From Anaerolineaceae bacterium (GTDB lineage Bacteria; Chloroflexota; Anaerolineae; Aggregatilineales; Phototrophicaceae), in contig PABP01000036.1 of NCBI GenBank assembly GCA_002699585.1, positions 2,333 to 66,332 on the forward strand: a stretch of DNA of 64,000 nt. Direction: 5' to 3'. A model generated the notes under the pieces. It made no database searches. It had not been told where the DNA came from and saw only the letters and a program-made list of their open reading frames with translations. Below, piece after piece: positions 1 through 64,000 of the stretch. The translations under genes and the position numbers were made by a program. The first letter of the stretch is position 1, and the number at the start of each line of letters is the position of its first letter.

Positions 1-1
1 G

Positions 2-466
2 CGGCTGCTGTGTACCCAATGCTATGTGCATACGCCCACCGGCTACATTGGCTCAGAAGAAGCGAAAGCCAGTGATGATCGCTACTTCCAGGGCACGACG
101 AACGATTATGTGATCAGTGCCGGGATTATCTTCGGGCTGTCGCTGGCCGTGTGTACCATCGCCATGTTCCTGGGTGGAGTGATGGGCGGCTGGTTTGCCT
201 GGATCATCGCTTTCATGATCGGCAGCGGGTCCGGTACGTTCATCGCACGGACGGCGCGTAATGCCACCGGGCGGCGCGTGGGACGACAATCGTCGGCTAT
301 CGCCATCGTGGCAGTGGGTGCGGCGGCGCTGCTGGCCCCGACCGTGTACTACTTCATCCAGGGTTATGGCCCTATTTTTGACTTAAACCTCCTGAGCCTG
401 CCCGCTATCATTTGCGCGGCTGGCATCGGCATGGTGCTTTACAACAGCTTTATGCGGCGTATCTGA
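2..466 (+). CDS. Zinc-ribbon membrane protein, 5' end cut by window
   Basis: The frame is open to the left edge, so the protein probably starts before the window. The visible part begins RLLCTQCYV, a CxxC pair that may be half of a zinc ribbon, followed by a short soluble linker and about four hydrophobic segments (visible residues ~38-60, ~63-80, ~97-117, ~125-145). A GTG at 26 could start a shorter protein, but it would split the CxxC region from the membrane part and has no clear ribosome site. This architecture (N-terminal zinc ribbon plus membrane helices) is common among uncharacterised bacterial membrane proteins. The function is unknown. Confidence 0.6.
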   Translation, partial: RLLCTQCYVHTPTGYIGSEEAKASDDRYFQGTTNDYVISAGIIFGLSLAVCTIAMFLGGVMGGWFAWIIAFMIGSGSGTFIARTARNATGRRVGRQSSAIAIVAVGAAALLAPTVYYFIQGYGPIFDLNLLSLPAIICAAGIGMVLYNSFMRRI

Positions 467-569
467 GCAAGATGGTCGTCAGGTTGCGGTTTTTTGGCCA
501 TTTTTACAACCATTATGATGTCTGTCTAACTTCAGATTCGCTACAATAGCGATATGCAATGGGTATGTA

Positions 570-690
570 TGCAGACCCCACCCCTAAATCCCCTCCCCGA
601 AGGAGAGGGGACTTGAAAGAGCGAATGCTTTAATGTAAGCGGCATCCTTCCACCTCATGGCGGAAGAACCGAGGATAGGGGTTCTGATCG
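570..690 (-). repeat. Dispersed repeat family A, copy 1
   Basis: Read on the minus strand, this stretch contains CCCCTATCCTCGGT, then a G/C-rich hairpin and GGAAGGATGCC. It matches the intergenic elements at 15218 and 62679. It lies in the 285-bp gap between the partial first gene and recN, where I see no gene. A TACAAT hexamer near 540-555 could be a -10 box. Confidence 0.6.
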
Positions 691-751
691 TTACCCAGGG
701 CAGTAGGCAATCATTGGACAGATAGCATCTAGCGGAACCTGACGACACCTT

Positions 752-2518
752 ATGCTAGAAGAACTACGTATCGAAAATTTCGCCATCATTGAGCAGTTGA
801 CGCTGGATTTCAGTGAGGGCTTTAACGTCATTACCGGCGAAACCGGCGCGGGCAAATCGATCATCGTGGATGCGATGGAGATGCTCGTCGGCGGAAAGAC
901 AGACCTGGCTTATGTGCGGGCGGGCAGCGACCGGGCTATGGTCGAGGCCACGTTCGCGCTGGATGACCGTCTGCGTGCCGCCCTGCTGCCCATCCTGGCA
1001 CGGGAATTGCTGGTCGAACCCGATGAGCAACCCAAGTTTGTCACGTTCAGCCGCGAGATACGCGCCAGCAGCAATCGCAGCATCGCCCGTGTGAATGGAA
1101 CAACGGTCAGCGCGGAACTGCTGCAAGAATTGGGCGAAGTGCTGGTCGATATTCATGGCCAGAGCGCGCATTTGTCGCTGCTGAGGCCACGCGCGCATCT
1201 GGACCTGCTCGACCGCTATGCTGACTTGCTGGAAGTGCGCAGTGCATTGGGCCAGGTCGTGCATACCTTAAACGGCATCCGCAGTGAGATTCATACGCTG
1301 GTGACCGACAAAGAAGCCCTGGAACGGCGGGCACGACGTCTGCGCGATGAAGTTGAGGAAATCGCCGCCGCCGAGCTAACCCCTGGTGAGGTCGATAGCC
1401 TACAAAATGAGCGCGACCGTCTGGCGAACAGCGAGCAACTGACGACGTTGGCCAACGAAGCGAACAGCCTGCTCATGGGCGATGGCGACGACGAAACCGC
1501 CGCCGCGGTCGATCAGTTGATGCAGGTGGCGCAGGTACTGGCAAAACTCTCCCGAATTGATAAATCGCTGGCGGATGATTATGCGCTGGCGGAAGACATC
1601 AGCACCAATGTGCAGGAGTTAGGGCGCACAATTGGTCGCTATGCCGATGACCTCGAACACGACCCAGCACGACTGGATGAGATCGAAGAACGGCTGGAAC
1701 TAATCAAGACGCTCAAGCGGCGCTATAAGGTCGATACGATAGAAGACCTGCTGGCGTACTCTGCTAAGGCCGAAGCGGAACTCATCGGCCTGGAGAACAG
1801 CGATGAGCATCTGGAGGAACTGCGAAAAACAGAAGAGAAAACCCTGCGCCATATCGGGGAACTGGCACAACGCATCCATAAAGTGCGCGAATTCGCTGGG
1901 CGCAACCTCAGCCGGCGAGTGGTACGCGAACTCCGTGACCTGCGCATGGAAAATACGCGCTTTGAGGTGATCATCCAGAATACGGAAGACGACGAAGATG
2001 GCTGCTACATCGACGACAAGCGCTATGCCTTCGACAGCACGGGTATCGACGACCTGGAATTCATGATGAGCGCCAATCCGGGTGAACCGCTGCGGCCCTT
2101 AGCCAAAGTCGCCTCTGGGGGTGAATCGGCACGGATTATGCTGGCACTCAAGCGCGTGCTCAGTCAGGCGGATGAAACACCTATTTTGATCTTTGACGAA
2201 ATCGACCAGGGCATCGGTGGGCGCATTGGCGCGGTCGTCGGGGAAAAACTGTGGTCGCTGAGTAATCGGCATCAGGTGATGGCCGTGACGCATCTGCCAC
2301 AGTTGGCCAGCTTTGCCGATAAGCATTATCACGTCCGCAAGAAGGTCACCAACAAGCGCACGCAGACAGTCGTCACTAATCTGGACAATGACGATACGCG
2401 CGTGGCTGAACTGGCCGAAATGCTGGGTGCATTGGGCGAAACAGGCAAAATGAGTGCCCGTGAAATTCTGGAAGCGGCACGCGGTCGCAAGCACGATCTG
2501 ACAGCCGAGCCGGGTTAG
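752..2518 (+). CDS. recN: DNA repair protein RecN
   Basis: SMC-like ATPase that acts early in recombinational repair of double-strand breaks in the cytoplasm. The 588 residues match the family's usual length. The N-terminus has the RecN start LxxLxIxNFAIIE and a Walker A loop GETGAGKS (about residues 29-36). A long charged coiled-coil centre (roughly 160-380) follows. The C-terminal half carries the ABC signature region VASGGESARIMLALK and a Walker B ILIFDEIDQGIGG, then VTHLPQLA. The ATG at 752 begins exactly at the conserved N-terminus. The gene appears to be transcribed alone; the next gene starts 87 bp downstream behind its own operator. Confidence 0.96.
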   Translation: MLEELRIENFAIIEQLTLDFSEGFNVITGETGAGKSIIVDAMEMLVGGKTDLAYVRAGSDRAMVEATFALDDRLRAALLPILARELLVEPDEQPKFVTFSREIRASSNRSIARVNGTTVSAELLQELGEVLVDIHGQSAHLSLLRPRAHLDLLDRYADLLEVRSALGQVVHTLNGIRSEIHTLVTDKEALERRARRLRDEVEEIAAAELTPGEVDSLQNERDRLANSEQLTTLANEANSLLMGDGDDETAAAVDQLMQVAQVLAKLSRIDKSLADDYALAEDISTNVQELGRTIGRYADDLEHDPARLDEIEERLELIKTLKRRYKVDTIEDLLAYSAKAEAELIGLENSDEHLEELRKTEEKTLRHIGELAQRIHKVREFAGRNLSRRVVRELRDLRMENTRFEVIIQNTEDDEDGCYIDDKRYAFDSTGIDDLEFMMSANPGEPLRPLAKVASGGESARIMLALKRVLSQADETPILIFDEIDQGIGGRIGAVVGEKLWSLSNRHQVMAVTHLPQLASFADKHYHVRKKVTNKRTQTVVTNLDNDDTRVAELAEMLGALGETGKMSAREILEAARGRKHDLTAEPG

Positions 2519-2579
2519 CCGCCCAAGGAGTGACTCACAAAGTGTTTATTTGACATGGGTAGCGAAAGCACGTAAGCTA

Positions 2580-2599
2580 CCAACAAAATTGTTGGTTGG
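2580..2599. promoter_or_regulatory. Palindromic operator upstream of tetR-type gene
   Basis: The sequence CCAACAAAATTGTTGGTTGG contains the inverted repeat CCAACAA-N2-TTGTTGG and ends 6 bp before the start codon of the TetR-family gene. Nearly the same 20 bp recurs at 3224, in front of the next gene. The position over the ribosome-binding region suggests autorepression. Confidence 0.75.
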
Positions 2600-2605
2600 G
2601 AAACA

Positions 2606-3193
2606 ATGGCACATTCAGAAGCGCGGGAGCGCGTTTTGCAGGCGGCTGAAAAACTGTTTGTCGAACGCGGTTACGGCGCCGTCACCGTTAAGGACATCGC
2701 TAAAGAAGCCGGCATTCATCACGCTTCTTTGTATCACCATATTCCCGATGGCAAAGCAGCGTTGTTCGTCGAAGTCGCCACACGCAATATGAAACGCCAT
2801 CATGAAGGCATTCAGCAGGCGATTGCAGGGGCGGATACGCTGCGAGAACAGTTACAAGGCATCGCAAGCTGGCTGCTGTCGGAAGCACCTGTAGATGTGG
2901 TTCGCTTTTCTAAAAGTGACCTACCTGCCATTGCGCAAGCAACTGACCAGGCCACTGCCGACAAAATCGCTAGCTTGATGCACGAATCAACACTTTTGCC
3001 AATGACCCACGTGCTGCACATGGCCCAGGCCAAAGGCGAAATTGATCACCCGCATCTGGGGAATATGGCCGGGGCGGTGTTTTCCGCAATCGAGGGGCTG
3101 CATTCGATACCTGACCAATATTTAGTGAGCAGCCGTCAGGCAATGGCTAACCAGATCATTGACGTATTCATCAAGGGCATGCAAGCGGATTAG
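2606..3193 (+). CDS. TetR/AcrR-family transcriptional regulator
   Basis: A 195-residue repressor of typical TetR length. The N-terminal helix-turn-helix is clear: ARERVLQAAEKLFVERGYGAVTVKDIAKEAGIHHASLYHHIPDGKAALF, residues about 5-52. The C-terminal ligand-binding domain is divergent, so no effector can be guessed. The start at 2606 fits the family N-terminus; the ribosome site is weak and overlaps the palindrome at 2580-2599. A second copy of the palindrome precedes the downstream gene at 3283, which makes that gene the obvious second target besides the regulator itself. Confidence 0.92.
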   Translation: MAHSEARERVLQAAEKLFVERGYGAVTVKDIAKEAGIHHASLYHHIPDGKAALFVEVATRNMKRHHEGIQQAIAGADTLREQLQGIASWLLSEAPVDVVRFSKSDLPAIAQATDQATADKIASLMHESTLLPMTHVLHMAQAKGEIDHPHLGNMAGAVFSAIEGLHSIPDQYLVSSRQAMANQIIDVFIKGMQAD

Positions 3194-3223
3194 CGTCGTT
3201 GCGCAATTTTTTTGCCCAAAAAA

Positions 3224-3243
3224 CCAACAAACTTGTTGGTTGG
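3224..3243. promoter_or_regulatory. Second copy of the TetR-type operator
   Basis: CCAACAAACTTGTTGGTTGG, with arms CCAACAA and TTGTTGG, differs from the operator at 2580 by one base. It sits 40 bp before the start of the thioredoxin-fold gene at 3283. Confidence 0.75.
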
Positions 3244-3282
3244 TAATAGAAGAAGTTGTTTTAAAAGTACAGGAGGGCCATC

Positions 3283-3762
3283 ATGACATTCCCGAAGATA
3301 AAAGGAAAAACCGTCAACGGCGAACGGCGAACCCTGCCAGAAGATTTTGAGGGACACTATCAGGTGGTGGTGCTGGCCTTCACGAAGTATCAACAAGCGG
3401 ATGTCGATAGTTGGATGCCTTTCCTAAACAATCTGAAGCGGCATAACTCCCAACTTCAAGTCTATGAAGTGCCCGTCATCGAGCGCATGTTTTTCTTCAA
3501 ACGGATGCTGTTGGATACCTGGATGTATAACGGCATTGATGATCCCGATGTGCGTAACCGGACGATCACACTGTATACGAACGTCAGCGAATTCTTGAAG
3601 TCACTGAACCTGACGCATATTGAAACCATCTATACGCTGCTGATGGACAACCAGGGCACGGTCTACTGGCGCGGCAGTGGCCCTTACAATGAAAATCGAG
3701 GCAGCGATTTGATGCTGAAGCTGCGCTTATTAGAGCCACAAAGTGCCCAATCGGGGGCCTAG
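3283..3762 (+). CDS. Cysteine-free thioredoxin-fold-like protein
   Basis: A 159-residue cytoplasmic protein with a strong ribosome site (AGGAGGG, 7 bases before the ATG). The pattern FPKIKGKTVNGERRTLPEDFEGHYQVVVLAF, then VDSWMPFL and VYEVPVI, resembles thioredoxin-like and peroxiredoxin-like folds such as the ATP10-like group. It contains no cysteine at all, so it cannot be a classical thiol redox enzyme. An operator identical but for one base to that of the upstream TetR gene precedes it, implying control by that regulator. The actual function is unknown; the fold assignment is by pattern only. Confidence 0.6.
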   Translation: MTFPKIKGKTVNGERRTLPEDFEGHYQVVVLAFTKYQQADVDSWMPFLNNLKRHNSQLQVYEVPVIERMFFFKRMLLDTWMYNGIDDPDVRNRTITLYTNVSEFLKSLNLTHIETIYTLLMDNQGTVYWRGSGPYNENRGSDLMLKLRLLEPQSAQSGA

Positions 3763-3863
3763 CGACTTGTCAACGTTAGAAAGCCAGCCCAACAAAAATG
3801 CTATACTATTCAAGTTATGCGCGCACCTGACGCGTCCCTTTTTGAATGTATGGGGTTAGGGCA

Positions 3864-4328
3864 ATGAGCATCCATATTCAGGGTGTGGTGGAATTAGGCT
3901 ATTCTTCCAGCTACTATGAAGGCTTCGCAAAGATCGACCTGGGACGGGCTGAGGCCTACTATGCGGCGTTGGCCAGCGAAAAAGCCAATACGCAACCGCT
4001 GCGCGGCTTCCCAGAGAATGCTTCGTTCATGGCGCGGCTGGAGCGCTCCACCTATGTGCTCGAGACAGATCAGGCTGCTCCCTATGGCCTTTATATTCGG
4101 CAGCCGGATGCCCTGGCCGCGGTCGCAGCGGGTGTCGCCCAGTGGCTGAACCGTGAGCAGGACCGCATTTACTTCGTCGATCAGTCGTCGTGGGTTAGCT
4201 ACAGTGAGTTGGACGCGGCAATACTGCATCTGAAGGATTACAACGTGGTTCAGTATTTACGGGCGGTGCTGGCCATGATGAACGCACTGGACCCCAACGC
4301 TACCCGCTTTGTCTACTGGTTTACATAA
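3864..4328 (+). CDS. Hypothetical protein
   Basis: A soluble protein of about 154 residues, which I do not recognise. I chose the ATG at 3864 (MSIHIQGVVEL) over the in-frame ATG at 3846 because GGTTAGGG lies just upstream. An extended -10 (TGCTATACT, around 3799-3807) precedes it. The sequence is rich in Tyr and Ala, with no signal peptide or membrane helix and no obvious catalytic motif. It stands alone, followed by a family C repeat immediately after the stop. Confidence 0.65.
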   Translation: MSIHIQGVVELGYSSSYYEGFAKIDLGRAEAYYAALASEKANTQPLRGFPENASFMARLERSTYVLETDQAAPYGLYIRQPDALAAVAAGVAQWLNREQDRIYFVDQSSWVSYSELDAAILHLKDYNVVQYLRAVLAMMNALDPNATRFVYWFT

Positions 4329-4340
4329 CCCAATAAATAG

Positions 4341-4418
4341 ATGACGAGGGTTTCACCCTCGTGCTCCCACAAGGACTTTGCAGCCCTTGACCCGCTGATT
4401 TCGGTGCAAAGCACCAAA
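4341..4418 (+). repeat. Dispersed repeat family C, copy 1
   Basis: Begins with the hairpin ACGAGGGTTTCACCCTCGT, continues GCTCCCACAAGG, and ends with a second hairpin around GGTGCAAAGCACC. A close copy lies at 13645. Both begin within about 20 bp of a stop codon. It could act as a 3'-end structure. Confidence 0.6.
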
Positions 4419-4490
4419 AAACACAGGATACAGGGCTGGCAGTCCTGTCGGGATACAAGGCAACATCCCTCTTCACCTACCCATAGATGC

Positions 4491-5384
4491 TTAGTCAAAA
4501 TAGCTAGATGTGGCTACGATGTCCGATGCGGTCGTAAAAGTCGCTTCCTGAATGGTGCGACCCGTCTTCTTGAGGAAGGCTTGCACGACGCGGTAACCAA
4601 TGGCATAACCGCCGTAGGTCGGCACGCCCGTAGGCGTCAAGCCTAATTGATGTGCCCAGGCATCGCCAAAGATGAAAGCCCGCAGGGTATCAAAGCCAGT
4701 CGCGTCGAGGTTTGCGCCGACGAGCTGCTTGGCTGTGCTGATCTGGGCTTCATCAAACTCGGTGACATAAAAGCCGATGATGTCCTCGCCGTAGAGGGCC
4801 GCCGCGAAGGACTCCGCCAACCCTTCAAGCACGATGTAGTCAGCCAGAGTAGCAGTCATCATGTTCCAGGGCGTGACCCTGTAACGAATGAGATGGTGCA
4901 TCTCATGGACGATGGCCCCTTCCAACTTGGGCAGATTGGTGGCGTTGGGGTCATCATACTGGACTACAAAACGCGGCTGCATGAAGTCGGTGCCGCCCGT
5001 GTAGCCGTATGCATTGGGACTATCCGGCACGGGTTCAGCCAGGACCAACCAGCCTTCGATTTCCTCAATCGGGATACGAGCGAAGTCATCGCCGAACGAT
5101 GCGACGGCTTTTTGCATCGCCGCTGCGCCGCGTTCCCAGGCATGGGCCGCTTGCAGCTTGGTCATCTGGCTGGGCGGCGATGTCAACTGATCGGGCATCA
5201 GCCAGTGCCATGCTTTGGCCCCAGCGAAGGGATCATCGCTGGATGACCCCATGCTGACCATCTGCATCATCTGCTGCCAGGGACCATATAGCTGCTCGCC
5301 ATAGATGGCTTCGCGCGCAGCCTGGTCCGGCGCGGCGATGATCGATTCGTAGATGGCGAGGGTATCGACCCATTTGGTTTTCAT
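4491..5384 (-). CDS. DUF2268-like zinc-dependent protease
   Basis: Predicted cytoplasmic metalloprotease of 297 residues; no signal peptide is visible. The zinc site is HEMHH at residues 160-164 (HExxH), and the third ligand would come from EGLAES at about 187-192. This spacing and the EGLAE motif match the DUF2268 predicted Zn-protease family. AAGGAG lies 8 bases upstream of the ATG. It is followed on the same strand by nothing obvious; the alpha/beta hydrolase gene upstream (5459-6277) could share its transcript. The substrate is unknown. Confidence 0.78.
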   Translation of the reverse strand: MKTKWVDTLAIYESIIAAPDQAAREAIYGEQLYGPWQQMMQMVSMGSSSDDPFAGAKAWHWLMPDQLTSPPSQMTKLQAAHAWERGAAAMQKAVASFGDDFARIPIEEIEGWLVLAEPVPDSPNAYGYTGGTDFMQPRFVVQYDDPNATNLPKLEGAIVHEMHHLIRYRVTPWNMMTATLADYIVLEGLAESFAAALYGEDIIGFYVTEFDEAQISTAKQLVGANLDATGFDTLRAFIFGDAWAHQLGLTPTGVPTYGGYAIGYRVVQAFLKKTGRTIQEATFTTASDIVATSSYFD

Positions 5385-5458
5385 GCTATCTCCTTACACA
5401 CAATGATTTACGGCATCAGCGTAAGGCCTCACGTTGCGTGAGGGTCAAGCACGAACTT

Positions 5459-6277
5459 TTAGCGGCTGTGTTCTGCTAAAAATGGCAGAATGGCCTCGGC
5501 ATAAGCGTCTGGCGATTCCGAGCGGATTTGATGCCCCGCGCCAGGGAACTTAATGACCTTGCCGCCCTTCCATAAGGTGACGAATTCCTCCGCCAGCGGC
5601 CAAATAGCGATGCCACCCAATTCCGGGTTGCCCGCCAGGATTAAGCCCTCGCACTTAATATCGCCGGCCCATTCGTGCCAATCGGGCGTTTTATGAAGCT
5701 CCATCTGGTCGAAGACGGCGACATCAAGCTGGTAACGGGCTTCCGCACGGGTGCGAATATCGAGTTCGCCCCATTTGGGATAGAACTGCTCCATATACAG
5801 TCTAATGACCTCATCGAGCGGCTTCTGGGTCATTTCGATATGGCCCGCTTTCCATTCGTCGATACGATGGGTCTTGTTCACCGGGGCCATCGGCGGGTCT
5901 TCGGCGATGATGGCACGCATATGGTTGGGATGGCGTGCCCCGGCAACCAATACGGTGGCCGCGCCCATGCTGTGGCCGACGATAATCGGCTTGTCGAGTT
6001 CAAGCGCATCAATGATGCCTGCCAGGTCATCAGCCAGATCTAATACGCTATAGGGCTGGTCGATGCGGGCGCTGTGGCCATGCCCCCTGGAGTCATAAGC
6101 GATGACGTCGTAGTCATCTTGCAGCATGTCGATAAGGGCCTTCATGGAGATGGCGCTGTCCGTGAAGCCGTGTACCAGCACAACCTGCGGTTTGTCGCCA
6201 CCAGTGCGGTAGGCGCGTAGGGTGCGGCCATCAATATCGAGGTCGTATGCCATGTATCCGGCTGCATAATCCGTCAT
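5459..6277 (-). CDS. Alpha/beta hydrolase
   Basis: A 272-residue cytoplasmic hydrolase. VVLVHGF (32-38) forms the oxyanion region. The nucleophile elbow is GHSMG with Ser103, and the catalytic His is in GAGHQ near residue 249. YDSRGHGHS after the second strand is typical of the epoxide hydrolase / haloperoxidase-like branch. The acid residue is not certain from reading. The substrate cannot be inferred. It is encoded just upstream of the DUF2268 protease gene on the same strand, about 75 bp apart. Confidence 0.88.
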   Translation of the reverse strand: MTDYAAGYMAYDLDIDGRTLRAYRTGGDKPQVVLVHGFTDSAISMKALIDMLQDDYDVIAYDSRGHGHSARIDQPYSVLDLADDLAGIIDALELDKPIIVGHSMGAATVLVAGARHPNHMRAIIAEDPPMAPVNKTHRIDEWKAGHIEMTQKPLDEVIRLYMEQFYPKWGELDIRTRAEARYQLDVAVFDQMELHKTPDWHEWAGDIKCEGLILAGNPELGGIAIWPLAEEFVTLWKGGKVIKFPGAGHQIRSESPDAYAEAILPFLAEHSR

Positions 6278-6363
6278 GGGACGTGCTCCTGAAGAAGCTT
6301 GCTAAACATCCATTGACTATACCGCAATTCAGAAGGAACGGGGGCAATCCATAGGCGAAGAAA

Positions 6364-7077
6364 TCAGAATAAATCGACGATGCCAACTAGGCCGCGCTGG
6401 CCCTGGATCGAGCGGGCACGCTGCTCGGCTTGCTGGGTGTAGGCTTGCTTGAGGGCAGGTCGCTCTTCGGGGGATGCCATCAGATAGGTCATTGCATGCT
6501 GCCAGACCTCGTCGCGCCAACGGCAAATCAAGCTGTGGATCATCCACTCGTCCAGCCGACCAAAAACGTCATCAACGATCTGCATCAGGCGGTTATTGGC
6601 TTCGACAACCTCGTCCTGTACGGCATCGAGCGTTGCCCCGATGACATCGTTCACGTAGTAAAAATCGCGGCGGCGAGCCTCGCGCTCATCGTCAGTAAGT
6701 GTGTCCCATTCATCCTGTACGCAATCGACCAGGGCGAAAATCAGGTCATAGCAGATATGAGCATTCACACCGAGCAGCAGGTTTTGCAACACATGAGCCT
6801 GCTTGCTATCGGCTACATCGAAGGCGAAGGTCCATACTGGGGGCGAATCATGATCTTCGTAGTGCTTGAGTGCATTGAAATAGTAGGCGGCGAATCCATG
6901 CGTCAGGTCCGCGACCCAGGGGCCATCCTCGAAGCCGCCCTCAGCGACGGTCGTTAGCATGTTCTCAGTCATCATCATGTAACATTCCAGGAAGATGGCG
7001 CGGTCGTCGCCATCCGCTTTCCATGCCTGGACCTGTCTCTGCATCTGTTGAATGAGGTTGGATGTGGTAGTCGTCAT
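6364..7077 (-). CDS. DUF5995-like protein
   Basis: A mostly helical soluble protein of about 237 residues. The stretch FAAYYFNALKHYED, then WTFAF and LQNLLLGVNAHICYDL, is the pattern of the DUF5995 family, whose function is not established. I placed the start at the ATG at 7077 (MTTTTSN) because CTGGGGGAA lies upstream; an alternative in-frame start at 7110 would add 11 residues. A cluster of His and Asp (NAHICYDLIFALVD) may hint at metal binding, but this is speculation. Confidence 0.7.
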   Translation of the reverse strand: MTTTTSNLIQQMQRQVQAWKADGDDRAIFLECYMMMTENMLTTVAEGGFEDGPWVADLTHGFAAYYFNALKHYEDHDSPPVWTFAFDVADSKQAHVLQNLLLGVNAHICYDLIFALVDCVQDEWDTLTDDEREARRRDFYYVNDVIGATLDAVQDEVVEANNRLMQIVDDVFGRLDEWMIHSLICRWRDEVWQHAMTYLMASPEERPALKQAYTQQAEQRARSIQGQRGLVGIVDLF

Positions 7078-7318
7078 GTCGGATGTTCCCCCAGCGTATC
7101 TGTTACCCAATCTAACAGCAGAACTTAAACAAGTGCAATCGAACCATGCGATCCAGCGCGCAATTTTTACGACATTTCAATGAGGTGACCACTCGCATTC
7201 GCGCGTTACAGCAAAACGCTTGACACACCACCAAAATCCTGTCAAACTATGAGGGTCATGGCGGGTCACGAAGGTGGCTCCCCTTGATTTTCTGTCAACC
7301 TTGTTCAGTAGGCAAAAC

Positions 7319-7339
7319 ATGGCCGGTCGCAGCAGCTAA
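7319..7339 (+). CDS. Possible leader peptide MAGRSS
   Basis: ATG GCC GGT CGC AGC AGC TAA, preceded by AGTAGG, lies within the leader of the ABC-F gene and before its terminator. A short translated frame there would fit translation-dependent attenuation. It could equally be chance. Confidence 0.25.
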   Translation: MAGRSS

Positions 7340-7468
7340 CATTTTTCGCGCACTCTGACACCTGAGTTGGTTTTTCGGGCTGTCCGGGCGCCCTTTGCTT
7401 CCTGCTGTGACAAAACACGAGCTGTTCTTGGTTGACGTTCTTTTGACACCAACCACATTGACGCACCG

Positions 7469-7508
7469 CGCTGCATTGGGGTCTGCCCGATGCGGCGTTT
7501 TTTATTTT
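7469..7508 (+). terminator. Intrinsic terminator / attenuator before ABC-F gene
   Basis: A 12-bp stem (CGCTGCATTGGG with CCCGATGCGGCG, a few G-T pairs) with loop GTCTG is followed by TTTTTTTATTTT. It lies in the leader, 39 bp before the ATG. Confidence 0.75.
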
Positions 7509-7542
7509 CCAGTGCAATCACTATGTGGGAGGACTCCCCTGT

Positions 7543-9174
7543 ATGTTACAAGTCAATAAACTAAGTTTGCGTTACGCAGGCGCAGAAGATTACACCCTCA
7601 GAGATGTGTCATTTGTGGTCAACAGCGGCGAACGGCTGGGCGTGGTTGGTCCCAACGGCAGCGGCAAATCGACGCTGCTGCGCTGTATCACGGGCGAATT
7701 AGCGCCCGATAGCGGTGGCATCCATATGCAGACGGGGACACGCCTGGGCTATCTGGCGCAGGGGTTGGCCTTCGATGATACGACGACGGTATACGATGCC
7801 GTGCTGCCGCTGGCATCAGAACTGGCGCAAGCAGAGGCAGACCTCGAACGGCTGTCAGTGGCAATGGCTGAGGGCAACGGCGCAGACATGGACGCTTATT
7901 CCCATGCGCTGGACCGCCTGACGATACTGGCGCAGTTGGTCGATGAGGGGGCCGCTGAACGGACCCTGCACGAACTCGACCTGGATGTGCCTTTCGACTG
8001 GCAAGTCGGTGCGTTGAGTGGTGGCCAGAAAACACGGCTGATGCTGGCGCGGGTGCTATTGAGTCAACCGCAGGTGCTAGTGCTGGATGAGCCGACCAAC
8101 CATCTCGATATCGAAGCGCTGGATTGGCTGGAAAACTGGCTGAACCGCTTCGATGGGGCGGTGATCGTTGTCAGCCATGACCGCGCATTCCTGGACCGCA
8201 TCGCCACGCATATCCTGGCGCTGGATACAGACACACACACGGCGCGGCATCTGGTCGGCAACTACAGCGACTATCTGGATACCCTGGCCTATGAGCACGA
8301 CCAGCAGTGGTCCCAGTGGCGCGACCAGGAAGTCGAGATTGAGCGCATGAAGCAGGACATCCGGCGTGTGAGTGATCGCGCTCAAAAGAAGGAAGCCGGA
8401 ACACAGCACGATTTCCATCGGGCGCGGGCCAAACAGCTCATGCGCAAGGCAAAAGCACGCGAGGCCCGCTTAGATCGCTATATCGAGAGCGACGAGCGCG
8501 TCGATAAGCCGCAGCAAACCTGGGACATCAAGCTGGACTTTGACCAGTTGCCACGCGCGTATGGCGATGTTGTCACGCTGGAAGGCGCAGCCATCGGCTA
8601 TGACGCGCCGCTGGTCACGGGCATGGATGCCATTGCCCAGGGCGAGGACCGTATCGCCATCATCGGACCCAATGGCGCAGGGAAATCGACGCTGGTGAAG
8701 ACCATCCTTGGCGAGATTCCGGCGCTGGGGGGCATCGTGCAGCTAGGCGGCAACGTCAAAGCGGGCTATCTGGCGCAGGAGCAGGACATTCTGGACCCGA
8801 ATGACACGCCGCTGACCACGCTGCAAAGTCAGGTCATGATGAGCGAAACCGATGCCCGTTCGTTTTTGCACTTTTTCCTGTTCGGGGGTGACGACGCCCT
8901 GCGCAGCAATGCCCTGCTCAGTTATGGGGAACGTGCCCGCTTGATGCTGGCGCTGTTGGTCGCACGCGGCTGCAATCTGCTGATCCTCGATGAGCCGCTC
9001 AACCACCTGGACCTGATTTCACGCGAACAGTTTGAGCAAGCCTTACAGAACTATCCGGGGGCGCTGCTGGTCGTCAGTCATGATCGCTGGTTCATGGAGC
9101 ACGTCGCCACGCAAATCTGGCATATCAAAGATGGCGCACTGCGCGTTGATTACCCCATTCGGGAGGCATCATGA
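7543..9174 (+). CDS. ABC-F family ATPase
   Basis: A soluble ATPase of about 543 residues with two ABC domains and no membrane segment, as in ribosome-acting ABC-F proteins. Domain 1 has GPNGSGKST, LSGGQKTR and LDEPTNHLD. Domain 2 has GPNGAGKST, the altered signature LSYGERARL and LDEPLNHLD. A charged linker of ABC-F type lies between them (about residues 240-320). The ATG at 7543 follows GGGAGGA; an upstream in-frame GTG at 7525 overlaps that site and is rejected. The attenuator-like leader and the translationally coupled GNAT gene downstream suggest a drug- or stress-inducible unit. The subfamily (Uup, EttA or resistance type) is not resolved. Confidence 0.9.
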   Translation: MLQVNKLSLRYAGAEDYTLRDVSFVVNSGERLGVVGPNGSGKSTLLRCITGELAPDSGGIHMQTGTRLGYLAQGLAFDDTTTVYDAVLPLASELAQAEADLERLSVAMAEGNGADMDAYSHALDRLTILAQLVDEGAAERTLHELDLDVPFDWQVGALSGGQKTRLMLARVLLSQPQVLVLDEPTNHLDIEALDWLENWLNRFDGAVIVVSHDRAFLDRIATHILALDTDTHTARHLVGNYSDYLDTLAYEHDQQWSQWRDQEVEIERMKQDIRRVSDRAQKKEAGTQHDFHRARAKQLMRKAKAREARLDRYIESDERVDKPQQTWDIKLDFDQLPRAYGDVVTLEGAAIGYDAPLVTGMDAIAQGEDRIAIIGPNGAGKSTLVKTILGEIPALGGIVQLGGNVKAGYLAQEQDILDPNDTPLTTLQSQVMMSETDARSFLHFFLFGGDDALRSNALLSYGERARLMLALLVARGCNLLILDEPLNHLDLISREQFEQALQNYPGALLVVSHDRWFMEHVATQIWHIKDGALRVDYPIREAS

Positions 9175-10109
9175 CAGAATCACGGATTATTGCCAGGAGC
9201 TATGCTGGCGATAAGGACATGTATCTCATTCAGCAGGCGAATGCCCACTGGGCACAGATGGCAAGTTCCCTGGGATACATCCACCCTGGGGACATCGCCC
9301 ATCGCTTGGGCAATGGCATGCGCAAAGCCACAATGCCACTCACGGAAACCGTCCGAATCTGGGAAAAAGACGGTGAGATCGTGGGCTGGGTCGCTAACTA
9401 CCAGTACTGGTATGGCTTTGAATTGCAGGTGCATCCTGACTATCGCGGCAGTGACCTGCACCGTTGCATGGTCGATTGGGGCGAAGCCCAGGTGAGGGCC
9501 TATATCGAAAATAATCCCAATCCGAAGCCGGATGCTGAGAAGGTCATCTACTGGGATTTGTTTGAGGGGCATGAAGCGACGGCGCGCTTCATGCAGGAAC
9601 GGGGATACGAGCCATCCGGCAAAACCTACTCGTATACCACGCGCGATCTATCGCAGCCGTTTGGGGATGTCTCCTTGCCGGAAGGCTTCTCGATTCGGCA
9701 GGCGACTGGGCCAGAAGAAGCCAACAAGCTCATCGCTGTGCATGTTGGCTCGTTTGGCTCCGAATGGACACTTGAGCAATATCTCAAGGTGATGGCAGGG
9801 CCAGGATATGAGCCTGAACGCGAATGGGTGGTGGTCGCGCCGGATGGCCAGTTCGCAGCCTTTACCGTGACATGGGTCGATGACATCAACAAGACAGAGC
9901 TGTTCGAGCCTGTGGGCACACATAAGGACTTCCAGCGCAAAGGTCTGGGTCGGGCGTTAATGACGCACGTTATGCAACACATGCGTGAAGAAGGACTCAA
10001 AACAGCGATTGTCTGGCATGGGGATGACAACCCGGCCTCGACCGGGCTGTATGCGGCGCTGGGGTTCCAACGCCGCTATCGGATTATCGAAATGAAACGC
10101 CGCTTTTAG
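9171..10109 (+). CDS. Tandem GNAT acetyltransferase
   Basis: 312 residues with two GNAT folds. The N-terminal one is degenerate (FELQVHPDYRGSDLHRCMVDWGEAQ). The C-terminal one keeps the acetyl-CoA loop QRKGLGRALMTHVMQHM and the AALGFQRRYRI ending. Its ATG overlaps the ABC-F stop codon in ATGA, so the two are translationally coupled. The pairing with an ABC-F protein hints at resistance or self-protection, but the substrate is unknown. Confidence 0.85.
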   Translation: MTESRIIARSYAGDKDMYLIQQANAHWAQMASSLGYIHPGDIAHRLGNGMRKATMPLTETVRIWEKDGEIVGWVANYQYWYGFELQVHPDYRGSDLHRCMVDWGEAQVRAYIENNPNPKPDAEKVIYWDLFEGHEATARFMQERGYEPSGKTYSYTTRDLSQPFGDVSLPEGFSIRQATGPEEANKLIAVHVGSFGSEWTLEQYLKVMAGPGYEPEREWVVVAPDGQFAAFTVTWVDDINKTELFEPVGTHKDFQRKGLGRALMTHVMQHMREEGLKTAIVWHGDDNPASTGLYAALGFQRRYRIIEMKRRF

Positions 10110-10318
10110 TGATTTTTGTCGATGTCTGCCAGCTCAGGAATGTCGATTTCGACATGCTGCTGGATGATATCAAGGATGGGACGCACGGCTTTGTAGACCT
10201 TTTCATCGTCGCCATCATCGAGCATGTTCAGGCAGTGGTTGATGATCTCCTGTATGGCGATGTTGATATGGGTCTGGTCGTTGGGGTCTTCATAGTTCTG
10301 CATAATCTCGTCGGGCAT
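10106..10318 (-). CDS. Small acidic hypothetical protein
   Basis: A 70-residue acidic, helical protein starting MPDEIMQNYEDPNDQTH, with AAGGAGA 7 bases upstream. Its stop overlaps the end of the convergent GNAT gene by 4 bp. An ORF covering nearly the same stretch on the plus strand lacks a ribosome site and is discarded. No family was recognised. Confidence 0.6.
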   Translation of the reverse strand: MPDEIMQNYEDPNDQTHINIAIQEIINHCLNMLDDGDDEKVYKAVRPILDIIQQHVEIDIPELADIDKNH

Positions 10319-10525
10319 GATGTTCTCCTTATAAGGTGTGAATTGGGTTGTGGATAGCACTGTTTTGCCCCCGTACTTACGAGTATAGGGGCGATTTTTC
10401 GTACGGGAATCAACCTTATTCTGCCTCTTATACGCTCTAATATAGTTTCAACATAAAGTCTTGCTTGACGCTTAACTGGGGCCTTTAAGGTATATGTGAA
10501 CTGAAAAAGAGAGGAAAAATTCATT

Positions 10526-10738
10526 ATGGCTATTAACGATAAATGGGAACAGGTTAAAGGTAATTGGAAGCAGTTCACCGGGTCCGTTAAGGAACGTTGG
10601 GGTGAACTGACCGAAGACGAAGTTATGGAAATGAACGGCGAGCGCGAGCAGCTTGAGGGTAAGATCCAGGAAAAATATGGTATCGCCCGCGAAGAAGCTC
10701 GTGAACAGGTCAACGAGTGGCTTGAAAACCACGACTAA
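10526..10738 (+). CDS. CsbD-like stress protein
   Basis: A 70-residue protein beginning MAINDKWEQVKGNWKQFTGSVKERWGELTEDE, the hallmark pattern of the CsbD family (general-stress proteins of unclear mechanism). Highly charged and free of cysteine. AGAGAGGA lies upstream. Followed by a strong terminator and then a YciF-type gene, another stress-associated family. Confidence 0.92.
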   Translation: MAINDKWEQVKGNWKQFTGSVKERWGELTEDEVMEMNGEREQLEGKIQEKYGIAREEAREQVNEWLENHD

Positions 10739-10768
10739 TCCTGTATCCCGCAACATCTAAAGACAAAG

Positions 10769-10803
10769 AGGCTGAACTCTAATGAGTTCAGCCTGCTTTT
10801 TTA
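10769..10803 (+). terminator. Intrinsic terminator after CsbD-like gene
   Basis: Stem AGGCTGAACTC with GAGTTCAGCCT, loop TAAT, then GCTTTTTT. The next gene starts just after the T-run. Confidence 0.85.
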
Positions 10804-10814
10804 AGGAGTGAGGC

Positions 10815-11306
10815 ATGTCCCTAGATAACCTACGCGATCTTTTCCATGAGCAGTTGAAAGACATCTACAGCGCGGAAAAGCAACTGACCGAAGCGCTGCC
10901 TAAGATGGTCAAAGCAGCACGTGACAAGAAGTTGCAGGATGCGTTCCAACATCACCTGAATATCACGGAGCGCCAGTTCGAGCGGGTGCGCCGTTTACTG
11001 GATGATATGGACGTCAACCCCGGCAACAAGAAGTGCAAAGCCATGGAAGGCCTGATCGAAGAAGGCACGGAAATGGTTAAAGAAAATGGCGATGCCACCA
11101 CGCGCGATGTCGGTCTGATCTGTGCTGCGCAGAAGGTGGAACATTATGAGATCGCCACCTACGGTAGCTTACGTACCTGGGCCAAGATGTTGGGTCATAC
11201 GGACGTAGCTGACATCCTGCAAGAGATCCTCGACGAGGAATACGAGGCGGATAATACGCTGGATAAGCTGGCAGAAGGCTATCTCAACCGCGCGGCTAAA
11301 GCGTAG
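10815..11306 (+). CDS. YciE/YciF-type ferritin-like protein (DUF892)
   Basis: 163 residues. MSLDNLRDLFHEQLKDIYSAEKQLTEALPKM and FQHHLNITERQFERV match the YciF/DUF892 ferritin-like family, with Glu/His residues (EKQL, HHLNITE, EHYEIATYGSL, EEYEADNTL) that would form a di-iron site in a four-helix bundle. The family is linked to stress responses; the reaction is not established. AAGGAGTGAGG supports the start. Confidence 0.9.
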   Translation: MSLDNLRDLFHEQLKDIYSAEKQLTEALPKMVKAARDKKLQDAFQHHLNITERQFERVRRLLDDMDVNPGNKKCKAMEGLIEEGTEMVKENGDATTRDVGLICAAQKVEHYEIATYGSLRTWAKMLGHTDVADILQEILDEEYEADNTLDKLAEGYLNRAAKA

Positions 11307-11343
11307 TTGTTAAAGCGAAAAAATATATTCTTTCCCCCTGATG

Positions 11344-11373
11344 AGGAGCACCTGCAAAAGTGCTCCTTTTTTA
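11344..11373 (+). terminator. Intrinsic terminator after YciF-type gene
   Basis: Hairpin AGGAGCAC-CTGCAAAA-GTGCTCCT followed by TTTTTATT. Confidence 0.85.
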
Positions 11374-11524
11374 TTACGTAAATTTCATAAAGAGCCTTTG
11401 TGGCCCCTTGACATTCTGGTACCATGGTAGGAATGCAACCATCGAAGCCAACGAATTTGAACCCAAAAGCAGAGTTCTTCGTATTAAAGAGCAGAGCACG
11501 ATTGAGATTATTGGGGGCACGCTG

Positions 11525-11608
11525 ATGAAAGTCACGATTTTCCTGGGTGGTGGTAAGGGCAAGCCAGACAAAGATAAAGACGCCAAAGAAAAAGCCAGTC
11601 ACGCTTAA
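11525..11608 (+). CDS. Possible 27-residue lysine-rich peptide
   Basis: MKVTIFLGGGKGKPDKDKDAKEKA and a short tail, with GGGGG 8 bases upstream. A longer in-frame reading from 11360 exists but would begin inside the preceding terminator. Another frame (11424-11525) stops in TGATG at this start, as in coupled genes. Too short to judge; no family recognised. Confidence 0.3.
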   Translation: MKVTIFLGGGKGKPDKDKDAKEKASHA

Positions 11609-11762
11609 TACAGACAATCGAAGTAAGCTGCATGGTCGCTTATGACAAGGCTATGCCTATTGATAGACATAGCAACACAAAAGCGCAGCGGAAATCCCCT
11701 GCGCCCTTGATTTTTGTTTTTCCGGCAGTCGCTCCTGCAAGCGCGCCTAAACGACCTCCGAA

Positions 11763-12863
11763 TTATCGCTTACCCATGTTGAACTTGATGCCGAACAGCG
11801 GACGTATCCACTTGATGCGGCGAATCACTTCATAGAGCACAAAGCAGATGCCAAACGTCCCGACCAGTAACAGGGCTAGTTTAGCCTCCGCAGGCAGTTC
11901 CAATGGCAATATGACGTAGGCCAGGGCGAACTGGACAGGCAAATGTAGGATATACACTGGGTAGACAGCGGCGCTCAGGTAACGCAGCAGCGGCGACTTT
12001 CGGTTAAGGTAGACAGCCCCCAGGCCGAGAATGGCTAACATCCAACTGGCGCTCTCCAGGCCCGTGAGCAGGTCTTGAAAATCGCCCATATCTGTGCCGC
12101 TTATGCGCACCCCATACAGGACAAGGGCCAGCACAAAAGCAGGCCAGCGAATGCCCTTCACCGACTGCCAGAAGGTATCCCCCAGTGAAACAAAAACAAA
12201 TCCCGTCAAGAAGCAAACCATGCCTAACCAGAAGCCATGCCAGGTATCGGCATAGGTCACGAAGTCATCACCGGGTTTGAGGATGAAGGCTTCGAGCATG
12301 ATGGGGATGGCAAACAGGAACAGTCCCAGCGGATAACGGGCGACGCCCCGGAACAAGCGTAAAACGGGGTTGTCCGGTCGATAGCGGAACCACAAAAAGA
12401 TCGGCAGCAGAACCAGGACATACACAAAGATATTGCCCAGGAACCACAGGTGCCACGCCCCTGGCTCATAGATGGCTTCTTGATAGTAGTACTGGACCGA
12501 GAAGTACAGGCAGATGGGGCCGATGAAGAAATACCCAAAGACAAACGGCAACAAAATACGTATGGTGCGATCCTTCAGCAGTTCCAGCCCATTCCGGCGT
12601 TCCATCGCAAAGCGAACCCCCATGCCGGAAATCAGGAACAGCAGCGGTATGCGCCACACATTAATCAAGGACATGGCGACCCATAATCCTTCGAGGCTAT
12701 CGTCATTGCCCAGGAACCAGATATAACGTGCCCATGGCTGAAAAACGATGACGATGTGGTAGATAATCAGCAACCCCAAAGCGAGCGTTCTCAACCAATC
12801 CACGTCATAGCGACGCGATTGACCCGCACTGACGGCGGGATTTTGTAGTGTGTTTGTTTGCAT
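11763..12863 (-). CDS. Acyltransferase 3 family membrane protein
   Basis: 366 residues with about ten hydrophobic segments. The N-terminal pattern RRYDVDWLRTLALGLLIIYH (Arg and the catalytic His in helix 1) and the RNGLELLKDRTIRILLPF loop are typical of the acyltransferase 3 family. That family O-acylates sugars of surface polysaccharides or lipids in the cytoplasmic membrane. The C-terminus is basic and short. It is isolated from the polysaccharide genes at 13.9-21 kb by one lipoprotein gene, so a role in modifying the same polymer is possible but not shown. Confidence 0.85.
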   Translation of the reverse strand: MQTNTLQNPAVSAGQSRRYDVDWLRTLALGLLIIYHIVIVFQPWARYIWFLGNDDSLEGLWVAMSLINVWRIPLLFLISGMGVRFAMERRNGLELLKDRTIRILLPFVFGYFFIGPICLYFSVQYYYQEAIYEPGAWHLWFLGNIFVYVLVLLPIFLWFRYRPDNPVLRLFRGVARYPLGLFLFAIPIMLEAFILKPGDDFVTYADTWHGFWLGMVCFLTGFVFVSLGDTFWQSVKGIRWPAFVLALVLYGVRISGTDMGDFQDLLTGLESASWMLAILGLGAVYLNRKSPLLRYLSAAVYPVYILHLPVQFALAYVILPLELPAEAKLALLLVGTFGICFVLYEVIRRIKWIRPLFGIKFNMGKR

Positions 12864-12987
12864 GTCTTCCTCCCTACTGGCCTATACGTTTTTTCTATTT
12901 AGGTGGTCGCATAGTAGGGCGTAGTTGGAACGTTAAGCCACATGGGTGTGTCTATAGGCATACAAGCAGGTCAATGGGAGACACACA

Positions 12988-13626
12988 ATGCAGAGGCTAT
13001 TCACAATCGGGATGCTGGTGCTACTGGCGATGGCTAGCGTCGGATGCAATTTAAGTGCCGGGGCCGCGACGACAGCGGACACACTCATTGAGCCACTGAC
13101 CCCGGCTGCGGCCACCATCGAACCCACGACTGCTCCATCCAGCGCTGCATGGCCCGCTGACTGGCAGCTTTATGTCGATGATATTGCCGGGATCGGATTT
13201 GCTTTCCCCCAGGATTGGACCCTCAGTCCCGTTTCCGACGAGACTCGTCGGCAAGGGACTGGCTATACCTATACGTTAGCCTCTTTCGATCAGGCTACTG
13301 CGCCCGGTCGTGATGGTATCCCGGCAGGCAGTACCAAGCTCGATATCAGCATTGGCGCGCTCAATGTCATGTTCGGCGATGACTTCACTCTGGAACAGGC
13401 CGCCAATTACGCCACTACCTCCGATGGCGTGCAGGACGTGCTGGAACAAACGGCCTTCGCCCTGGCAGATGGCACACCCGCCATCAAAATCCGTCTGATA
13501 GGCCAGTTTGGTGATGAATTCACCAGCTACATACTCAAGATTGGCGATACAGGTGTGTCTGTCGGTGGGCTGGGTGAGGATATGGCCACGGTCGAGCAGA
13601 TTGTTATGTCGCTGCATGCTGCATAA
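12988..13626 (+). CDS. Predicted lipoprotein
   Basis: 212 residues with a signal peptide MQRLFTIGMLVLLAMASVGC; Cys20 would be lipidated (lipobox ASVGC). The mature part starts with a Thr/Ala/Pro-rich linker, then a domain with WPADWQLYVDDIAGIGFAFPQDWTLSPV, a pattern seen in secreted beta-rich proteins of unknown role. No catalytic motif is visible. A family C repeat follows the stop. Confidence 0.75.
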   Translation: MQRLFTIGMLVLLAMASVGCNLSAGAATTADTLIEPLTPAAATIEPTTAPSSAAWPADWQLYVDDIAGIGFAFPQDWTLSPVSDETRRQGTGYTYTLASFDQATAPGRDGIPAGSTKLDISIGALNVMFGDDFTLEQAANYATTSDGVQDVLEQTAFALADGTPAIKIRLIGQFGDEFTSYILKIGDTGVSVGGLGEDMATVEQIVMSLHAA

Positions 13627-13644
13627 AGATAATCAAACTAGGTT

Positions 13645-13722
13645 AACGAGGGTTTCACCCTCGTGCTCCCACAAGGGACTTGCGCCCCTTGACCCCGTAT
13701 TTTCGGCGCACTGCGCCGAAAT
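13645..13722 (+). repeat. Dispersed repeat family C, copy 2
   Basis: ACGAGGGTTTCACCCTCGT GCTCCCACAAGG then a second hairpin TTCGGCGCACTGCGCCGAA. Matches the element at 4341 except that the second hairpin has different but still paired arms. Confidence 0.6.
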
Positions 13723-13881
13723 AAAGAATCTCAAAGGAACAATGCTCTATGAAGCACCGGATCATATCACTCATCAGCCTATTTATATGCGACATTCAAT
13801 AAGCAATCTGAACAAGATGAGTTGACCATCTGCGCACAAGCTCATCTTTAACTCAGGGGCGACAGACGCTATACTGCCCGC

Positions 13882-14919
13882 ATGGATGCTTCACAGCAGT
13901 ACTTCCCGATGATGATTGTTGGCTTCGCGCTGGCGCTGAGCCTGACGCCGATGTCGCGGCAGGTGGCGATGCGTTTGGGCGTAGTCGATAAGCCGAATGC
14001 CCCGCGCAAGACGCATACCGATCACAAGCCGATGATGGGCGGCTTGGCCATTTTTTTGGCGCTGAGCACGGCGCTGCTGATCTTTAGCCCACCAGAGAGT
14101 TTTGTCACTTTCCTGGCAATTGTGGTCGGGGCGGCGATACTGGCGGTGGTCGGCGCGCTGGATGACCGTTTTGATTTATCGTGGCGGCTGCGGTTTGGCA
14201 TGCAGTTCGTGGTGGCTTTTTTGATCGTGCTGGCTGGCGTGCAAATCCAGCTCATTGGCAACCAACTAATTGACGTTCCCATTACGCTAATTTGGATCGT
14301 CGCGCTAACGAATGCCGCCAATTTCCTGGATAACATGGACGGCCTAACAGCGGGACTCTCTACGATTGCCTCGTTCTGGTTTTTGGTCATTGCACTGACG
14401 GAAGCCGAATATGCAGTCACGATGCTGGCAGCGGCGACCTTCGGCAGTGCCTTTGGCTTTCTGATCTATAACTTCAACCCGGCCAGTACGTTCATGGGCG
14501 ATATGGGCGCGCTAGTGCTGGGCTTTGTGCTGGCCGTGCTGGCCATCATGCTCAAATTTGGCAACCAACCGCTGGGCGTCAGTTGGATGGTTCCAGTACT
14601 GGTGCTGGCCCTGCCGATTACTGACATCAGCCTGGTGGTATTTACGCGCCTGTCTGAAGGACGTTCGCCAACAGAAGCAGGCCGCGATCATACCTCGCAC
14701 CGCCTGCTGGCACTCAAGTTCAGCCCGCGTATGACGCTGGCCGCCCTATACACCTTTTGCTTTTTATATGGCCTGCTGGGTTTTCTGGTCGCGATCAGCC
14801 CGCCAGAGGTTGCCTTCCGAGTGGGTATTTTCTCACTGGTGATCCTGGGCATCTGGTTGGCCTTTATGGTCTATATCCGCGAGCGCTACCAAAAACGCAG
14901 CGGTCCATCGACAAAATAA
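13882..14919 (+). CDS. WecA/MraY-type phospho-sugar transferase
   Basis: 345 residues, about ten membrane helices. It contains PNAPRKTHTDHKPMMGGLAIF, the Mg-binding Asp pair in VGALDDRFDL, NFLDNMDGLTAG, FMGDMGALVLGF and the carrier-lipid loop GRDHTSHRLLAL. These are the motifs of glycosyltransferase family 4, which moves a sugar-1-phosphate from a UDP-sugar to a polyprenyl phosphate at the inner face of the membrane. The WecA-like undecaprenyl-phosphate GlcNAc-1-phosphate branch is more likely than MraY because the neighbours are surface-polysaccharide genes. Confidence 0.9.
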   Translation: MDASQQYFPMMIVGFALALSLTPMSRQVAMRLGVVDKPNAPRKTHTDHKPMMGGLAIFLALSTALLIFSPPESFVTFLAIVVGAAILAVVGALDDRFDLSWRLRFGMQFVVAFLIVLAGVQIQLIGNQLIDVPITLIWIVALTNAANFLDNMDGLTAGLSTIASFWFLVIALTEAEYAVTMLAAATFGSAFGFLIYNFNPASTFMGDMGALVLGFVLAVLAIMLKFGNQPLGVSWMVPVLVLALPITDISLVVFTRLSEGRSPTEAGRDHTSHRLLALKFSPRMTLAALYTFCFLYGLLGFLVAISPPEVAFRVGIFSLVILGIWLAFMVYIRERYQKRSGPSTK

Positions 14920-14931
14920 GGAGACAGTACA

Positions 14932-15180
14932 GTGATTGATGAAACCCGTGTGATCCCTGCCAAGGAAATTATCGAAGACCCAGATGCCGTGCGCGGCTTC
15001 CAGAGAGCGTTTATCATGATTATCGAAGCGGATTCTGTTTATCGCTTCACCAAATTGCTGGAAGCGATGGACATCATGGCGCTGCAAGGTTGGGAGTTGG
15101 TCCAGCTAGACATCGAGACCAGCTATGGCCTGACGCTGTGGAAGAACCCCCACTTCAAAGCGAAGAGCGTCGGCATTTAG
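14932..15180 (+). CDS. Small DUF4177-like protein
   Basis: 82 residues with a GTG start behind AAGGAGACAGTACA; 12 bp after the WecA-like gene, so almost certainly the same operon. The segment LLEAMDIMALQGWELVQLDIE resembles the xxGWELV core of DUF4177 small proteins. Function unknown. Confidence 0.7.
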   Translation: MIDETRVIPAKEIIEDPDAVRGFQRAFIMIIEADSVYRFTKLLEAMDIMALQGWELVQLDIETSYGLTLWKNPHFKAKSVGI

Positions 15181-15217
15181 TATCTATCCGAGAATTCGGT
15201 GAGGGCATTATCTTAGT

Positions 15218-15335
15218 CTGACCCCTATCCTCGGTCCTTTCCCCATGAGGGGCAAGGATGCCTTTCTAAACAGCTTGGCCGTAGACAAAAGTCCCCGCAC
15301 ATCATGAGGTGGGGATTTGGGAGTGGGGTTCCCAG
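15218..15335 (+). repeat. Dispersed repeat family A, copy 2
   Basis: ACCCCTATCCTCGGTCC, CAAGGATGCCTTTCT, then GTCCCCGCACATCATGAGG and GGGGATTT. Matches 570-690 (inverted) and 62679-62790. Occupies most of the 288-bp gap, which has no gene. Confidence 0.65.
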
Positions 15336-15468
15336 CTAAAAACTTGCTAGGATATATGGCTGATTGTTGTCCAACAGATTGGCCCTAACCGACATGCTAT
15401 TTTACGGACAGATATTTAGGCTAAGGCCCATTCTCTCACTCTTACGCTAGTCAGGATCGTTAGTCACC

Positions 15469-16614
15469 ATGATCGTCACGCATATCATCAAAGCTACGCG
15501 CATCAGCGGCGCGGAACGCCATATCTTGATGCTGCTGCCCGGATTACGCCAGCAGGGCGTCGATGCGCGTTTGCTGCTGCTGGTCGAACCAGATAAGCCG
15601 ATGGACGATATGGTCGCGCTGGCGGAACAAAGCGGCGTGCCCGTCGAGCGCATGCAAATTCACCGCGACCTCAGCCCGCTGCTTATCAATCGACTACGGA
15701 AATACCTGAAAGCTCAGCAGCCGGATGTGGTCCATACGCACCTGATCCATGCTGATACGCACGGCATCATCGCGGCCAAGCTGGCCGGCATCCCGACAAT
15801 TATCACCGGACGGCATAATGACGATTCGTTCCGTACCCAGGGCAATATTCGCTTCTTGAACCGTATTCTGTGGCGGCTGACCACCGGCGGCATCGCAATT
15901 TCAAGGGCGATTGAGCGCTTCATGATCGAGGTCGAAAACGCACCCACGGAAAAGCTGCGCGTGGTCGAGTACGGCCTGACTTATGAAACGGCCACACCAG
16001 AGCAAATCGAGGATGCACGTCAGCGGCTGCGGCACGAGTTACAACTGCCACCGGAGGCGGTCATCCTGGGCATGGCCGCGCGCCTGGTCGAGCAAAAAGG
16101 CATTCCCTATGCCCTGGACGCCTTCGCCAAAGTGTATCGGGATTACCCGCAAGCGTACCTGGTGATTGCCGGGGATGGCGAGCTACGAGCGCAACTGACA
16201 GATCAAGCATCCGAGTTGGGCATCCGTGGGCGAACGCTGTTCCTGGGATGGCGCGCGGATATGATCGATGTGATGGCAGCTTATGATGTGTTCGTGCTGC
16301 CGAGCTTGTGGGAAGGTTTTGGGCTGGTGCTGTTGGAGGCCATGTCGCGGCGGCTGCCGATTATCGCCAGCCGCGTCAGTGCGATTCCAGAAGTGGTGGC
16401 TGATGGCGAAACCGGTCTGCTGGTCCCGGCGCGCGATGTCGATGGGCTGGCCAATGCCATGCGCACCCTGCTCAGTGACCGGGTGCTGCGGCGGCATATG
16501 GGCATGGTCGGTGAAGATCGACTAGAGACGCATTTTGGCCACGCCCGTATGGCCAATGCGACGATCCAGGTGTACCGAGAGTTCAGCGGGTTGGAAGCAG
16601 AGAATGAAACATAG
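15469..16614 (+). CDS. GT-B glycosyltransferase (family 4 type)
   Basis: 381 residues, soluble or membrane-associated, retaining glycosyltransferase of the GT1/GT4 fold. The N-terminus IVTHIIKATRISGAERHILMLLPGL carries the acceptor-side Gly loop (ISGAE). The C-terminal donor site includes AARLVEQKGIPYALDAF, VIAGDGELRAQL, FLGWRADMIDVMAAYDVFVLPSLWEGFGLVLLEAM (EGFGxxxLEA) and GETGLLVPARDVDGLA. It would add a nucleotide sugar to a polysaccharide or lipid. Sits between the WecA-like transferase and the AsnB-type gene, suggesting a surface glycan locus. Confidence 0.92.
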   Translation: MIVTHIIKATRISGAERHILMLLPGLRQQGVDARLLLLVEPDKPMDDMVALAEQSGVPVERMQIHRDLSPLLINRLRKYLKAQQPDVVHTHLIHADTHGIIAAKLAGIPTIITGRHNDDSFRTQGNIRFLNRILWRLTTGGIAISRAIERFMIEVENAPTEKLRVVEYGLTYETATPEQIEDARQRLRHELQLPPEAVILGMAARLVEQKGIPYALDAFAKVYRDYPQAYLVIAGDGELRAQLTDQASELGIRGRTLFLGWRADMIDVMAAYDVFVLPSLWEGFGLVLLEAMSRRLPIIASRVSAIPEVVADGETGLLVPARDVDGLANAMRTLLSDRVLRRHMGMVGEDRLETHFGHARMANATIQVYREFSGLEAENET

Positions 16615-16619
16615 TATTC

Positions 16620-16672
16620 CTCAGACCCCCATCCTCGGTCCTTCCCCCGAAGCAGGAAGGATGCCTCATCTG
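16620..16672 (+). repeat. Dispersed repeat family A, partial copy
   Basis: CAGACCCCCATCCTCGGTCC and GCAGGAAGGATGCC match the first half of the family A elements only. Confidence 0.5.
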
Positions 16673-16782
16673 CCACCCTTTCTTGTGACAACGATTTATT
16701 CAGCACTTGCAAAAGACAAAACAAATAAAAAACAGGGCACCGCCATAGTGCCCTGTCATATTTATCAAGTTGATATCTGCAA

Positions 16783-17838
16783 TTAGTCAGTGGCAGGCAT
16801 GGGGCCGTTGTCGGGTGGCAAATCGCCTGTTTCGACGGTCGAATCAGCCGGGGACTCCGGCGTGACAGGTGCCACTGGCGCAGCGGGTTGGCGGTTGCGC
16901 ATGCCGATGGCTTCGCCAGCCTTTTTGGCCAATTCCTGGAACTTATCACTGATGCCATCCAGCTTGGCGGCCATTTCAGCATCGGGCTGGACGCCCTGCG
17001 TTTCACGATGGTACGTAGAGATCATGGCGATCATGGCGAAGGAATCGCCGATAGCGACTTTCACCAGCCAGGACAGCAGCAGCAGGATAATCAGCGACCA
17101 TCCAGCCAACTGGGAGCTAATTAGCGACAGCAGCAGGCCAACAGGCAGCGAGAAGACGATGAAGGCCACGATGAACGGGATGTAGCTCAGGATCATCAGG
17201 GCGACAGCGTTTGTCAGGATAGGCTTCCACTTCATGGCATAGAGCACGACGCCATCGCGGGCATTGGCCCAGACGTTATCGCTCTCATCTTCGTAGAAGC
17301 TGCGTGCCAGCACGGCTTCGTCGATGTAGGTGGTCGCAAACCAGATGATGCGGTTCAGGATCTGGACCAACGTGCGCAGCGTGTCACCGGGCAACCAGCT
17401 AGCGACATTGTAGATCGTACGGGTGAAGCCACGGACCACGCCGGACACCAGCTCATCAACAACGAACATGGCATTGACTTCGCCAAAGCGCTCCTGGACC
17501 AGATTTTTACCATAGGCCAACTGGCCGCCACTATCTTTGATTTTGCCATTCTTGAGCAGTTCAGCAACGATAGCGATATGCGCTGCTTTAATCATGTAAA
17601 AGACGTAGCGATAGGCCAGATGATACAGCGCTGCCATACCGCCGATACCGATAATAAACACCAAAAAACCTAAAAATTCGACTGCGCTGCCAATCAACGC
17701 AGCGACCGCGCCAACGATCAAGAAATAAATGATCCCAACAACCCAGAAGATGATATTTGCCCCCAGGCGGATCATGATAATCGGCAGGGTACGACGTGTG
17801 AGTTCAAGTGCCTTGCCTAAATTTAATGATGCAAACAT
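16783..17838 (-). CDS. Hypothetical membrane protein
   Basis: 351 residues with about five or six hydrophobic segments (roughly 20-60, 60-85, 210-235, 235-265 and nearby) and a Pro/Ala-rich hydrophilic tail (MRNRQPAAPVAPVTPESPAD). Gly-rich amphipathic stretches alternate with helices. I do not recognise a family. It is monocistronic on the minus strand, and a divergent membrane-protein gene begins 183 bp away. Confidence 0.65.
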   Translation of the reverse strand: MFASLNLGKALELTRRTLPIIMIRLGANIIFWVVGIIYFLIVGAVAALIGSAVEFLGFLVFIIGIGGMAALYHLAYRYVFYMIKAAHIAIVAELLKNGKIKDSGGQLAYGKNLVQERFGEVNAMFVVDELVSGVVRGFTRTIYNVASWLPGDTLRTLVQILNRIIWFATTYIDEAVLARSFYEDESDNVWANARDGVVLYAMKWKPILTNAVALMILSYIPFIVAFIVFSLPVGLLLSLISSQLAGWSLIILLLLSWLVKVAIGDSFAMIAMISTYHRETQGVQPDAEMAAKLDGISDKFQELAKKAGEAIGMRNRQPAAPVAPVTPESPADSTVETGDLPPDNGPMPATD

Positions 17839-18021
17839 AGATGCTTTCCCCTCGTGTTATTCACTATAAAGTATAGGGGGAAATGCGAACAAACCCATAA
17901 AGGTGTTATAAAAATGTCCAAATGTCTGAATATTTTTATAATTGGCAATGTATTGAAATCTTATACCTTGACGCGTAAAACTTCACTTAAACTAAATAGA
18001 GTCAACCTTTAGGAGTGAAGC

Positions 18022-18375
18022 ATGTCGGCTACTGTACAAGACAACAAGCGAACCATCGCATATGACAAACTGATGACAGGCGTCGGAATTGGCGTCGTCG
18101 CGGCAGCGATTATGGCCGCCATCGGCATGATGAGCTACAGCCTATCCGGGGCGACCACACCGGGTGATGCCAGCAAGCTCGGCGTCCAGATCCTGATGGG
18201 CATGGCCTGGTTCCTGGTCATGAGCAGCATCTTCGCACCCGTGATCGGGTTTGTGTGGGGTGCGCGCCCTAGCTTTAACTGGAAAGTCTTTGTCCGCCTA
18301 TTAATTGGCTATCAAGTGTTGTGGCTGGCGGTCTATATCGTGATGTACATCCTGCGCGTCACCGTCGGCTTCTAA
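18022..18375 (+). CDS. Small hypothetical membrane protein
   Basis: 117 residues, three predicted transmembrane helices (about 22-42, 55-80, 92-112). AGGAGTGAAGC precedes the ATG, and TTGACG about 55 bp upstream is a candidate -35. Followed by a terminator, so probably a single-gene unit. No family recognised. Confidence 0.7.
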   Translation: MSATVQDNKRTIAYDKLMTGVGIGVVAAAIMAAIGMMSYSLSGATTPGDASKLGVQILMGMAWFLVMSSIFAPVIGFVWGARPSFNWKVFVRLLIGYQVLWLAVYIVMYILRVTVGF

Positions 18376-18399
18376 AACAACCTTTTTCTTAGCCCCTTG

Positions 18400-18425
18400 A
18401 GGCACGCCCAGCGCGTGCCTTTTTG
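18400..18425 (+). terminator. Intrinsic terminator
   Basis: AGGCACGC-CCAGC-GCGTGCCT followed by TTTTTG. Confidence 0.8.
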
Positions 18426-18558
18426 CGTTATAGATAGAATGATAGGCAGAAGGTCATGTACCTATTGAGGTGGAAGTATCCCACAATTTGGGCCTGCTAT
18501 CGGGAGCGCTTCATTGTTAAACTAGGGACGAGTCGCCATAGAGAAATGACCCAATTGC

Positions 18559-19032
18559 ATGACAAACCCATCTTATAATTTATCCGAAACCATCGAAGCC
18601 GCTAAACAGACCATCGCCACGACGCGCGAAGAAGTCCGCGCCTACATCCCGGCGGTGATGCAGCGGCTAGCGATTACTTTCGGCCTGCCGGTACTGGCAG
18701 CGCTGCTGGTCGCTACAGTTGGCGCGATGCTGCTCTCAGAGGTGCTGCCCTCTTCGACCACCAGCATTATCGCTTTCGGCGTGAACATCGCCATTATGGT
18801 CTACGGCTGGCGCTACCTGGAAAATCGCTACAAAGGGACATCGGCCTATATCGTCTATACGCGCTACAGTCGCACTCGGCGCGATCTGGAAAAGCTGCTC
18901 AAGAAATCGCCAGAGGGCAGTGACGTCAGCGCAGCAGATGTCGAGAAACAGCGCGAGGGCGTCATCAAAGCGGCGGATGCCTTCATGCTGGCGATGAACG
19001 ACATGGGCGCACAGCCCACCACCACCTCGTAG
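18559..19032 (+). CDS. Hypothetical membrane protein
   Basis: 157 residues with two adjacent hydrophobic segments (about 38-60 and 66-84), a basic region and a charged helical C-terminus. Ends 11 bp before the asnB-type gene, so it is probably co-transcribed with it. No family recognised. Confidence 0.65.
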   Translation: MTNPSYNLSETIEAAKQTIATTREEVRAYIPAVMQRLAITFGLPVLAALLVATVGAMLLSEVLPSSTTSIIAFGVNIAIMVYGWRYLENRYKGTSAYIVYTRYSRTRRDLEKLLKKSPEGSDVSAADVEKQREGVIKAADAFMLAMNDMGAQPTTTS

Positions 19033-19043
19033 CAGCCTGACCC

Positions 19044-20945
19044 ATGTGCGGCATTTGCGGCGTTATCCACCTGGACGGGCAACCGATTGAGCGTGATGCC
19101 CTCCAGGCGATGAACGATGCGCTCACGCATCGCGGCCCGGATGACGCCGGATACTATATCAAGGACAACGTCGGGCTGGCCATGCGCCGACTGAGCATCA
19201 TTGATGTCGCAGGCAGTCCGCAGCCCCTCTATAACGAAGATGAAAACGTGGCAGTCGTCTTCAACGGCGAAATTTTTAATTTCAAGTCACTACGCGAGCA
19301 ACTCACCCACAGCGGCCATACTTTCCGCACGGGGGGCGACGGCGAAACTATCGCCCACCTATACGAAGACCAGCAAACACAGACACCTAGCTCATTACGC
19401 GGTCAGTTCGCTTTTGCCGCCTGGGATACGGATCGGCAGCGGCTGCTATTGGCGCGAGATCGCTTTGGACAAAAGCCACTTTACTATTATCACGATCAGC
19501 ATACATTTGCCTTCGCCAGTGAAATCAAGGCGCTGCTGCAAAATCCGCGTATTGCCCGTGAATCCACATTGAATGATCCGCATTTGCTGGGGCTGTACCT
19601 GAGCTATGGCTATGTGCCTGCACCGCACACGGCCTTCAAGGGCATTCATGCGCTGCTGCCCGGATATACGCTGCTGCTACATACCGACAGCAATCAACTG
19701 GATACAGCCGCCTACTGGCAACCGCCGGAATTTGCCCCAGCGGATCGATCAGCAACCCTCGAAGAATGGATTCCGCAGGTGCGCGAGGCCCTCACCGAAG
19801 CTGTTCGGCTGCGGTTGATTGCCGATGTACCCCTGGGCGCATTCCTCAGCGGCGGGTTGGACAGCAGCCTGATTGTGGCACTGATGCAGCAGCACACCAA
19901 CGCGACCGTCAAGTCGTTCAGCATTGGCTTTTCCGGGGATGCCAGCTTTGATGAAACGCCCTATGCGCAGCAGGTGGCCACTGAACTGGGCACGGAACAC
20001 GTCAATTTCACGGTCGCGCCGGAAACCATGTCGCTGCTGGACAAGCTGGTCTGGCACTATGACGCGCCTTTCGCTGACAGCAGCGCCATTCCGACGTTTT
20101 TGGTTAGCTATTTGACGCGCCAGCACGTCACCGTCGCGCTGACAGGCGATGGCGGTGATGAACTGTTCGCGGGTTATGATCGTTTTTACGCGGCATCGCT
20201 GGTTAAAACACTGGGCGGACTGGTTCCGAGGCGCGTGTGGCAGATGGCCGCCGGGGCTTTATCGTCTGTTCCTGAGGGCACAGGTTACTATGATCGTATC
20301 AAGCGGGCGCGGCGCTTCGTACGTGGGGCGAGTCAGCCGCTGGCGCTGGCCTATTTCGACTGGGTGCGGCTGTTCAGTGCGGACCTCGCCCAACAATTGA
20401 CGCGCAGTTCTTACGATGCAGGCGGGGCGCACTTTACCAATTGGGTCGGCCAACCCACTGACCTGGGGCGCATTCTGCACGCCAATATGACCACCTATCT
20501 GCCGGATGACCTACTCATCAAGGCCGATCGGTGCAGTATGGCGGCTTCGCTAGAAGCACGTGCACCGTTTCTCGACCATGAACTGGCCGAAGTGACAGCA
20601 CGGGTTCCGCTGAACCTCAAGCTGAATGGCAGCACCACCAAGCATATCCTCAAAGAGGTGGCACGCGGCCTGCTGCCGGATGACATCATCGACCGCCGCA
20701 AGCATGGTTTTGGTGTACCGCTGGGAACCTGGCTGAAGAAGGACATCGAACCCGTGCGGCAGATGCTGCTCAGCAAGAAAGCTCGTGAACGCGGTCTGCT
20801 GGATATGGCGACGGTTGAGCGGCTCATCAGCGAGCATGAGAGCGGCCAGCGCGATCACGGTTTCCGGTTGTGGACGCTGCTGACGCTCGAATCCTGGCAC
20901 GAGCAGTTCATCGATGCCTATCGGCTGGTTGCGCCTGTGTATTAG
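19044..20945 (+). CDS. asnB: Asparagine synthase (glutamine-hydrolysing)
   Basis: 633 residues, a full-length class II amidotransferase. The start MCGICGV exposes Cys2 as the glutaminase nucleophile; RLSIIDV and NGEIFNF belong to the same domain. The synthetase domain has the PP-loop SGGLDSS near residues 270-276 and LTGDGGDELFAGYDRF. It would convert Asp (or a related acid) to the amide with Gln and ATP. In this setting, next to polysaccharide genes, an AsnB-like amidotransferase acting on a surface sugar is also possible. Confidence 0.93.
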   Translation: MCGICGVIHLDGQPIERDALQAMNDALTHRGPDDAGYYIKDNVGLAMRRLSIIDVAGSPQPLYNEDENVAVVFNGEIFNFKSLREQLTHSGHTFRTGGDGETIAHLYEDQQTQTPSSLRGQFAFAAWDTDRQRLLLARDRFGQKPLYYYHDQHTFAFASEIKALLQNPRIARESTLNDPHLLGLYLSYGYVPAPHTAFKGIHALLPGYTLLLHTDSNQLDTAAYWQPPEFAPADRSATLEEWIPQVREALTEAVRLRLIADVPLGAFLSGGLDSSLIVALMQQHTNATVKSFSIGFSGDASFDETPYAQQVATELGTEHVNFTVAPETMSLLDKLVWHYDAPFADSSAIPTFLVSYLTRQHVTVALTGDGGDELFAGYDRFYAASLVKTLGGLVPRRVWQMAAGALSSVPEGTGYYDRIKRARRFVRGASQPLALAYFDWVRLFSADLAQQLTRSSYDAGGAHFTNWVGQPTDLGRILHANMTTYLPDDLLIKADRCSMAASLEARAPFLDHELAEVTARVPLNLKLNGSTTKHILKEVARGLLPDDIIDRRKHGFGVPLGTWLKKDIEPVRQMLLSKKARERGLLDMATVERLISEHESGQRDHGFRLWTLLTLESWHEQFIDAYRLVAPVY

Positions 20946-20972
20946 TGCCGATCCTCGGTCCTTTCCAAAGAA

Positions 20973-20996
20973 GGACACAATGTATTGTACCCCTAC
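20973..20996 (+). repeat. Palindrome-CCCTACG repeat (family B)
   Basis: GGACACAATGTATTGTACCC followed by CTAC. It is joined directly to a short family A fragment (CGATCCTCGGTCC) at 20948. Confidence 0.6.
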
Positions 20997-21018
20997 AAAC
21001 GTGCGGTCACGGGTGGCG

Positions 21019-21042
21019 GACGCAGCGTGCTGCGTCCCTACG
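21019..21042 (+). repeat. Palindrome-CCCTACG repeat (family B)
   Basis: GACGCAGCGTGCTGCGTC followed by CCTACG; the arms differ from other copies but still pair. Confidence 0.65.
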
Positions 21043-21168
21043 GTATATAGTTTGCGTGTTATGATTCTACGGTTAGCCGCTTGCGTGGCGTGACCCTGTA
21101 CCAACGGTTGATGTCGTGTACACTGGCCGGGTAAGCAATTTTTAAGCAATTAAAACGAGGAGAGACAT

Positions 21169-21561
21169 ATGGATCACAAGACAGCCGGAGCCGAATTCCT
21201 GGAGAACAATGCCAAGCGCGACGAAGTGAAGACCACGTCCAGTGGCTTGCAATACGTTGTCGTCGAAGAAGGCCAGGGTCCCAAGCCAGGGCCGACCGAT
21301 ACGGTCGAGGTGCATTATCGCGGCACGCTCATCGACGGTACCGAGTTCGATAGCAGCTACAAGCGCGGTCAGACAATCTCATTCCCTTTGAACCGCGTGA
21401 TCGCCGGCTGGACCGAAGGCGTGCAGTTGATGTCGCCAGGGGCCAAGTACACGTTCTATATTCCGTACAACCTGGCTTATGGCGAACGCGGCACGCCTGG
21501 TGGCCCCATCCCCGGTTATGCGGCACTAATCTTCGATGTGGAACTCGTCAGCATCAAATAG
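21169..21561 (+). CDS. FKBP-type peptidyl-prolyl isomerase
   Basis: 130-residue single-domain FKBP. The core VEVHYRGTLIDGTEFDSSYKRGQTISFPLNRVIAGWTEG carries the FKBP active-site residues (Tyr, Asp, Phe, Val-Ile, Trp), and GPIPGYAALIFDVELVSI closes the fold. No signal peptide, so probably cytoplasmic, where it would speed proline isomerisation in folding proteins. The ribosome site GAGGAGAG lies 7 bases before the ATG. Confidence 0.95.
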   Translation: MDHKTAGAEFLENNAKRDEVKTTSSGLQYVVVEEGQGPKPGPTDTVEVHYRGTLIDGTEFDSSYKRGQTISFPLNRVIAGWTEGVQLMSPGAKYTFYIPYNLAYGERGTPGGPIPGYAALIFDVELVSIK

Positions 21562-21598
21562 GGTCTTTAGGTAGTAGACATCTCTGCCCGATCTATAG

Positions 21599-21624
21599 GG
21601 GGCAAGGCGTGCCTTGCCCCTACG
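21599..21624 (+). repeat. Palindrome-CCCTACG repeat (family B)
   Basis: GGGCAAGGCGTGCCTTGCCC followed by CTACG. Confidence 0.65.
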
Positions 21625-21679
21625 TTATGCGCGAAATATTGGGCCACAATGTGATGCTCCATATCGAGCAGTCTGACCA

Positions 21680-21704
21680 GGGCACAATATATTGTGCCCC
21701 TACG
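21680..21704 (+). repeat. Palindrome-CCCTACG repeat (family B)
   Basis: GGGCACAATATATTGTGCCC, a perfect 20-bp palindrome, followed by CTACG. Confidence 0.7.
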
Positions 21705-21811
21705 GTTATGAAAGCGAATGTGGTCCGGGCATAGCCGGGAGCATGGCTAAGGCATCTGGTCGGCCGGGGTGTATAAGGTTTGCGATTTACTGACTACAGA
21801 AAGGCCCGCTT

Positions 21812-22711
21812 GTGAAGCTCGCAGTCAACTACTCTGAAGCTATGGCAACCCTGGTACGCAATGGCGAAGCTGACGTCGATGTGTTTAAATGCCCCGCCTG
21901 GCCGGATGCGCTGGCAAAGGCCAGCGACTTGCGCCCCGCTTATGCGCATCTGCCGCTGACGATCCGCGCCGATGGTAAAGTCACTAACAGCGAAGCCAAA
22001 ACCGAAGTCGATTGGGATGCGCTGGACGCGGTCATTGCTGGCAGCCAGACGCGGCATATCAACCTGCACCCGGACATCAACGCCCCTGGTTTACAGCACA
22101 TCCCCGCAGATGGCACCGACACGGAGCACATCGAGCAGGTGGCCGATCTGATGATCGATTGCGTGATGGTGGCGGTGGATCGCTATGGCGCGGATAAGGT
22201 CACAGTTGAGAATATCTATGGCCTGCGGGGTGAAGGTCGGCGGGCGATGATGCTGCCGGAAACCATGCATCGCATTCTGGATGCAACCGGAGCCGGGTTC
22301 CTGCTGGATCTTTCCCATGCGCAGTTGGCCGCGGAACAGCTTGGCGTGGACCCCAAGGCCTATATCGACGCACTGCCTGTCCAGCGTTTGCAGGAAATGC
22401 ACGTCACGGGCATCCGCCTATTTGATGCCGATTTCTGCGCTCATCTAGCTAGCCTGGGCATTCCCGATACGTTCATTGACCGCTTCCGGGGCATACGACT
22501 GGACCATATGGCCTTCACCGATGCCGATTGGGACTTTTTGGCGTGGGCGTTCCAGCGGCTGCATAACAACGAATGGCAACAGCCCTGGGTCGTGTCGATG
22601 GAGTATGGCGGCGTCGGGCCTGTGTGGGAAGATATGGCGGAAATCGACCTGCTTCGGGTGCAGATTCCGCGCCTGTACAGTCTGGTTCATGGGGTGCCGA
22701 TTGAGGCTTAA
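21812..22711 (+). CDS. DUF692-like TIM-barrel protein
   Basis: 299 residues with a GTG start (MKLAVNYSE). The central part VTVENIYGLRGEG, MMLPETMHRILDATGAGFLLDLSHAQLAAEQLGVD, then AYIDALPVQRLQEMHVTGIRL matches the layout of DUF692 / UPF0276 xylose-isomerase-like barrels. His, Asp and Glu residues (ENIY, LDLSHA, EMHVTG) would bind iron. Characterised relatives (MbnB, TglH) oxidise cysteines of small peptides. No peptide substrate gene or partner is visible nearby, so the role here is open. Confidence 0.65.
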   Translation: MKLAVNYSEAMATLVRNGEADVDVFKCPAWPDALAKASDLRPAYAHLPLTIRADGKVTNSEAKTEVDWDALDAVIAGSQTRHINLHPDINAPGLQHIPADGTDTEHIEQVADLMIDCVMVAVDRYGADKVTVENIYGLRGEGRRAMMLPETMHRILDATGAGFLLDLSHAQLAAEQLGVDPKAYIDALPVQRLQEMHVTGIRLFDADFCAHLASLGIPDTFIDRFRGIRLDHMAFTDADWDFLAWAFQRLHNNEWQQPWVVSMEYGGVGPVWEDMAEIDLLRVQIPRLYSLVHGVPIEA

Positions 22712-22730
22712 CGCATAAAACAAGTGAATT

Positions 22731-22755
22731 GGGCACAATGTATTGTGCCCCTACG
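22731..22755 (+). repeat. Palindrome-CCCTACG repeat (family B)
   Basis: GGGCACAATGTATTGTGCCC followed by CTACG. Confidence 0.7.
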
Positions 22756-22778
22756 GTATATTTTGCTAGCTTGGTTCG

Positions 22779-22804
22779 GATGCAGCGTGTGTTGCATCCC
22801 TACG
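22779..22804 (+). repeat. Palindrome-CCCTACG repeat (family B)
   Basis: GATGCAGCGTGTGTTGCATC followed by CCTACG, 24 bp after the previous copy. Confidence 0.6.
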
Positions 22805-22981
22805 ACCTACTGTGTCATTTTTTGATCCTCACATAGGGTGCTGATAACTGTTCCCATCGGGTTGGTGTCGCCACAGGCCCAATAATGGGTATACTCCCCT
22901 TCATACTCATACATCGCTGTTCCAACGCTACTGACACAACAACCACTTCGTAGACATCATGAGCGCGATAAGGGGAATCGT

Positions 22982-23503
22982 ATGGCTCAGGACATTGATC
23001 TGCTGATTGCCATGGCAGAGATTGCAGGTATCTTCGTCGGCTTTGGCGCCCTAATCAGCGTGATACGGCGCAACGAAATCGACAGCACACAGCTTGGTCA
23101 AATCCGGGCAGTGGTGACAATTGGGCTGGTGGTGATGGTCGCCGCCCTGGTCCCGGTGGGCATCAGCCGCTTTGGCGTTGAGGGGCACGACTTATGGTTC
23201 GTGTGCAGCCTTGTCTTCCTGGGGCTGACCTGGGTCGTGAATATTTTGTCTTTGCGCGACCCAGAAAATCGAGAGTTGCTCATCCGACGCACAAAAGCCA
23301 GCCCGGTGATGACGGTCTTCTTCTGGTTGCTGCTGGAAGTCCCCATGCAGATCCCGCTGGTGCTGACCGTACTGGGCCTGTATCCGCACCTGGAACCCGC
23401 CTTCTACATTACGTCGCTGGTGCTCAACCAGTTCCAGGCGGCGTTTGTGCTGGCACAACTCGTTTATTCGCAGGCGAATACGCCCAGCAATGCCTCAGCC
23501 TGA
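22982..23503 (+). CDS. Hypothetical membrane protein
   Basis: 173 residues with about five hydrophobic segments (9-28, 42-62, 70-90, 110-130, 140-162). The beginning MAEIAGIFVGFGALISVIRR is Gly-rich and may form a packed helix. GGGGAATC precedes the ATG. Followed after 36 bp by the MDR oxidoreductase, probably in the same transcript. No family recognised. Confidence 0.65.
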   Translation: MAQDIDLLIAMAEIAGIFVGFGALISVIRRNEIDSTQLGQIRAVVTIGLVVMVAALVPVGISRFGVEGHDLWFVCSLVFLGLTWVVNILSLRDPENRELLIRRTKASPVMTVFFWLLLEVPMQIPLVLTVLGLYPHLEPAFYITSLVLNQFQAAFVLAQLVYSQANTPSNASA

Positions 23504-23539
23504 TGGACCAGTGGGATTGATTTAAGAGAGGACCTATTT

Positions 23540-24523
23540 GTGAAAGCAGTCATCTTAAAAAAATACGGTTCGCCAGATGGTTTTGCAGTCGCGGACGTGG
23601 AAAAACCCGCGCTGAAAGACAACGGTGTCCTGATAAAAGTGCATGCGGCGACAGTATCAGCCGGGGATACGGAAGTGCGCAAGCTGAGTTTCCCCATCTA
23701 TTTGATGCTGCCGATCCGTATTTATCTGGGCATTCTGCGGCCCCGCAAGCTGATTCTGGGGCAGGAAATTGCAGGTGTCATAAAAGCAGTCGGCAAGGAT
23801 GTGACAACTTTCAATGTGGGCGATGCCGTTTTCGGGACGACGGGCATGGGCTTCGGGGGCTATGCCGAGTATAAGAGCCTGCCCGTCCAATCGGAGGATG
23901 GTGTGCTGGCCCGTAAGCCAGCGGACCTCAGCTTTGAGGAAGCAGCGGCCCTGTGCATCGGCGGCCTGGAATCATCGTACTACCTGAAGAAGGCCAACAT
24001 CCAGCCGGGTGAGCGCGTGCTGATCGTCGGTGCAGGCGGCAGCATTGGCTCGTTGGGGGTGCAATTGGCCAAGCACATGGGGGCTGAGGTCACAGCGGTT
24101 GATAGCACGGGCAAGTTGGGTATGCTGCGCGAACTCGGTGCCGACCATGTGATCGACTTCACCAAAGAGGCCTATCCGCAGCCGGAGCAAACCTACGATG
24201 TGGTCTTCGATGTCATCGGCAAAAGCCCGTTTGGTAAGTGTGTGCAGGCGCTCAATCCGAAAGGGCGTTACCTGCTAGCGAACCCCTCGCTTTCGCAGGC
24301 CCTGCGAGGACGCTGGATTGCGGCGACCAGCGATAAGACCTTTGTCTATGGCCCGGTCAGCCAGAAGCCGGAGGACATGGCCTATATCATTGATCTGGTC
24401 GAAGCGGGCCATCTGAAGCTGGTGATCGACAAGGTGTTCCCGCTGGAGCAAGCCGGTGATGCCCATCACTATTTTGAGACAGGCCAGAAAAAAGGCAACA
24501 TCATCATCCGCGTGGCTGAATAA
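23540..24523 (+). CDS. MDR-family NAD(P)-dependent oxidoreductase
   Basis: 327 residues; GTG start behind AGAGAGGA. N-terminal GroES-like domain with GQEIAGVIKAVGKDVTTFNVGDAVFGTTG. The Rossmann domain carries GERVLIVGAGGSIGSLGVQLAKHMGAEVTAV for the cofactor. The zinc-binding cysteines of classical alcohol dehydrogenases are missing, placing it with zinc-independent quinone oxidoreductase or enoyl-reductase-like members. The substrate is unknown. Confidence 0.9.
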   Translation: MKAVILKKYGSPDGFAVADVEKPALKDNGVLIKVHAATVSAGDTEVRKLSFPIYLMLPIRIYLGILRPRKLILGQEIAGVIKAVGKDVTTFNVGDAVFGTTGMGFGGYAEYKSLPVQSEDGVLARKPADLSFEEAAALCIGGLESSYYLKKANIQPGERVLIVGAGGSIGSLGVQLAKHMGAEVTAVDSTGKLGMLRELGADHVIDFTKEAYPQPEQTYDVVFDVIGKSPFGKCVQALNPKGRYLLANPSLSQALRGRWIAATSDKTFVYGPVSQKPEDMAYIIDLVEAGHLKLVIDKVFPLEQAGDAHHYFETGQKKGNIIIRVAE

Positions 24524-24544
24524 AGATTTGCCCTGCAAAACCCT

Positions 24545-24570
24545 GGGCAAGGCAGTGCCTTGCCCCTACG
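24545..24570 (+). repeat. Palindrome-CCCTACG repeat (family B)
   Basis: GGGCAAGGCAGTGCCTTGCCC followed by CTACG, 21 bp after the stop codon of the oxidoreductase. Confidence 0.65.
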
Positions 24571-24662
24571 ATTCTGCAAACATCATCATCTTCCCCGTTT
24601 TAGCGAATAAAGAACACCTGTGCTATTATCGTTGGTAGCACGAAAAAATCGGGGATGCTCCT

Positions 24663-25922
24663 ATGATCACCATCGACAAAGATACGGCTCGGCGCTTCAT
24701 TCTGGGTAAACAGGGATTATGGCCGGGGCGCCGCTGGCGTGGACCGCATGGCACGGCACAAGCCCTACGCGAGATGGAATATTTGCAGCTCGATCCGTTA
24801 CAGGTGATCGCACGCAGTCATGACATCGCCCTGCACAGCCGCGTGCTGGATTATCAGCCGGGGATGTGGGAAGACCTGGCTTATGGGCAGCGTCAATTCT
24901 TCGATTGGGGCGGCTGGCTGGCAACGCGCCCGATGGAAGAACTGCCTTACTGGCGGGTCATTATGCATCGGGAGCGTGATGGGCATAACGATGTAGACGC
25001 GCGCATACTCAAGATGGGCAAAGAACACGCCGATGCTATCGTTGAAATGCGCAACCTGCTGCAAGAGCGTGAGACGGTCAGCAATCGAGATTTTAAAGCA
25101 GCAAATCGCAAACGCACCCAGAGCTACCGAGGTCGCAAGGATAGTTCGGTGGCCTTATATTACCTGTGGCGCACAGGCGAGGTGATGACACATCATCGGG
25201 AAAATTTTGAGCGCGTATACGCCCTGACAGAAAATGTAGCCCCAGAAGAGTTTATCCGCGAGAGTGACCCGGATGAAGCCGATCTGTTCTTAATCCAGAA
25301 GGAAATTAGCTTTTCTGGATTGTCACGTCTGGACCGCAAAGCAGATGGGTTCCAACGCGGTGTGCCGTTCAGCAAGAAGGAGGCGCTGCGCGAAAGCCTA
25401 CTGGCCAACGACAAAATCGTCGAAGTAAAGGTCAAAGGATGGCGCTCCACACAGTATATGTTAACCCATGATGTGCCACTTCTCGATGCAGTAGCAGCAG
25501 GCGGCGTTCCTGAAGCCTGGAGGCCTCTTGACACAGATACGACGCAGGAAGTGGTTTTCCTCGCACCGCTGGATAAGGTCAGTGCCAGGGGACGCGCCAA
25601 GGTCGTGTTTGACTTCAACTATGTGTGGGAAGTCTATAAGCCTGCCGAGAAGCGCCAGTATGGTTACTACACGATGCCCATCTTATGGGGTGACCAGCTT
25701 GTGGCACGATTTGACAGCAAATTCGACCGAACGAGCGAAACATTTGTCATCCTGGGCCTATGGCTGGAAGACGACGCGCTCGGCCAGGACGATGATTTCG
25801 CAGGCGCATTAGCGCGTGGCTTCGCACGGTTTGTGAGATTTTTAGGAGCCAGCCAACTGGATGCGCAAGCGATCAACGAACCGCTGCTGCGCAAGCGCAT
25901 CCTGGCAGAAAAATCGGGCTAG
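24663..25922 (+). CDS. Winged-helix protein of the YcaQ/AlkX DNA glycosylase group
   Basis: 419 residues with the HTH_42 layout. RRFILGKQGLWPGRRWRGP leads into EMEYLQLDPLQVIARSHDIALHSR; the QxD motif (LQLD) is where AlkX/YcaQ-type glycosylases keep their catalytic pair. FDWGGWLATRPMEELPYWR and the C-terminal wing WGDQLVARFDSKFDR follow the family. Characterised relatives unhook interstrand DNA crosslinks. An extended -10 (TGCTATTAT) lies about 40 bp upstream. Substrate inferred, not shown. Its stop overlaps that of the convergent aldolase gene by 4 bp. Confidence 0.82.
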   Translation: MITIDKDTARRFILGKQGLWPGRRWRGPHGTAQALREMEYLQLDPLQVIARSHDIALHSRVLDYQPGMWEDLAYGQRQFFDWGGWLATRPMEELPYWRVIMHRERDGHNDVDARILKMGKEHADAIVEMRNLLQERETVSNRDFKAANRKRTQSYRGRKDSSVALYYLWRTGEVMTHHRENFERVYALTENVAPEEFIRESDPDEADLFLIQKEISFSGLSRLDRKADGFQRGVPFSKKEALRESLLANDKIVEVKVKGWRSTQYMLTHDVPLLDAVAAGGVPEAWRPLDTDTTQEVVFLAPLDKVSARGRAKVVFDFNYVWEVYKPAEKRQYGYYTMPILWGDQLVARFDSKFDRTSETFVILGLWLEDDALGQDDDFAGALARGFARFVRFLGASQLDAQAINEPLLRKRILAEKSG

Positions 25923-26887
25923 CTATAGCTCTTATACCAGTCCTCGGCTGAAGTCCAGGTTGTGTAGAAATCAGACCAGGGGCGTGCGTTGGCCGCTGTG
26001 ATGGCGCTCAGGCGTGCGAGACGCTCCGTACCGATGGTGGCCAGGAAGTTGGCGCGTTCTTCTGTCGATAGCGGCACAGCCTCTTTCCAGATCGCGCGGC
26101 CACCCAAAAAGCCAGTCGCCCCACTCTCGCAAGCGATCTGAACCTGTGGCTCATACTGCTCAAAATCAACGCCCGCGCTGAGGAGCACCCAGGGCACAAT
26201 CGAGGCGTCACTGAGGCGCGTACACTGTTTGCGCCACTCGTCATGATCCGCATTGTATTTGAGATCGACGGGGAATTCCATTTTGAGGATGTCGGTCCCT
26301 GTACGGCTGAGGCGGCGAGCGGTTTCCACGACGATGTCGGGACGCTTGGCGGCGAATTCGGCGCTATCTTTGCCATAGCTCTCGTCAATGCTGTAGGACA
26401 GCGGTTCGACAAAAAGCGGGATGTCCCAAGCATGGCATTCCTCAGCCGTTTTAGCGACCAATTCATCCAGCTCATCGGCCAGTTCGGGCTGCTCCGGGCT
26501 ATAGTAAATCAGGATTTTGACAGCATTCGCGCCCATCTTGCGGATTTTTTCCGGGGACCAACCGTCCAGGAATTCCACGCGGCGATAGGTGGCATCACCT
26601 GTGTAGCCCGTCTTTTCCAGGGCCATCAACAGGCCGGATGTACCGCTGACCTGCATGGCCGCTGACAGACCGTAGATGGGGTCCAGGAGCACGGCACTGG
26701 CTGATTGTGACAAGGCCGATGCCACTTCCATTTTGATTTGCACATAGGTTTCGTAAGGCGTGCCATCGGGCATCATGCGACGGTAGTTGCCACGCTGGTC
26801 AAAAGCCAGCATGCCGAAGACATCCGCTTGGGGCAGGCTACAGGCTTTGAGGCCACGATAGCGGCCAGGGGTGATTTGTTGGGTCAT
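25919..26887 (-). CDS. LacD-type class I aldolase
   Basis: 322 residues in the tagatose-1,6-bisphosphate aldolase (LacD) family, which also includes sulfofructose-phosphate aldolases such as YihT. MLAFDQRGNYRRMM opens the barrel. Two lysines match the family's active-site pair: Lys124 in AVKILIYYSPEQ and Lys202 in ILKMEFPV, the second being the likely Schiff-base former. It would cleave a ketose phosphate to DHAP or a related triose. The PfkB kinase gene lies 67 bp upstream on the same strand, so kinase then aldolase is likely; the sugar is not settled. Confidence 0.85.
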   Translation of the reverse strand: MTQQITPGRYRGLKACSLPQADVFGMLAFDQRGNYRRMMPDGTPYETYVQIKMEVASALSQSASAVLLDPIYGLSAAMQVSGTSGLLMALEKTGYTGDATYRRVEFLDGWSPEKIRKMGANAVKILIYYSPEQPELADELDELVAKTAEECHAWDIPLFVEPLSYSIDESYGKDSAEFAAKRPDIVVETARRLSRTGTDILKMEFPVDLKYNADHDEWRKQCTRLSDASIVPWVLLSAGVDFEQYEPQVQIACESGATGFLGGRAIWKEAVPLSTEERANFLATIGTERLARLSAITAANARPWSDFYTTWTSAEDWYKSYS

Positions 26888-26954
26888 GAGGTGCTACGCT
26901 CCTTTGGTTGTGCAGTTTTTGCTAATTCAATAATCGCTGACTGATTACAACAGT

Positions 26955-27896
26955 TCAATTCTGTGATGCCATGAAGTCGCGGACAGCGGCTAATTGCGCT
27001 GCGCCAGCCATCGGGCCTTGCTGGGTGACAGCCAATGCCCCACATGCATTCCCCAGACGGGCCGAATTCGTTAGCGATTGGCCACCAAGCCAACCCGCCA
27101 GGAACCCGGCATCGAAGCAATCGCCCGCTCCGGTAGGATCGACTTCGGTGACAGTAAAACCGGGCACATGCGACACACCCTGCTGGCTGTAGACTGTGCA
27201 ACCCGCTTCGCCCTCGGTGACGACGATAATACGCTGCGGATTATCCGCTAGCAGGCTATCAACTGCGCTGTTGAGGTCGGGCTGCTGCGTCAGGGCGACG
27301 AGTTCATCAGCGGTTGGGATGAGGACATCGGCTGCGGCAATGAAGGGTGCAAAGGCCGTTCGCGCCTGATCGATGGGCAGCATTTCCGGTCGCAGATTGG
27401 GGTCGAAGCTAAAGCGTGCCCCATTTTCCTGGGCAAGTGCCAAAGCCCTGCGGCCTGTTTCCAGGGCGTGCTGGCTCATGGAGAGCGTCGATCCCATCAG
27501 GTGCAAGCAGCGCAAGCCATCAAATAAGGCCGGGTCGAGCATATCCGGCGAAAGATCGCCGCCTGCGCCCAAGCTGAATACAAAATTACGAGAGCCATCG
27601 GCATTGTAGGCGACAAAGGCCACCCCGGTGGTCCGGTCCGGCAGGGTGTGCATCCCGGTAGCCATGATTTGATCGGCAGACAGTTGATTGAGCAGGCATT
27701 GGCCAAAGGCATCCTGGCCGACGCTGCCAATCGCGCCCACGCTCAAACCGAGACGCGCGGCCTGCACCGCACAAATAAAAGGTGCGCCGCTGGGGTACGG
27801 CCCAATGAAGGGTCCCGGTTGGTGCAAAGGCTGGTCGATGCCTGTGCGCATGACTTCAACCAGTGCTTCGCCTACGATTAAGAGGTCAAGTGCCAT
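26955..27896 (-). CDS. PfkB-family sugar kinase, tagatose-kinase-like
   Basis: About 313 residues (ATG at 27896; a TTG one codon upstream is less likely). FIGPYPSGAPFICAVQAARLGLSVGAIGSVGQDAFG is the N-terminal PfkB signature and resembles tagatose kinases. The C-terminal signature VDPTGAGDCFDAGFLAG provides the anion hole and catalytic Asp. It would phosphorylate a hexose or ketose in the cytoplasm for the LacD-type aldolase encoded just downstream. If the aldolase needs a bisphosphate, a second kinase must come from elsewhere. Confidence 0.88.
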   Translation of the reverse strand: MALDLLIVGEALVEVMRTGIDQPLHQPGPFIGPYPSGAPFICAVQAARLGLSVGAIGSVGQDAFGQCLLNQLSADQIMATGMHTLPDRTTGVAFVAYNADGSRNFVFSLGAGGDLSPDMLDPALFDGLRCLHLMGSTLSMSQHALETGRRALALAQENGARFSFDPNLRPEMLPIDQARTAFAPFIAAADVLIPTADELVALTQQPDLNSAVDSLLADNPQRIIVVTEGEAGCTVYSQQGVSHVPGFTVTEVDPTGAGDCFDAGFLAGWLGGQSLTNSARLGNACGALAVTQQGPMAGAAQLAAVRDFMASQN

Positions 27897-28051
27897 CAAA
27901 GATGCTCGACTGTCGGTACAATAAGCTCATTATTCACATGCCTTATCCGGCAAAAATTAGCGACAAGGCAATGGGCTGAGTTTAGCCTTTTTGGGATGCT
28001 TTGTCACGGTTGGCCCATTGCCATACCCTGACGCAGAGGAGTCCATTTATC

Positions 28052-28780
28052 ATGAAAGTGATTGCACATCGCGGGGACCACAGCCAGGTCCCCAGCAATA
28101 CGATGGCCGCGTTCCAGGCAGCGCAGGATGCAGGCGCGTATGGTTTTGAATTTGATGTACGCATTAGCAGCGACGACGTGCCGATTGTCTTCCACAATTT
28201 TACGCTGAAGGGCACCACTGGCGCGGGCATCGTCTCGGAACAGTCACTTGCAGATTTGCAGGCTGTCAGGCTCATCGGCACAGATGGCCAACATAGCGAA
28301 CATGGCATTCCGATGCTGGATGACGTGCTGACGACCTTCGCCGGGAAGCTGTACCTGGAAGTGCATGTGCAGCCCTTTGTTCCAGAGATCATCCCGATAA
28401 TGGCGACGCATTTGCAGCGCGTGAAAGCGTATTGGCCGATGATGGAAATAACCTCGTATGAGCCAGCGATTTTGCTGGGGATTCAGGCGCGGTGCCCAGG
28501 GCTAGCGACCGATTTGCTGGCTCCAAGGGCGGAAGCCTGGACAACGCCGAAAATTGTCAGCCGCCTGACGGTTGAAAAAGGCAAGCTGGCCCAGGCACGG
28601 GCGGTCCATGTGCATCCTAGCCAATTGACGCCGGAGACAGTCGATTATATGCGTGGGCACGGCTTCGACATCCACGCATGGGATGTCAACGATGCGGATA
28701 CGCTGGCGCAGCTGCTGGCGCTGGGTGTGGATCAATTCACCAGCGACCCTATTCACCTGTTTCTTGAAGATGGCCCTTAA
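28052..28780 (+). CDS. Glycerophosphodiester phosphodiesterase
   Basis: 242 residues from MKVIAHRGDHSQVPSNTMAAF; AGAGGAG upstream supports this ATG over one at 28001. HRG with GAYGFEFDVRIS and VFHNFTLKGTTG gives the GDPD metal and catalytic residues (His, Glu, Asp, His). The ending HAWDVNDADTLAQLLALGVDQFTSDPIH is typical. No signal peptide, so it would hydrolyse deacylated phospholipid head-groups in the cytoplasm to glycerol-3-phosphate. Confidence 0.92.
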   Translation: MKVIAHRGDHSQVPSNTMAAFQAAQDAGAYGFEFDVRISSDDVPIVFHNFTLKGTTGAGIVSEQSLADLQAVRLIGTDGQHSEHGIPMLDDVLTTFAGKLYLEVHVQPFVPEIIPIMATHLQRVKAYWPMMEITSYEPAILLGIQARCPGLATDLLAPRAEAWTTPKIVSRLTVEKGKLAQARAVHVHPSQLTPETVDYMRGHGFDIHAWDVNDADTLAQLLALGVDQFTSDPIHLFLEDGP

Positions 28781-28907
28781 TTGTCATTTTGGCTGGCTAT
28801 TTCGGGGTCAAACGTCACAATAGACATTAAATTTGTATCAAGCTCATCCTGTACTGATGCTTTTTTGGTATCATCAAGCGTAGTGTCGATTTAGAAACGA
28901 GGCAATT

Positions 28908-29996
28908 ATGTCTAAGATGAAAGAACTTCAAAAATTAGGCCAGTCAATCTGGCTGGATTACATCAGCCGTGACCTTATTCAGTCCGGCGGATTGCAAGAT
29001 CTGGTTGATCGTGGGCTGATGGGCGTGACGTCCAACCCGGCGATTTTCGAGAAGGCCCTGTCCGAAGGCCATGCGTATGATAGCCAATTGACTAACCTGG
29101 CTGAGCAGAAGACAGAAGCCATTGATGCTTATGAGGCACTGGCTATCCGCGATATTCAGCAAGCGACAGATATTCTGCGTCCGGTTTATGATGCAACCGA
29201 TGGCGTCGATGGTTATGTGAGCCTGGAAGTCAACCCACACCTGGCTTATGAAACCAATGACACCATCGCGGAAGCTGAGCGCCTGTACGCAGCGGTTGAT
29301 CGGCCTAATGTGATGATTAAAGTCCCGGCGACGGAACATGGTCTGGTCGCGATTGAGCGTTTGATTGGCCAGGGCATCAATATCAACGTCACGCTGATGT
29401 TTTCTATGGCGCATTATGACGCGGTCGCTATGGCTTATATCAAGGGGTTGGAAGCCTTGAAAGCCAACGGCGGTGATCTCCCCAAAGTGGCTTCGGTAGC
29501 GTCGTTCTTCGTCAGCCGCGTGGATGCCAAGCTCGACCCGATTCTGGATGAACTGGGCGCGAAGCACCTCAAAGGCAAGATCGCTATCGCCAATTCCAAG
29601 CAGGTCTATAAGCGCTTTGAAAAACTGTTCAGTGGCGAACGCTGGGAAGCCCTGGCGAATGCCGGTGCGCGCGTCCAACGACCGCTGTGGGCGAGCACCA
29701 GCACCAAAGATCCGTCCTACCCGGATACGCTGTACGTCGATAACCTGATTGGCCCGCATACGGTCAATACGCTGCCGCCAGATACGCTAGATGCCTTTGC
29801 CGACCACGGGACCATCGAACGCACGGTGGATGCGGACATGGCCGCCGCCGACAAAGCGGTTGCTGAATTGACCGATTATAAGATCAATCTGCTGGAAGTT
29901 GGCGAAGAATTGCAACGCGAAGGTGTCGAGAAGTTCAATAAGCCATTTGATGCGCTGCTGCAAACCATCACCCACCAGATTAAGCAGGTCATGTAA
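28908..29996 (+). CDS. tal: Transaldolase
   Basis: 362 residues, the long bacterial type. LGQSIWLDYISRDLIQSG and GLMGVTSNPAIFEKA give the N-terminal barrel. The Schiff-base lysine is Lys138 in NVMIKVPATEHG, and GININVTLMFSMAHYDAVAMAYIKGLEAL, SVASFFVSRVDAKLD and LWASTSTKDPSYPD complete the family motifs. It moves dihydroxyacetone between sugar phosphates in the pentose phosphate pathway. It is preceded by an extended -10 like TGGTATCAT and followed by a terminator, so it is probably expressed alone. Confidence 0.95.
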   Translation: MSKMKELQKLGQSIWLDYISRDLIQSGGLQDLVDRGLMGVTSNPAIFEKALSEGHAYDSQLTNLAEQKTEAIDAYEALAIRDIQQATDILRPVYDATDGVDGYVSLEVNPHLAYETNDTIAEAERLYAAVDRPNVMIKVPATEHGLVAIERLIGQGININVTLMFSMAHYDAVAMAYIKGLEALKANGGDLPKVASVASFFVSRVDAKLDPILDELGAKHLKGKIAIANSKQVYKRFEKLFSGERWEALANAGARVQRPLWASTSTKDPSYPDTLYVDNLIGPHTVNTLPPDTLDAFADHGTIERTVDADMAAADKAVAELTDYKINLLEVGEELQREGVEKFNKPFDALLQTITHQIKQVM

Positions 29997-30022
29997 CGGC
30001 TTCAAACCTATATTTTTCAATC

Positions 30023-30052
30023 AAAAGCGCTGGCAAATGCTGGCGCTTTTTG
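30023..30052 (+). terminator. Intrinsic terminator after transaldolase
   Basis: AAAAGCGC stem with GCGCTTTT, inner pairs GCA/TGC, then TGATT. Confidence 0.75.
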
Positions 30053-30250
30053 ATTGCCTAACCAGGCACTATCCCCCAATATTTACCCGCTTTCTGCGGC
30101 TTATTATCAAGCCCTAATTTAATCGTACACGGTTCTTGCAGGGACTTTATTGCCTATCAATGCCCTGCACATTTGGCTGTCCTATACTGAAATTGAAGTC
30201 AGAAGTTAAAACAAATGCATCGCTCCTGATGCAAAAAAGGAGATTGAGAC

Positions 30251-30898
30251 ATGCAATTTAAAGAAGGCGCAACTGTTTATACATCTAATGGTGACACCGT
30301 CGGTGATATTGAACGTTTTGTGATTGATCCACGCGATCATGAAGTCATCGGGCTGGTTGTCCGTAAAGGCTTCTTGTTTACGGAAGACCGCGTGGTCCCG
30401 GTGGACATGGTCAAAGAATCCGAGGAAGATCGTGTTACCCTGGCGACAGATCGTAGAAATGCGGACGACTTCCCCGTTTATAAGGAAACGCATTACGTCA
30501 CACCAGAAGAGGCCGATCTAGCTGATCGATATACCCGTACGACCACGCCGACCTACTACTACCCGCCCTATGGCGTGCCCATGTGGTTTGGCGCGGGGCG
30601 CGTTCCTTATGCTGAGCCAGTTGGCGTTGAAGTGGAAGAACGAAACATCCCGGCAGGTTCGGTAGCGCTCAAGGAAGGCGCCAACGTCATCAGCCTGGAC
30701 GATAAGCATGTCGGTGATGTTGAACGAGTCTACACCGATGCCAATTCCGACATTACCCACTTTGCGATTACGCAGGGATTGCTCTTCAAAGACGAAAAGG
30801 TCCTGCCTCTGTCCTGGGTGAGCGACATCCGCGACGATGAAGTGCATCTGGCCGTCACGGCGAAGACGCTGGAGCAACTCAATACGCGCTCAAGCTAA
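30251..30898 (+). CDS. Double PRC-barrel domain protein
   Basis: 215 residues. Two similar halves: FKEGATVYTSNGDTVGDIERFVIDPRDHEVIGLVVRKGFLFTEDRVVPVDMV (about 3-55) and LKEGANVISLDDKHVGDVERVYTDANSDITHFAITQGLLFKDEKVLPLSWVS (about 138-190). They are joined by a Tyr/Pro-rich linker. PRC barrels bind RNA or proteins; the role here is unknown. AAAGGAG lies upstream of the ATG. It opens the stress-type cluster up to 33 kb. Confidence 0.88.
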   Translation: MQFKEGATVYTSNGDTVGDIERFVIDPRDHEVIGLVVRKGFLFTEDRVVPVDMVKESEEDRVTLATDRRNADDFPVYKETHYVTPEEADLADRYTRTTTPTYYYPPYGVPMWFGAGRVPYAEPVGVEVEERNIPAGSVALKEGANVISLDDKHVGDVERVYTDANSDITHFAITQGLLFKDEKVLPLSWVSDIRDDEVHLAVTAKTLEQLNTRSS

Positions 30899-30910
30899 AG
30901 ATAGTAAGGT

Positions 30911-30941
30911 AAGAAACGCCCCCTGTTGGGGCGTTTTTACT
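30911..30941 (+). terminator. Intrinsic terminator after PRC-barrel gene
   Basis: AACGCCCC-CTGTT-GGGGCGTT followed by TTTAC. The gap from here to 31256 (about 315 bp) is A/T-rich; I see no gene in it, only room for the promoter of the DJ-1-type gene. Confidence 0.85.
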
Positions 30942-31256
30942 TGAAACTACCCGGATATGTGGCCTGGGAGAACACCTTAGCATCAGTTAAATGGCATTCT
31001 GGGCAATACAACAGCATTCATATAGTGAGCCGTTTCGTTGTTTAACTTGAGGACTTAAGCTGTAGTCAAATTGATGTTCAGGCATCAGTACTTAAGGTCA
31101 ATTTTCTATTCCTCAATAACATCACGCCCACCTGACTAAAAAATGATCGAACGTGAGTATCCGTTCCCAAGAATTTTTACGACTTTTGTTTGCCATTTTT
31201 TGTTAAGAATTTTATTACAAGTTCGCCAGATTAGACAAACAAAGGAGCATCACATT

Positions 31257-31814
31257 ATGGATAAGCAATTGAACGGTAAAAAAGTCGCTATTCTCGTCGA
31301 AAATGGCTTTGAGCAAGTCGAGCTGACCAAGCCCAAGCAGGCCCTAGACGATGCGGGTGCAACGACGCATATCGTTTCTCCGCAGCAGAATGAGGTGAAA
31401 AGCTGGGTCCACACCGACTGGGGCAAATCTTTCCCGGTGGATGTGCAGCTCAAGAACGCCAAGGCCGATGACTATGATGCCCTGCTGCTACCAGGCGGCG
31501 TCATGAACCCGGATAACTTGCGCCGGAACGAGGCCGTTCAGGAATTTGTGCGGGCCTTCTTCAATGCAGGCAAACCGGTTGCGGCCATCTGCCATGCGCC
31601 GTGGACATTGATCGACGCAGGTGTGGTCGAAGGCCGAACGCTGACGTCATACCATACGTTGCAGGCAGACCTCAAGAACGCGGGCGCCAACTGGGTCAAC
31701 CGCGAGGTCGTTGTCGATAACGGGCTGGTGACGAGCCGTAACCCTGATGACATCCCGGCATTTAACGACAAGATGATCGAAGAAATCGCTGAAGGCATCC
31801 ACGAAATGAGCTAG
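31257..31814 (+). CDS. DJ-1/PfpI family protein
   Basis: 185 residues from MDKQLNGKKVAILVENGFEQ; AAAGGAG just upstream fixes this start over the in-frame ATG at 31143. The nucleophile elbow is AAICHAPWTLIDAG, with the reactive Cys followed by His as in PfpI/YhbO-type proteins (proteolytic or deglycase roles are debated). EVVVDNGLVTSRNPDDIPAF is the conserved C-terminal motif. It sits among other stress-associated small proteins. Confidence 0.93.
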   Translation: MDKQLNGKKVAILVENGFEQVELTKPKQALDDAGATTHIVSPQQNEVKSWVHTDWGKSFPVDVQLKNAKADDYDALLLPGGVMNPDNLRRNEAVQEFVRAFFNAGKPVAAICHAPWTLIDAGVVEGRTLTSYHTLQADLKNAGANWVNREVVVDNGLVTSRNPDDIPAFNDKMIEEIAEGIHEMS

Positions 31815-31889
31815 TGCCTCTTGTAGGCAATCGCTCAATGTAAATACGAGAAGTCAACTCAAGTAAGAGAAGTCAACTAAGGAGGAAAC

Positions 31890-32108
31890 ATGTCTAAGGT
31901 TGCTAAAGTTATCGAATTAGTCGGAACATCCAGCTCTGGTTTAGAAGATGCCGTACAGGTCGCGGTCAACGAAGCCGCCAAATCGGTACGCAACATCACG
32001 GGCGTCGAAATCACGAATATGACCGCCCATGTTAACAACAACCAGGTCACGGAATGGCGCGCGACCGTCAAAGTGGCTTTTGGTATCGAAGGCAATGCGT
32101 CTAGCTAA
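31890..32108 (+). CDS. Dodecin
   Basis: 72 residues. MSKVAKVIELVGTSSSGLEDAVQVAVNEAAKSVRNITGVEITNMTAHV and VTEWRATVKVAFGIE match dodecins, small flavin-storing proteins that form dodecamers; the Trp in TEWRATVK stacks on flavin. AAGGAGGAAAC precedes the ATG. It may buffer flavin for the organism, including the FMN/flavoprotein system encoded at 35-38 kb, but no direct link is shown. Confidence 0.95.
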   Translation: MSKVAKVIELVGTSSSGLEDAVQVAVNEAAKSVRNITGVEITNMTAHVNNNQVTEWRATVKVAFGIEGNASS

Positions 32109-32198
32109 CGCTCTAACCAAAGCTGTAGCGAAAGTGCTACGAATTAACGATCTCGAATGATCTCGTTTATCGAAGTATCCCAACTAAGGAGGAGACGT

Positions 32199-32651
32199 AT
32201 GAACACCCAGACAATGACATGCAAAGTGATTATGACGCCCAATCCGCAGTGCTGCACGCCGCAAACCGCCGTACAGGATGTGGCCCAGATGATGAAATCG
32301 GTCGATGCGGGTTCAATCCCGGTTGTAGAAAGTGAAAGCAACCGACGGATCGTCGGCATCGTGACCGACCGTGACCTGGCGCTGAAAGTCGTTAGTGAGG
32401 GACGTGATCCGAACACAACGCGCGTACAAGACGTGATGTCAGCGGATGTTGTGACCTGTAACGAACGAGACAGCCTGGAGAGCGCGATGAAGTCCATGTC
32501 GGACTACCAGATACGCCGTATCCCGGTCGTCAATGATCGCAAAGAAATTATCGGCGTCATCGCCCAGGCAGATGTTGCGACCCGCACCGAGCAGCCCATG
32601 CAAACGGCGGAAGTCGTCGAGGAAATTTCACAGTCTAATGGTGAGATTTAA
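32199..32651 (+). CDS. CBS-domain pair protein
   Basis: 150 residues from MNTQTMTCKVIMTPNPQCC, with AAGGAGGAG in front. Two CBS repeats: VIMTPNP...GSIPVVESESNRRIVGIVTDRDLAL and DVMSADVVTCNERDS...RRIPVVNDRKEIIGVIAQADVA. Such stand-alone pairs bind adenine nucleotides as energy or stress sensors. It lies between dodecin and a DUF6582-like gene with short gaps, probably the same transcript. Confidence 0.93.
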   Translation: MNTQTMTCKVIMTPNPQCCTPQTAVQDVAQMMKSVDAGSIPVVESESNRRIVGIVTDRDLALKVVSEGRDPNTTRVQDVMSADVVTCNERDSLESAMKSMSDYQIRRIPVVNDRKEIIGVIAQADVATRTEQPMQTAEVVEEISQSNGEI

Positions 32652-32695
32652 GTAGAGGCACAGCCTAAAAACTCGGCTTAGAAAAGGAGCAAATC

Positions 32696-32950
32696 ATGGC
32701 GAACATCAAACGACGCGATGATGTCAATCCAGATGCCGGGATACATGACCACGGCGATGTCGAATTCGCCGACCCGGTGAACAACAAGTATCCGATTGAC
32801 ACCGACAAGCATATCCGGGCAGCGTGGAGCTACATTAACCACGAAGACAATGCTGACGAATATGATCAGGATGAAGTCAAGATCATCAAAAAGCGCATCA
32901 AACGCGCAGCCGATGATCACGGCATCGAGATTAGCTCCGACGACGAGTAA
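32696..32950 (+). CDS. DUF6582-like small acidic protein
   Basis: 84 residues, strongly charged. NNKYPIDTDKHIRAAWSYINHEDNADEYDQDEVKIIKKRIKRAADDHGIEI resembles the DUF6582 family (KYPID..EHVRAAW). AAAGGAGC precedes the ATG and a terminator follows. Function unknown. Confidence 0.75.
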   Translation: MANIKRRDDVNPDAGIHDHGDVEFADPVNNKYPIDTDKHIRAAWSYINHEDNADEYDQDEVKIIKKRIKRAADDHGIEISSDDE

Positions 32951-32960
32951 CACCATCAAG

Positions 32961-32993
32961 GTTCCAGCCGCCCCGGTAGCTGGAACTTTTTTC
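32961..32993 (+). terminator. Intrinsic terminator
   Basis: GTTCCAGC-N-GCTGGAAC hairpin then TTTTTTC. Confidence 0.85.
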
Positions 32994-33017
32994 ATTTGAT
33001 TCGATAAGGAGACAAAC

Positions 33018-33791
33018 ATGTTAAACCATAAGCACAGTCACTTTATGAAAAAGGTCCTTCGTGCATTGCCGATTGTCCTGGTGCTGGCCTTTGCGAGCAG
33101 CCTGGTCGCGGCCCAGGATAGCAGTGGCAACACGGGGGATGCGACACAAGGGCGCACCCTGTCCGTGGTTGGGATAGGCAGCGCTAGCGGTACGCCAGAC
33201 ATCGCATTCATTCAAGTCGGTATCGAAGTACAGAATGAAAACGTTGGCACAGCGGTTGATGAAGTCAACCAGCGTATGAACGAGGTCATCACGGCGCTAA
33301 AGGATGCAGGCATCCCGGAGACAGACATCCGCACCACCAACTTTTCCGTCAATCAGCAACAGCAGCCAAGGCCTGCCGGCCAAACAGCGAGCGATACAGC
33401 TCAGGACATCTATGCCGTCAGCAACATCGCCCAGGTGCGCGTGGCCAATATTGATGACATCAGCAATATCATCCAGCTTGCGCTGGATTCCGGCGCAAAC
33501 CGTATGTATGGGCTGAACTTTGGTATTGAAGATTCTGCTGCGTTAATCAGTCAGGCTCGCCAGAATGCGGTCGCCAATGCCCGTGCTCGTGCGGAAGAAT
33601 TAGCCAGCGAGTTTGGCGTTACGCTAGGTGAACCCATCACGATTAATGAGTATGACAGCGGCGGCAACCCGGTTGCCCTTGAAAGTGCTTCTATGGGTGG
33701 CGCCGCGCCCGCACCGATCATCAGCCAGGGGCAGCAATCGGTGTCAATACGCCTCGAAGTCACATTTGAGATTACGAGCGCAGCCGACTAA
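33018..33791 (+). CDS. SIMPL-domain secreted protein (DUF541)
   Basis: 257 residues; AAGGAGACAAAC precedes the ATG. A Sec signal peptide (KKVLRALPIVLVLAFASSLVAA|QDS) is followed by the SIMPL fold: TLSVVGIGSASGTPDIAFIQVGIEVQNENVGTAVDEVNQRMNEVITALKDAGI, DIRTTNFSVNQQ and ISQARQNAVANARARAEELASEFGVTLG. Members are periplasmic or surface proteins linked to oxidative stress. The last gene of the stress-type cluster. Confidence 0.9.
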   Translation: MLNHKHSHFMKKVLRALPIVLVLAFASSLVAAQDSSGNTGDATQGRTLSVVGIGSASGTPDIAFIQVGIEVQNENVGTAVDEVNQRMNEVITALKDAGIPETDIRTTNFSVNQQQQPRPAGQTASDTAQDIYAVSNIAQVRVANIDDISNIIQLALDSGANRMYGLNFGIEDSAALISQARQNAVANARARAEELASEFGVTLGEPITINEYDSGGNPVALESASMGGAAPAPIISQGQQSVSIRLEVTFEITSAAD

Positions 33792-33842
33792 CAGCAGTCT
33801 ATAACTTACAACGATCTCAAATTTATCTGATCGCTTGCTTGA

Positions 33843-33884
33843 TAACGAAGAAGGGCCGCCCAATTGAGCGGCCCTTCTTCGTTA
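33843..33884. terminator. Bidirectional terminator
   Basis: A long stem AACGAAGAAGGGCCGC with GCGGCCCTTCTTCGTT lies between two converging genes, with A and T tracts on both sides. Confidence 0.8.
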
Positions 33885-33922
33885 TTACTGGTGTAAAACT
33901 GTGAAAGTGAAAAAGCGGGCTC

Positions 33923-34432
33923 TTAGTTCGCGGTACAGGCATCAGCCAGCAGGGCAGCGATGTTTATATCAGGGCCTTCGACTTCGGCCATCGTCGCGCT
34001 GGAAATGGTCCAGATGGGTGCTTCGTTGGATTCCTGCGGCGGCAGGTTCGGTTTATGGGTCACAAAGCAGCCCGCATAGGTGTGCTGCGTTCCATCGGTA
34101 TGGTCAGCAACCACGACCGTGGGCACCTGAGCGAACAGGTTACCAGCACCGGGATCAATGCGCGTAGGTGGCTCAACGATAAGCTGAACACCCTCTGTAT
34201 CACTGAAGCCAGCAGCGAAATCCTCGTAGGTCTGGGAGGTGTTCCGCCAGTAGCCATAAGCCCGTTGGTAGTCCTTCAGTTCGATGGCGTTGTAGTAGGA
34301 CGCCAACATGCTAACCGGACTATTGAGATCTTCATACGCTAGCTCTGGCTGGGATTGATCGCTGGTCTGGGCAGCAACAACGGTCGTCAAAACGAAGAAG
34401 ACACTTAGAGCGAACAGACTCAAGCGTTTCAT
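33923..34432 (-). CDS. Hypothetical secreted protein
   Basis: 169 residues with a Sec signal peptide (LSLFALSVFFVLTTVVAA|QTS). The mature part DLNSPVSMLASYYNAIELKDYQRAYGYWRN resembles NTF2-like or SnoaL-type folds that occur in secreted proteins. Cysteines in YAGCF and ADACTAN could form a disulfide. AAAGGATGA precedes the ATG. The 193-bp gap to the next gene holds nothing obvious. Confidence 0.65.
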   Translation of the reverse strand: MKRLSLFALSVFFVLTTVVAAQTSDQSQPELAYEDLNSPVSMLASYYNAIELKDYQRAYGYWRNTSQTYEDFAAGFSDTEGVQLIVEPPTRIDPGAGNLFAQVPTVVVADHTDGTQHTYAGCFVTHKPNLPPQESNEAPIWTISSATMAEVEGPDINIAALLADACTAN

Positions 34433-34625
34433 GTGTATATCATCCTTTACTTCAATGTTTCAATGGCAAATTGCCAACCCATCAGGTTGTCAACAAGCAA
34501 TGGCCATTGGTCATTGCGCTTGAACTATGCGCCTTGAAGGTAGGAAGCAGGTTATGCATATACAAGAGGTTTGTTAGATATGTATGATTGCAGCAAGAGG
34601 ATAAATCCCCTTGCTGGGGGTTGCC

Positions 34626-35015
34626 CTAGCGCTGGCGGTTGAGCTGGCCGATGGCCCGATGAGCCTGCCCCATTGTTTCGACAAAAACATAGTCGATATG
34701 GCCACCGAACACCCGATAATAGGATTCGGCAGTTTCTAGTTGCTGCTTAAACGCCTCATCGGCGCCGAGGAAGATATAGCGCCCGATATTGGGGGTGGCA
34801 TCAGCATAGGCATCGGCCAATAAATCGACCACATCCATCGGCATGGACCCAGCTTCACGCAGGTCTGCCAGCAGATCGACGGTATGCAGGACTGAGGAAA
34901 ACCCATATTCCAGATCTTGATCGACCTGAGCGAATTCGTCCCAATCCCAGGGGGCGACAAAGGATAAAACCAGTGCCCGTTTGTCTTCGTTGTACCACCT
35001 GACAGATACGCTCAT
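34626..35015 (-). CDS. STAS-like hypothetical protein
   Basis: 129 residues from MSVSVRWYNEDKRALVL, with GAGGACC upstream; an earlier GTG at 35027 is less likely. WDWDEFAQVDQDLEYGFSSVLHTVDLLADLREA looks like a STAS/SpoIIAA-like alpha/beta fold. Soluble. Function unknown. Confidence 0.6.
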   Translation of the reverse strand: MSVSVRWYNEDKRALVLSFVAPWDWDEFAQVDQDLEYGFSSVLHTVDLLADLREAGSMPMDVVDLLADAYADATPNIGRYIFLGADEAFKQQLETAESYYRVFGGHIDYVFVETMGQAHRAIGQLNRQR

Positions 35016-35136
35016 GAGGGTCCTCACATCGCTTATGCGTTATACACCCTTTTACGCATTGGTCGGCTGCGAGTTGCGTGCAATAGGATCAACATCGGGA
35101 TTTTGGATGACGTCCAACACAAACACAAACGAAAAC

Positions 35137-35161
35137 GGGCACAATATATTGTGCCCCTACG
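35137..35161 (+). repeat. Palindrome-CCCTACG repeat (family B)
   Basis: GGGCACAATATATTGTGCCC followed by CTACG, identical to the copy at 21680. Confidence 0.7.
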
Positions 35162-35188
35162 TCACGTCATCAGAAGATGATAGCCGAA

Positions 35189-36202
35189 TCAAGTAGATGC
35201 GGGGAAATTGGCTGATGTATAGGCCTGTCCAGCTTTGGTGATGAGCAGGGCCTCGGCTGTCGGTAGCTGCTCAATGAGGGCTAGATCCGCCTGGGTACCC
35301 ATGACCAGCATGGTAGTCGAGAGCGCATCGGCATCGCAGGCTGTGGGAGCGATGACCGTCGCGCTGGCCAGTTCACCCGGAGAAATGCCGCTGGTCGGGT
35401 CGATGATGTGATGCAGGCGCAGATCGGGCGTGAAGGCATTTTGATAGTCGCCGGAGGTCGCCATCGCGCGGTTTTCCAGCGAGGTCATAATGGGAGCTGA
35501 TGACGAAGAGCGCGGACGCTCAATGCGTACATGCCAGGGGCGCTGGTCAGCATCGCCGTAAGCCTGTAAATCGCCACCTAATTCGACCAGAATGTGTTCA
35601 AAGCCGTGGTCGCGCAGGACGGCAGCACCCGCGTCGATAATGTAGCCCTTGGCGATGCCATCGAGGGTAATGGCCATGCCAGGTTTGCTTAACGAGATGC
35701 TATCCGGTGCGAGTGAGATCTGACGGTAATCAACGGTTTGCTGGGCCGCAGCAATCTGGTCATCACTGGGCATAGTGCCGGATTGGCTGCCCTGGCGATA
35801 AAGGCGCAGCACGGGTTCGACGGAGACATCGAACGCGCCACTACTGAGGTCACCATAGTGGATGGCTTTGGCCATGACATCAACGAAAGCCGGGTGCGCA
35901 TCTTGGAGATGGCCTTTGGCGTTGAGTTGGCTGAGCTGGCTGTTGGGCCGGAAGCGACTAAAAACATCTTCCAGGGCGGACATTTTGCCAAATGCCGCCG
36001 CAATGGCCTGACGGGCTTTTTCCGGCTGGTGACTGATGAGGGTCAGGTTGGCGACGCTGCCCAGGAGCATTTGCGTTTCCGTAACACGGGTCATCTGCTG
36101 CTGTTTGGCGAGGCCATAACCCACACCACCGACCAGCAAAGCGCTGGCCGCCGCTGTCATGCGAATAAATTGCCGTCTGGATATGTCATTGGATTGCGTC
36201 AT
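35189..36202 (-). CDS. apbE: FAD:protein FMN transferase
   Basis: 337 residues. A TAT-type signal (SRRQFIRMTAAASALLVGG) would send it outside the membrane. The ApbE core includes FSRFRPNSQLSQLN, SSGAFDVSVEPVLRLY, ITLDGIAKGYIIDAGAAVLRDHGFEHILVELGGDLQ and a Thr/Asp-rich C-terminus. ApbE enzymes attach FMN to a Thr in the motif D-G-x-[ST]-G-A-T. Exactly that motif occurs in the NosR/RdhC-like protein encoded 323 bp upstream, so this is its likely maturase. Last gene of the minus-strand Rdh operon. Confidence 0.95.
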   Translation of the reverse strand: MTQSNDISRRQFIRMTAAASALLVGGVGYGLAKQQQMTRVTETQMLLGSVANLTLISHQPEKARQAIAAAFGKMSALEDVFSRFRPNSQLSQLNAKGHLQDAHPAFVDVMAKAIHYGDLSSGAFDVSVEPVLRLYRQGSQSGTMPSDDQIAAAQQTVDYRQISLAPDSISLSKPGMAITLDGIAKGYIIDAGAAVLRDHGFEHILVELGGDLQAYGDADQRPWHVRIERPRSSSSAPIMTSLENRAMATSGDYQNAFTPDLRLHHIIDPTSGISPGELASATVIAPTACDADALSTTMLVMGTQADLALIEQLPTAEALLITKAGQAYTSANFPAST

Positions 36203-36240
36203 GATCAATTCGCTATCGACTCTGTGCCTATGACCTGGAC

Positions 36241-36567
36241 TTACGTTCCAGGGATTGGTTCTGGCGTCACTAATTCGGCCTCAGCCGTTTCTGTCGCGTG
36301 GGTCTCACTATTGCGGCCCTGCCCCTGGCCACCCCCGCCACCGTGATGTTCATCTTCATCGACGGGCTGGTAGCCCTCGGCCTGCATTGTCATCACGATG
36401 GGCGAGAGCGTCGGTGTCAGAGTAGGCGTCGATTGAATAGCCGCGCTTTGCGCTTCTGATAGGGCCAAACCCAGTGTCAGCACGACCATCGTCAGGCTGA
36501 TGCCCAGGTAGACGATTAGGAAGCCTATTTTGATGTCGAAACGGCTGTTTTGCTTCTTTGTTGCCAT
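36241..36567 (-). CDS. Small His/Gly-rich membrane protein
   Basis: 108 residues from MATKKQNSRFDIKIG. One transmembrane helix (about 14-38) is followed by a Thr/Pro-rich linker and the segment EDEHHGGGGGQGQG, then an acidic tail. Its start lies inside the end of the upstream NosR-like gene (43-bp overlap), so the two are translationally coupled. It may place a metal- or flavin-interacting tail outside the membrane; no family is recognised. Confidence 0.65.
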   Translation of the reverse strand: MATKKQNSRFDIKIGFLIVYLGISLTMVVLTLGLALSEAQSAAIQSTPTLTPTLSPIVMTMQAEGYQPVDEDEHHGGGGGQGQGRNSETHATETAEAELVTPEPIPGT

Positions 36568-37763
36568 GCGTTTTTCACCCAACGGCGACCTTCACCGATG
36601 TAATCCACGACAGGATCTAGCGGGCAGATATAGTTACAAAATGGGCGGTAAATCACCAGAGAGCCGAACAAGACCAGCACCAGCAGGACCCACTGCGGCC
36701 AGGAGCCTTGTAGGTCAAATAAAGTGCCAAACGGCTCATAGCTGACCGTACCCGGTTGGCGCAGGGCCAGTCCGAGGACAATGGCCGTAAAGGACAGCGC
36801 ACGCTGTACCCAGCGCAATTTGCTATAAAGCTGGCGCGGCTGATACGGCTTGGCCCCACTGATCGACCCTAAGATTTCCTGGGCAGCCCCAAAGGGACAG
36901 AACCAGGAGCAATATGGGTTTTTGCCCTGGATGCTGGTCACCAGGATGATGCCGAACACCAGGATGAACCAGTACAGGTTGGTGTGCCAGTCCGGCCAGT
37001 AACCTGATAAGAATGTGACCACATTGGAGAGCGTAAAGGGCTTGTTGAAAATAAAGCCGAGCGTCAGCAAGCCAGCGATCAGGACAGCCCAACGGCCATA
37101 TTTCTTGATGGTGGTGCGGCGCTTGAGGCGATGCAGCAAGAAGCTGACCACAAATAGCGCGATCAGAGCAACTTCCGGCGCGCCAAACTTGACGGGCTGC
37201 TGGTCCGGCGGTATGTCTGCGCCAGCGATAGCCGCCCCGCCGATTCCGCGTACAGCCTGACGGATACTCTGGGCGACGGCTTCCGAAGAGAGAGTCGCGC
37301 CACTAATGCCGTCAATGTCATCACCGAGAATGAGGGCATCGCTGTAATCCATGCCAGGGAACTGGTCATAGTAGTTTTGCAGGTCCAACTGATGGAAGAA
37401 ATTGGGCGTTTCGCCATGTTCGACAACAGCAACGTTGGTGATATTGCCATCGGGGTCGGTAGCGACCATCATCAGGATGGGACCGCCATAACCAGAAGCT
37501 GTACCGGCCATCGCGTAACCGATTACTTCCTCGCTGCCATCGACAGTCGCGTAACCCGTGAACAGGCCATTGCTGCCAGCTTCGATGCGGTCGGCAGTGG
37601 GTAACACGTCGGCGGCATAGGGCGTAACGTCTGTGCCTGCCCCGGCGCGGCCAATCACCCAGGCGGCGATCAAGATGACGAAGGCGGCCACTGTCACGAT
37701 GTTCTTTTGTCGCCGTTCTCGCGAGCGGCGTTCTTTGATGCTTATAGCAGCGGCTTTAGACAT
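36525..37763 (-). CDS. NosR/RdhC-like FMN-binding membrane ferredoxin
   Basis: About 412 residues from MSKAAAISIKERRSRERR. A first helix anchors an extracytoplasmic FMN-binding domain (about 60-170) with DGISGATLSS, where Thr157 is the predicted site of ApbE-attached FMN. Several membrane helices follow, with two CxxxCP motifs (CSWFCPFGAAQEI and CNYICPLDPVVDYIG) of the NapH/NosR/RdhC polyferredoxin type. It would carry electrons across or along the membrane to the exported RdhA proteins. Relatives in dehalogenating bacteria are RdhC. Encoded between the RdhB-like gene and apbE. Confidence 0.88.
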   Translation of the reverse strand: MSKAAAISIKERRSRERRQKNIVTVAAFVILIAAWVIGRAGAGTDVTPYAADVLPTADRIEAGSNGLFTGYATVDGSEEVIGYAMAGTASGYGGPILMMVATDPDGNITNVAVVEHGETPNFFHQLDLQNYYDQFPGMDYSDALILGDDIDGISGATLSSEAVAQSIRQAVRGIGGAAIAGADIPPDQQPVKFGAPEVALIALFVVSFLLHRLKRRTTIKKYGRWAVLIAGLLTLGFIFNKPFTLSNVVTFLSGYWPDWHTNLYWFILVFGIILVTSIQGKNPYCSWFCPFGAAQEILGSISGAKPYQPRQLYSKLRWVQRALSFTAIVLGLALRQPGTVSYEPFGTLFDLQGSWPQWVLLVLVLFGSLVIYRPFCNYICPLDPVVDYIGEGRRWVKNAWQQRSKTAVSTSK

Positions 37764-37794
37764 CGCTACAATCCCAATACTAAACAAGGTGAAT

Positions 37795-37823
37795 CCGGCA
37801 GATAGGATCTTCCCATCTGCCGG
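37795..37823 (-). other. Intercistronic stem-loop in Rdh operon
   Basis: A perfect 9-bp stem CCGGCAGAT / ATCTGCCGG around an 11-base loop lies between the RdhB-like gene and the NosR-like gene. There is no T-run, so it is more likely an mRNA processing or stability element than a terminator. Confidence 0.5.
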
Positions 37824-37860
37824 AATTTACATCAGATTATCGGTGTCGTTGCTAGCGCTG

Positions 37861-38127
37861 CTAGGCGGTTGTACGGCCACGAAGAGCACGAACGACGACG
37901 ATGACGGTCAGCAGGAGGGCTGGTATACCGAAGGAGGCCAGCAAGAACATGGCCGCACGCGGCTCCAGTTCTTCCATTGAGCCGTTGTAGTTGGCAATCG
38001 CCAAAATATAGAAGACGATTGCGAGTACCAGTACCACCCAGTCAAACCAGGCCAGCTTGATGCTGCTGTTCTTGAGAAAGAGCAGGCCCGCACCAATGAC
38101 GATTCCTAAGATCAACCAAAGTAACAT
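37861..38127 (-). CDS. rdhB: RdhB-like membrane anchor
   Basis: 88 residues with three hydrophobic helices (about 2-18, 27-46, 58-80) and the loop NYNGSMEELEPRAAMFLLASFGIPALLL, in which the EPRA stretch resembles RdhB anchors. AAAGGA precedes the ATG. The stop-to-start gap from the RdhA gene is 30 bp, as expected for rdhAB pairs. It would hold RdhA at the outer face of the cytoplasmic membrane. Confidence 0.75.
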   Translation of the reverse strand: MLLWLILGIVIGAGLLFLKNSSIKLAWFDWVVLVLAIVFYILAIANYNGSMEELEPRAAMFLLASFGIPALLLTVIVVVRALRGRTTA

Positions 38128-38157
38128 GAATCAGTCCTTTCCTGTGTGTCAGCGCGC

Positions 38158-39537
38158 CTAGGCGTCGGCATGACCTTGTGTCGAATCAATACCGTATTCA
38201 GGCAGGTCGAGCGTCCACCATTCTTCGGGGTCTTTCTGCGGCTCGTCCATTGGGCCAGAGCTGTAAACGTTGCGGCTGAGTTCTGCCAGCGCGCCATTGA
38301 AGATAGTCGTCGTACCAATCGTGCCTTTGACCATACTGTGGATGAGGGCACGATCCTTGACCGAGAACGGGCAAACGGCGAAGCAGATACCGCAGTTAGT
38401 GCCTGTTTCTGCCCAGTAGTTACGGCAGGTCAGGGCATTTTCGTACCAGGTCTTGACGCCGCCGCGGTTCCAGCCGCCCTGGGTATCGTATGAGGGATCC
38501 GGGCTGGTGCTGAGTGAACCAGACGGGCAGTAGGTGGCGCAGGTCATGCAAGATTTGCAGAAGTTGAAGATACCCGCGTCAATCGGCTTGGTTGGGGCCA
38601 CCGGCAGGTTGGTGACCATCTTGAAGACGCGCACCATCGGGCCGTATTCGGGCGTGATGAGGCGGTTCAAGCGGGAGAGTTCACCGAGGCCAGCCATCAC
38701 ACCAAAAGCGGGTGCAATACCGAGCGCGTTCGTCTGAGCTTCGCCCAGGCCATAGTAGCCGATACCACGCAGGAAGCCTTGCAAGCGGCTCTGGATAGCG
38801 CGATTACGGGCATAGGCCATCGATGTGGTGGCCGCACCGAGCGGGGTTGGACAGCGCGTCATGCCTTCTTGCGACATCTGCACGGTCCAGGTGATGACCC
38901 AGCGTGCTTTCTTGGGGATGATACGCTGTTCTTCAGTCTCATCCGGCACGTCTTGTTCTTCGCTGATGACAACTTCTTTGCCATCGGGATCGGTGGCGTA
39001 AATGAGCTTTTCAGTATTTTCGTCGAGTTCAACGAAGCCGACGGTGGCTGCACCAAAGGCGCGCAGTGCTGCGCGGATCATCTCAGAATTTTCTTCCGGG
39101 GTGCCTTCCCAACGCGGGATACCGCCTTCTTCCGGCGTGGTGACGTTGTCTGGTCCCAAGAAGGATTGATCTGAGCCGATGCCGCTGGCTTTATAAAGGG
39201 CGATGTCGCGCACGGAGTAACCGGGTTTACCCGCATTTGAGTGATCGTAGATGATCGTGCCACGCTGGGTGTTTAGCCGGGTGAAGGTTTCTTCATCCAG
39301 GTATTTGCTCCAGCCACGACGAACGGTGTTACGCTCATCAAAACGATAGATCGCTTCCCAGTCAATTTCGACGGTCGGCTTATCCACACTGCGGACCCAA
39401 GGTGGCCGCGGGGCAATACCAGCCTGGTCGCTCCAGCTTTCACCAAGGGCTTCAATCGGCCCTAGTGCGGCTGCGCCACCAATACCCAGCAGACCCATGT
39501 CCTTTAAGAACTCGCGTCTATTTAAACTGAATGGCAT
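38158..39537 (-). CDS. rdhA: Reductive-dehalogenase-like protein, paralogue 1
   Basis: 459 residues; the start MPFSLNRREFLKDMG behind AAAAGGAG is preferred to a longer frame from 39651 that overlaps the FmdB gene. The N-terminus is a TAT signal (RREFLKDMG). The core has GLGELSRLNRLITPEYGPMVRVFKM, the layout of cobalamin-binding RdhA catalytic domains. Two Fe-S motifs follow: Cys327/330/333/337 (CKSCMTCATYCP) and Cys371/382/385/389 (ending CGICFAVCP). It would reduce an organohalide or similar substrate outside the membrane. QueG-type epoxyqueuosine reductases share the core but lack the TAT signal and RdhB partner. The natural substrate is unknown. Confidence 0.88.
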   Translation of the reverse strand: MPFSLNRREFLKDMGLLGIGGAAALGPIEALGESWSDQAGIAPRPPWVRSVDKPTVEIDWEAIYRFDERNTVRRGWSKYLDEETFTRLNTQRGTIIYDHSNAGKPGYSVRDIALYKASGIGSDQSFLGPDNVTTPEEGGIPRWEGTPEENSEMIRAALRAFGAATVGFVELDENTEKLIYATDPDGKEVVISEEQDVPDETEEQRIIPKKARWVITWTVQMSQEGMTRCPTPLGAATTSMAYARNRAIQSRLQGFLRGIGYYGLGEAQTNALGIAPAFGVMAGLGELSRLNRLITPEYGPMVRVFKMVTNLPVAPTKPIDAGIFNFCKSCMTCATYCPSGSLSTSPDPSYDTQGGWNRGGVKTWYENALTCRNYWAETGTNCGICFAVCPFSVKDRALIHSMVKGTIGTTTIFNGALAELSRNVYSSGPMDEPQKDPEEWWTLDLPEYGIDSTQGHADA

Positions 39538-39607
39538 GTAATTTCTCCTTTTTATTACGCATACGTCATCTGACGTTTTGTCGCTAAGTTGGATTTGAAC
39601 TGTGTGA

Positions 39608-39853
39608 CTAACGTGGGTGGCAGGTCGCGCAGCCACTCCCCGCAGCACCACAACCTGAGCAAGGCGAGCTACCCGCTAATGCCCGCACTTGGCCATTTGT
39701 CGATGATGAAAAAATAGCCACATTACTGATGAGCCGCTGAGTTTCCAGCGATTGGCACTCTGGGCAGAGTGTGTCGGTATCCACATCGGCCATATGCTTA
39801 CGGACTTCAAATTGGGTTTGGCATGCCTCACAACGGTAGGTATATCGTGGCAT
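39608..39853 (-). CDS. FmdB-type zinc-ribbon protein
   Basis: 81 residues. MPRYTYRCEACQTQFEVRKHMAD and LCPECQS form a CxxC/CxxC zinc ribbon of the FmdB/CxxC_CxxC_SSSS regulatory family. An extra Cys-rich tail (SPCSGCGAAGSGCATCHP) is typical of longer members. It is the first gene after the cobalamin riboswitch and is followed 71 bp later by rdhA paralogue 1. It could assist metal delivery, regulation or cofactor insertion for the Rdh system; this is inference. Confidence 0.85.
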   Translation of the reverse strand: MPRYTYRCEACQTQFEVRKHMADVDTDTLCPECQSLETQRLISNVAIFSSSTNGQVRALAGSSPCSGCGAAGSGCATCHPR

Positions 39854-39909
39854 GGGGGCTCCCTTCTTGATTCAATGGCTCCTGATTGGGGGAGCCTGGG
39901 CTTAGAAAA

Positions 39910-39944
39910 CAAAAAAACCGGCAATCCACTTGGATTGTCCGGTT
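39910..39944 (-). terminator. Riboswitch expression-platform terminator
   Basis: On the minus strand: AACCGG-A-CAATCC, loop AAGT, GGATTG-CCGG then TTTTTTTG. A strong intrinsic terminator lying about 20-50 bp after the B12 box and 57 bp before the FmdB-type start. Confidence 0.9.
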
Positions 39945-39963
39945 CTCAAGGCTCGTGAGAATG

Positions 39964-40086
39964 TCGGTGTATGGTCAGGGTACCCTGGCTCCTGAGGTGG
40001 TATGTTGCGATCCCCTCAGTCACAGTTGCGGCCCAGCATCGGTCTTTCACCGATTTTCCCCTGTGACGCTACGTCTTATCTAGCGT
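39964..40086 (-). promoter_or_regulatory. Cobalamin riboswitch
   Basis: Minus-strand sequence includes GGGGAAAATCGGTGAAAGAC, GATGCTGGGCCGCAACTGTG and the B12 box GAGCCAGGGTACCCTGACC. These match the core of the cobalamin aptamer (GGGAA...GGTG.AA..CC, GCTG..CCGCAACTGT, AGCCAGG.AC). A TACTAT hexamer at 40097-40092 could be the -10 that starts the leader. The terminator at 39910 suggests transcription is stopped when cobalamin is bound. The first gene controlled is the FmdB-type protein, then rdhA paralogue 1 and the rest of the operon. Confidence 0.93.
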
Positions 40087-40149
40087 CTTACATAGTATGG
40101 CGCAGCAGGGGTTATCTGTCTGTCGGGAGGCTCTTGATACGCTGTCAGG

Positions 40150-40193
40150 AAAAGCCCTATTTTGCGGGCATCTTTGTAGGGTTTTTCCCTACA
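40150..40193 (-). terminator. Weak terminator after rdhA paralogue 2
   Basis: Minus-strand hairpin TGTAGGGAAAAACCCTACA is followed by a second one, GCCCGCAAAATAGGGC with TTTTCC. It would separate the upstream unit from the riboswitch-controlled unit. Confidence 0.5.
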
Positions 40194-40198
40194 GGCTG

Positions 40199-41581
40199 TT
40201 AGTCCTTGTCCGTACGGATGCCAAACTCCGGCAGGTCCAGCGACCACCAGCCTTCGGGGTCTTTCTGGATGCCATAGCCGAAGGCATCGTCCATGTTGCG
40301 CGTCATCTCATTGAGGAACGGCATCTCGGAGATTTGCATGCGGATCAGGTCATGCATGAAGCTCTGGTTGCGTTTGGAAAACGGGCATACCGAGAAGCAA
40401 ATGCCACAGTTGGTGCCGAGTTCTTCATACCAGTAGCGTTTGCAGCGCACGGAATCTTCAAACCAGGCTTGATGGCCGGGGTTGTTCCACTCGCCGATGG
40501 GTTGCCAGTTGGGGTCGGTTTCAAAGCTGAGAGCACTCGGTGGGCAGGCTTCCGCACATTTTTTGCAGGATCGGCAAAAACGGGCGATGCCAGCGTCGAT
40601 GGGCTTATCGGGAGCCAGCGGCAAATCCGTAACCATTTTGAAGATACGCACCATTGGGCCGTATTCCGGGGTGATGACGCGATTGAGGCGCGACAGCTCC
40701 CCCAGGCCAGCCATGACAGCCAGTGCAGGGGCAATCCCCAGGCCGTTGAGGGCGGCTTCGCCCATGCCCTGATAACCCAGACCGCGCAAAAATTCCTGAG
40801 CGTTGTTCTGGATCATGAGGCCGCGCTGATAACTTTCGCGGGTGGTCGTCTGGGCGATTTTGGTGGGCGCACGCTTCATCGCCAGGTCGGACATCTGCAC
40901 CGCGTAGACGATCACCCACTGGGCTTTGTTAGGGATGACGCGCTTGTCGTCGTCCTCGTAGGCCTGTTCGACATCATCAAAGATGATTTGTTTGCCATCG
41001 TGGTCCACGCTGTAGATGAGTTTGCGGGTGTTGTCATCGAGCTTGACGAAGCCGACTAAGGCAGCGCCCATCTGATGCAGGGCGACTTTGACCATCGCGG
41101 CGTTTTCTTCCGGCGTGCCATGCCAGGGTTCTAAGCCCTCATCCTGGGGGCGAGGCGCTTGCTGCGGCCCTAAGAAAGTACGTGGCATGACCTCGCGCAC
41201 ACTATGGAAAGCATTGACCAGGGCCGTATCGCGCAGGGTGTATCCGGCCTGATTATTGGCCAAGCGCTGCTGCTGTATTTGGCGACGGGCTTCTTGGAGG
41301 CGCTTATTCTCTTCCTCAGTGGCAAAGCGATTGAGACCATCCCCCAACAACGTATTTTGCTGGGCATTGACGCGTTGCATGGCTTCCCATTTGATACCGA
41401 GGGTTGGTTCATCCACCTGACGCACCCACCAGGGCCGCCGATAAACGCCGCCTGATGTTGTCTCGCCGAGTTGCTCACCGAGGGCGGTCGCGCCGACGGC
41501 ACCCGACACGCCGAGAGTGATCCCGGCCATGCCCATGTTCTTCAAGAAATCGCGGCGGCTAGGGTTATCGTGCTGGCTCAT
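40199..41581 (-). CDS. rdhA: Reductive-dehalogenase-like protein, paralogue 2
   Basis: 460 residues with GGAGGAAT before the ATG. TAT signal SRRDFLKNMGMAGITLGVSG. The core GLGELSRLNRVITPEYGPMVRIFKMVTDLPL and the Fe-S motifs Cys336/339/342/346 (CRSCKKCAEACP) and Cys380/392/395/399 (ending CGICFSVCP) parallel paralogue 1, as does the C-terminal WWSLDLPEFGI. It would be a cobalamin and iron-sulfur enzyme outside the membrane. Unlike paralogue 1 it lies before the riboswitch and follows the two-component genes, so the two copies are probably controlled differently. Confidence 0.88.
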   Translation of the reverse strand: MSQHDNPSRRDFLKNMGMAGITLGVSGAVGATALGEQLGETTSGGVYRRPWWVRQVDEPTLGIKWEAMQRVNAQQNTLLGDGLNRFATEEENKRLQEARRQIQQQRLANNQAGYTLRDTALVNAFHSVREVMPRTFLGPQQAPRPQDEGLEPWHGTPEENAAMVKVALHQMGAALVGFVKLDDNTRKLIYSVDHDGKQIIFDDVEQAYEDDDKRVIPNKAQWVIVYAVQMSDLAMKRAPTKIAQTTTRESYQRGLMIQNNAQEFLRGLGYQGMGEAALNGLGIAPALAVMAGLGELSRLNRVITPEYGPMVRIFKMVTDLPLAPDKPIDAGIARFCRSCKKCAEACPPSALSFETDPNWQPIGEWNNPGHQAWFEDSVRCKRYWYEELGTNCGICFSVCPFSKRNQSFMHDLIRMQISEMPFLNEMTRNMDDAFGYGIQKDPEGWWSLDLPEFGIRTDKD

Positions 41582-41584
41582 GGG

Positions 41585-41923
41585 CTATTCCTCCACATCC
41601 ATGACATCCATATCGGCATCGGAAGCCCGTACGATGTCTTGTTCAGTTGCATCCTGGTGGACCACATCGCGGTAAACGCTGCGGCTTTCAATGATTTTTG
41701 TGATTTCGATAGTCAGTCCGGCCATCAGCAGCACTAGGAACATACCCCCGGCCACCACCCCAGGCTGCACCTCACGCTCGGCAAAACTAGCCAGGGAGAA
41801 CTCCAATAAGATGGCCAAAGCGACCAGCCACAAGAACCAGGCCATCCAGGAAGCACAGGGCCGCCGCCGGATGCGCAGGAAAAAATAGTCTGGTGATGCT
41901 GGGTGGGGCTTATGGTCGCTCAC
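41585..41923 (-). CDS. Small membrane protein, RdhB-like partner
   Basis: 112 residues with two transmembrane helices (about 25-47 and 55-75), a basic N-terminus and an acidic tail. It starts in ATGA overlapping the response-regulator stop codon and ends 3 bp before the rdhA paralogue 2 start. By position it is the membrane anchor of that RdhA; the sequence itself is not clearly RdhB. Confidence 0.65.
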   Translation of the reverse strand: MSDHKPHPASPDYFFLRIRRRPCASWMAWFLWLVALAILLEFSLASFAEREVQPGVVAGGMFLVLLMAGLTIEITKIIESRSVYRDVVHQDATEQDIVRASDADMDVMDVEE

Positions 41924-42588
41924 TTGGTCTCCAGGAGTTCATGCTTGAGGGCGTACTGCACCAAGTCAGCGCGGCGTTCTAGATTGAGTTTTTCCATGAC
42001 GCGCTGGCGGTAGGTATCGACTGTTTTGGGGCTGATGAAAAGCATCTCGCCCATTTCCTTGCTGCTATAGCCGAGGGCGGTCATGATGAGCACTTCGCGC
42101 TCACGGTCGCTGAGCAGGTCGAGTTCACTGGGTGGTTTTTCTTCCGGCTCCTGATTTTGATCGCGGTAGTCGGCTAGCAGCACATTGGTCACACCGGGCG
42201 TCAGATAAGAATTACCCTGAGCGATTTGGCGAATGGCGGCGATGAGTTCGGTATCGGCGGCGCTCTTGAGGACATAGCCTGCACCGCCGGCCTGCATCAC
42301 ATGACGGATGTACTGGGTATCGGCATGCATGGTCAGCACCAGCACGCGCGTATCCGGGTGCTGTTGGGTGCAATCTTCGATGATGTCCAAGCCTTTGACT
42401 TCCGGCATCATCAAGTCGAGCACGACCACATCGGGGCGCAGAGCAGCAATCTGGGCCAGAGCTTCACGGCCATTGCTAGCTTCACCTACGACGGTGAGGT
42501 CCGGCTCGCTGTTGAGCAAGGCTTTGAGGCCAGCCCGCAGGACAGCGTGGTCATCAGCGAGCAAGATGCGAATGGGGATGGTCTCCAT
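41920..42588 (-). CDS. NarL-type response regulator
   Basis: 222 residues. Receiver domain with ADDHAVLRAG and the phosphoacceptor Asp58 in VVVLDLMMPE; conserved Thr and Lys follow (VLVLTMHAD, VLKSAAD). C-terminal LuxR/GerE helix-turn-helix: LLSDREREVLIMTALGYSSKEMGEMLFISPKTVDTYRQRVMEKL. AGGAGCACATT precedes the ATG. It overlaps the next gene by 4 bp and follows the kinase by 9 bp, so it is the likely activator of the Rdh genes. Confidence 0.94.
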   Translation of the reverse strand: METIPIRILLADDHAVLRAGLKALLNSEPDLTVVGEASNGREALAQIAALRPDVVVLDLMMPEVKGLDIIEDCTQQHPDTRVLVLTMHADTQYIRHVMQAGGAGYVLKSAADTELIAAIRQIAQGNSYLTPGVTNVLLADYRDQNQEPEEKPPSELDLLSDREREVLIMTALGYSSKEMGEMLFISPKTVDTYRQRVMEKLNLERRADLVQYALKHELLETK

Positions 42589-42597
42589 AATGTGCTC

Positions 42598-44244
42598 CTA
42601 TAAGCTATTTTCGGGCACGGTCAGTTCAATTTGTAGCTGGGTACCCTGCCCTGGCTTGGATTCCAGTTGGAAGGTGCCACCGAGCAGTTGCACCCGTTCC
42701 TGCATGCCCAATAGGCCCAGGCCGCGGTCACTGTTTTTGAGCAAGTCATTGACGTTGAAGCCGCAGCCATCGTCCTTGACTGAGGCGTTTATCCGGCTGT
42801 GTTCGCGGTAGATTTCTACATTGATGTGCTGCGCCTGGGCATGTTTGGCGATGTTGGTCAGCGCTTCTTGCACGACGCGATAAAGCAAAATCTCGACATC
42901 ACGCGGCAGGCGGATGTCATCAAGGTGATCGGTCTGGAAGTCGACATCGAGGCCAGTCTGCTTGGCATACTCGTAGATGTGCCCTTCTAATGCAGAAATC
43001 AGGCCGAGGTCATCGAGGGCCGAGGGGCGCAGGTCAGCGGCCAAACGGCGCACTTCTTGCAGGGTGCGCCCGACGACTTTGCGCAAGTCCTCAACGCCTG
43101 TTTTGACGTGGTCGAGGTTATCGCTGCGCTCCAGCATTTTGAGGTGCACCAGCATAGAGGTCAGGGCCTGCCCTGTTTCATCATGCAGCTCGCGGCTGAT
43201 GCGCTGACGTTCTTCTTCCTGGGCGCTGACGACTTTGGTCAATAGCTGGGTCAGCAACTGTTCTTTTTGGGTAAGCTGCCCCCAGAGTTTGCCATTCTGG
43301 ACGGTCACGCCTAATTGATTGCAAATGCCACTGATGACGCGCTGATTCTGGGGAATGTGGCAGGCGGCTTTATCGCAGAATAGAATCAACAAGCCCAGCA
43401 CAGACTGTTGTGCGCCGATGGGCATTACCAACGAAGCTTCGTAGCCATGCTGCGGGCGTAGCTGCACCAAAAACGATAAGGCTGAGGGCAGGTCATCCTT
43501 TGGATCGACCGTATCAATCATCAGCGGTCCATCAATGTCGAAAGGGTCGTTATCGGCACTGCCGAAGTCGGTTAAGGCTTGCGGGATCGCCTCTAAGAAG
43601 GCCTCCGGCAAATGGAAGCTGGCAGCGACTTGCGGTCGCTCGTCAGCCATCATGAGAATGAGGCCCGCCTGGGAACCCGTATTTTCCAGAGCGCGGCGCA
43701 GACCATACTGGATGATCTGCTGCATGTCGCCGGGTTCATTGGCCATGTGGGCCAATTCATAGAGCACGGCTAATTCCTGATTGCGCTGCTTGAGCTGATC
43801 GTTGGAACGGGCCAGTTCCTGATGGGAGGCATCCAGGCTGATAATCATGGCGTTGAAGGCGCGGCCCAGTTCGCCGATTTCATCATTGGCCCAGACAGGG
43901 GCACGCACGGAGAGATCGCCATCTTTGACGCGCTGGGCGACCCAGGTCATGTTGATGATGGAGCGCGTCAGCACCCAGGTCAAAAACCAGCCGATGCCCA
44001 GACCCGCCACCGCTGAGAAGACGGTGATGATCGATACGCTGCGCATACCGACCGACATGGCCTGCTCGACACGGGCTTCGCTCAGGAGGTAGGAAAGCCA
44101 ACCGCCCAGTTGGTTACTAACCCACCAGGCAATCGTAAAACCCAATATCAATAGGGGCGCGACAATGATGCCAATGATTTTCTGGCGTAGGGGGACACGC
44201 CCCGCCCACGCCCAGAATGCATCCCAGATTTTCCGTCGGAACAC
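42598..44244 (-). CDS. NarX-type sensor histidine kinase
   Basis: 548 residues, GTG start. Two transmembrane helices (about 23-43 and 73-95) flank a short loop, then a HAMP domain and a GAF-like domain (about 150-320). A HisKA_3 helix with ISRELHDETGQAL (phospho-acceptor His354) and an ATPase domain (EALTNIAKHAQ, DDGCGFNV, GLGLLGMQERV) complete it. It would autophosphorylate and pass phosphate to the adjacent NarL-type regulator. The short outside loop suggests the signal is sensed by the membrane part or the GAF domain. Confidence 0.93.
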   Translation of the reverse strand: MFRRKIWDAFWAWAGRVPLRQKIIGIIVAPLLILGFTIAWWVSNQLGGWLSYLLSEARVEQAMSVGMRSVSIITVFSAVAGLGIGWFLTWVLTRSIINMTWVAQRVKDGDLSVRAPVWANDEIGELGRAFNAMIISLDASHQELARSNDQLKQRNQELAVLYELAHMANEPGDMQQIIQYGLRRALENTGSQAGLILMMADERPQVAASFHLPEAFLEAIPQALTDFGSADNDPFDIDGPLMIDTVDPKDDLPSALSFLVQLRPQHGYEASLVMPIGAQQSVLGLLILFCDKAACHIPQNQRVISGICNQLGVTVQNGKLWGQLTQKEQLLTQLLTKVVSAQEEERQRISRELHDETGQALTSMLVHLKMLERSDNLDHVKTGVEDLRKVVGRTLQEVRRLAADLRPSALDDLGLISALEGHIYEYAKQTGLDVDFQTDHLDDIRLPRDVEILLYRVVQEALTNIAKHAQAQHINVEIYREHSRINASVKDDGCGFNVNDLLKNSDRGLGLLGMQERVQLLGGTFQLESKPGQGTQLQIELTVPENSL

Positions 44245-44361
44245 CAGATTTAACCCACAGACTTTTCCTCAGTTTAAGGAAGTGGCAGCCTGTGGGCCAA
44301 TGACATTTGTAAGCAATTTGCTGTGGGAAAAGCAGAATCCCATCGGGTTGTGCTTACGAGA

Positions 44362-46005
44362 CTAGCCTACCGGCACGGTCAGGTAGCAGATGGCGATGTA
44401 CGAGAGGCGTTCCCCACGCACGCGGTAGGTACCCGGTTCAGCGGTCCAGTTGGCGCGGAAGATGCGCAGGTAACGCTCGTCTTCGGGATTACTACTCACC
44501 AGGATCGGATCGGTGGCGTGGACCCGTAGATAATCCTGATCGTTGAGCACAACCGACCCCGGATCAATGCTAACGGCGCGGCGAGCTTCGCCATAGTTAT
44601 CGAAAGGCGGCGGCGTAAATTCAAAGGTGATTTGTTGGCCAGCACGCAGGGGGCCGTTGGTCGGCTCGCAGGTTTCCAGGGAAACGGTATTGGTCGATGG
44701 GGCTGGATCGTCGTTTAGCACCGGGATGGAGCGGCACTCGCCCAGAGTTTCCACACGGGAGGCACGTATCCAGCTCGATTGGCGCAATTGATACCAGAGG
44801 GTATCGCTGGCATCAGTCGTTTGCTGGACGGGCATCACCTGTTGCCCCGCAGCAATCGGATTCACCACTTCGTAAAATTCAGCGGGACCGGCATAGAGTT
44901 GGGAATCCATACGGACGACATAGCGGCAGGTGGTATCCGGCGTGGAGGTCGGCGGCGGGGCTTGGCTGGCCTGGACAGATTGCTGCCAACGGGTGGTCGC
45001 GGCGGCGATGTCATCCTGGGTGATGGCCTCGGTCATCGTAAAACGGCGCGGCAAGGCATTCAGGGGCAGGCCTGTAAATTCAAACGTGCCGAATGGCTCT
45101 GGATGGGCCAGGTGCAACTGGGAAAATTGAATGCGTGCCCCGGCGGGTACGACCACCTGGGAATCCTCTGGGCCAGCGATGAGCGAACCTTCCAGCACAT
45201 TGGCAGTGAGTAACTCGCTGTCAGCGGTAATGAAGACCGTCGCCGCGACTTGGAATGGCACGTTATTCAGGGTGAAGGATACGGCGTGCTCCGGGTGCGG
45301 GGATTGGATCAGCAGGCCGCTGGGGAGCTGGCCATCGCATAGGCTGGTTGATTGCCCGCTGAGGTGGGCCACCTGGAAAGGCCGCAAGTAGGGGTCGCCC
45401 ACTTCGATGACGTTTAGCTCGCTGACAGGCGACGGCACAGTGAGGATCTCGGAGGAAATCCAGGCGAGGTCGTTGCTGTTGGGTACGCTGACACGCAGCC
45501 AGCGGCTATCTTCGGTGCGGCCATTGGCCACCAACGCACGATTCACAGCCAGTTCCATGACGATGTCGCCATCAATGGCCGGGGTGGCGCGTAATTTACC
45601 TGTTCCGGTGAGGGTGACGGTCATGGTCGGCACAGATGATACCAAGTTCATCAGGCTGACATCCCCCAGAGCGAGCCATGTCATGGCCGTGCCTTCGTTG
45701 TCGGTGATGCTGGCCTGGACCTGTAACTGGGCCACTGCCGGGTCATCGCCGTTGGCCAGGGTGATAATCCATGTGCCGTTGAGCGGCATAATCTGCCCCG
45801 TCTGCTCGATGAGTGCGCCATCGGTTGATTGCAGGCTGACATCACCGCTGCCGATGCAGACCTGATTGCGTTCGATCCCGTAACAAGCGGAACTGGCACG
45901 GGCCAGCGCCAGCAACACATCCGGCGGACAGGTGGCCTGGGCCATGATCGGTGCTGTTATATGGAAAGCCAGCCAGAATACTAAAAAGAATCCCCACTTA
46001 CGCAT
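44362..46005 (-). CDS. Secreted SH3-like domain protein
   Basis: 547 residues. Sec signal peptide (FLVFWLAFHITAPIMA|QAT). The mature part begins CPPDVLLALARASSACYGIERNQVC and contains beta-rich repeats, then an SH3-like domain with CRYVVRMDSQLYAGPAEFYEVVNPIAAGQQVMPVQQ. A C-terminal domain with TFEFTPPPFDNYGEARRAV follows. Transcribed divergently from the secreted-protein operon at 46237. Function unknown; probably an outer-surface protein that binds cell-wall or other ligands. Confidence 0.75.
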   Translation of the reverse strand: MRKWGFFLVFWLAFHITAPIMAQATCPPDVLLALARASSACYGIERNQVCIGSGDVSLQSTDGALIEQTGQIMPLNGTWIITLANGDDPAVAQLQVQASITDNEGTAMTWLALGDVSLMNLVSSVPTMTVTLTGTGKLRATPAIDGDIVMELAVNRALVANGRTEDSRWLRVSVPNSNDLAWISSEILTVPSPVSELNVIEVGDPYLRPFQVAHLSGQSTSLCDGQLPSGLLIQSPHPEHAVSFTLNNVPFQVAATVFITADSELLTANVLEGSLIAGPEDSQVVVPAGARIQFSQLHLAHPEPFGTFEFTGLPLNALPRRFTMTEAITQDDIAAATTRWQQSVQASQAPPPTSTPDTTCRYVVRMDSQLYAGPAEFYEVVNPIAAGQQVMPVQQTTDASDTLWYQLRQSSWIRASRVETLGECRSIPVLNDDPAPSTNTVSLETCEPTNGPLRAGQQITFEFTPPPFDNYGEARRAVSIDPGSVVLNDQDYLRVHATDPILVSSNPEDERYLRIFRANWTAEPGTYRVRGERLSYIAICYLTVPVG

Positions 46006-46236
46006 GTTGTCAGCTTCCTGGTTTTGTCATCCTGGTAATAGAGGTAGAGAAAAAGCATGTTTTGCAGTGCGGGCAACCGTGCAGCATGGGTACCCTACGT
46101 GCATATTACATCGCAACCTTACGGGCGTATGGTGGCCACCTGTTGAGCGTAGGGTTGGCGTTCGGTTTTGCACACGGCCTTACCCGCACAATAGAAGGGA
46201 AGCCTGTTTGCAACACCTACGTCTGGAGAACAATCC

Positions 46237-49200
46237 ATGCGACGATTCCTCATACCCATCGTGGGGGTATTGGTCCTCTTTGCAGTTGGCATCAGCATTG
46301 CCCAAAATGCCACGCCGCAATCCTTCACTGTGTTCCGACAATTCGGTACGCTGCGCCCACGTGGCATGATTTATGACCCGAATTACGATCAATTTGCCTG
46401 GGTGGATGGCCAGGGTCGACTGCTGCTGGCCGATGCCGCCACCTACTCCCCGCGCCACATCCTGTATGACGTGCCAGACGCCTTTAACGCCTATGCATTC
46501 AGCCATGATGGACGCTGGTTGGCACTGGCGGTCGATGTACGCATTGAGCTATGGAACACGCAGACGGGCGAACTGGCCACCACGCTGGCGCCGGAAGGCG
46601 TCTTGCAGATACAGGGGCCGCTGTACTTCGGCACGGATGACCGTTTGCTGCAATTCGACAGCCTCGTACGCGCCCCGGCGGAACTGCGCCGCAGTGAAAA
46701 CGATACGCTGGTGCTGTCGTGGTTGTGGGATTTGCCAGCCGCGCGGCGCGAGTCCTCAGCGAGCTTGCCGGGGAACTCACGGGCGTATGCTTTCTTTGAA
46801 TATCGCGGGTCATCGTTGCTGCTGGGTACAGGGGACTACGTCATCGCGGGTGCACCCAGCCGCTTAATCGTGATGGACGCGGGCGACCCCGCGCTGCCCA
46901 TCGTCGCAGAAATTAGCGCCAACCGTCTGGAGCGCGACCCTTTCAATATATGGACCAGTGCGCGTGATGGGTATATGTATGTGCTGCCCAGTGGGCGCAA
47001 TGAGCTGATCCAGATCGACCCCGAAAAAGGCACCCTATTCAATATTCAGGTGGGGCGCAACCTGGGCTATTACAACCTGGATGACCTGGAAGGGTTTGGC
47101 TTCAGCCGCCTGCACCACGTCATCGGGGATGCCAATTCCCAGGAAGATACGCCGCTGCTGCGCTTGCTGCTAGGTGACGATTATCTGCTAAGCCGCAACT
47201 TTAACGAACAAACAGTGGTGCTGCTGGATGTGCTGGAACCGCTGACCGTCACACAGCAAGAAGCGGGTTTCCTGATTTACCGCTTCGACCGTCAGACATC
47301 AACGGGCGTCATCGAGTTCATCAACCCGCCGGATGTGCAGCAGTTGGTGGTCCATCCTGATAACAATCAATTGCTGGTACGGCGCAATTCGACACAGCAA
47401 ATCGAAACCTATAACCTGGATACAGGCGCACTGGAGCAGGTCTACTATCCAGACCTGCCCGACCCCAATGGGCAGTACACGCTGGCCTATAACGGCGATG
47501 GCAGCGTCATCACCAGCGATATGCAGCGCTTCGACGCGGTGACGGGCGACACGCTGTACCGCGACGCCAACATTGATTTTCAATCCGGGCAGATTACGTT
47601 CACTGAGGACAGTACGGGCCTGATTTCGCGGGTGGGGGATACCTGGCACATCTGGGATGTGGCTACGCAAAGCCTGATCCGGGAGCGCACCCTCCACCTG
47701 CGCGGGGATGTCATCGACAATGAGGCCGACCTCAGCCGCTATCTGTCGGTGTATACGGAACAAAGCCGAGAGACCATCACCGTACAAGCCCCCGTCGATA
47801 CAACGAGCGGCGATGAGCAGGCCGTCGATGCCACGCCGACGCTTGAACCAAGCCCAACACCACTGCCCTCACCAACGCCACAGATTACAGCCACACCTGC
47901 CGCTGACGAAGCGTCCCAGGATGGCGTCGCCATTGTCGCTGTGCCGGAAAATATGCTGAACGTGGCGCTTGTCAGCAATACCTACTATGAAATCACAGAC
48001 ATCTGGTCCGGGGAGCGTACCCAGTTCCGGGTGCCAAAATATGACAACTACACCGTCGAGCAGGTCATCCCCAGCGCGGACTGGCAGCATTTCATCGTGG
48101 TCTACAGCCACGGCCAGGGCAACCTGTTCACGCACGAGAGCGATGTCATGGTGTTCGACTTTGACGGCAATCTGTTGATCCACCTGACGCCCAACAATCT
48201 GCCCTCATCACAGGGGCGGTCCTATAGCTGGCTGGACAATGAGCGCGTCGTTATCCGCAGTTCACAGCCCTATGAGAACCGCACCGAGCCGATCCTGGGC
48301 GTCGCATATCACGTTTCCGGGTTGCCGCAGTGCATGGTCGATGCCTATGACGACTGGCAGCAATTTTTGCCGCTATGGGAATTGTTCAATTTACGCTTTG
48401 AAAACGAGCAACTTAGTTGGTTGACGCAGCGCATTTGCAGCAATCTACCCGCATCAGCCGATGCCTTCATCGACAGCCTGACACCAACGCCACCCTACTA
48501 CTACCCGGTCGCCAGGGGGGCGGATACGAGCGTGATCGTCGGTGTGCCGGAGTGCCTGACACGCCGCTTCAGCAGCTCGTCATTGGCCTATGCGGAGCTG
48601 TGGCGCACGATGTCCGCCGGGTTGGAAGACGACGAACTCGAAGGGCTGGAGGATATGCTATGTGAAGGCCTGCTGAGTTCAGTCAGCCAGGTCGATGCCA
48701 CGCCGACATCCGACCCGAATGCGCTAGGTGCAGCGACTGCGACACCTGTCGACAGAGAAGCGAGCAGCGTCACGCTCGGCAGTGATAGCGTACCGGGCAT
48801 CATGGTGGTGGACATCACCGACCAGACGCGCACGGTCGGCAGCTATGTACCAACCGCAGAAACGACGACTGTACGCTCGCAGTTGGGGCGTGTTCTGGAA
48901 GAATACGAAGAACTCTACAATCGGCGGCCCGATGGCACGACCATCCTCAGCCCGAACGGCGAGTATATGGCGGTGCAGGATGGGCGCGGATTCGTGACAA
49001 TTTACCAGCTTGGCCAATCCCGGCCCGATCAAGTGTGGGTCAACCGCGTGACGCGCGACGTACCACGCACGCCGATTCGGTCCACACAGGCGGTGGGTTT
49101 GCTACCAACGGCGACAGCCTCCCTGAGTTACCTAGATGAACCGCAGCCGACGCTGACGCCAACCGTCAGCCCGACCGCGCCGCCCCTACCGGAAGCGACT

Positions 49201-50388
49201 TATGCCCTGCCGGAGCGCGATGCTGTCACAGAAATTTGCCCCTATGACCACCTGTTTACGCTGGATCAGCCTGCACCCGACTTCGCAGCCGAGGGCAGCT
49301 TGTATGTGCTGTCGAATGTGCTGTGGGTGCTGGATGTCGCCAGCGGGTCGTATCGCCCGGTGGACAGCCTGCCCGTATGCGATGTAGAGGCCAATTGCGA
49401 CTTCTCACCGGATGGGCAATGGAACCTGCTTCACGGGGAGGTTCCCCTGTTGATACGGGCCGATGGCAGCGAACCGCAGGTCGTCATCCCCCATACCGAA
49501 CGACCTGTAAAGAATGTCTCGGCCAGTTGGACGCTGGATTCGACGTTGCAGTTACGATTTGATCAGTATGACGCTGGGGAACTACGCAACCCGCACACGT
49601 TCTACCAGACCTATGACCCGAACACGGGAACATATGGCGCAATCACTGAACCGCTGGATGTGCCGACCATTTATGAATTACCGACAACGGTCATCAGTGT
49701 GCAGCCGATCTACAGGGAGTGGGCGCTGGTCTGGACGCCATACGATGGTGCCTATGCTGAGGGTCGCAAATACTACATGTACCACTACCCAACCCAGACG
49801 TTCCGCTACTTTTTGCGGGCGATTGGCACTTCGCTGGACAGCTTCTGGCATCCGCAAGGAGAGCGCCTCTACTATCGGCCACCCGGCCAGGAAGACTGGT
49901 ACGTCTTCGATACGACGACGCAGGAACACAGCCACTATGGCGACATCTACGGCGGCACATGGTCGCCGGATGGGACTTATCGCATCGACTGGTACAGCCT
50001 GCCGAATGCCGACGAGCGTCATGAACGGCTGTTGAATCAGGAGTTGCTGCCCAAGCTGCAATTATGGAACAGCCAAACGGGTGAGCTACAGCGTTATTGC
50101 CTGCCGGAAACAGGCAGCACCAGCTACAGCGGCACTCCGCTGCTGTGGTCGCCGGATAACCGCTATGTGGCGTTCCGGGTGGAGCTACCGCCGGAGGGCG
50201 ACGTCTTCCCGGTGCCGACGGTCAAATATACGCCTGTGCCGACCGCAACGCCGATGCCCTTGGAGCAGGTCTATCAATATCGGGCATGGCGGACGCTGGT
50301 GCTGGATACGCAAACCGGGGCGGTAACGGTCCTCAGCACGGAAGCTGATAACGCCTTCGTGTGGGTCGCAGAGGAGGTGGCACGATGA
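46237..50388 (+). CDS. Giant secreted beta-propeller protein
   Basis: 1383 residues. Sec signal (LIPIVGVLVLFAVGISIA|QNA). WD40/TolB-like blades are visible by repeats such as YDPNYDQFAWVDGQGRLLLADAATY, SHDGRWLALAVDVRIELWNTQTGELATTL, SPDGTYRIDWY and SPDNRYVAFRVELP. They are separated by Pro/Thr-rich linkers (TPTLEPSPTPLPSPTPQITA, TPTVSPTAPPLPEAT, VPTATPMP). No enzyme motif was found. First gene of an operon of secreted proteins; the next start overlaps its stop in ATGA. Confidence 0.8.
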   Translation: MRRFLIPIVGVLVLFAVGISIAQNATPQSFTVFRQFGTLRPRGMIYDPNYDQFAWVDGQGRLLLADAATYSPRHILYDVPDAFNAYAFSHDGRWLALAVDVRIELWNTQTGELATTLAPEGVLQIQGPLYFGTDDRLLQFDSLVRAPAELRRSENDTLVLSWLWDLPAARRESSASLPGNSRAYAFFEYRGSSLLLGTGDYVIAGAPSRLIVMDAGDPALPIVAEISANRLERDPFNIWTSARDGYMYVLPSGRNELIQIDPEKGTLFNIQVGRNLGYYNLDDLEGFGFSRLHHVIGDANSQEDTPLLRLLLGDDYLLSRNFNEQTVVLLDVLEPLTVTQQEAGFLIYRFDRQTSTGVIEFINPPDVQQLVVHPDNNQLLVRRNSTQQIETYNLDTGALEQVYYPDLPDPNGQYTLAYNGDGSVITSDMQRFDAVTGDTLYRDANIDFQSGQITFTEDSTGLISRVGDTWHIWDVATQSLIRERTLHLRGDVIDNEADLSRYLSVYTEQSRETITVQAPVDTTSGDEQAVDATPTLEPSPTPLPSPTPQITATPAADEASQDGVAIVAVPENMLNVALVSNTYYEITDIWSGERTQFRVPKYDNYTVEQVIPSADWQHFIVVYSHGQGNLFTHESDVMVFDFDGNLLIHLTPNNLPSSQGRSYSWLDNERVVIRSSQPYENRTEPILGVAYHVSGLPQCMVDAYDDWQQFLPLWELFNLRFENEQLSWLTQRICSNLPASADAFIDSLTPTPPYYYPVARGADTSVIVGVPECLTRRFSSSSLAYAELWRTMSAGLEDDELEGLEDMLCEGLLSSVSQVDATPTSDPNALGAATATPVDREASSVTLGSDSVPGIMVVDITDQTRTVGSYVPTAETTTVRSQLGRVLEEYEELYNRRPDGTTILSPNGEYMAVQDGRGFVTIYQLGQSRPDQVWVNRVTRDVPRTPIRSTQAVGLLPTATASLSYLDEPQPTLTPTVSPTAPPLPEATYALPERDAVTEICPYDHLFTLDQPAPDFAAEGSLYVLSNVLWVLDVASGSYRPVDSLPVCDVEANCDFSPDGQWNLLHGEVPLLIRADGSEPQVVIPHTERPVKNVSASWTLDSTLQLRFDQYDAGELRNPHTFYQTYDPNTGTYGAITEPLDVPTIYELPTTVISVQPIYREWALVWTPYDGAYAEGRKYYMYHYPTQTFRYFLRAIGTSLDSFWHPQGERLYYRPPGQEDWYVFDTTTQEHSHYGDIYGGTWSPDGTYRIDWYSLPNADERHERLLNQELLPKLQLWNSQTGELQRYCLPETGSTSYSGTPLLWSPDNRYVAFRVELPPEGDVFPVPTVKYTPVPTATPMPLEQVYQYRAWRTLVLDTQTGAVTVLSTEADNAFVWVAEEVAR

Positions 50389-51365
50389 AACGCTGGCTAG
50401 CGGTAATCCTCATCCTGTTCGGGCTGATGGCAAGCGTCAGCGCCCAAGACAGTGGCGATCAATACAGCGTGTGGGTGACGACGCAGGACTTTAGTTCGCT
50501 GCGGCACGGCCCAGGTACGAGCTTTGAGCGCATCACCATCATCGACCCCAGTGTGACGCTGCCTGCGATTGGTCGTACTGCTGATACGCGCTGGATACAG
50601 GTCATCAATGAGGATGGGACAGTCGGTTGGATCGCGTCGATCTTGCTGGTGTGGTCCGGGCAGGTCGTGAACTTGCCCGTCGATGGCGTGAACCCGGAAC
50701 CCTTCGTGCGACGTGCCGGGGCGATGGGCGTCACCAGCCGAGAAACGCCCTACTACGTGGATGAAATCGCACCGGAAACGCTGGTGGGAACCATCCCCGA
50801 AGGCACGGTGGTTGAACTGGTCGGGCGGCTGGGCGATGCCTCGTTCCGCTTCTGGCAGTTCCAGATTAAGTACCAGGGTGGCCTGTACTGGGTCGGTTCG
50901 TGGAATATTCGCATCAATGATGGCAACTATCTGCGGCTGCTCGATACACAATATCTGTACCCTTATGGCCGCTTGATCCAACAGTATTCGGAAAATATCG
51001 CGCTGGCACTGGGCAGCTATGAGCAAATTCGGTCGATCTGGCAGCGGCTTGATAATGGCGATTCAGTGGCCTGTGACCCCATCCCGCAGACGATCATCCG
51101 CACGCTGACCGAAGGCGATGTCGCGCGGGAAGACAGCTTTTTGCCAGCAGTTGTCGCGCTGGATGAAGCCATTCGCACGATCAACCAGGCGATCAACTCG
51201 TTCGATAGCATCTGCGCCGATACCAATCGTTTTCTGGTGCAGGCGGATATTGATGAGGCATTAGCCCTGATGGATGAAGCCGAGCGCAGTTTGCTATTGG
51301 CGGCGTCTCTGCTCAATCCACTGCGCGTCCGCAACCCGCTGATTAGCGCCATTGGGGGCAATTAA
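50385..51365 (+). CDS. Secreted SH3-domain protein
   Basis: 326 residues from MKRWLAVILILFGLMASVSA|QDS, coupled (ATGA) to the propeller gene. The segment YSVWVTTQDFSSLRHGPGTSFERITIIDPSVTLPAIGRTADTRWIQVINEDGTVGWIASILL is a bacterial SH3-like domain; a second domain follows around residues 110-190. The C-terminus is helical. It is related to the proteins at 44362 and 54895. Confidence 0.75.
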   Translation: MKRWLAVILILFGLMASVSAQDSGDQYSVWVTTQDFSSLRHGPGTSFERITIIDPSVTLPAIGRTADTRWIQVINEDGTVGWIASILLVWSGQVVNLPVDGVNPEPFVRRAGAMGVTSRETPYYVDEIAPETLVGTIPEGTVVELVGRLGDASFRFWQFQIKYQGGLYWVGSWNIRINDGNYLRLLDTQYLYPYGRLIQQYSENIALALGSYEQIRSIWQRLDNGDSVACDPIPQTIIRTLTEGDVAREDSFLPAVVALDEAIRTINQAINSFDSICADTNRFLVQADIDEALALMDEAERSLLLAASLLNPLRVRNPLISAIGGN

Positions 51366-51477
51366 GTTGTTAGTGATTCGTTTTTAGTTTTTGGTTTGAC
51401 ATTTTCTTCTCTGGAAGACGGCAGCCCAAGATTAACCTGTGGCAGCCATCAGAGACTAATAACTAACGACTAAAAAC
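51366..51477. repeat. Imperfect inverted repeat
   Basis: Arms at 51366-51388 (GTTGTTAGTGATTCGTTTTT onward) and 51455-51477 match as reverse complements at 18 of 23 positions. The 200-bp gap holds no gene; the element may be a fragment of a mobile or structural repeat. Confidence 0.4.
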
Positions 51478-51566
51478 TTTGGAAATTCGATAGATAACAA
51501 GCAACACAATTTTGAGCCATACGTTTGTAAGCAACTATGCACAACCTACTGAGGAGAAGCCACATT

Positions 51567-52394
51567 ATGATTCGTCGTTTGTTCAGCAGCCTATTGATCG
51601 CAGTTTTGGCCATGACGCTATTCACGGTGCCGACCCTGGCACAAAACACACAGGAAAAAGAACTACCAGAATGCCCCATCTTCGAGGATCAGTCGACCGA
51701 TGTGCGCATCAGCTACTATGTCGGTGAAGGACTGGGCTACCAGCGCTCCGGCAACCTGGGCCAAGCCACCGACAGCTTCGACTGCGTGGTGCTGGTCATC
51801 GACCCTAGCTATGTGACCGGGTATATGCTGCGCGGGCGGGTACTGGCACAACAGCGTTTGCTGGAAGAAGCGGTCGATGACTATACTCGCGCCATCGAAC
51901 TGGATAGCTCACTGATCGAAGCCTATAACAATCGCGGCGTGCTGTATATGTCGCTGGGCGAATACGACGAGGCCGCAGCCGACTTCGCGCGGACAATCGA
52001 CCTGGACCCCAATTTTATCGAGGGCTATAACAATCAAGCCATTCTGAGCGCCCTCAATGAGGATGTCGATGGAGCCATCACCATCCTGGAAACAGCCCTC
52101 AGCCGCAGCAATATCGCTGACATCCTGGCCTCTCTCAAGAACCCGGATCGTCCATCCGATGCCGAATTCCCCAAGTTCGACAGCATCAATGCCCGTCCGT
52201 ATGCACTGTTGGGCATCATGAATTCGCTGAAGGCCCTGCAAAACTATGAGGACTACATCACCCTGACGCGCAGCGGCGCGGACTCGCGGATTACCTCCGC
52301 AGCCGGCATGCTGGAATCGCAATTCACCTTCGAGCTACGGCTGGATGATGGGTCCTGGTTGCTACAGGCTAATTACGATCCTTTTAAAGAATAA
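51567..52394 (+). CDS. Secreted TPR protein
   Basis: 275 residues from MIRRLFSSLLIAVLAMTLFT with cleavage at LA|QNT; GAGGAG upstream fixes the start. Two or three TPRs are visible: AVDDYTRAIELDSSLIEAYNNRGVLYMSLGEYDEAAADFARTIDLDPNFIEGYNNQAIL. Protein-binding repeats in an extracytoplasmic protein. Next gene starts 10 bp downstream. Confidence 0.85.
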   Translation: MIRRLFSSLLIAVLAMTLFTVPTLAQNTQEKELPECPIFEDQSTDVRISYYVGEGLGYQRSGNLGQATDSFDCVVLVIDPSYVTGYMLRGRVLAQQRLLEEAVDDYTRAIELDSSLIEAYNNRGVLYMSLGEYDEAAADFARTIDLDPNFIEGYNNQAILSALNEDVDGAITILETALSRSNIADILASLKNPDRPSDAEFPKFDSINARPYALLGIMNSLKALQNYEDYITLTRSGADSRITSAAGMLESQFTFELRLDDGSWLLQANYDPFKE

Positions 52395-52404
52395 GGGCTG
52401 CCTG

Positions 52405-53139
52405 ATGCGAAGTCTCATGCGATGTATCACACTATTCGTCTTACTGCTATGGAGCGCCAGCTTAACATTGGGCGTGGGGTTACAGGCCCAGGAACCCTTG
52501 GACTGTGAAGACCCCTTTATTCCCGATGCGACCCCGGCTTACTACCTGGGGCAAGGGGCGGTGCTCATCGAACAGGGGCAGGTTGCACGGGCGGTCGAAG
52601 CCTATAGCTGCGCGATTGAAGGCGACCCGACCTATGCCCCGGCCTATGCACGACGCGCCTACGCTTATGCCATCATGCTGGATGATCGGGCGGCACTGGC
52701 TGATTACGAGCAGGCGCTGACCCTGGATGAAACGCTGGTCGATGTCTATATCAACCGGGGAGCGCTGTATACCACGCTCGGTAACTATGGCTTGGCGATC
52801 AGCGATTATTCGCTGGCGCTGGCCCTGGAACCGGATAACGTCGATGCGCTGAACAATCGGGCGGTAGTGCACGCGATTGAGGGCAATTACGACCTGGCAC
52901 TGGCTGATGCCCAGGCAGCGATTGCCGCTGACCCGGATGACGTCACAGCCTATGCCACACAGGGCGCGATCTACAGCGCGTTATCGACCCAGAGTTACCA
53001 GACCTTCATCGAGCGCGGCGACGAATATGCGCGGTTGCCAGCCGGATCACCCACAGGCGTCATGAGCGCGATTGATAACAGCCAGCGCACAGGCGATATG
53101 GGCATCTGGCTGCGCTTCCAAGTGCCTGCTGAGCAATAG
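52405..53139 (+). CDS. Secreted TPR protein, paralogue
   Basis: 244 residues from MRSLMRCITLFVLLLWSASL with cleavage at LQA|QEP. TPR repeats: AVEAYSCAIEGDPTYAPAYARRAYAYAIM, ALADYEQALTLDETLVDVYINRGALYTTLGNYGLAISDYSLALALEPDNVDALNNRAVV and ALADAQAAIAADPDDVTAYATQGAIY. Clearly related in layout to the protein encoded just before it. Confidence 0.85.
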   Translation: MRSLMRCITLFVLLLWSASLTLGVGLQAQEPLDCEDPFIPDATPAYYLGQGAVLIEQGQVARAVEAYSCAIEGDPTYAPAYARRAYAYAIMLDDRAALADYEQALTLDETLVDVYINRGALYTTLGNYGLAISDYSLALALEPDNVDALNNRAVVHAIEGNYDLALADAQAAIAADPDDVTAYATQGAIYSALSTQSYQTFIERGDEYARLPAGSPTGVMSAIDNSQRTGDMGIWLRFQVPAEQ

Positions 53140-53149
53140 GGATGATGCC

Positions 53150-54898
53150 ATGAGACAAGTCATGAAGCGACGAACTTTACTCAGCCTACTGCTTATCGTG
53201 CTGGTGGTTTTGCCAATGCAGGCGCAGGAGAGCGGCGGCGTCATCACAGAAGTCAACAGCCGTTCCGCGCTGGATACCGGGTCCCTGAATCCGCTGCGCT
53301 GCAATACGCCGGCCTGTGAACGCATCACCAACCTGCTGTTCCCGACGCTGTTCGCCATTGACCCGGCCACCCAGCTTGTGGTCGCAGGCGCAGAGGGTAA
53401 TTATGGGCTGGCAGTGGGCATCACAACAGATGTGGACGCGGTTTATCGGCTGGCGCTGCGCGAAGATGCTGTCTGGAGCGATGGCACACCGATCACGGCC
53501 TACGATGTATTCTACAGCTACCTGGCGGTGGCCAGCGAGTCGATCAGTTCGTCGCTGTCGTCACACTATATGGATGATGTGCCCTTTATGCGCGTGATCG
53601 ATGACTATACGCTGGAACTGGATTTCAGTGCGCCAAGCTGCCAATCACTGGCGAGTGCCAACCTGCCGATTGTGCCCTATCACGCCTTCGACCCGGATTT
53701 CAGAGCGGTTGCGGAAGGATTCCAGGCAGTGGGCACGCCAGAGGAACAGTACGAGGCTTGGACGAAAACCTACCCGGAGGGCAACTTCCAGGTGATGATT
53801 GAGCATCCATTTGATCGCTACCCAGATGTCACCTGGGGTCCGTTTGTGCTGGATGAGCGCATCGGGCTGGATGATATTCGACTGCGTACGCCGGATAATC
53901 GGCTGGCGTATGTGCTCAAAGAACCGGACCCGACCTATACAGCGGTTGACCTGTTCCGGCAGGGCGAGACGGATCTGCTCATCAACCCGCCATTGGCACA
54001 ACTCGACGGGGTGGCCGAGCTACCCGGCGTGCAAATGTGGTCGTACCCATCGCTGTCATGGGACTATATCGCCTTCAATCTGGCTGATCCCTACGAGCCG
54101 AGCAGTGCCTTCGATGTCGATGGCGACCCGATTGAGCAAGGCGAGCATCCCATCTTCAGTGATGTACGCGTGCGGCAGGCGGTACAGATGGCGATCAACG
54201 TGCAGGAATTGATCGACGTGGGGCTGTATGGGCAGGCCACGCCGATGGCAGCCCAAATTCTGCCGCAGTCCTGGGCCAATGATGCCATGCCGGACGCCAT
54301 TGACTATGATCCCGAAGCAGCCAGGGCGCTACTGGATGATGCCGGTTGGCGTGACGTCGGCAATGATGGTGTACTGGACTGCATCCGATGTGAGGATAGG
54401 GACTATCGCCATCGGCTGGATGTGCGCCTGCTATACGATAGCAATCCGCGTATGGAACGCATCGCGCGACTGGTTCAGCGGCAACTGAGCGAAGTCGGTT
54501 TCCGAGTGAACTTGCAACCCGGTTCATTTAGCGAAGCCCAGCAGCAGAGCTTCGACCTGTATCTGGGATCTTGGTATCACGATTATCCCTATGACCCGGA
54601 CCTGTCGGTGCTATTCCAGCGCGAGGCGGATGTACGCAACAAGGGCTTGAACATCGGGTCGTACGTCAATGCGGAAGTCGAGCAGGTCATGGACGCGGCG
54701 CTGCACGTCCCCGGTTGTGACATCGAGGAACGAGCACGGCTGTATGGCGAATTGGGGCGTCTGCTGCAAGCGGACCCACCCTATGTCTGGCTGTATGCGC
54801 CGAACGATGTCGTGCTGGTGCGGAACGACGTCATCGGGTTTGCGCCCTATGCCAACGCACCCTTCTGGAATTTAGAGACATGGCAGGTGTCGCGATGA
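53150..54898 (+). CDS. Family 5 extracellular solute-binding protein
   Basis: About 582 residues. Signal peptide ends MQA|QES. The fold of oligopeptide-binding proteins is seen in LFPTLFAIDPATQLVVAGAEG, YRLALREDAVWSDGTPITAYDVFYSYLAV, FSDVRVRQAVQMAINVQELIDVGLYGQATP and FDLYLGSWYHDYPYDPDLSVLF. No permease or ATPase genes are adjacent, so it may use another transporter or act as a binding/sensing subunit among the neighbouring secreted proteins. Confidence 0.88.
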   Translation: MRQVMKRRTLLSLLLIVLVVLPMQAQESGGVITEVNSRSALDTGSLNPLRCNTPACERITNLLFPTLFAIDPATQLVVAGAEGNYGLAVGITTDVDAVYRLALREDAVWSDGTPITAYDVFYSYLAVASESISSSLSSHYMDDVPFMRVIDDYTLELDFSAPSCQSLASANLPIVPYHAFDPDFRAVAEGFQAVGTPEEQYEAWTKTYPEGNFQVMIEHPFDRYPDVTWGPFVLDERIGLDDIRLRTPDNRLAYVLKEPDPTYTAVDLFRQGETDLLINPPLAQLDGVAELPGVQMWSYPSLSWDYIAFNLADPYEPSSAFDVDGDPIEQGEHPIFSDVRVRQAVQMAINVQELIDVGLYGQATPMAAQILPQSWANDAMPDAIDYDPEAARALLDDAGWRDVGNDGVLDCIRCEDRDYRHRLDVRLLYDSNPRMERIARLVQRQLSEVGFRVNLQPGSFSEAQQQSFDLYLGSWYHDYPYDPDLSVLFQREADVRNKGLNIGSYVNAEVEQVMDAALHVPGCDIEERARLYGELGRLLQADPPYVWLYAPNDVVLVRNDVIGFAPYANAPFWNLETWQVSR

Positions 54899-55956
54899 CC
54901 TATCAACGAGCGATTTTACTGCTGCTACTGCTGGTGCTGATGCTGGTCTACCCAACTATGGCACAGGACAGCACGCCCGACGCGGACATCGCAGCCACTG
55001 AAGAAGCGACCGAAGGCATCACAGCCACGCCAAGCAGCGACGTCGGCTTTGTGGCGACGGTCGAAGTGGACAGCGGCTTCGCTCGGCTACACCCCAGCCA
55101 GGATGCGGAAGCGGTGGCGTCGGTATTCGTCGATGAAAAGTTGGAAGTCATCAGCCGCAACCTGGATGGCACCTGGTTCGAGGTGCGGCGTCCAGGACGC
55201 ATGACCAACCTGGGCTGGGTGTTCACGGAGTTGCTGGACTGGGAAGGTCGGCCAGAGTTTTTGCCCCTGGGCGATGCGGTCACGGGCCTAACCAGCGACA
55301 TCGCCAGCCCGGTCACGACTGATTACGCCGTGTTCATCATCGAAGGCGTGGCCCTGCGCAACTACCCGGTGCTGGAGCGCAGCCAGCGTTTGCTGAACAT
55401 CCCGCCTTCGGTGGTGGTGCCAGTGCTGGCTCGCAATCAGGATGGCTCGCGGCTGTACGTCAACTACCTGGGTACGGAAGGCTGGATCGTCGGGTTTGCG
55501 GCGCGCCAGCGGAATGACATCCTGCAAGTGCGACAAGCGCCCAATCTGCCGCCGTTGGAGACGATACAGGTGTATATCGTTCCGCCAGAGCTACAACTTG
55601 AGCAGATTGAGTCGTTCCGGGTGTGGACGCAGGATAAGCTGGTGCTGGCCCAGAACTTAGAAAGTTTCTGGTGGTCGGTGTTCCGGGGAGAGATTTTCCC
55701 GTGCCAGCCGCCGGCGGAAATCGCGTCTTATCTTTATGATGACAGCGATGTGCAGCAGTTACCGGAGTTGGATCGTTATGCGCCGCGCACGGTGACGGGC
55801 GTCCGTTACCTGAATGCGTCGATCAATGCCATGCGGGCCTGTGGCGTGGTGCAGCCGGATGACGTCAGCCAAGCGCGGAATGATGCCATCAATGCACGTA
55901 TCATCTTCGCGGCGACGTTACAGCAGCTTGATAATCTGGAAGATCAGATCCGATAG
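54895..55956 (+). CDS. Secreted SH3-like protein
   Basis: 353 residues from MTYQRAILLLLLLVLMLVYP with cleavage at TMA|QDS; overlaps the previous stop in ATGA. The SH3-like part is VEVDSGFARLHPSQDAEAVASVFVDEKLEVISRNLDGTWFEVRRPGRMTNLGWVFTELLDW, and a second domain around residues 140-210. The C-terminus resembles that of the protein at 50385. Last gene of the operon. Confidence 0.75.
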   Translation: MTYQRAILLLLLLVLMLVYPTMAQDSTPDADIAATEEATEGITATPSSDVGFVATVEVDSGFARLHPSQDAEAVASVFVDEKLEVISRNLDGTWFEVRRPGRMTNLGWVFTELLDWEGRPEFLPLGDAVTGLTSDIASPVTTDYAVFIIEGVALRNYPVLERSQRLLNIPPSVVVPVLARNQDGSRLYVNYLGTEGWIVGFAARQRNDILQVRQAPNLPPLETIQVYIVPPELQLEQIESFRVWTQDKLVLAQNLESFWWSVFRGEIFPCQPPAEIASYLYDDSDVQQLPELDRYAPRTVTGVRYLNASINAMRACGVVQPDDVSQARNDAINARIIFAATLQQLDNLEDQIR

Positions 55957-55982
55957 CATCATTTATAAGATCGTAAAAAAGG

Positions 55983-56012
55983 GGCCTTCGTTGTATGCGA
56001 GGGTCTTTTTTG
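55983..56012 (+). terminator. Intrinsic terminator of secreted-protein operon
   Basis: GGCCTTCG-TTGTATG-CGAGGGTC with G-T pairs, followed by TTTTTTG. Confidence 0.65.
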
Positions 56013-56040
56013 TGTTTCGGGCGCTTGAATGGCCCTGGCC

Positions 56041-56065
56041 GGACACAGCATGCTGTGCCCCTACG
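56041..56065 (+). repeat. Palindrome-CCCTACG repeat (family B)
   Basis: GGACACAGCATGCTGTGCCC followed by CTACG. Confidence 0.6.
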
Positions 56066-56085
56066 CTGCGTGTAAAAACTGGGTC

Positions 56086-56110
56086 GGGCACAATGTATTG
56101 TGCCCCTACG
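56086..56110 (+). repeat. Palindrome-CCCTACG repeat (family B)
   Basis: GGGCACAATGTATTGTGCCC followed by CTACG, 21 bp after the previous copy. Confidence 0.7.
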
Positions 56111-56200
56111 GCGTTGCCTGATTGCTAGCAAAAAGTGGTAGGAAAGTCGCCAGTTGGCTACTATCAACATGATCACCGAGATGGGAAAGGAATGCTATAG

Positions 56201-57331
56201 ATGGCAAAAACGACGGTCTATATCAACAGCAGCGAACAAGGCGAAGCCGGGGCAGGCTTGCATATCTACGATCTGGACATGGAGACGGGCGAACTGCGCC
56301 TGCGCGAATCCGTGAAGACCCTTAAGCAGGCAGATTACTTCAATCTGCATCCGACGCAGAAATATCTCTACGCAGCGTCCAAAATAAACAGTGCAGCAGT
56401 GCACAGCTTTGCCATTGGCGACGATGGCGGCCTGACCTGGCTCAATAGTCAGGCTGTGCGCGACAATTCGCCGTGCTACGTTTCGGTCGATCAATCCGGG
56501 CGTTTTTTGCTGGCGACCAGCTATGCCAGCGAAGGCGAGGGCCAGGGCAGCAGCGCCGTTTTCCCCATCAATGAGGATGGTACGCTGGACCCCATGAGCG
56601 ATTATCGGCAGTATGCAGGCAGCAGCACCCATCCCCAACGCCAGCAGGAATCCCACCCGCACATGATCAGCCAGGAGCCAATGGGCAATCAGGTCATTGT
56701 GCCCGACCTAGGCACAGACAAAATCATGCTGCATACGCTCAATACCGAGCGGGGCCGCTTTGAGGAAACGTCCCATTTGGACCTGGCCGCGGGTGCGGGA
56801 CCGCGCCATGCCGCCTTTAAGCCACCTTATTTGTATATCATTGACGAACTGGACGATACGATTACGGCTTTCGCCTTTGCAGCGGAAAAGCGTCAGTACG
56901 CGCGCTTGCAAACGGTCCCGACCCTACCGGAAAACGCCGCCGATACCATGCCCCTCTATCCGGTGGATGCACATGGCGGCGTATTGGCCCCCGGCAGCGA
57001 ACCCGACCACATGGCCTCCGTGAATTACCCGGCGGATCTCCATGTGCATCCCAATGGGCGCTTTTTGTATGGCTCCAACCGGGGGCACAACAGCATCGTG
57101 ATCTATGGCATTGGTGAGGATGGTCAGTTAACGCTGGTTGATCATGCCAGCACGCTGGGCAACTGGCCGCGTAACTTCGAGATTGACGCTAGCGGGCGGC
57201 TGTTGATCTGTGCCAACCAGTGGAGCGACGATGTCGTGACCTTTTGGGTGGATGCTGATACGGGCAAGCTAACCCCGACGGGCCATAAAGTCAGCGTGTA
57301 TCAGCCGAACTGCATCAAGTGCCTGGGGTAA
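56201..57331 (+). CDS. Lactonase-type beta-propeller protein
   Basis: 376 residues, no signal peptide. LHIYDLDMETGELRLRESVKTLKQADYFNLHPTQKYLYAAS and NYPADLHVHPNGRFLYGSNRGHNSIVIYGIGEDGQLTLVDHASTLGNWPRNFEID are the hallmarks of the Pgl/YbhE seven-bladed lactonase family, which hydrolyses 6-phosphogluconolactone or related lactones. Transaldolase of the pentose phosphate pathway lies elsewhere in the window; the two are not an operon. Confidence 0.85.
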   Translation: MAKTTVYINSSEQGEAGAGLHIYDLDMETGELRLRESVKTLKQADYFNLHPTQKYLYAASKINSAAVHSFAIGDDGGLTWLNSQAVRDNSPCYVSVDQSGRFLLATSYASEGEGQGSSAVFPINEDGTLDPMSDYRQYAGSSTHPQRQQESHPHMISQEPMGNQVIVPDLGTDKIMLHTLNTERGRFEETSHLDLAAGAGPRHAAFKPPYLYIIDELDDTITAFAFAAEKRQYARLQTVPTLPENAADTMPLYPVDAHGGVLAPGSEPDHMASVNYPADLHVHPNGRFLYGSNRGHNSIVIYGIGEDGQLTLVDHASTLGNWPRNFEIDASGRLLICANQWSDDVVTFWVDADTGKLTPTGHKVSVYQPNCIKCLG

Positions 57332-57466
57332 CCGTCTGATAAAAACGGACTTACGTCCTGGCTATAGACACAATGGGCACACGGGTTAGTATGAGGGATG
57401 CTGTCGCAAAACCATGCCGACATCAAAATACCCGATGGTTGAATAGTAAGCGCCAGGGCGAAATCG

Positions 57467-58672
57467 TTGAACTCATACGTACAAGGAAAATCGGCCCGAT
57501 TCAAAGAATCGGTATACGGACGCATCTCTCTGATTATGTTTCTGCGCTTCGGCGCAATGGGCTTGTCCGGTCCGTTCATCAATGTCTACTTTACCAAGTT
57601 GGGATTCAGTGCTGCGCAATTGGGCGTGCTGATCAGCATCAGCGCCCTGGCAGAACTCATCTTGATTCCTTTTCTCAATCGCATGGCGGACCGATTGGGC
57701 CAACATCGCCGCCTGTATGTGGTGATGATATGGGTTATTAGTCTCGCCAATATGGGCTTTGGCCTGCTCACAGGCCGCTGGATCCTCAATCTGCTATTTT
57801 TGTTCAATCGCTTGTTGGGGCGCGGGTCGATGTCGCTGCTGATGCAGCTCACGCTGACGCGCTTCGACCAGATGGGCAAGAACCTGCTGGCACGGACGCG
57901 CATGTGGGGGTCGATTGGCTGGATCGTCGCGACAACCCTCAGTGGCTTTTTGCTGCGCCTGGGCGATTATCCCTTGTTGTTTATCGTATCAGGCCTGGTC
58001 AGTTTGCCTATCGTCTTCCTTGTTAGTGGGGCCTTGCCGAAGCGCACCACCGACGATGCCGACGGCCAACCCACTGAGGCCGTGCCACGCCGCGCCGGTT
58101 TTTACATTTTGAGCGCCAGTGCCTTTATGTACTTCCTGGGATTGAGCGGCATGGCCGCCTTTGTGTGGATTTTCATCGAAGACCTGGGCGTACCCAGCGA
58201 CCAGCTCGGCAACTATGCAGCTTTCTTCGCGGTTTGTGAACTGCTGCCGATGCTGTTCATGGACAAGATCATCGACCGCTTAGGGGCCTGGGCGGTATTC
58301 AGTATGGGTATGGTAGGCATGGCCACGGTCTGGTTGACCTACAGTTTCATCGTCAACCCGCATTGGATCCTAGCGCTGCAACTGGTGCGTGGCATGGCCT
58401 TCACCATGTATACCATCGGCATCACGGTGATGGTCGCCAGGGCGAGTGCCCCAGCCAACGTCGCTACCAACCAGGCGCTCATCCAGGTGACGATGCCCGG
58501 TCTGGCATCCTTGCTCATCAGTCCGATTTTGGGCTGGACTTATGATAATGTGGGACATGATTGGATGTGGAGATTATGTGCGTTGTTCGCTTTCATCGGG
58601 GCAACGATTTTGATTATGAATCGTCGCCGTTTGGCAGCCGATCAGATTAAAGCGAAACCTGCGGTATCATAG
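57467..58672 (+). CDS. MFS transporter
   Basis: 401 residues with about twelve transmembrane helices. The start codon is TTG (CAGGGCG upstream); an ATG at 57536 would cut into the first helix. RISLIMFLRFGAMGLSGPFINVYFTKLGFSAAQLGVLISISALAELILIPFLNRMADRLGQHRR shows the MFS loop between helices 2 and 3 (NRMADRLGQHRR). Resembles the MFS_1_like sugar/nucleoside branch. Substrate unknown. Confidence 0.85.
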   Translation: MNSYVQGKSARFKESVYGRISLIMFLRFGAMGLSGPFINVYFTKLGFSAAQLGVLISISALAELILIPFLNRMADRLGQHRRLYVVMIWVISLANMGFGLLTGRWILNLLFLFNRLLGRGSMSLLMQLTLTRFDQMGKNLLARTRMWGSIGWIVATTLSGFLLRLGDYPLLFIVSGLVSLPIVFLVSGALPKRTTDDADGQPTEAVPRRAGFYILSASAFMYFLGLSGMAAFVWIFIEDLGVPSDQLGNYAAFFAVCELLPMLFMDKIIDRLGAWAVFSMGMVGMATVWLTYSFIVNPHWILALQLVRGMAFTMYTIGITVMVARASAPANVATNQALIQVTMPGLASLLISPILGWTYDNVGHDWMWRLCALFAFIGATILIMNRRRLAADQIKAKPAVS

Positions 58673-58734
58673 GATATATCACTTAATGCGTTTATTGCAC
58701 ACCTATGTGAACCCTATTTAGAAGGAGTTTTTTC

Positions 58735-59763
58735 ATGGAATATCGTGATTTTGGACGTACAGGCGTTCCCGTATCGATGATTTGCTTGGGATGCATGAAC
58801 TTCGGCGGCAAGACGCCGGAAGATGAATCCATCCGCATCATTCACCATGCCATTGACCAGGGCGTTAACTTTTTGGACACAGCCAACGTCTATACACGTG
58901 GCGAAAGTGAGAAGGTCACGGGCAAGGCACTTAAAGGCAAGCGCGAAAAAATCTTCCTGGCGACAAAGGTACATGGTCGCATGGATGATGACGATGTGAT
59001 GGCCGCTGGCAACAGCCGCCGCCATATCATTGAGCAGTGCGAAGCCTCGCTCAAGCGGTTGGGCACGGACTACATCGACCTGTATCAGATTCATCGGCCA
59101 GAGTCGCAGACGCCGATTGACGAAACCCTGCGCGCATTGGATGACCTCATCCGGGCGGGCAAGGTACGCTATGTGGGCACCAGCAGCTTTACGGCTTGGC
59201 AGATCATGGAATCGCTGTGGGCCGCGAAGGAACTGGGCCTGAACCGCTTCGTCAGCGAGCAGCCGCCCTATCACCTACTGGACCGCAGCGTGGAGCGTGA
59301 ACTGCTGCCGATGGCCCGGACCTATGGCATCGCGGTCATTCCCTGGTCGCCATTGGCGCGCGGCTTTTTGACGGGCAAGTACAAGCGCGGCGAGGACATC
59401 CCCGGTGATTCGCGCTTTGCTGGCGAAATCAACCGAGACGATACTTTTGGCAAGCGCACCAAGCAGCATTTCAGCGATATGGCCTATGATGTGCTGGGTG
59501 TCCTGGAAGAACTCGCCCAGGAAAAAAGCAAGTCAATGTCGCAGGTGGCGCTGGCCTGGGTCGCTGCCCAACCGGGCGTCACCAGCCCGATCATCGGCCC
59601 GCGCACGATGGAACATTTGGAAGACAATCTGGGTGCGGTCGGCATCACCTTTAGTGAAGACGATTTGCAGCGGCTGGATGACGTGGCTGCACCAGAAAGT
59701 GCCATCGTCAACTACTACACCGGCCAGATGATGGACTTCAAGCCACCGCAGCATCGCTGGTAA
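58735..59763 (+). CDS. Aldo/keto reductase
   Basis: 342 residues. MEYRDFGRTGVPVSMICLGCMNFGG, the catalytic Asp and Tyr in NFLDTANVYTRGESE, Lys in IFLATKVHGR and His in YIDLYQIHRPE form the AKR active site; IPWSPLARGFLTGKY and the C-terminal GPRTMEHLEDNL bind NADP. AGAAGGAG precedes the ATG. Substrate unknown; a stand-alone gene with terminator. Confidence 0.93.
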   Translation: MEYRDFGRTGVPVSMICLGCMNFGGKTPEDESIRIIHHAIDQGVNFLDTANVYTRGESEKVTGKALKGKREKIFLATKVHGRMDDDDVMAAGNSRRHIIEQCEASLKRLGTDYIDLYQIHRPESQTPIDETLRALDDLIRAGKVRYVGTSSFTAWQIMESLWAAKELGLNRFVSEQPPYHLLDRSVERELLPMARTYGIAVIPWSPLARGFLTGKYKRGEDIPGDSRFAGEINRDDTFGKRTKQHFSDMAYDVLGVLEELAQEKSKSMSQVALAWVAAQPGVTSPIIGPRTMEHLEDNLGAVGITFSEDDLQRLDDVAAPESAIVNYYTGQMMDFKPPQHRW

Positions 59764-59805
59764 GCCATCGACTCCTGTTGCATAGAAGCTATAGTTACAC
59801 ATAAG

Positions 59806-59833
59806 AGGGCCGACGCTAGAGTCGGCCTTTTTG
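59806..59833 (+). terminator. Intrinsic terminator after aldo/keto reductase
   Basis: GGCCGAC-GCTAGA-GTCGGCC followed by TTTTTG. Confidence 0.85.
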
Positions 59834-59875
59834 TATACGACCGAGCCGATTCTCGTAAATTCGCCGGATTGTGCC

Positions 59876-59881
59876 TATAAT
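59876..59881 (+). promoter_or_regulatory. -10 box upstream of membrane protein gene
   Basis: A perfect TATAAT lies 39 bp before the ATG at 59920, after GTGCC. No good -35 is seen at 17 bp. Confidence 0.45.
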
Positions 59882-59919
59882 AGTCGCGATAGAACACAAG
59901 TTCTCATTGAGGATTGTAA

Positions 59920-60465
59920 ATGCTTATGTCATTGGGTGGGCTCGAAGTTAAAGTTGAGAAGAACGTCGCGCTGGCTTTCCTGGTAATGGCTGTCATCTTC
60001 GCCATAGTGACCCTGATTGTGGGTGCTATTTCCGGAGACATCAGCCAGTTTACAGCCTGGGATGTGATCTGGGTGACTATGGCAGCGGCGGCTTTTCATT
60101 TTGTTTTACAGGCTGTCCACCTGATAGGGCACGCGATTGCGGCATGGACAACGGGCTATCAGATGAGCCGCATGTGGTTTTTATATGCCTTTGCCATGAC
60201 GCTATACCCGCGTGATGAACCCCCTATTCCAGCTCGCCTGCATATCCGGCGCTCGTTGGGCGGCCCTATTGCTTTTGGTATCGCGCTCATTATCGTGTTC
60301 TGGCTGTGGTCGAATGTGCAGGATGCCACCTGGAAAGTGTGTTACCTCACCAGCTTTATGCTATTTGAAGCCATCTTACTGTTCTTTGTCTCTAGCATTT
60401 TCACGGATGGCGTGATGTTCATTGTGCGCAAACAATGGCTACCATCAGAAGTACCTAGCGCGTAG
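59920..60465 (+). CDS. Hypothetical membrane protein, M50-like helix
   Basis: 181 residues with five hydrophobic segments. AFHFVLQAVHLIGHAIAAWTTGYQMSRMWFLYAF resembles the first active-site helix of M50/DUF3267-type membrane proteases, but the expected HExxH is HLIGH here, so the catalytic Glu is missing. It may be an inactive relative or unrelated. Ends before a bidirectional terminator. Confidence 0.6.
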   Translation: MLMSLGGLEVKVEKNVALAFLVMAVIFAIVTLIVGAISGDISQFTAWDVIWVTMAAAAFHFVLQAVHLIGHAIAAWTTGYQMSRMWFLYAFAMTLYPRDEPPIPARLHIRRSLGGPIAFGIALIIVFWLWSNVQDATWKVCYLTSFMLFEAILLFFVSSIFTDGVMFIVRKQWLPSEVPSA

Positions 60466-60501
60466 GCAAATCACGGCTTAGGTCCGTCAAATTTCGTAAA
60501 C

Positions 60502-60532
60502 AAAAAGCGCCAGATGATACCGGCGCTTTTTT
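60502..60532. terminator. Bidirectional terminator
   Basis: AAAAGCGCC stem with GGCGCTTTT, between converging genes, with A and T tracts on both sides. Confidence 0.85.
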
Positions 60533-60558
60533 ATACATGGATGTCTGACGGACGAATA

Positions 60559-61401
60559 TCAGCCTTTGATAGAGCCAGCCAGCAAACCACGAATGAAATA
60601 GCGACCGAGCACGATATAAACGATCAGCGGTGGCAGGGCGGCGACAATCGCACCAGCCATCGGCAGGTTCCATTTGACGGCTTCACCACCCGCTAACTGG
60701 GCCAAGCCGACCGTAATCGGTTGGGCGTCGTTACTAGTCATGGTGACAGCGAATAGGAACTCGTTCCAGATTTGCGTGAACTGCCAGATGATGACCACGA
60801 CAAAGCCGGGGATCGACAGTGGGAAGACGATGTCCGTATACAACTTCCAGAAACCAGCACCGTCGATGGCAGCGGCTTCCAGCATTTCGTCAGGAATATC
60901 GACGTAGAAATTGCGAAAGATGAGCGTCGTGATCGGCAGGCCATAGACCACATGGATCAGGATCAGGCCGGGGATGCCGCCGTAGAGGTCAATATCGCGC
61001 ATGAACTCGAACAGGGGGATCAGAATGGCCTGATAGGGGATGAACATGCCAAACAGCATCAGCGGGAACAGGAATTTATGGCCAGGAATTTCCCACTTGG
61101 ACAATACATAGCCGTTCATAGACCCCATGATGGATGACAGAATGGTCGCGCCGATGACGAGCTGGACGCTGTTGCCAAAGCGCGGCCCAAACTCGGCCAT
61201 GACTTCGGAAAAGCTCTGCCAGTACAGCTCAGTCGGCAATTGCCAGGTCGAAGCCAGGTTGATTTCCGCTGGATTTTTGAAGGCAGTCACAATCACGACA
61301 TAAACTGGAATCAGGAAGATAGCGGTCATCAGCAGCAGGGCGACGTAGATACCGACGCGAATGGTGTAGCGACGCCACTGTTGGGCGGTGTATTGATTCA
61401 T
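60559..61401 (-). CDS. Sugar ABC transporter permease, MalG type
   Basis: About 280 residues from [27 protein letters not shown] upstream fixes this start, whereas the reading frame runs further (to 61593) inside the neighbouring gene. Six helices with the cytoplasmic EAA loop [30 protein letters not shown]. It forms the channel of a carbohydrate importer with the permease encoded 13 bp upstream. Confidence 0.93.
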
Positions 61402-61414
61402 AGCATCGGCCTCC

Positions 61415-62557
61415 TTAATCGTCGTCGCTGCGGAGCTGTGTCCACAGGTACGGAATAATGATAATGGCGACGAAGAACAACATGATGACAGCCACAGCGC
61501 TGGCACTGGCGAAAGCGTTCGCCCGGAAGCCTTTTGTATAGACGAGGATACCGGGCACAATCGTCTTGGCGTTATCCGGGCCAGCCATTGCAAAGACCAG
61601 ATCGAAGATCTTTAGCGAGATATGGCCCAGGATTATCATGGCGCTGAGGATGATGGGATTGAGCTGGGGCAGGATAATATAACGATACACGCCTAGCTCC
61701 GAGGCACCATCGACACGCGCCGCTTCGCGCAGTTCTTCGGCAACGCCGCGAATCCCAGCTATGAACATAGCCATCGTATAGCCGCTCATCTGCCACACGG
61801 CAGCGATAATCACACCCAGCAAGGCGACGTTAAAGCCCTTGGGGGCGATGGTCGGCTCCGCTGCCGGGACGTCCAACGCGGGCCAGATGTAATCCCAGGC
61901 TCCGGCCATAAACACCAGCAGCCCGACAATGGCGGCTGCCGCGACAAACCCCATTGAGCGCCAACGCTGATTGAGCGCATAGCGCACGGCCATAATTAGC
62001 AGGATGCCGATGCCAACAAAGGTCAGGATGCGTGGGACATCCTGCCATAGGAACTGGAACCACGTTTCCTGGCTATTGACCCAGGCAAAATCAATCGGGT
62101 CCAGGCCGATGAGCGTCGGCAGGATATTGACGCCGCCGCGGGGTTGTAGCATCCAGCGCCAGATAGTGCCCGTCACCACAAAAGAGAGCGCCATCGGGAA
62201 CAAGAATATCGTCCTGAATATCCCCTCTCCAGCCACCCTCTGGTCGAGCAAGATGGCTAAGAAAAGGCCCACCATAATACAGCCAGCGACGAAAAAAATC
62301 GTAAAGAAGAAGGTATTCACCAGCGACACTCGAAAGCTGGACTCGGTGAAGCTGGTCATCAGGCGGACGTAGTTATCCAGGCCGACGTAACTGATCTCGA
62401 CCGTTTCTGAGAGCGGCGGCTGAGCTGGATTCTCGCCCCAGTCCGTCATTGAGCTTTGGATAGCACGCCCAATAAAAAAGTAAACAAAAATGCCTAATAA
62501 AATCAAAGAAGGTAATAACATCAAAAAGGCAATAGAGCGGTCGCGGTTATTTTTCAT
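61415..62557 (-). CDS. Sugar ABC transporter permease, MalF type, with insertion
   Basis: 380 residues with the EAA loop [28 protein letters not shown]. It is about 80 residues longer than usual, because an extra hydrophobic block (about residues 185-265, [22 protein letters not shown]... then [23 protein letters not shown]) is inserted before the EAA loop. It pairs with the MalG-type permease and the binding protein encoded upstream. No ATPase gene is in the window. Confidence 0.92.
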
Positions 62558-62678
62558 GGATCCCCCTTACTGGTGTGACCAACGGCTGTGTTCGTTGGCC
62601 AGCAGGGTGTTATGGCCAGCATAAACTACGTCGTTTTTATCTATCCGAGAAATAGGCCAACCGATGATTTGCTAGCCA

Positions 62679-62790
62679 GCCCCCTATCCTCAGTCCCTGC
62701 CCTCCGAGGTGGAAGGATGCCTTTCTTAGCCCCTTGGTCGCAGGCACAAGTTCCCTCACATCATGCGGTGGGAATTTAAGAAAGCGATTT
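62679..62790 (+). repeat. Dispersed repeat family A, copy 3
   Basis: CCCCTATCCTCAGTCC, GGAAGGATGCCTTTCTTAGC, CAAGTTCCCTCACATCATGC and GTGGGAATTT match copies 1 and 2. It lies in the 400-bp gap between the binding-protein and permease genes, where I see no gene. Confidence 0.65.
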
Positions 62791-62894
62791 TGAGTCGAAA
62801 GTTTGTTGGATGCCCACTTATTTTTGAGGACATTTATCCGACAAACTGACACATCATCTATTTAACAGATAGAACCTTATCTCATAGATAGAAC

Positions 62895-62918
62895 AAGGCC
62901 CAGTCCGCAAACTGGGCC
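62895..62918 (-). other. Hairpin downstream of the sugar-binding protein gene
   Basis: AGGCCCAGT-TTGCGG-ACTGGGCCT on the minus strand, followed by TGTTCT rather than a clean T-run. Could stop or process most transcripts and keep binding-protein mRNA in excess over permease mRNA. Confidence 0.55.
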
Positions 62919-62957
62919 TCGATGACCTACTAAATCAGTTGCATAACAAACTGATGA

Positions 62958-64000
62958 TTAGTAACCGCAGGCGGCATCCTGCAAGCAAACCGCTTGCATC
63001 GCCTGGACGGTGGCATTGGCATCGCCACTGGCCAGATAGATGTTCATGACTTCGTTGAAGTCATTCATGAAGCGTTCGTTTGCAGCCACGCCATGTGCCA
63101 GGGAACCAGCCAGATCATTGCTGGCCCAATCGGCGGCGGCGTCTTGCAGATAGGTGTTGTACAGGTCCGGGGCGGCGTCAACAGCATCAATACGCGCCGG
63201 GATGGAACCTTTGAGCGGGTTGAAAGCATTTTGGCCTTCTACCGAGCCAAGTACGGATAACCAAGCATTGGTTGCATCCGGGTTGTTTGCGCCAACCGGC
63301 AGGCCGAAGCTATCGGACAGCCACAGGAAGCTACCACTGGTCCCTGGGGAAGCAGCGTAACCATAGCCAACGCCCGGTTCCAGACCGAGGGTGGTGGTCA
63401 TGTACCCGGCAGCCCAGTCACCCATGATGTTGAAGGCGGCGTCGCCAGCAACAACGGCGTCAATCGCCTGCTGCCAGGACAAACCGGAAGCATCATCATT
63501 GATGTTCGAGCATTCTAGAACGCTACCGAAGGTTTCCCATACGCTCACCATTTCAGGGCCAGCGATGTCGAGGCCACCGGTCCAGAGGGCGTTGTAATTT
63601 TCCGCACCCAGGACACCGAGGGCAACACTTTCCCACAGGTGGTTGACGGTCCAAGCTTCGCCGACGATCAGCGGAACTACACCAGCTTCTTGGATAGTTG
63701 GGCAAACGGCCAGGAAGTCATCCCAGGTCGCGGGCACTTCGAAGCCCCATTCTTCAACATTCGCCGGGACATACCACATCACGTTGGAGCGGTGGATGTT
63801 CACGGGCACGCTGTAGATGCCACCTTCGTAGCTGATCTGATCGACCAACTGCGCCGGGAAAGCATCGAACCAGCCCTGCTCTTCGTAGAGCGAGGTCAGG
63901 TCTTCCATACGGTCAGCGACAACCCAGGTACCGGTCAGTTCTTGACCTGCGTGGACCTGGAAGCTATCGGGCGGATCGCCACCCAGCATGCGGGTCTTGA
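62958..64000 (-). CDS. Sugar-binding protein of ABC transporter, 5' end outside window
   Basis: At least 346 residues; the frame is open to the window edge (KTRMLGGDPPDSFQVHAGQELTG), so the signal peptide and N-terminus are missing. SGAPF-type motifs are absent, but FEVPATWDDFLAVCPTIQEAGVVPLIVGEAWTVNHLWESVALGVLG and ALWTGGLDIAGPEMVSVWETFGSVLECSN are typical of family 1 carbohydrate-binding proteins (glucose/mannose group). It would hand a sugar to the two permeases encoded downstream. Confidence 0.93.
   Translation of the reverse strand, partial: KTRMLGGDPPDSFQVHAGQELTGTWVVADRMEDLTSLYEEQGWFDAFPAQLVDQISYEGGIYSVPVNIHRSNVMWYVPANVEEWGFEVPATWDDFLAVCPTIQEAGVVPLIVGEAWTVNHLWESVALGVLGAENYNALWTGGLDIAGPEMVSVWETFGSVLECSNINDDASGLSWQQAIDAVVAGDAAFNIMGDWAAGYMTTTLGLEPGVGYGYAASPGTSGSFLWLSDSFGLPVGANNPDATNAWLSVLGSVEGQNAFNPLKGSIPARIDAVDAAPDLYNTYLQDAAADWASNDLAGSLAHGVAANERFMNDFNEVMNIYLASGDANATVQAMQAVCLQDAACGY

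Follow-up and report, generated by a model that had tools for sequence, protein, structure and literature searches.

A likely two-component-controlled operon for two respiratory reductive dehalogenases, probably menaquinol-linked, in a Phototrophicus species

The minus-strand locus running from position 44244 down to 35189 of the window (the whole 64,000-nucleotide stretch of contig PABP01000036.1 that was analyzed) is likely to be a respiratory reductive dehalogenase (RDase) operon of a Phototrophicus species, controlled by a two-component system, built from two modules with Tat-exported enzymes and probably linked to menaquinol; this reading was drawn from the sequence. Every part named in the initial annotation was present, and in order. 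Module 1 comprises a kinase, a regulator, RdhB1 and RdhA1; module 2, behind a riboswitch and terminator, comprises a zinc ribbon protein, RdhA2, RdhB2, RdhC and ApbE. RdhA1 would be exported by the Tat system and then anchored by RdhB1, menaquinol electrons would enter it at a pocket similar to the one in Desulfitobacterium PceA2B2, and its cobamide and Tyr/Arg pair would, by homology, reduce an organohalide. New here are the paired RdhAs, probably non-sister, each with its own EXE-type RdhB; the cobalamin riboswitch between them; an RdhA2 without part of the menaquinone pocket found in RdhA1; the fusion, in some relatives, of RdhB1 and RdhA1 into one protein with the Tat motif inside it; and the presence of oxidase genes in the genomes that carry these loci.

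RdhA1 (40199..41581, minus strand, as are all features below; Tat motif SRRDF) matched TIGR02486 with 295.4 bits and RdhA2 (38158..39537; Tat motif NRREF) with 272.4 bits, against a cut-off of 160.35; the PF13486 matches were 2.8e-28 (99.5 bits) and 2.3e-27 (96.4 bits), respectively, with a cut-off of 24.3. PceA was the first match for both proteins in sequence and fold searches (structure 4uqu, 1.2e-55 for RdhA1 and 1.8e-46 for RdhA2), and the structure prediction that had been proposed as a check gave models of moderate confidence, made without cobalamin or Fe-S cofactors, that match PceA. Equivalents of PceA Tyr246, Asn272 and Arg305 were found in 8/8 RdhA1 and in 7/7 full-length RdhA2 sequences. 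Tyr251 and Arg312 of RdhA1 are invariant among 23 aligned rows, Tyr242 and Arg303 of RdhA2 are invariant in its alignment, and the eight Fe-S cysteines of the two C-terminal motifs are invariant among 23 rows in the RdhA1 and RdhA2 alignments. With the known catalytic residues in place, the simplest guess for the activity of both proteins is reductive dehalogenation.

Membership of the QueG clade would have overturned this assignment, and weak matches to TIGR00276 were indeed obtained (41.3 and 23.8 bits). These lie far below the cut-off of 200 bits, however, and the Tat motifs, the RdhB and RdhC neighbors and the first rank of PceA also argue against tRNA modification enzymes of the QueG kind, which were rejected as a highly improbable explanation. 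The initial description of two exported cobalamin/Fe-S enzymes of the RdhA type, with anchors, a flavoprotein and ApbE, in a locus resembling those of organohalide respiration, therefore agrees, at the level of prediction, with the family scores, motifs and gene content.

The Tat signal of RdhA1 scored 18.6 bits against TIGR01409 (cut-off 16.7). The start of RdhA2 is most likely the ATG at 39537 rather than the GTG that opens a longer reading frame, because AAGGAG lies upstream of the ATG, the Tat motif follows from it and relatives share the same start. RdhB1 (41585..41923) has two transmembrane helices with an EXE motif between them, and RdhB2 (37861..38127) has three helices and an ELE motif. 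RdhB and RdhC were named from architecture, motif and place, with no naming family model above cut-off (for RdhB1, none in Pfam or NCBIfam). The EXE motif was present in all eight RdhB1 sequences read, a count that leaves out the G011 row; the ELE motif was present in the seven RdhB2 sequences read, and RdhB2 is 52-68% identical in six relatives. RdhB1 also resembles the RdhB of L101, a locus of the single-RdhA type (sm1, 35% over 60 aa, 3e-10), and in three genomes (G127, G133 and G136) it forms a single protein with RdhA1, a Tat motif lying between the two parts. The Tat motifs and EXE-type RdhBs suggest that both RdhAs are of the exported, RdhB-anchored respiratory type.

The proposed link to menaquinol comes from the quinone pocket. 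In D. hafniense PceA numbering, equivalents of K489, H495, D515 and Y520 were found in 8/8 RdhA1 sequences and that of R499 in 7/8, the remaining one having His. These residues also bear on whether the enzymes serve detoxification or carbon gain, the halogen being removed and the product eaten, instead of energy conservation. Such a role would suit a facultative, oxidase-bearing organism with a large genome, but it is improbable, since Tat export, RdhBs of the EXE type and the residues of the RdhA1 quinol pocket all indicate electron transport at the membrane; catabolic enzymes like NpRdhA, which work in the cytoplasm, are not known to have any of these three features.

RdhA2 has equivalents of H495 and Y520 in 7/7 sequences and, in an alignment that is gapped there, V, K and S at the positions of K489, R499 and D515 in 7/7; unlike RdhA1, it is thus without two of the five pocket residues (K489 and D515). 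The K489 equivalent is also missing from 11/11 f46-type rows and 14/19 f68 rows, so its change alone is not special. Because the catalytic centre is kept while the quinol pocket is incomplete, RdhA2 probably receives its electrons by a modified route, which may be RdhC, a complex shared with RdhA1 or an altered quinol site. A more specific arrangement, which we regard as doubtful, is that RdhA1-RdhB1 and RdhA2-RdhB2 form one asymmetric membrane complex, in which only RdhA1 would oxidize menaquinol, RdhA2 would be fed by its partner or by RdhC, and the second half would be made only in the presence of cobalamin, through an ON-type switch.

Fixed differences separate RdhA2 from RdhA1 at 30 positions, which could be taken to favor terminal reductases for a non-halogenated acceptor that re-use RdhA chemistry and the same electron route. 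Substrate is not readable from sequence, the carriers possess oxidases, and no dehalogenation by a carrier was found in the literature examined. On the other hand, the catalytic Tyr/Arg pair and both Fe-S motifs are kept, and both RdhAs group with RDases of Chloroflexota, including those of Dehalococcoides-like genomes. A non-halogenated acceptor is consequently considered unlikely, and organohalide reduction is retained as the preferred function.

The remaining electron-transfer component of module 2 is a membrane flavoprotein like RdhC (36525..37787) with an FMN_bind domain, two Fer4_5 stretches and a C-terminal likeness to NosR. Its FMN domain matches RnfG structures, and it is 58-79% identical in six relatives; all of these alignments begin near residue 28, and the actual start codon may therefore be further downstream. 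ApbE (35189..36208), an FAD:protein FMN transferase (PF02424, 7.6e-74), is 50-64% identical in six relatives and probably flavinylates RdhC. Between the two lies a small protein with one hydrophobic stretch (36241..36582), without a family in Pfam or NCBIfam and matched in two of the six relatives having the region (G067 and G060). The FmdB-type zinc ribbon protein (39608..39853; TIGR02605 61.7 bits, cut-off 31.3) is 53-75% identical in 7/7 relatives whose contigs reach the gene.

The two modules are separated by a cobalamin riboswitch aptamer (39961..40100; RF00174, 38.4 bits, gathering threshold 31.5) and an expression platform (39911..39960), in which a small hairpin (39944-39960) is followed by an intrinsic terminator with a T7 run (39911-39943). 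The riboswitch lies between RdhA1 and RdhA2 in 8/8 readable tandem loci (the window and seven relatives), five over the gathering threshold and three below it (E 0.00025-0.0034); it was not detected in the six single-RdhA loci searched. The aptamer and terminator, as recognized by covariance model and folding, suggest that vitamin B12 may tune the amount of module 2. In ligand-free folding, the terminator arm had a mean pairing of 0.87-1.00 in the seven loci with a T5 run (G011 is without the run), and four btu-type control switches folded in the same way gave 0.50-0.83, so switch direction was not clearly separated. By eye, the overlap between hairpin and terminator ranges from hardly any in the window to several bases in G133 and G136, and the loop of the hairpin showed no consistent partner for a kissing-loop interaction. 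A narrow literature search, which says little, returned no match for ON-type cobalamin switches.

Control of the whole locus would fall to the genes at its upstream end. The sensor histidine kinase (42598..44244) has two transmembrane helices and HAMP, weak GAF, HisKA_3 and HATPase domains (Pfam, NCBIfam); its orthologues are full-length in five loci (50-71%) and are without the GAF part in G127 and G133. The NarL/LuxR-type response regulator (41920..42588; Response_reg and GerE) has 63-83% matches in eight relatives, that in G136 being partial at a contig end. The suggestion of NarXL-type control holds as a likeness at family level but not beyond it, as all equivalog cut-offs were missed: the kinase scored 104.6 bits for NarX (cut-off 578) and 111.6 for NarQ (cut-off 553), and the regulator 146.5 for NarL (cut-off 250). 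Nor would two-component control be unusual for rdh loci, as had been supposed. Two-component systems are among the three types of characterized rdh regulator, with CRP/FNR and MarR, in the portion of PMC12090745 available, and the sections seen of PMC13390414 state that in Dehalogenimonas every rdhA of assigned function adjoins one.

Loci with two RdhAs were found in 9/151 genomes searched within the taxonomic order, the window counted in, and the tandem set is complete in the five relatives whose contigs span the whole locus. In G067, two unrelated ORFs sit between RdhA1 and the riboswitch. Four neighbors of the locus in the window (u1, u2, d1 and oxi) had no tblastn match in the relatives' tandem loci (0/4). 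The gene order thus recurs in relatives whose tandem loci have no match to the tested neighbors, which indicates that the locus is more than a chance assembly; a lack of conserved order had been put forward as grounds for rejection. Against the preferred reading, no trigger-factor-like chaperone of the RdhT kind was found within the locus.

Both RdhAs fall with Chloroflexota RDases, including those of genomes that are Dehalococcoides-like in size and RdhA number. Holding RdhA1 and RdhA2 together cost 19.9 log units (p-AU 0.014, for groups defined after inspection of the first tree), so a local duplication of one RdhA is disfavored and the two are probably not sisters; grouping RdhA1 with the single-type RdhA was not rejected (p 0.408). 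The second test tree held 41 chosen rows of 82. Neither the tree nor the residue counts include three partial RdhA rows (G140_A1p, G133_A2p and L050) or the broken RdhA of L105; PceA and NpRdhA entered the tree as incomplete sequences and form long branches, so that their placement is unsure. Single-RdhA operons also occur in the class, and the order kinase-regulator-RdhA-RdhB-RdhC-ApbE is still seen in its other families. The tree and gene orders suggest that an older operon of this form may have gained an RdhA2-RdhB2 cassette.

The Anaerolineae-type genome initially recognized was borne out. Haem-copper oxidase genes were found in 13/13 carriers searched, and any use of organohalides as electron acceptors would therefore be optional at most. 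PF00374, a model for the uptake hydrogenase considered as a possible electron source, matched 12/13 carriers, all but G067 (11 over cut-off), mostly as split N- and C-terminal pieces. CbiC is absent from 9/9 tandem carriers; BtuF is present in 7/9 and adjoins the module in four. A relative of the same genus, Phototrophicus methaneseepsis ZRK33 (G067 here), has been cultured, so the question of the acceptor is open to a growth experiment. In the part of PMC11005417 seen, the authors who studied it suggest that other electron acceptors, which they do not specify, stand in for oxygen, and the word 'dehalogen' is absent from the main text of both ZRK33 papers. Reductive dehalogenation in Anaerolineae was, as of 2022, a metagenome inference without experimental confirmation, as the consulted text of PMC9303371 puts it. 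If the preferred reading is true, it would widen quinol-linked organohalide reduction to Chloroflexota with large genomes and oxidases that take part in the natural halogen cycle; it would add a design in which two RdhAs differ in their access to quinol; and it would put a cobalamin switch within an operon for cobamide enzymes, which makes the direction of control a sharp question.

Comparison with known systems was made with the accessible parts of the papers cited. The locus has in common with D. hafniense PceA2B2 and pceABCT an RdhA with the Tyr/Arg pair and two Fe-S motifs, an EXE RdhB and an RdhC-type flavoprotein, and RdhA1 keeps the K/H/R/D/Y menaquinone-pocket set of PceA2B2, with R in 7/8 (PMC10624902). 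It differs in having two RdhAs and two RdhBs, whereas the RDase dimers described there, PceA2 and PceA2B2, hold one kind of RdhA; RdhB1 has two transmembrane helices, not three, and RdhA2 is without the pocket K and D; and ApbE, the zinc ribbon protein, the two-component system and the riboswitch are added, with no PceT (PMC10624902). Dehalogenimonas rdhAB loci share a Chloroflexota RdhA with an adjacent kinase and regulator; the paired RdhAs, RdhC with ApbE, the mid-operon riboswitch and the large-genome, oxidase-bearing hosts set the present locus apart (PMC13390414). Like the fusions in G127, G133 and G136, hybrid RDases join RdhB-like EXE helices to RdhA, but they are described without a Tat signal, whereas the fusions seen here retain the twin-arginine motif between the helices and RdhA1, and in the window RdhB1 and RdhA1 are separate genes (PMC6797604). 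Dehalobacter restrictus has the same succession of cobalamin aptamer and terminator in a setting of organohalide respiration; its switches precede operons for corrinoid synthesis or uptake, which B12 represses, whereas here the switch lies inside the RDase operon itself (PMC4285132).

The whole module, delimited by gene calling and by searches with family and RNA models, runs from 44244 down to 35189 on the minus strand. The gene order is sensor kinase, NarL-type response regulator, small membrane protein (RdhB1) and RdhA1, then, beyond a cobalamin riboswitch, FmdB-type zinc ribbon, RdhA2, RdhB2, an RdhC-like Fe-S membrane protein that binds FMN, a small protein and the FMN transferase ApbE; every item in the parts list of the initial annotation was right. 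The spacing is tight: the regulator overlaps RdhB1 by 4 bases and RdhB1 lies 3 bases from RdhA1. In the longest gap (345 bases, 3' of RdhA1), the riboswitch is followed by a small hairpin and by a terminator whose T run is seven long. The window lies on contig C5 of an assembly of 6.7 Mb in 42 contigs. We take the organism to be another species of the genus of Phototrophicus methaneseepsis ZRK33 (taken here to be genome G067), for which the available passages of the description give a facultatively anaerobic habit and the use of anaerobic growth. Next to the module, positions 44362-55956 encode a series of repeat-rich and TPR-like proteins with signal peptides, among them a 1383-aa protein whose linkers are of the TPTATP type; judged by eye, the stretch looks ordinary for the group.

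RdhA1 and RdhA2 both passed the TIGR02486 and PF13486 models. QueG identity was rejected, as they scored 41.3 and 23.8 bits, respectively, against a TIGR00276 cut-off of 200. The top PDB sequence match was S. multivorans PceA (1.2e-55 and 1.8e-46), with QueG far weaker, which upholds the earlier reading of both proteins as RdhA. Moderate-quality AlphaFold models, built from 23-row alignments and with mean pLDDT of 63 and 65, retrieved PceA structures first and 8q4h, NpRdhA and QueG after. Tyr246, Asn272 and Arg305 of PceA are matched by Tyr, Asn and Arg in 8/8 RdhA1 and 7/7 full RdhA2 sequences. In an 82-row tree, RdhA1, RdhA2 and the proteins of the single-RdhA and family f46 types formed one group of 31 rows (100/99), nested in a larger one (63 rows, 100/100) shared with RDases that come mostly from Dehalococcoidia; the larger group excluded PceA and NpRdhA, whose placement is unsure. 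The two paralogues are 44-48% identical (39% for the partial G133 copy) and are fixed differently at 30 positions.

PF13486 matches were found in 45/151 genomes of the order and 0/14 control genomes. The tandem type is present in nine of these 45, counting the window genome; the other eight are G067, G127, G133, G136 and G140 (same family), G011 and G051 (family f3) and G060 (family f7). The conserved gene order sought in relatives was borne out by tblastn, the module being complete from kinase to ApbE in G067, G127, G011, G051 and G060. Contig ends truncate the loci of G136 (inside the regulator), G133 (inside RdhA2) and G140 (just after RdhA1, whose frame is broken). Orthologues share 63-80% (RdhA1) and 71-85% (RdhA2) identity with the window proteins. 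The window locus is a real, conserved operon of new architecture, predicted to be a reductive dehalogenase operon and probably quinol-linked.

Five loci from the other 36 matching genomes (L040, L042-L045) each hold a single RdhA relative, with partner genes absent. Four of these relatives (L044:8912-10156, L045:9157-10383, L040:8519-9790 and L043:7972-9147; ~390-425 aa) keep the Tyr and Arg, lack an evident Tat motif and any evident RdhB or RdhC neighbour, form a separate group in the tree and may be cytoplasmic; similar proteins turned up in the PF13486 search in many genomes of genus g7. A MAG labelled Bacillota encodes an RdhA 48% identical to RdhA2, split over two open frames (L050:6571-7998); kinase and regulator matches precede it and an RdhB-like protein follows.

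The NarXL-type control proposed in the initial annotation stands as far as a NarL-type regulator and a kinase are present, but both scored far below the NarX, NarQ and NarL cut-offs. Nor is two-component control a departure from the usual, being common in rdh operons according to passages of PMC12090745 and PMC13390414. The kinase lacks its GAF part in G127 (L034:15318-16445) and G133 (L035:4240-5409).

A search of the class gave matches at E 1e-30 or better in 50/396 genomes. Six loci read (L096, L101-L105) show, whole or in part, a single-RdhA layout of kinase, regulator, RdhA, RdhB, RdhC and ApbE; L103 and L104 are short, no ApbE is visible in the part of L102 that was read, L105 has a broken RdhA, and an EXE-bearing RdhB is discernible only in L101 and L102. 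RdhA2 clusters with f46-type RdhAs (99/98), apart from RdhA1. Constraining RdhA1 and RdhA2 together gave a p-AU of 0.014, to be taken with caution because the groups were named after a tree was seen; RdhA1 with the single type was not rejected (p 0.408). The anchors agree with this grouping, since RdhB1 has two TM segments, like RdhB of G487 and G263, and RdhB2 has three. From these sequence comparisons, we infer that an older operon with a single RdhA gained a cassette of RdhA2 and RdhB2, together with the zinc ribbon and the riboswitch.

A multi-RdhA cluster in G431 (family f46; L094:284-3451 and L095:566-7799) encodes five RdhA2-like proteins over two contigs, with kinases nearby and short RdhB-like proteins. 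A divergent RdhA relative of ~500 aa, 27% identical to RdhA1 and with an unusual active-site stretch (GTSSDAYNRSS), lies beside RdhAs in G431 (L095:6303-7799) and G299 (L099:11923-13437).

Residues at the menaquinone are K489, H495, R499, D515 and Y520 of Desulfitobacterium hafniense PceA and E61/E63 of PceB, as given in passages of PMC10624902. RdhA1 has the equivalent K, H, D and Y in 8/8 sequences and R in 7/8. RdhA2 keeps H and Y, and K489, R499 and D515 are replaced by V, K and S in 7/7, the alignment being gapped near D515. Little weight is put on the first two changes, as R499 is also Lys in 5/5 single-type rows and K489 is absent from 11/11 f46-type and 14/19 family f68 rows. The loss of D515 is therefore the telling one: this residue is kept in 5/5 single-type, 11/11 f46-type and 13/13 Dehalococcoidia-type rows and both PceAs, and it varies in f68 rows (11 D, 6 E, 1 S and 1 Q; n=19). 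We read this as a predicted difference in electron entry between RdhA2 and RdhA1.

COX1 was found in 13/13 carriers searched (9 tandem, 4 single-type), and NiFe-hydrogenase matches were mixed (12/13; none in G067). CbiC, which is among the markers for making cobamides de novo, was found in 0/9 tandem and 1/4 single-type carriers. A BtuF homologue was found in 7/9 tandem carriers, with no match in G011 or G051. In G067, G127, G136 and G060 it adjoins the module and is preceded by an AdoCbl riboswitch of its own; in the window genome, ~370 kb of the same contig separate it from the module.

No description of the tandem module was found in searches of the open PMC literature, although papers outside that set could hold one; this locus is also absent from the available passages of Aggregatilineales dehalogenase papers. 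The tandem arrangement of RDase genes has precedent, as passages of PMC12090745 report tandem genes with equal transcript numbers from Aarhus Bay.

The cobalamin riboswitch (39961-40100, minus strand; RF00174, 38.4 bits) sits 3' of RdhA1 and ahead of the zinc ribbon in 8/8 readable tandem loci, above the gathering score in five (window, G051, G060, G011, G127) and below it in three (G136, G067, G133; E 0.00025-0.0034). A hairpin and a terminator of T5 or longer follow in 7/8 loci; G011 has a hairpin with an interrupted T stretch. Two further ORFs separate RdhA1 from the switch in G067 (L033:9045-10376); by eye they resemble an AraC-type regulator and a RibD-type reductase, and they were not seen at that place in other loci. 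In the six single-type loci, several of them incomplete, no cobalamin switch scored as high as the gathering threshold. The Dehalobacter switches in passages of PMC4285132 are repressing and stand upstream of corrinoid operons, whereas the switch here stands between RdhA1 and the zinc ribbon; it would be odd for a repressing switch to precede a cobamide enzyme.

Two TM segments flank the EXE motif of RdhB1, both in the window and in 7 relatives. PceB subunits of PceA2B2 contact each other through TMH1 (PMC10624902, in part), a contact that may be absent from a two-TM RdhB1. RdhB1 and RdhA1 form a single open frame in G127, G133 and G136 (571, 570 and 568 aa), with an internal twin-arginine motif (TRRQF, SRRHF and TRRDF, respectively). 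RdhB-like fusions are known, and the passages of PMC6797604 describe them without a Tat signal and pose the secretion route of exoplasmic ones as an open question. Unlike those, the three fusions found here carry a Tat motif; one possible explanation of how such fusions are secreted would be a Tat signal placed internally, behind two helices.
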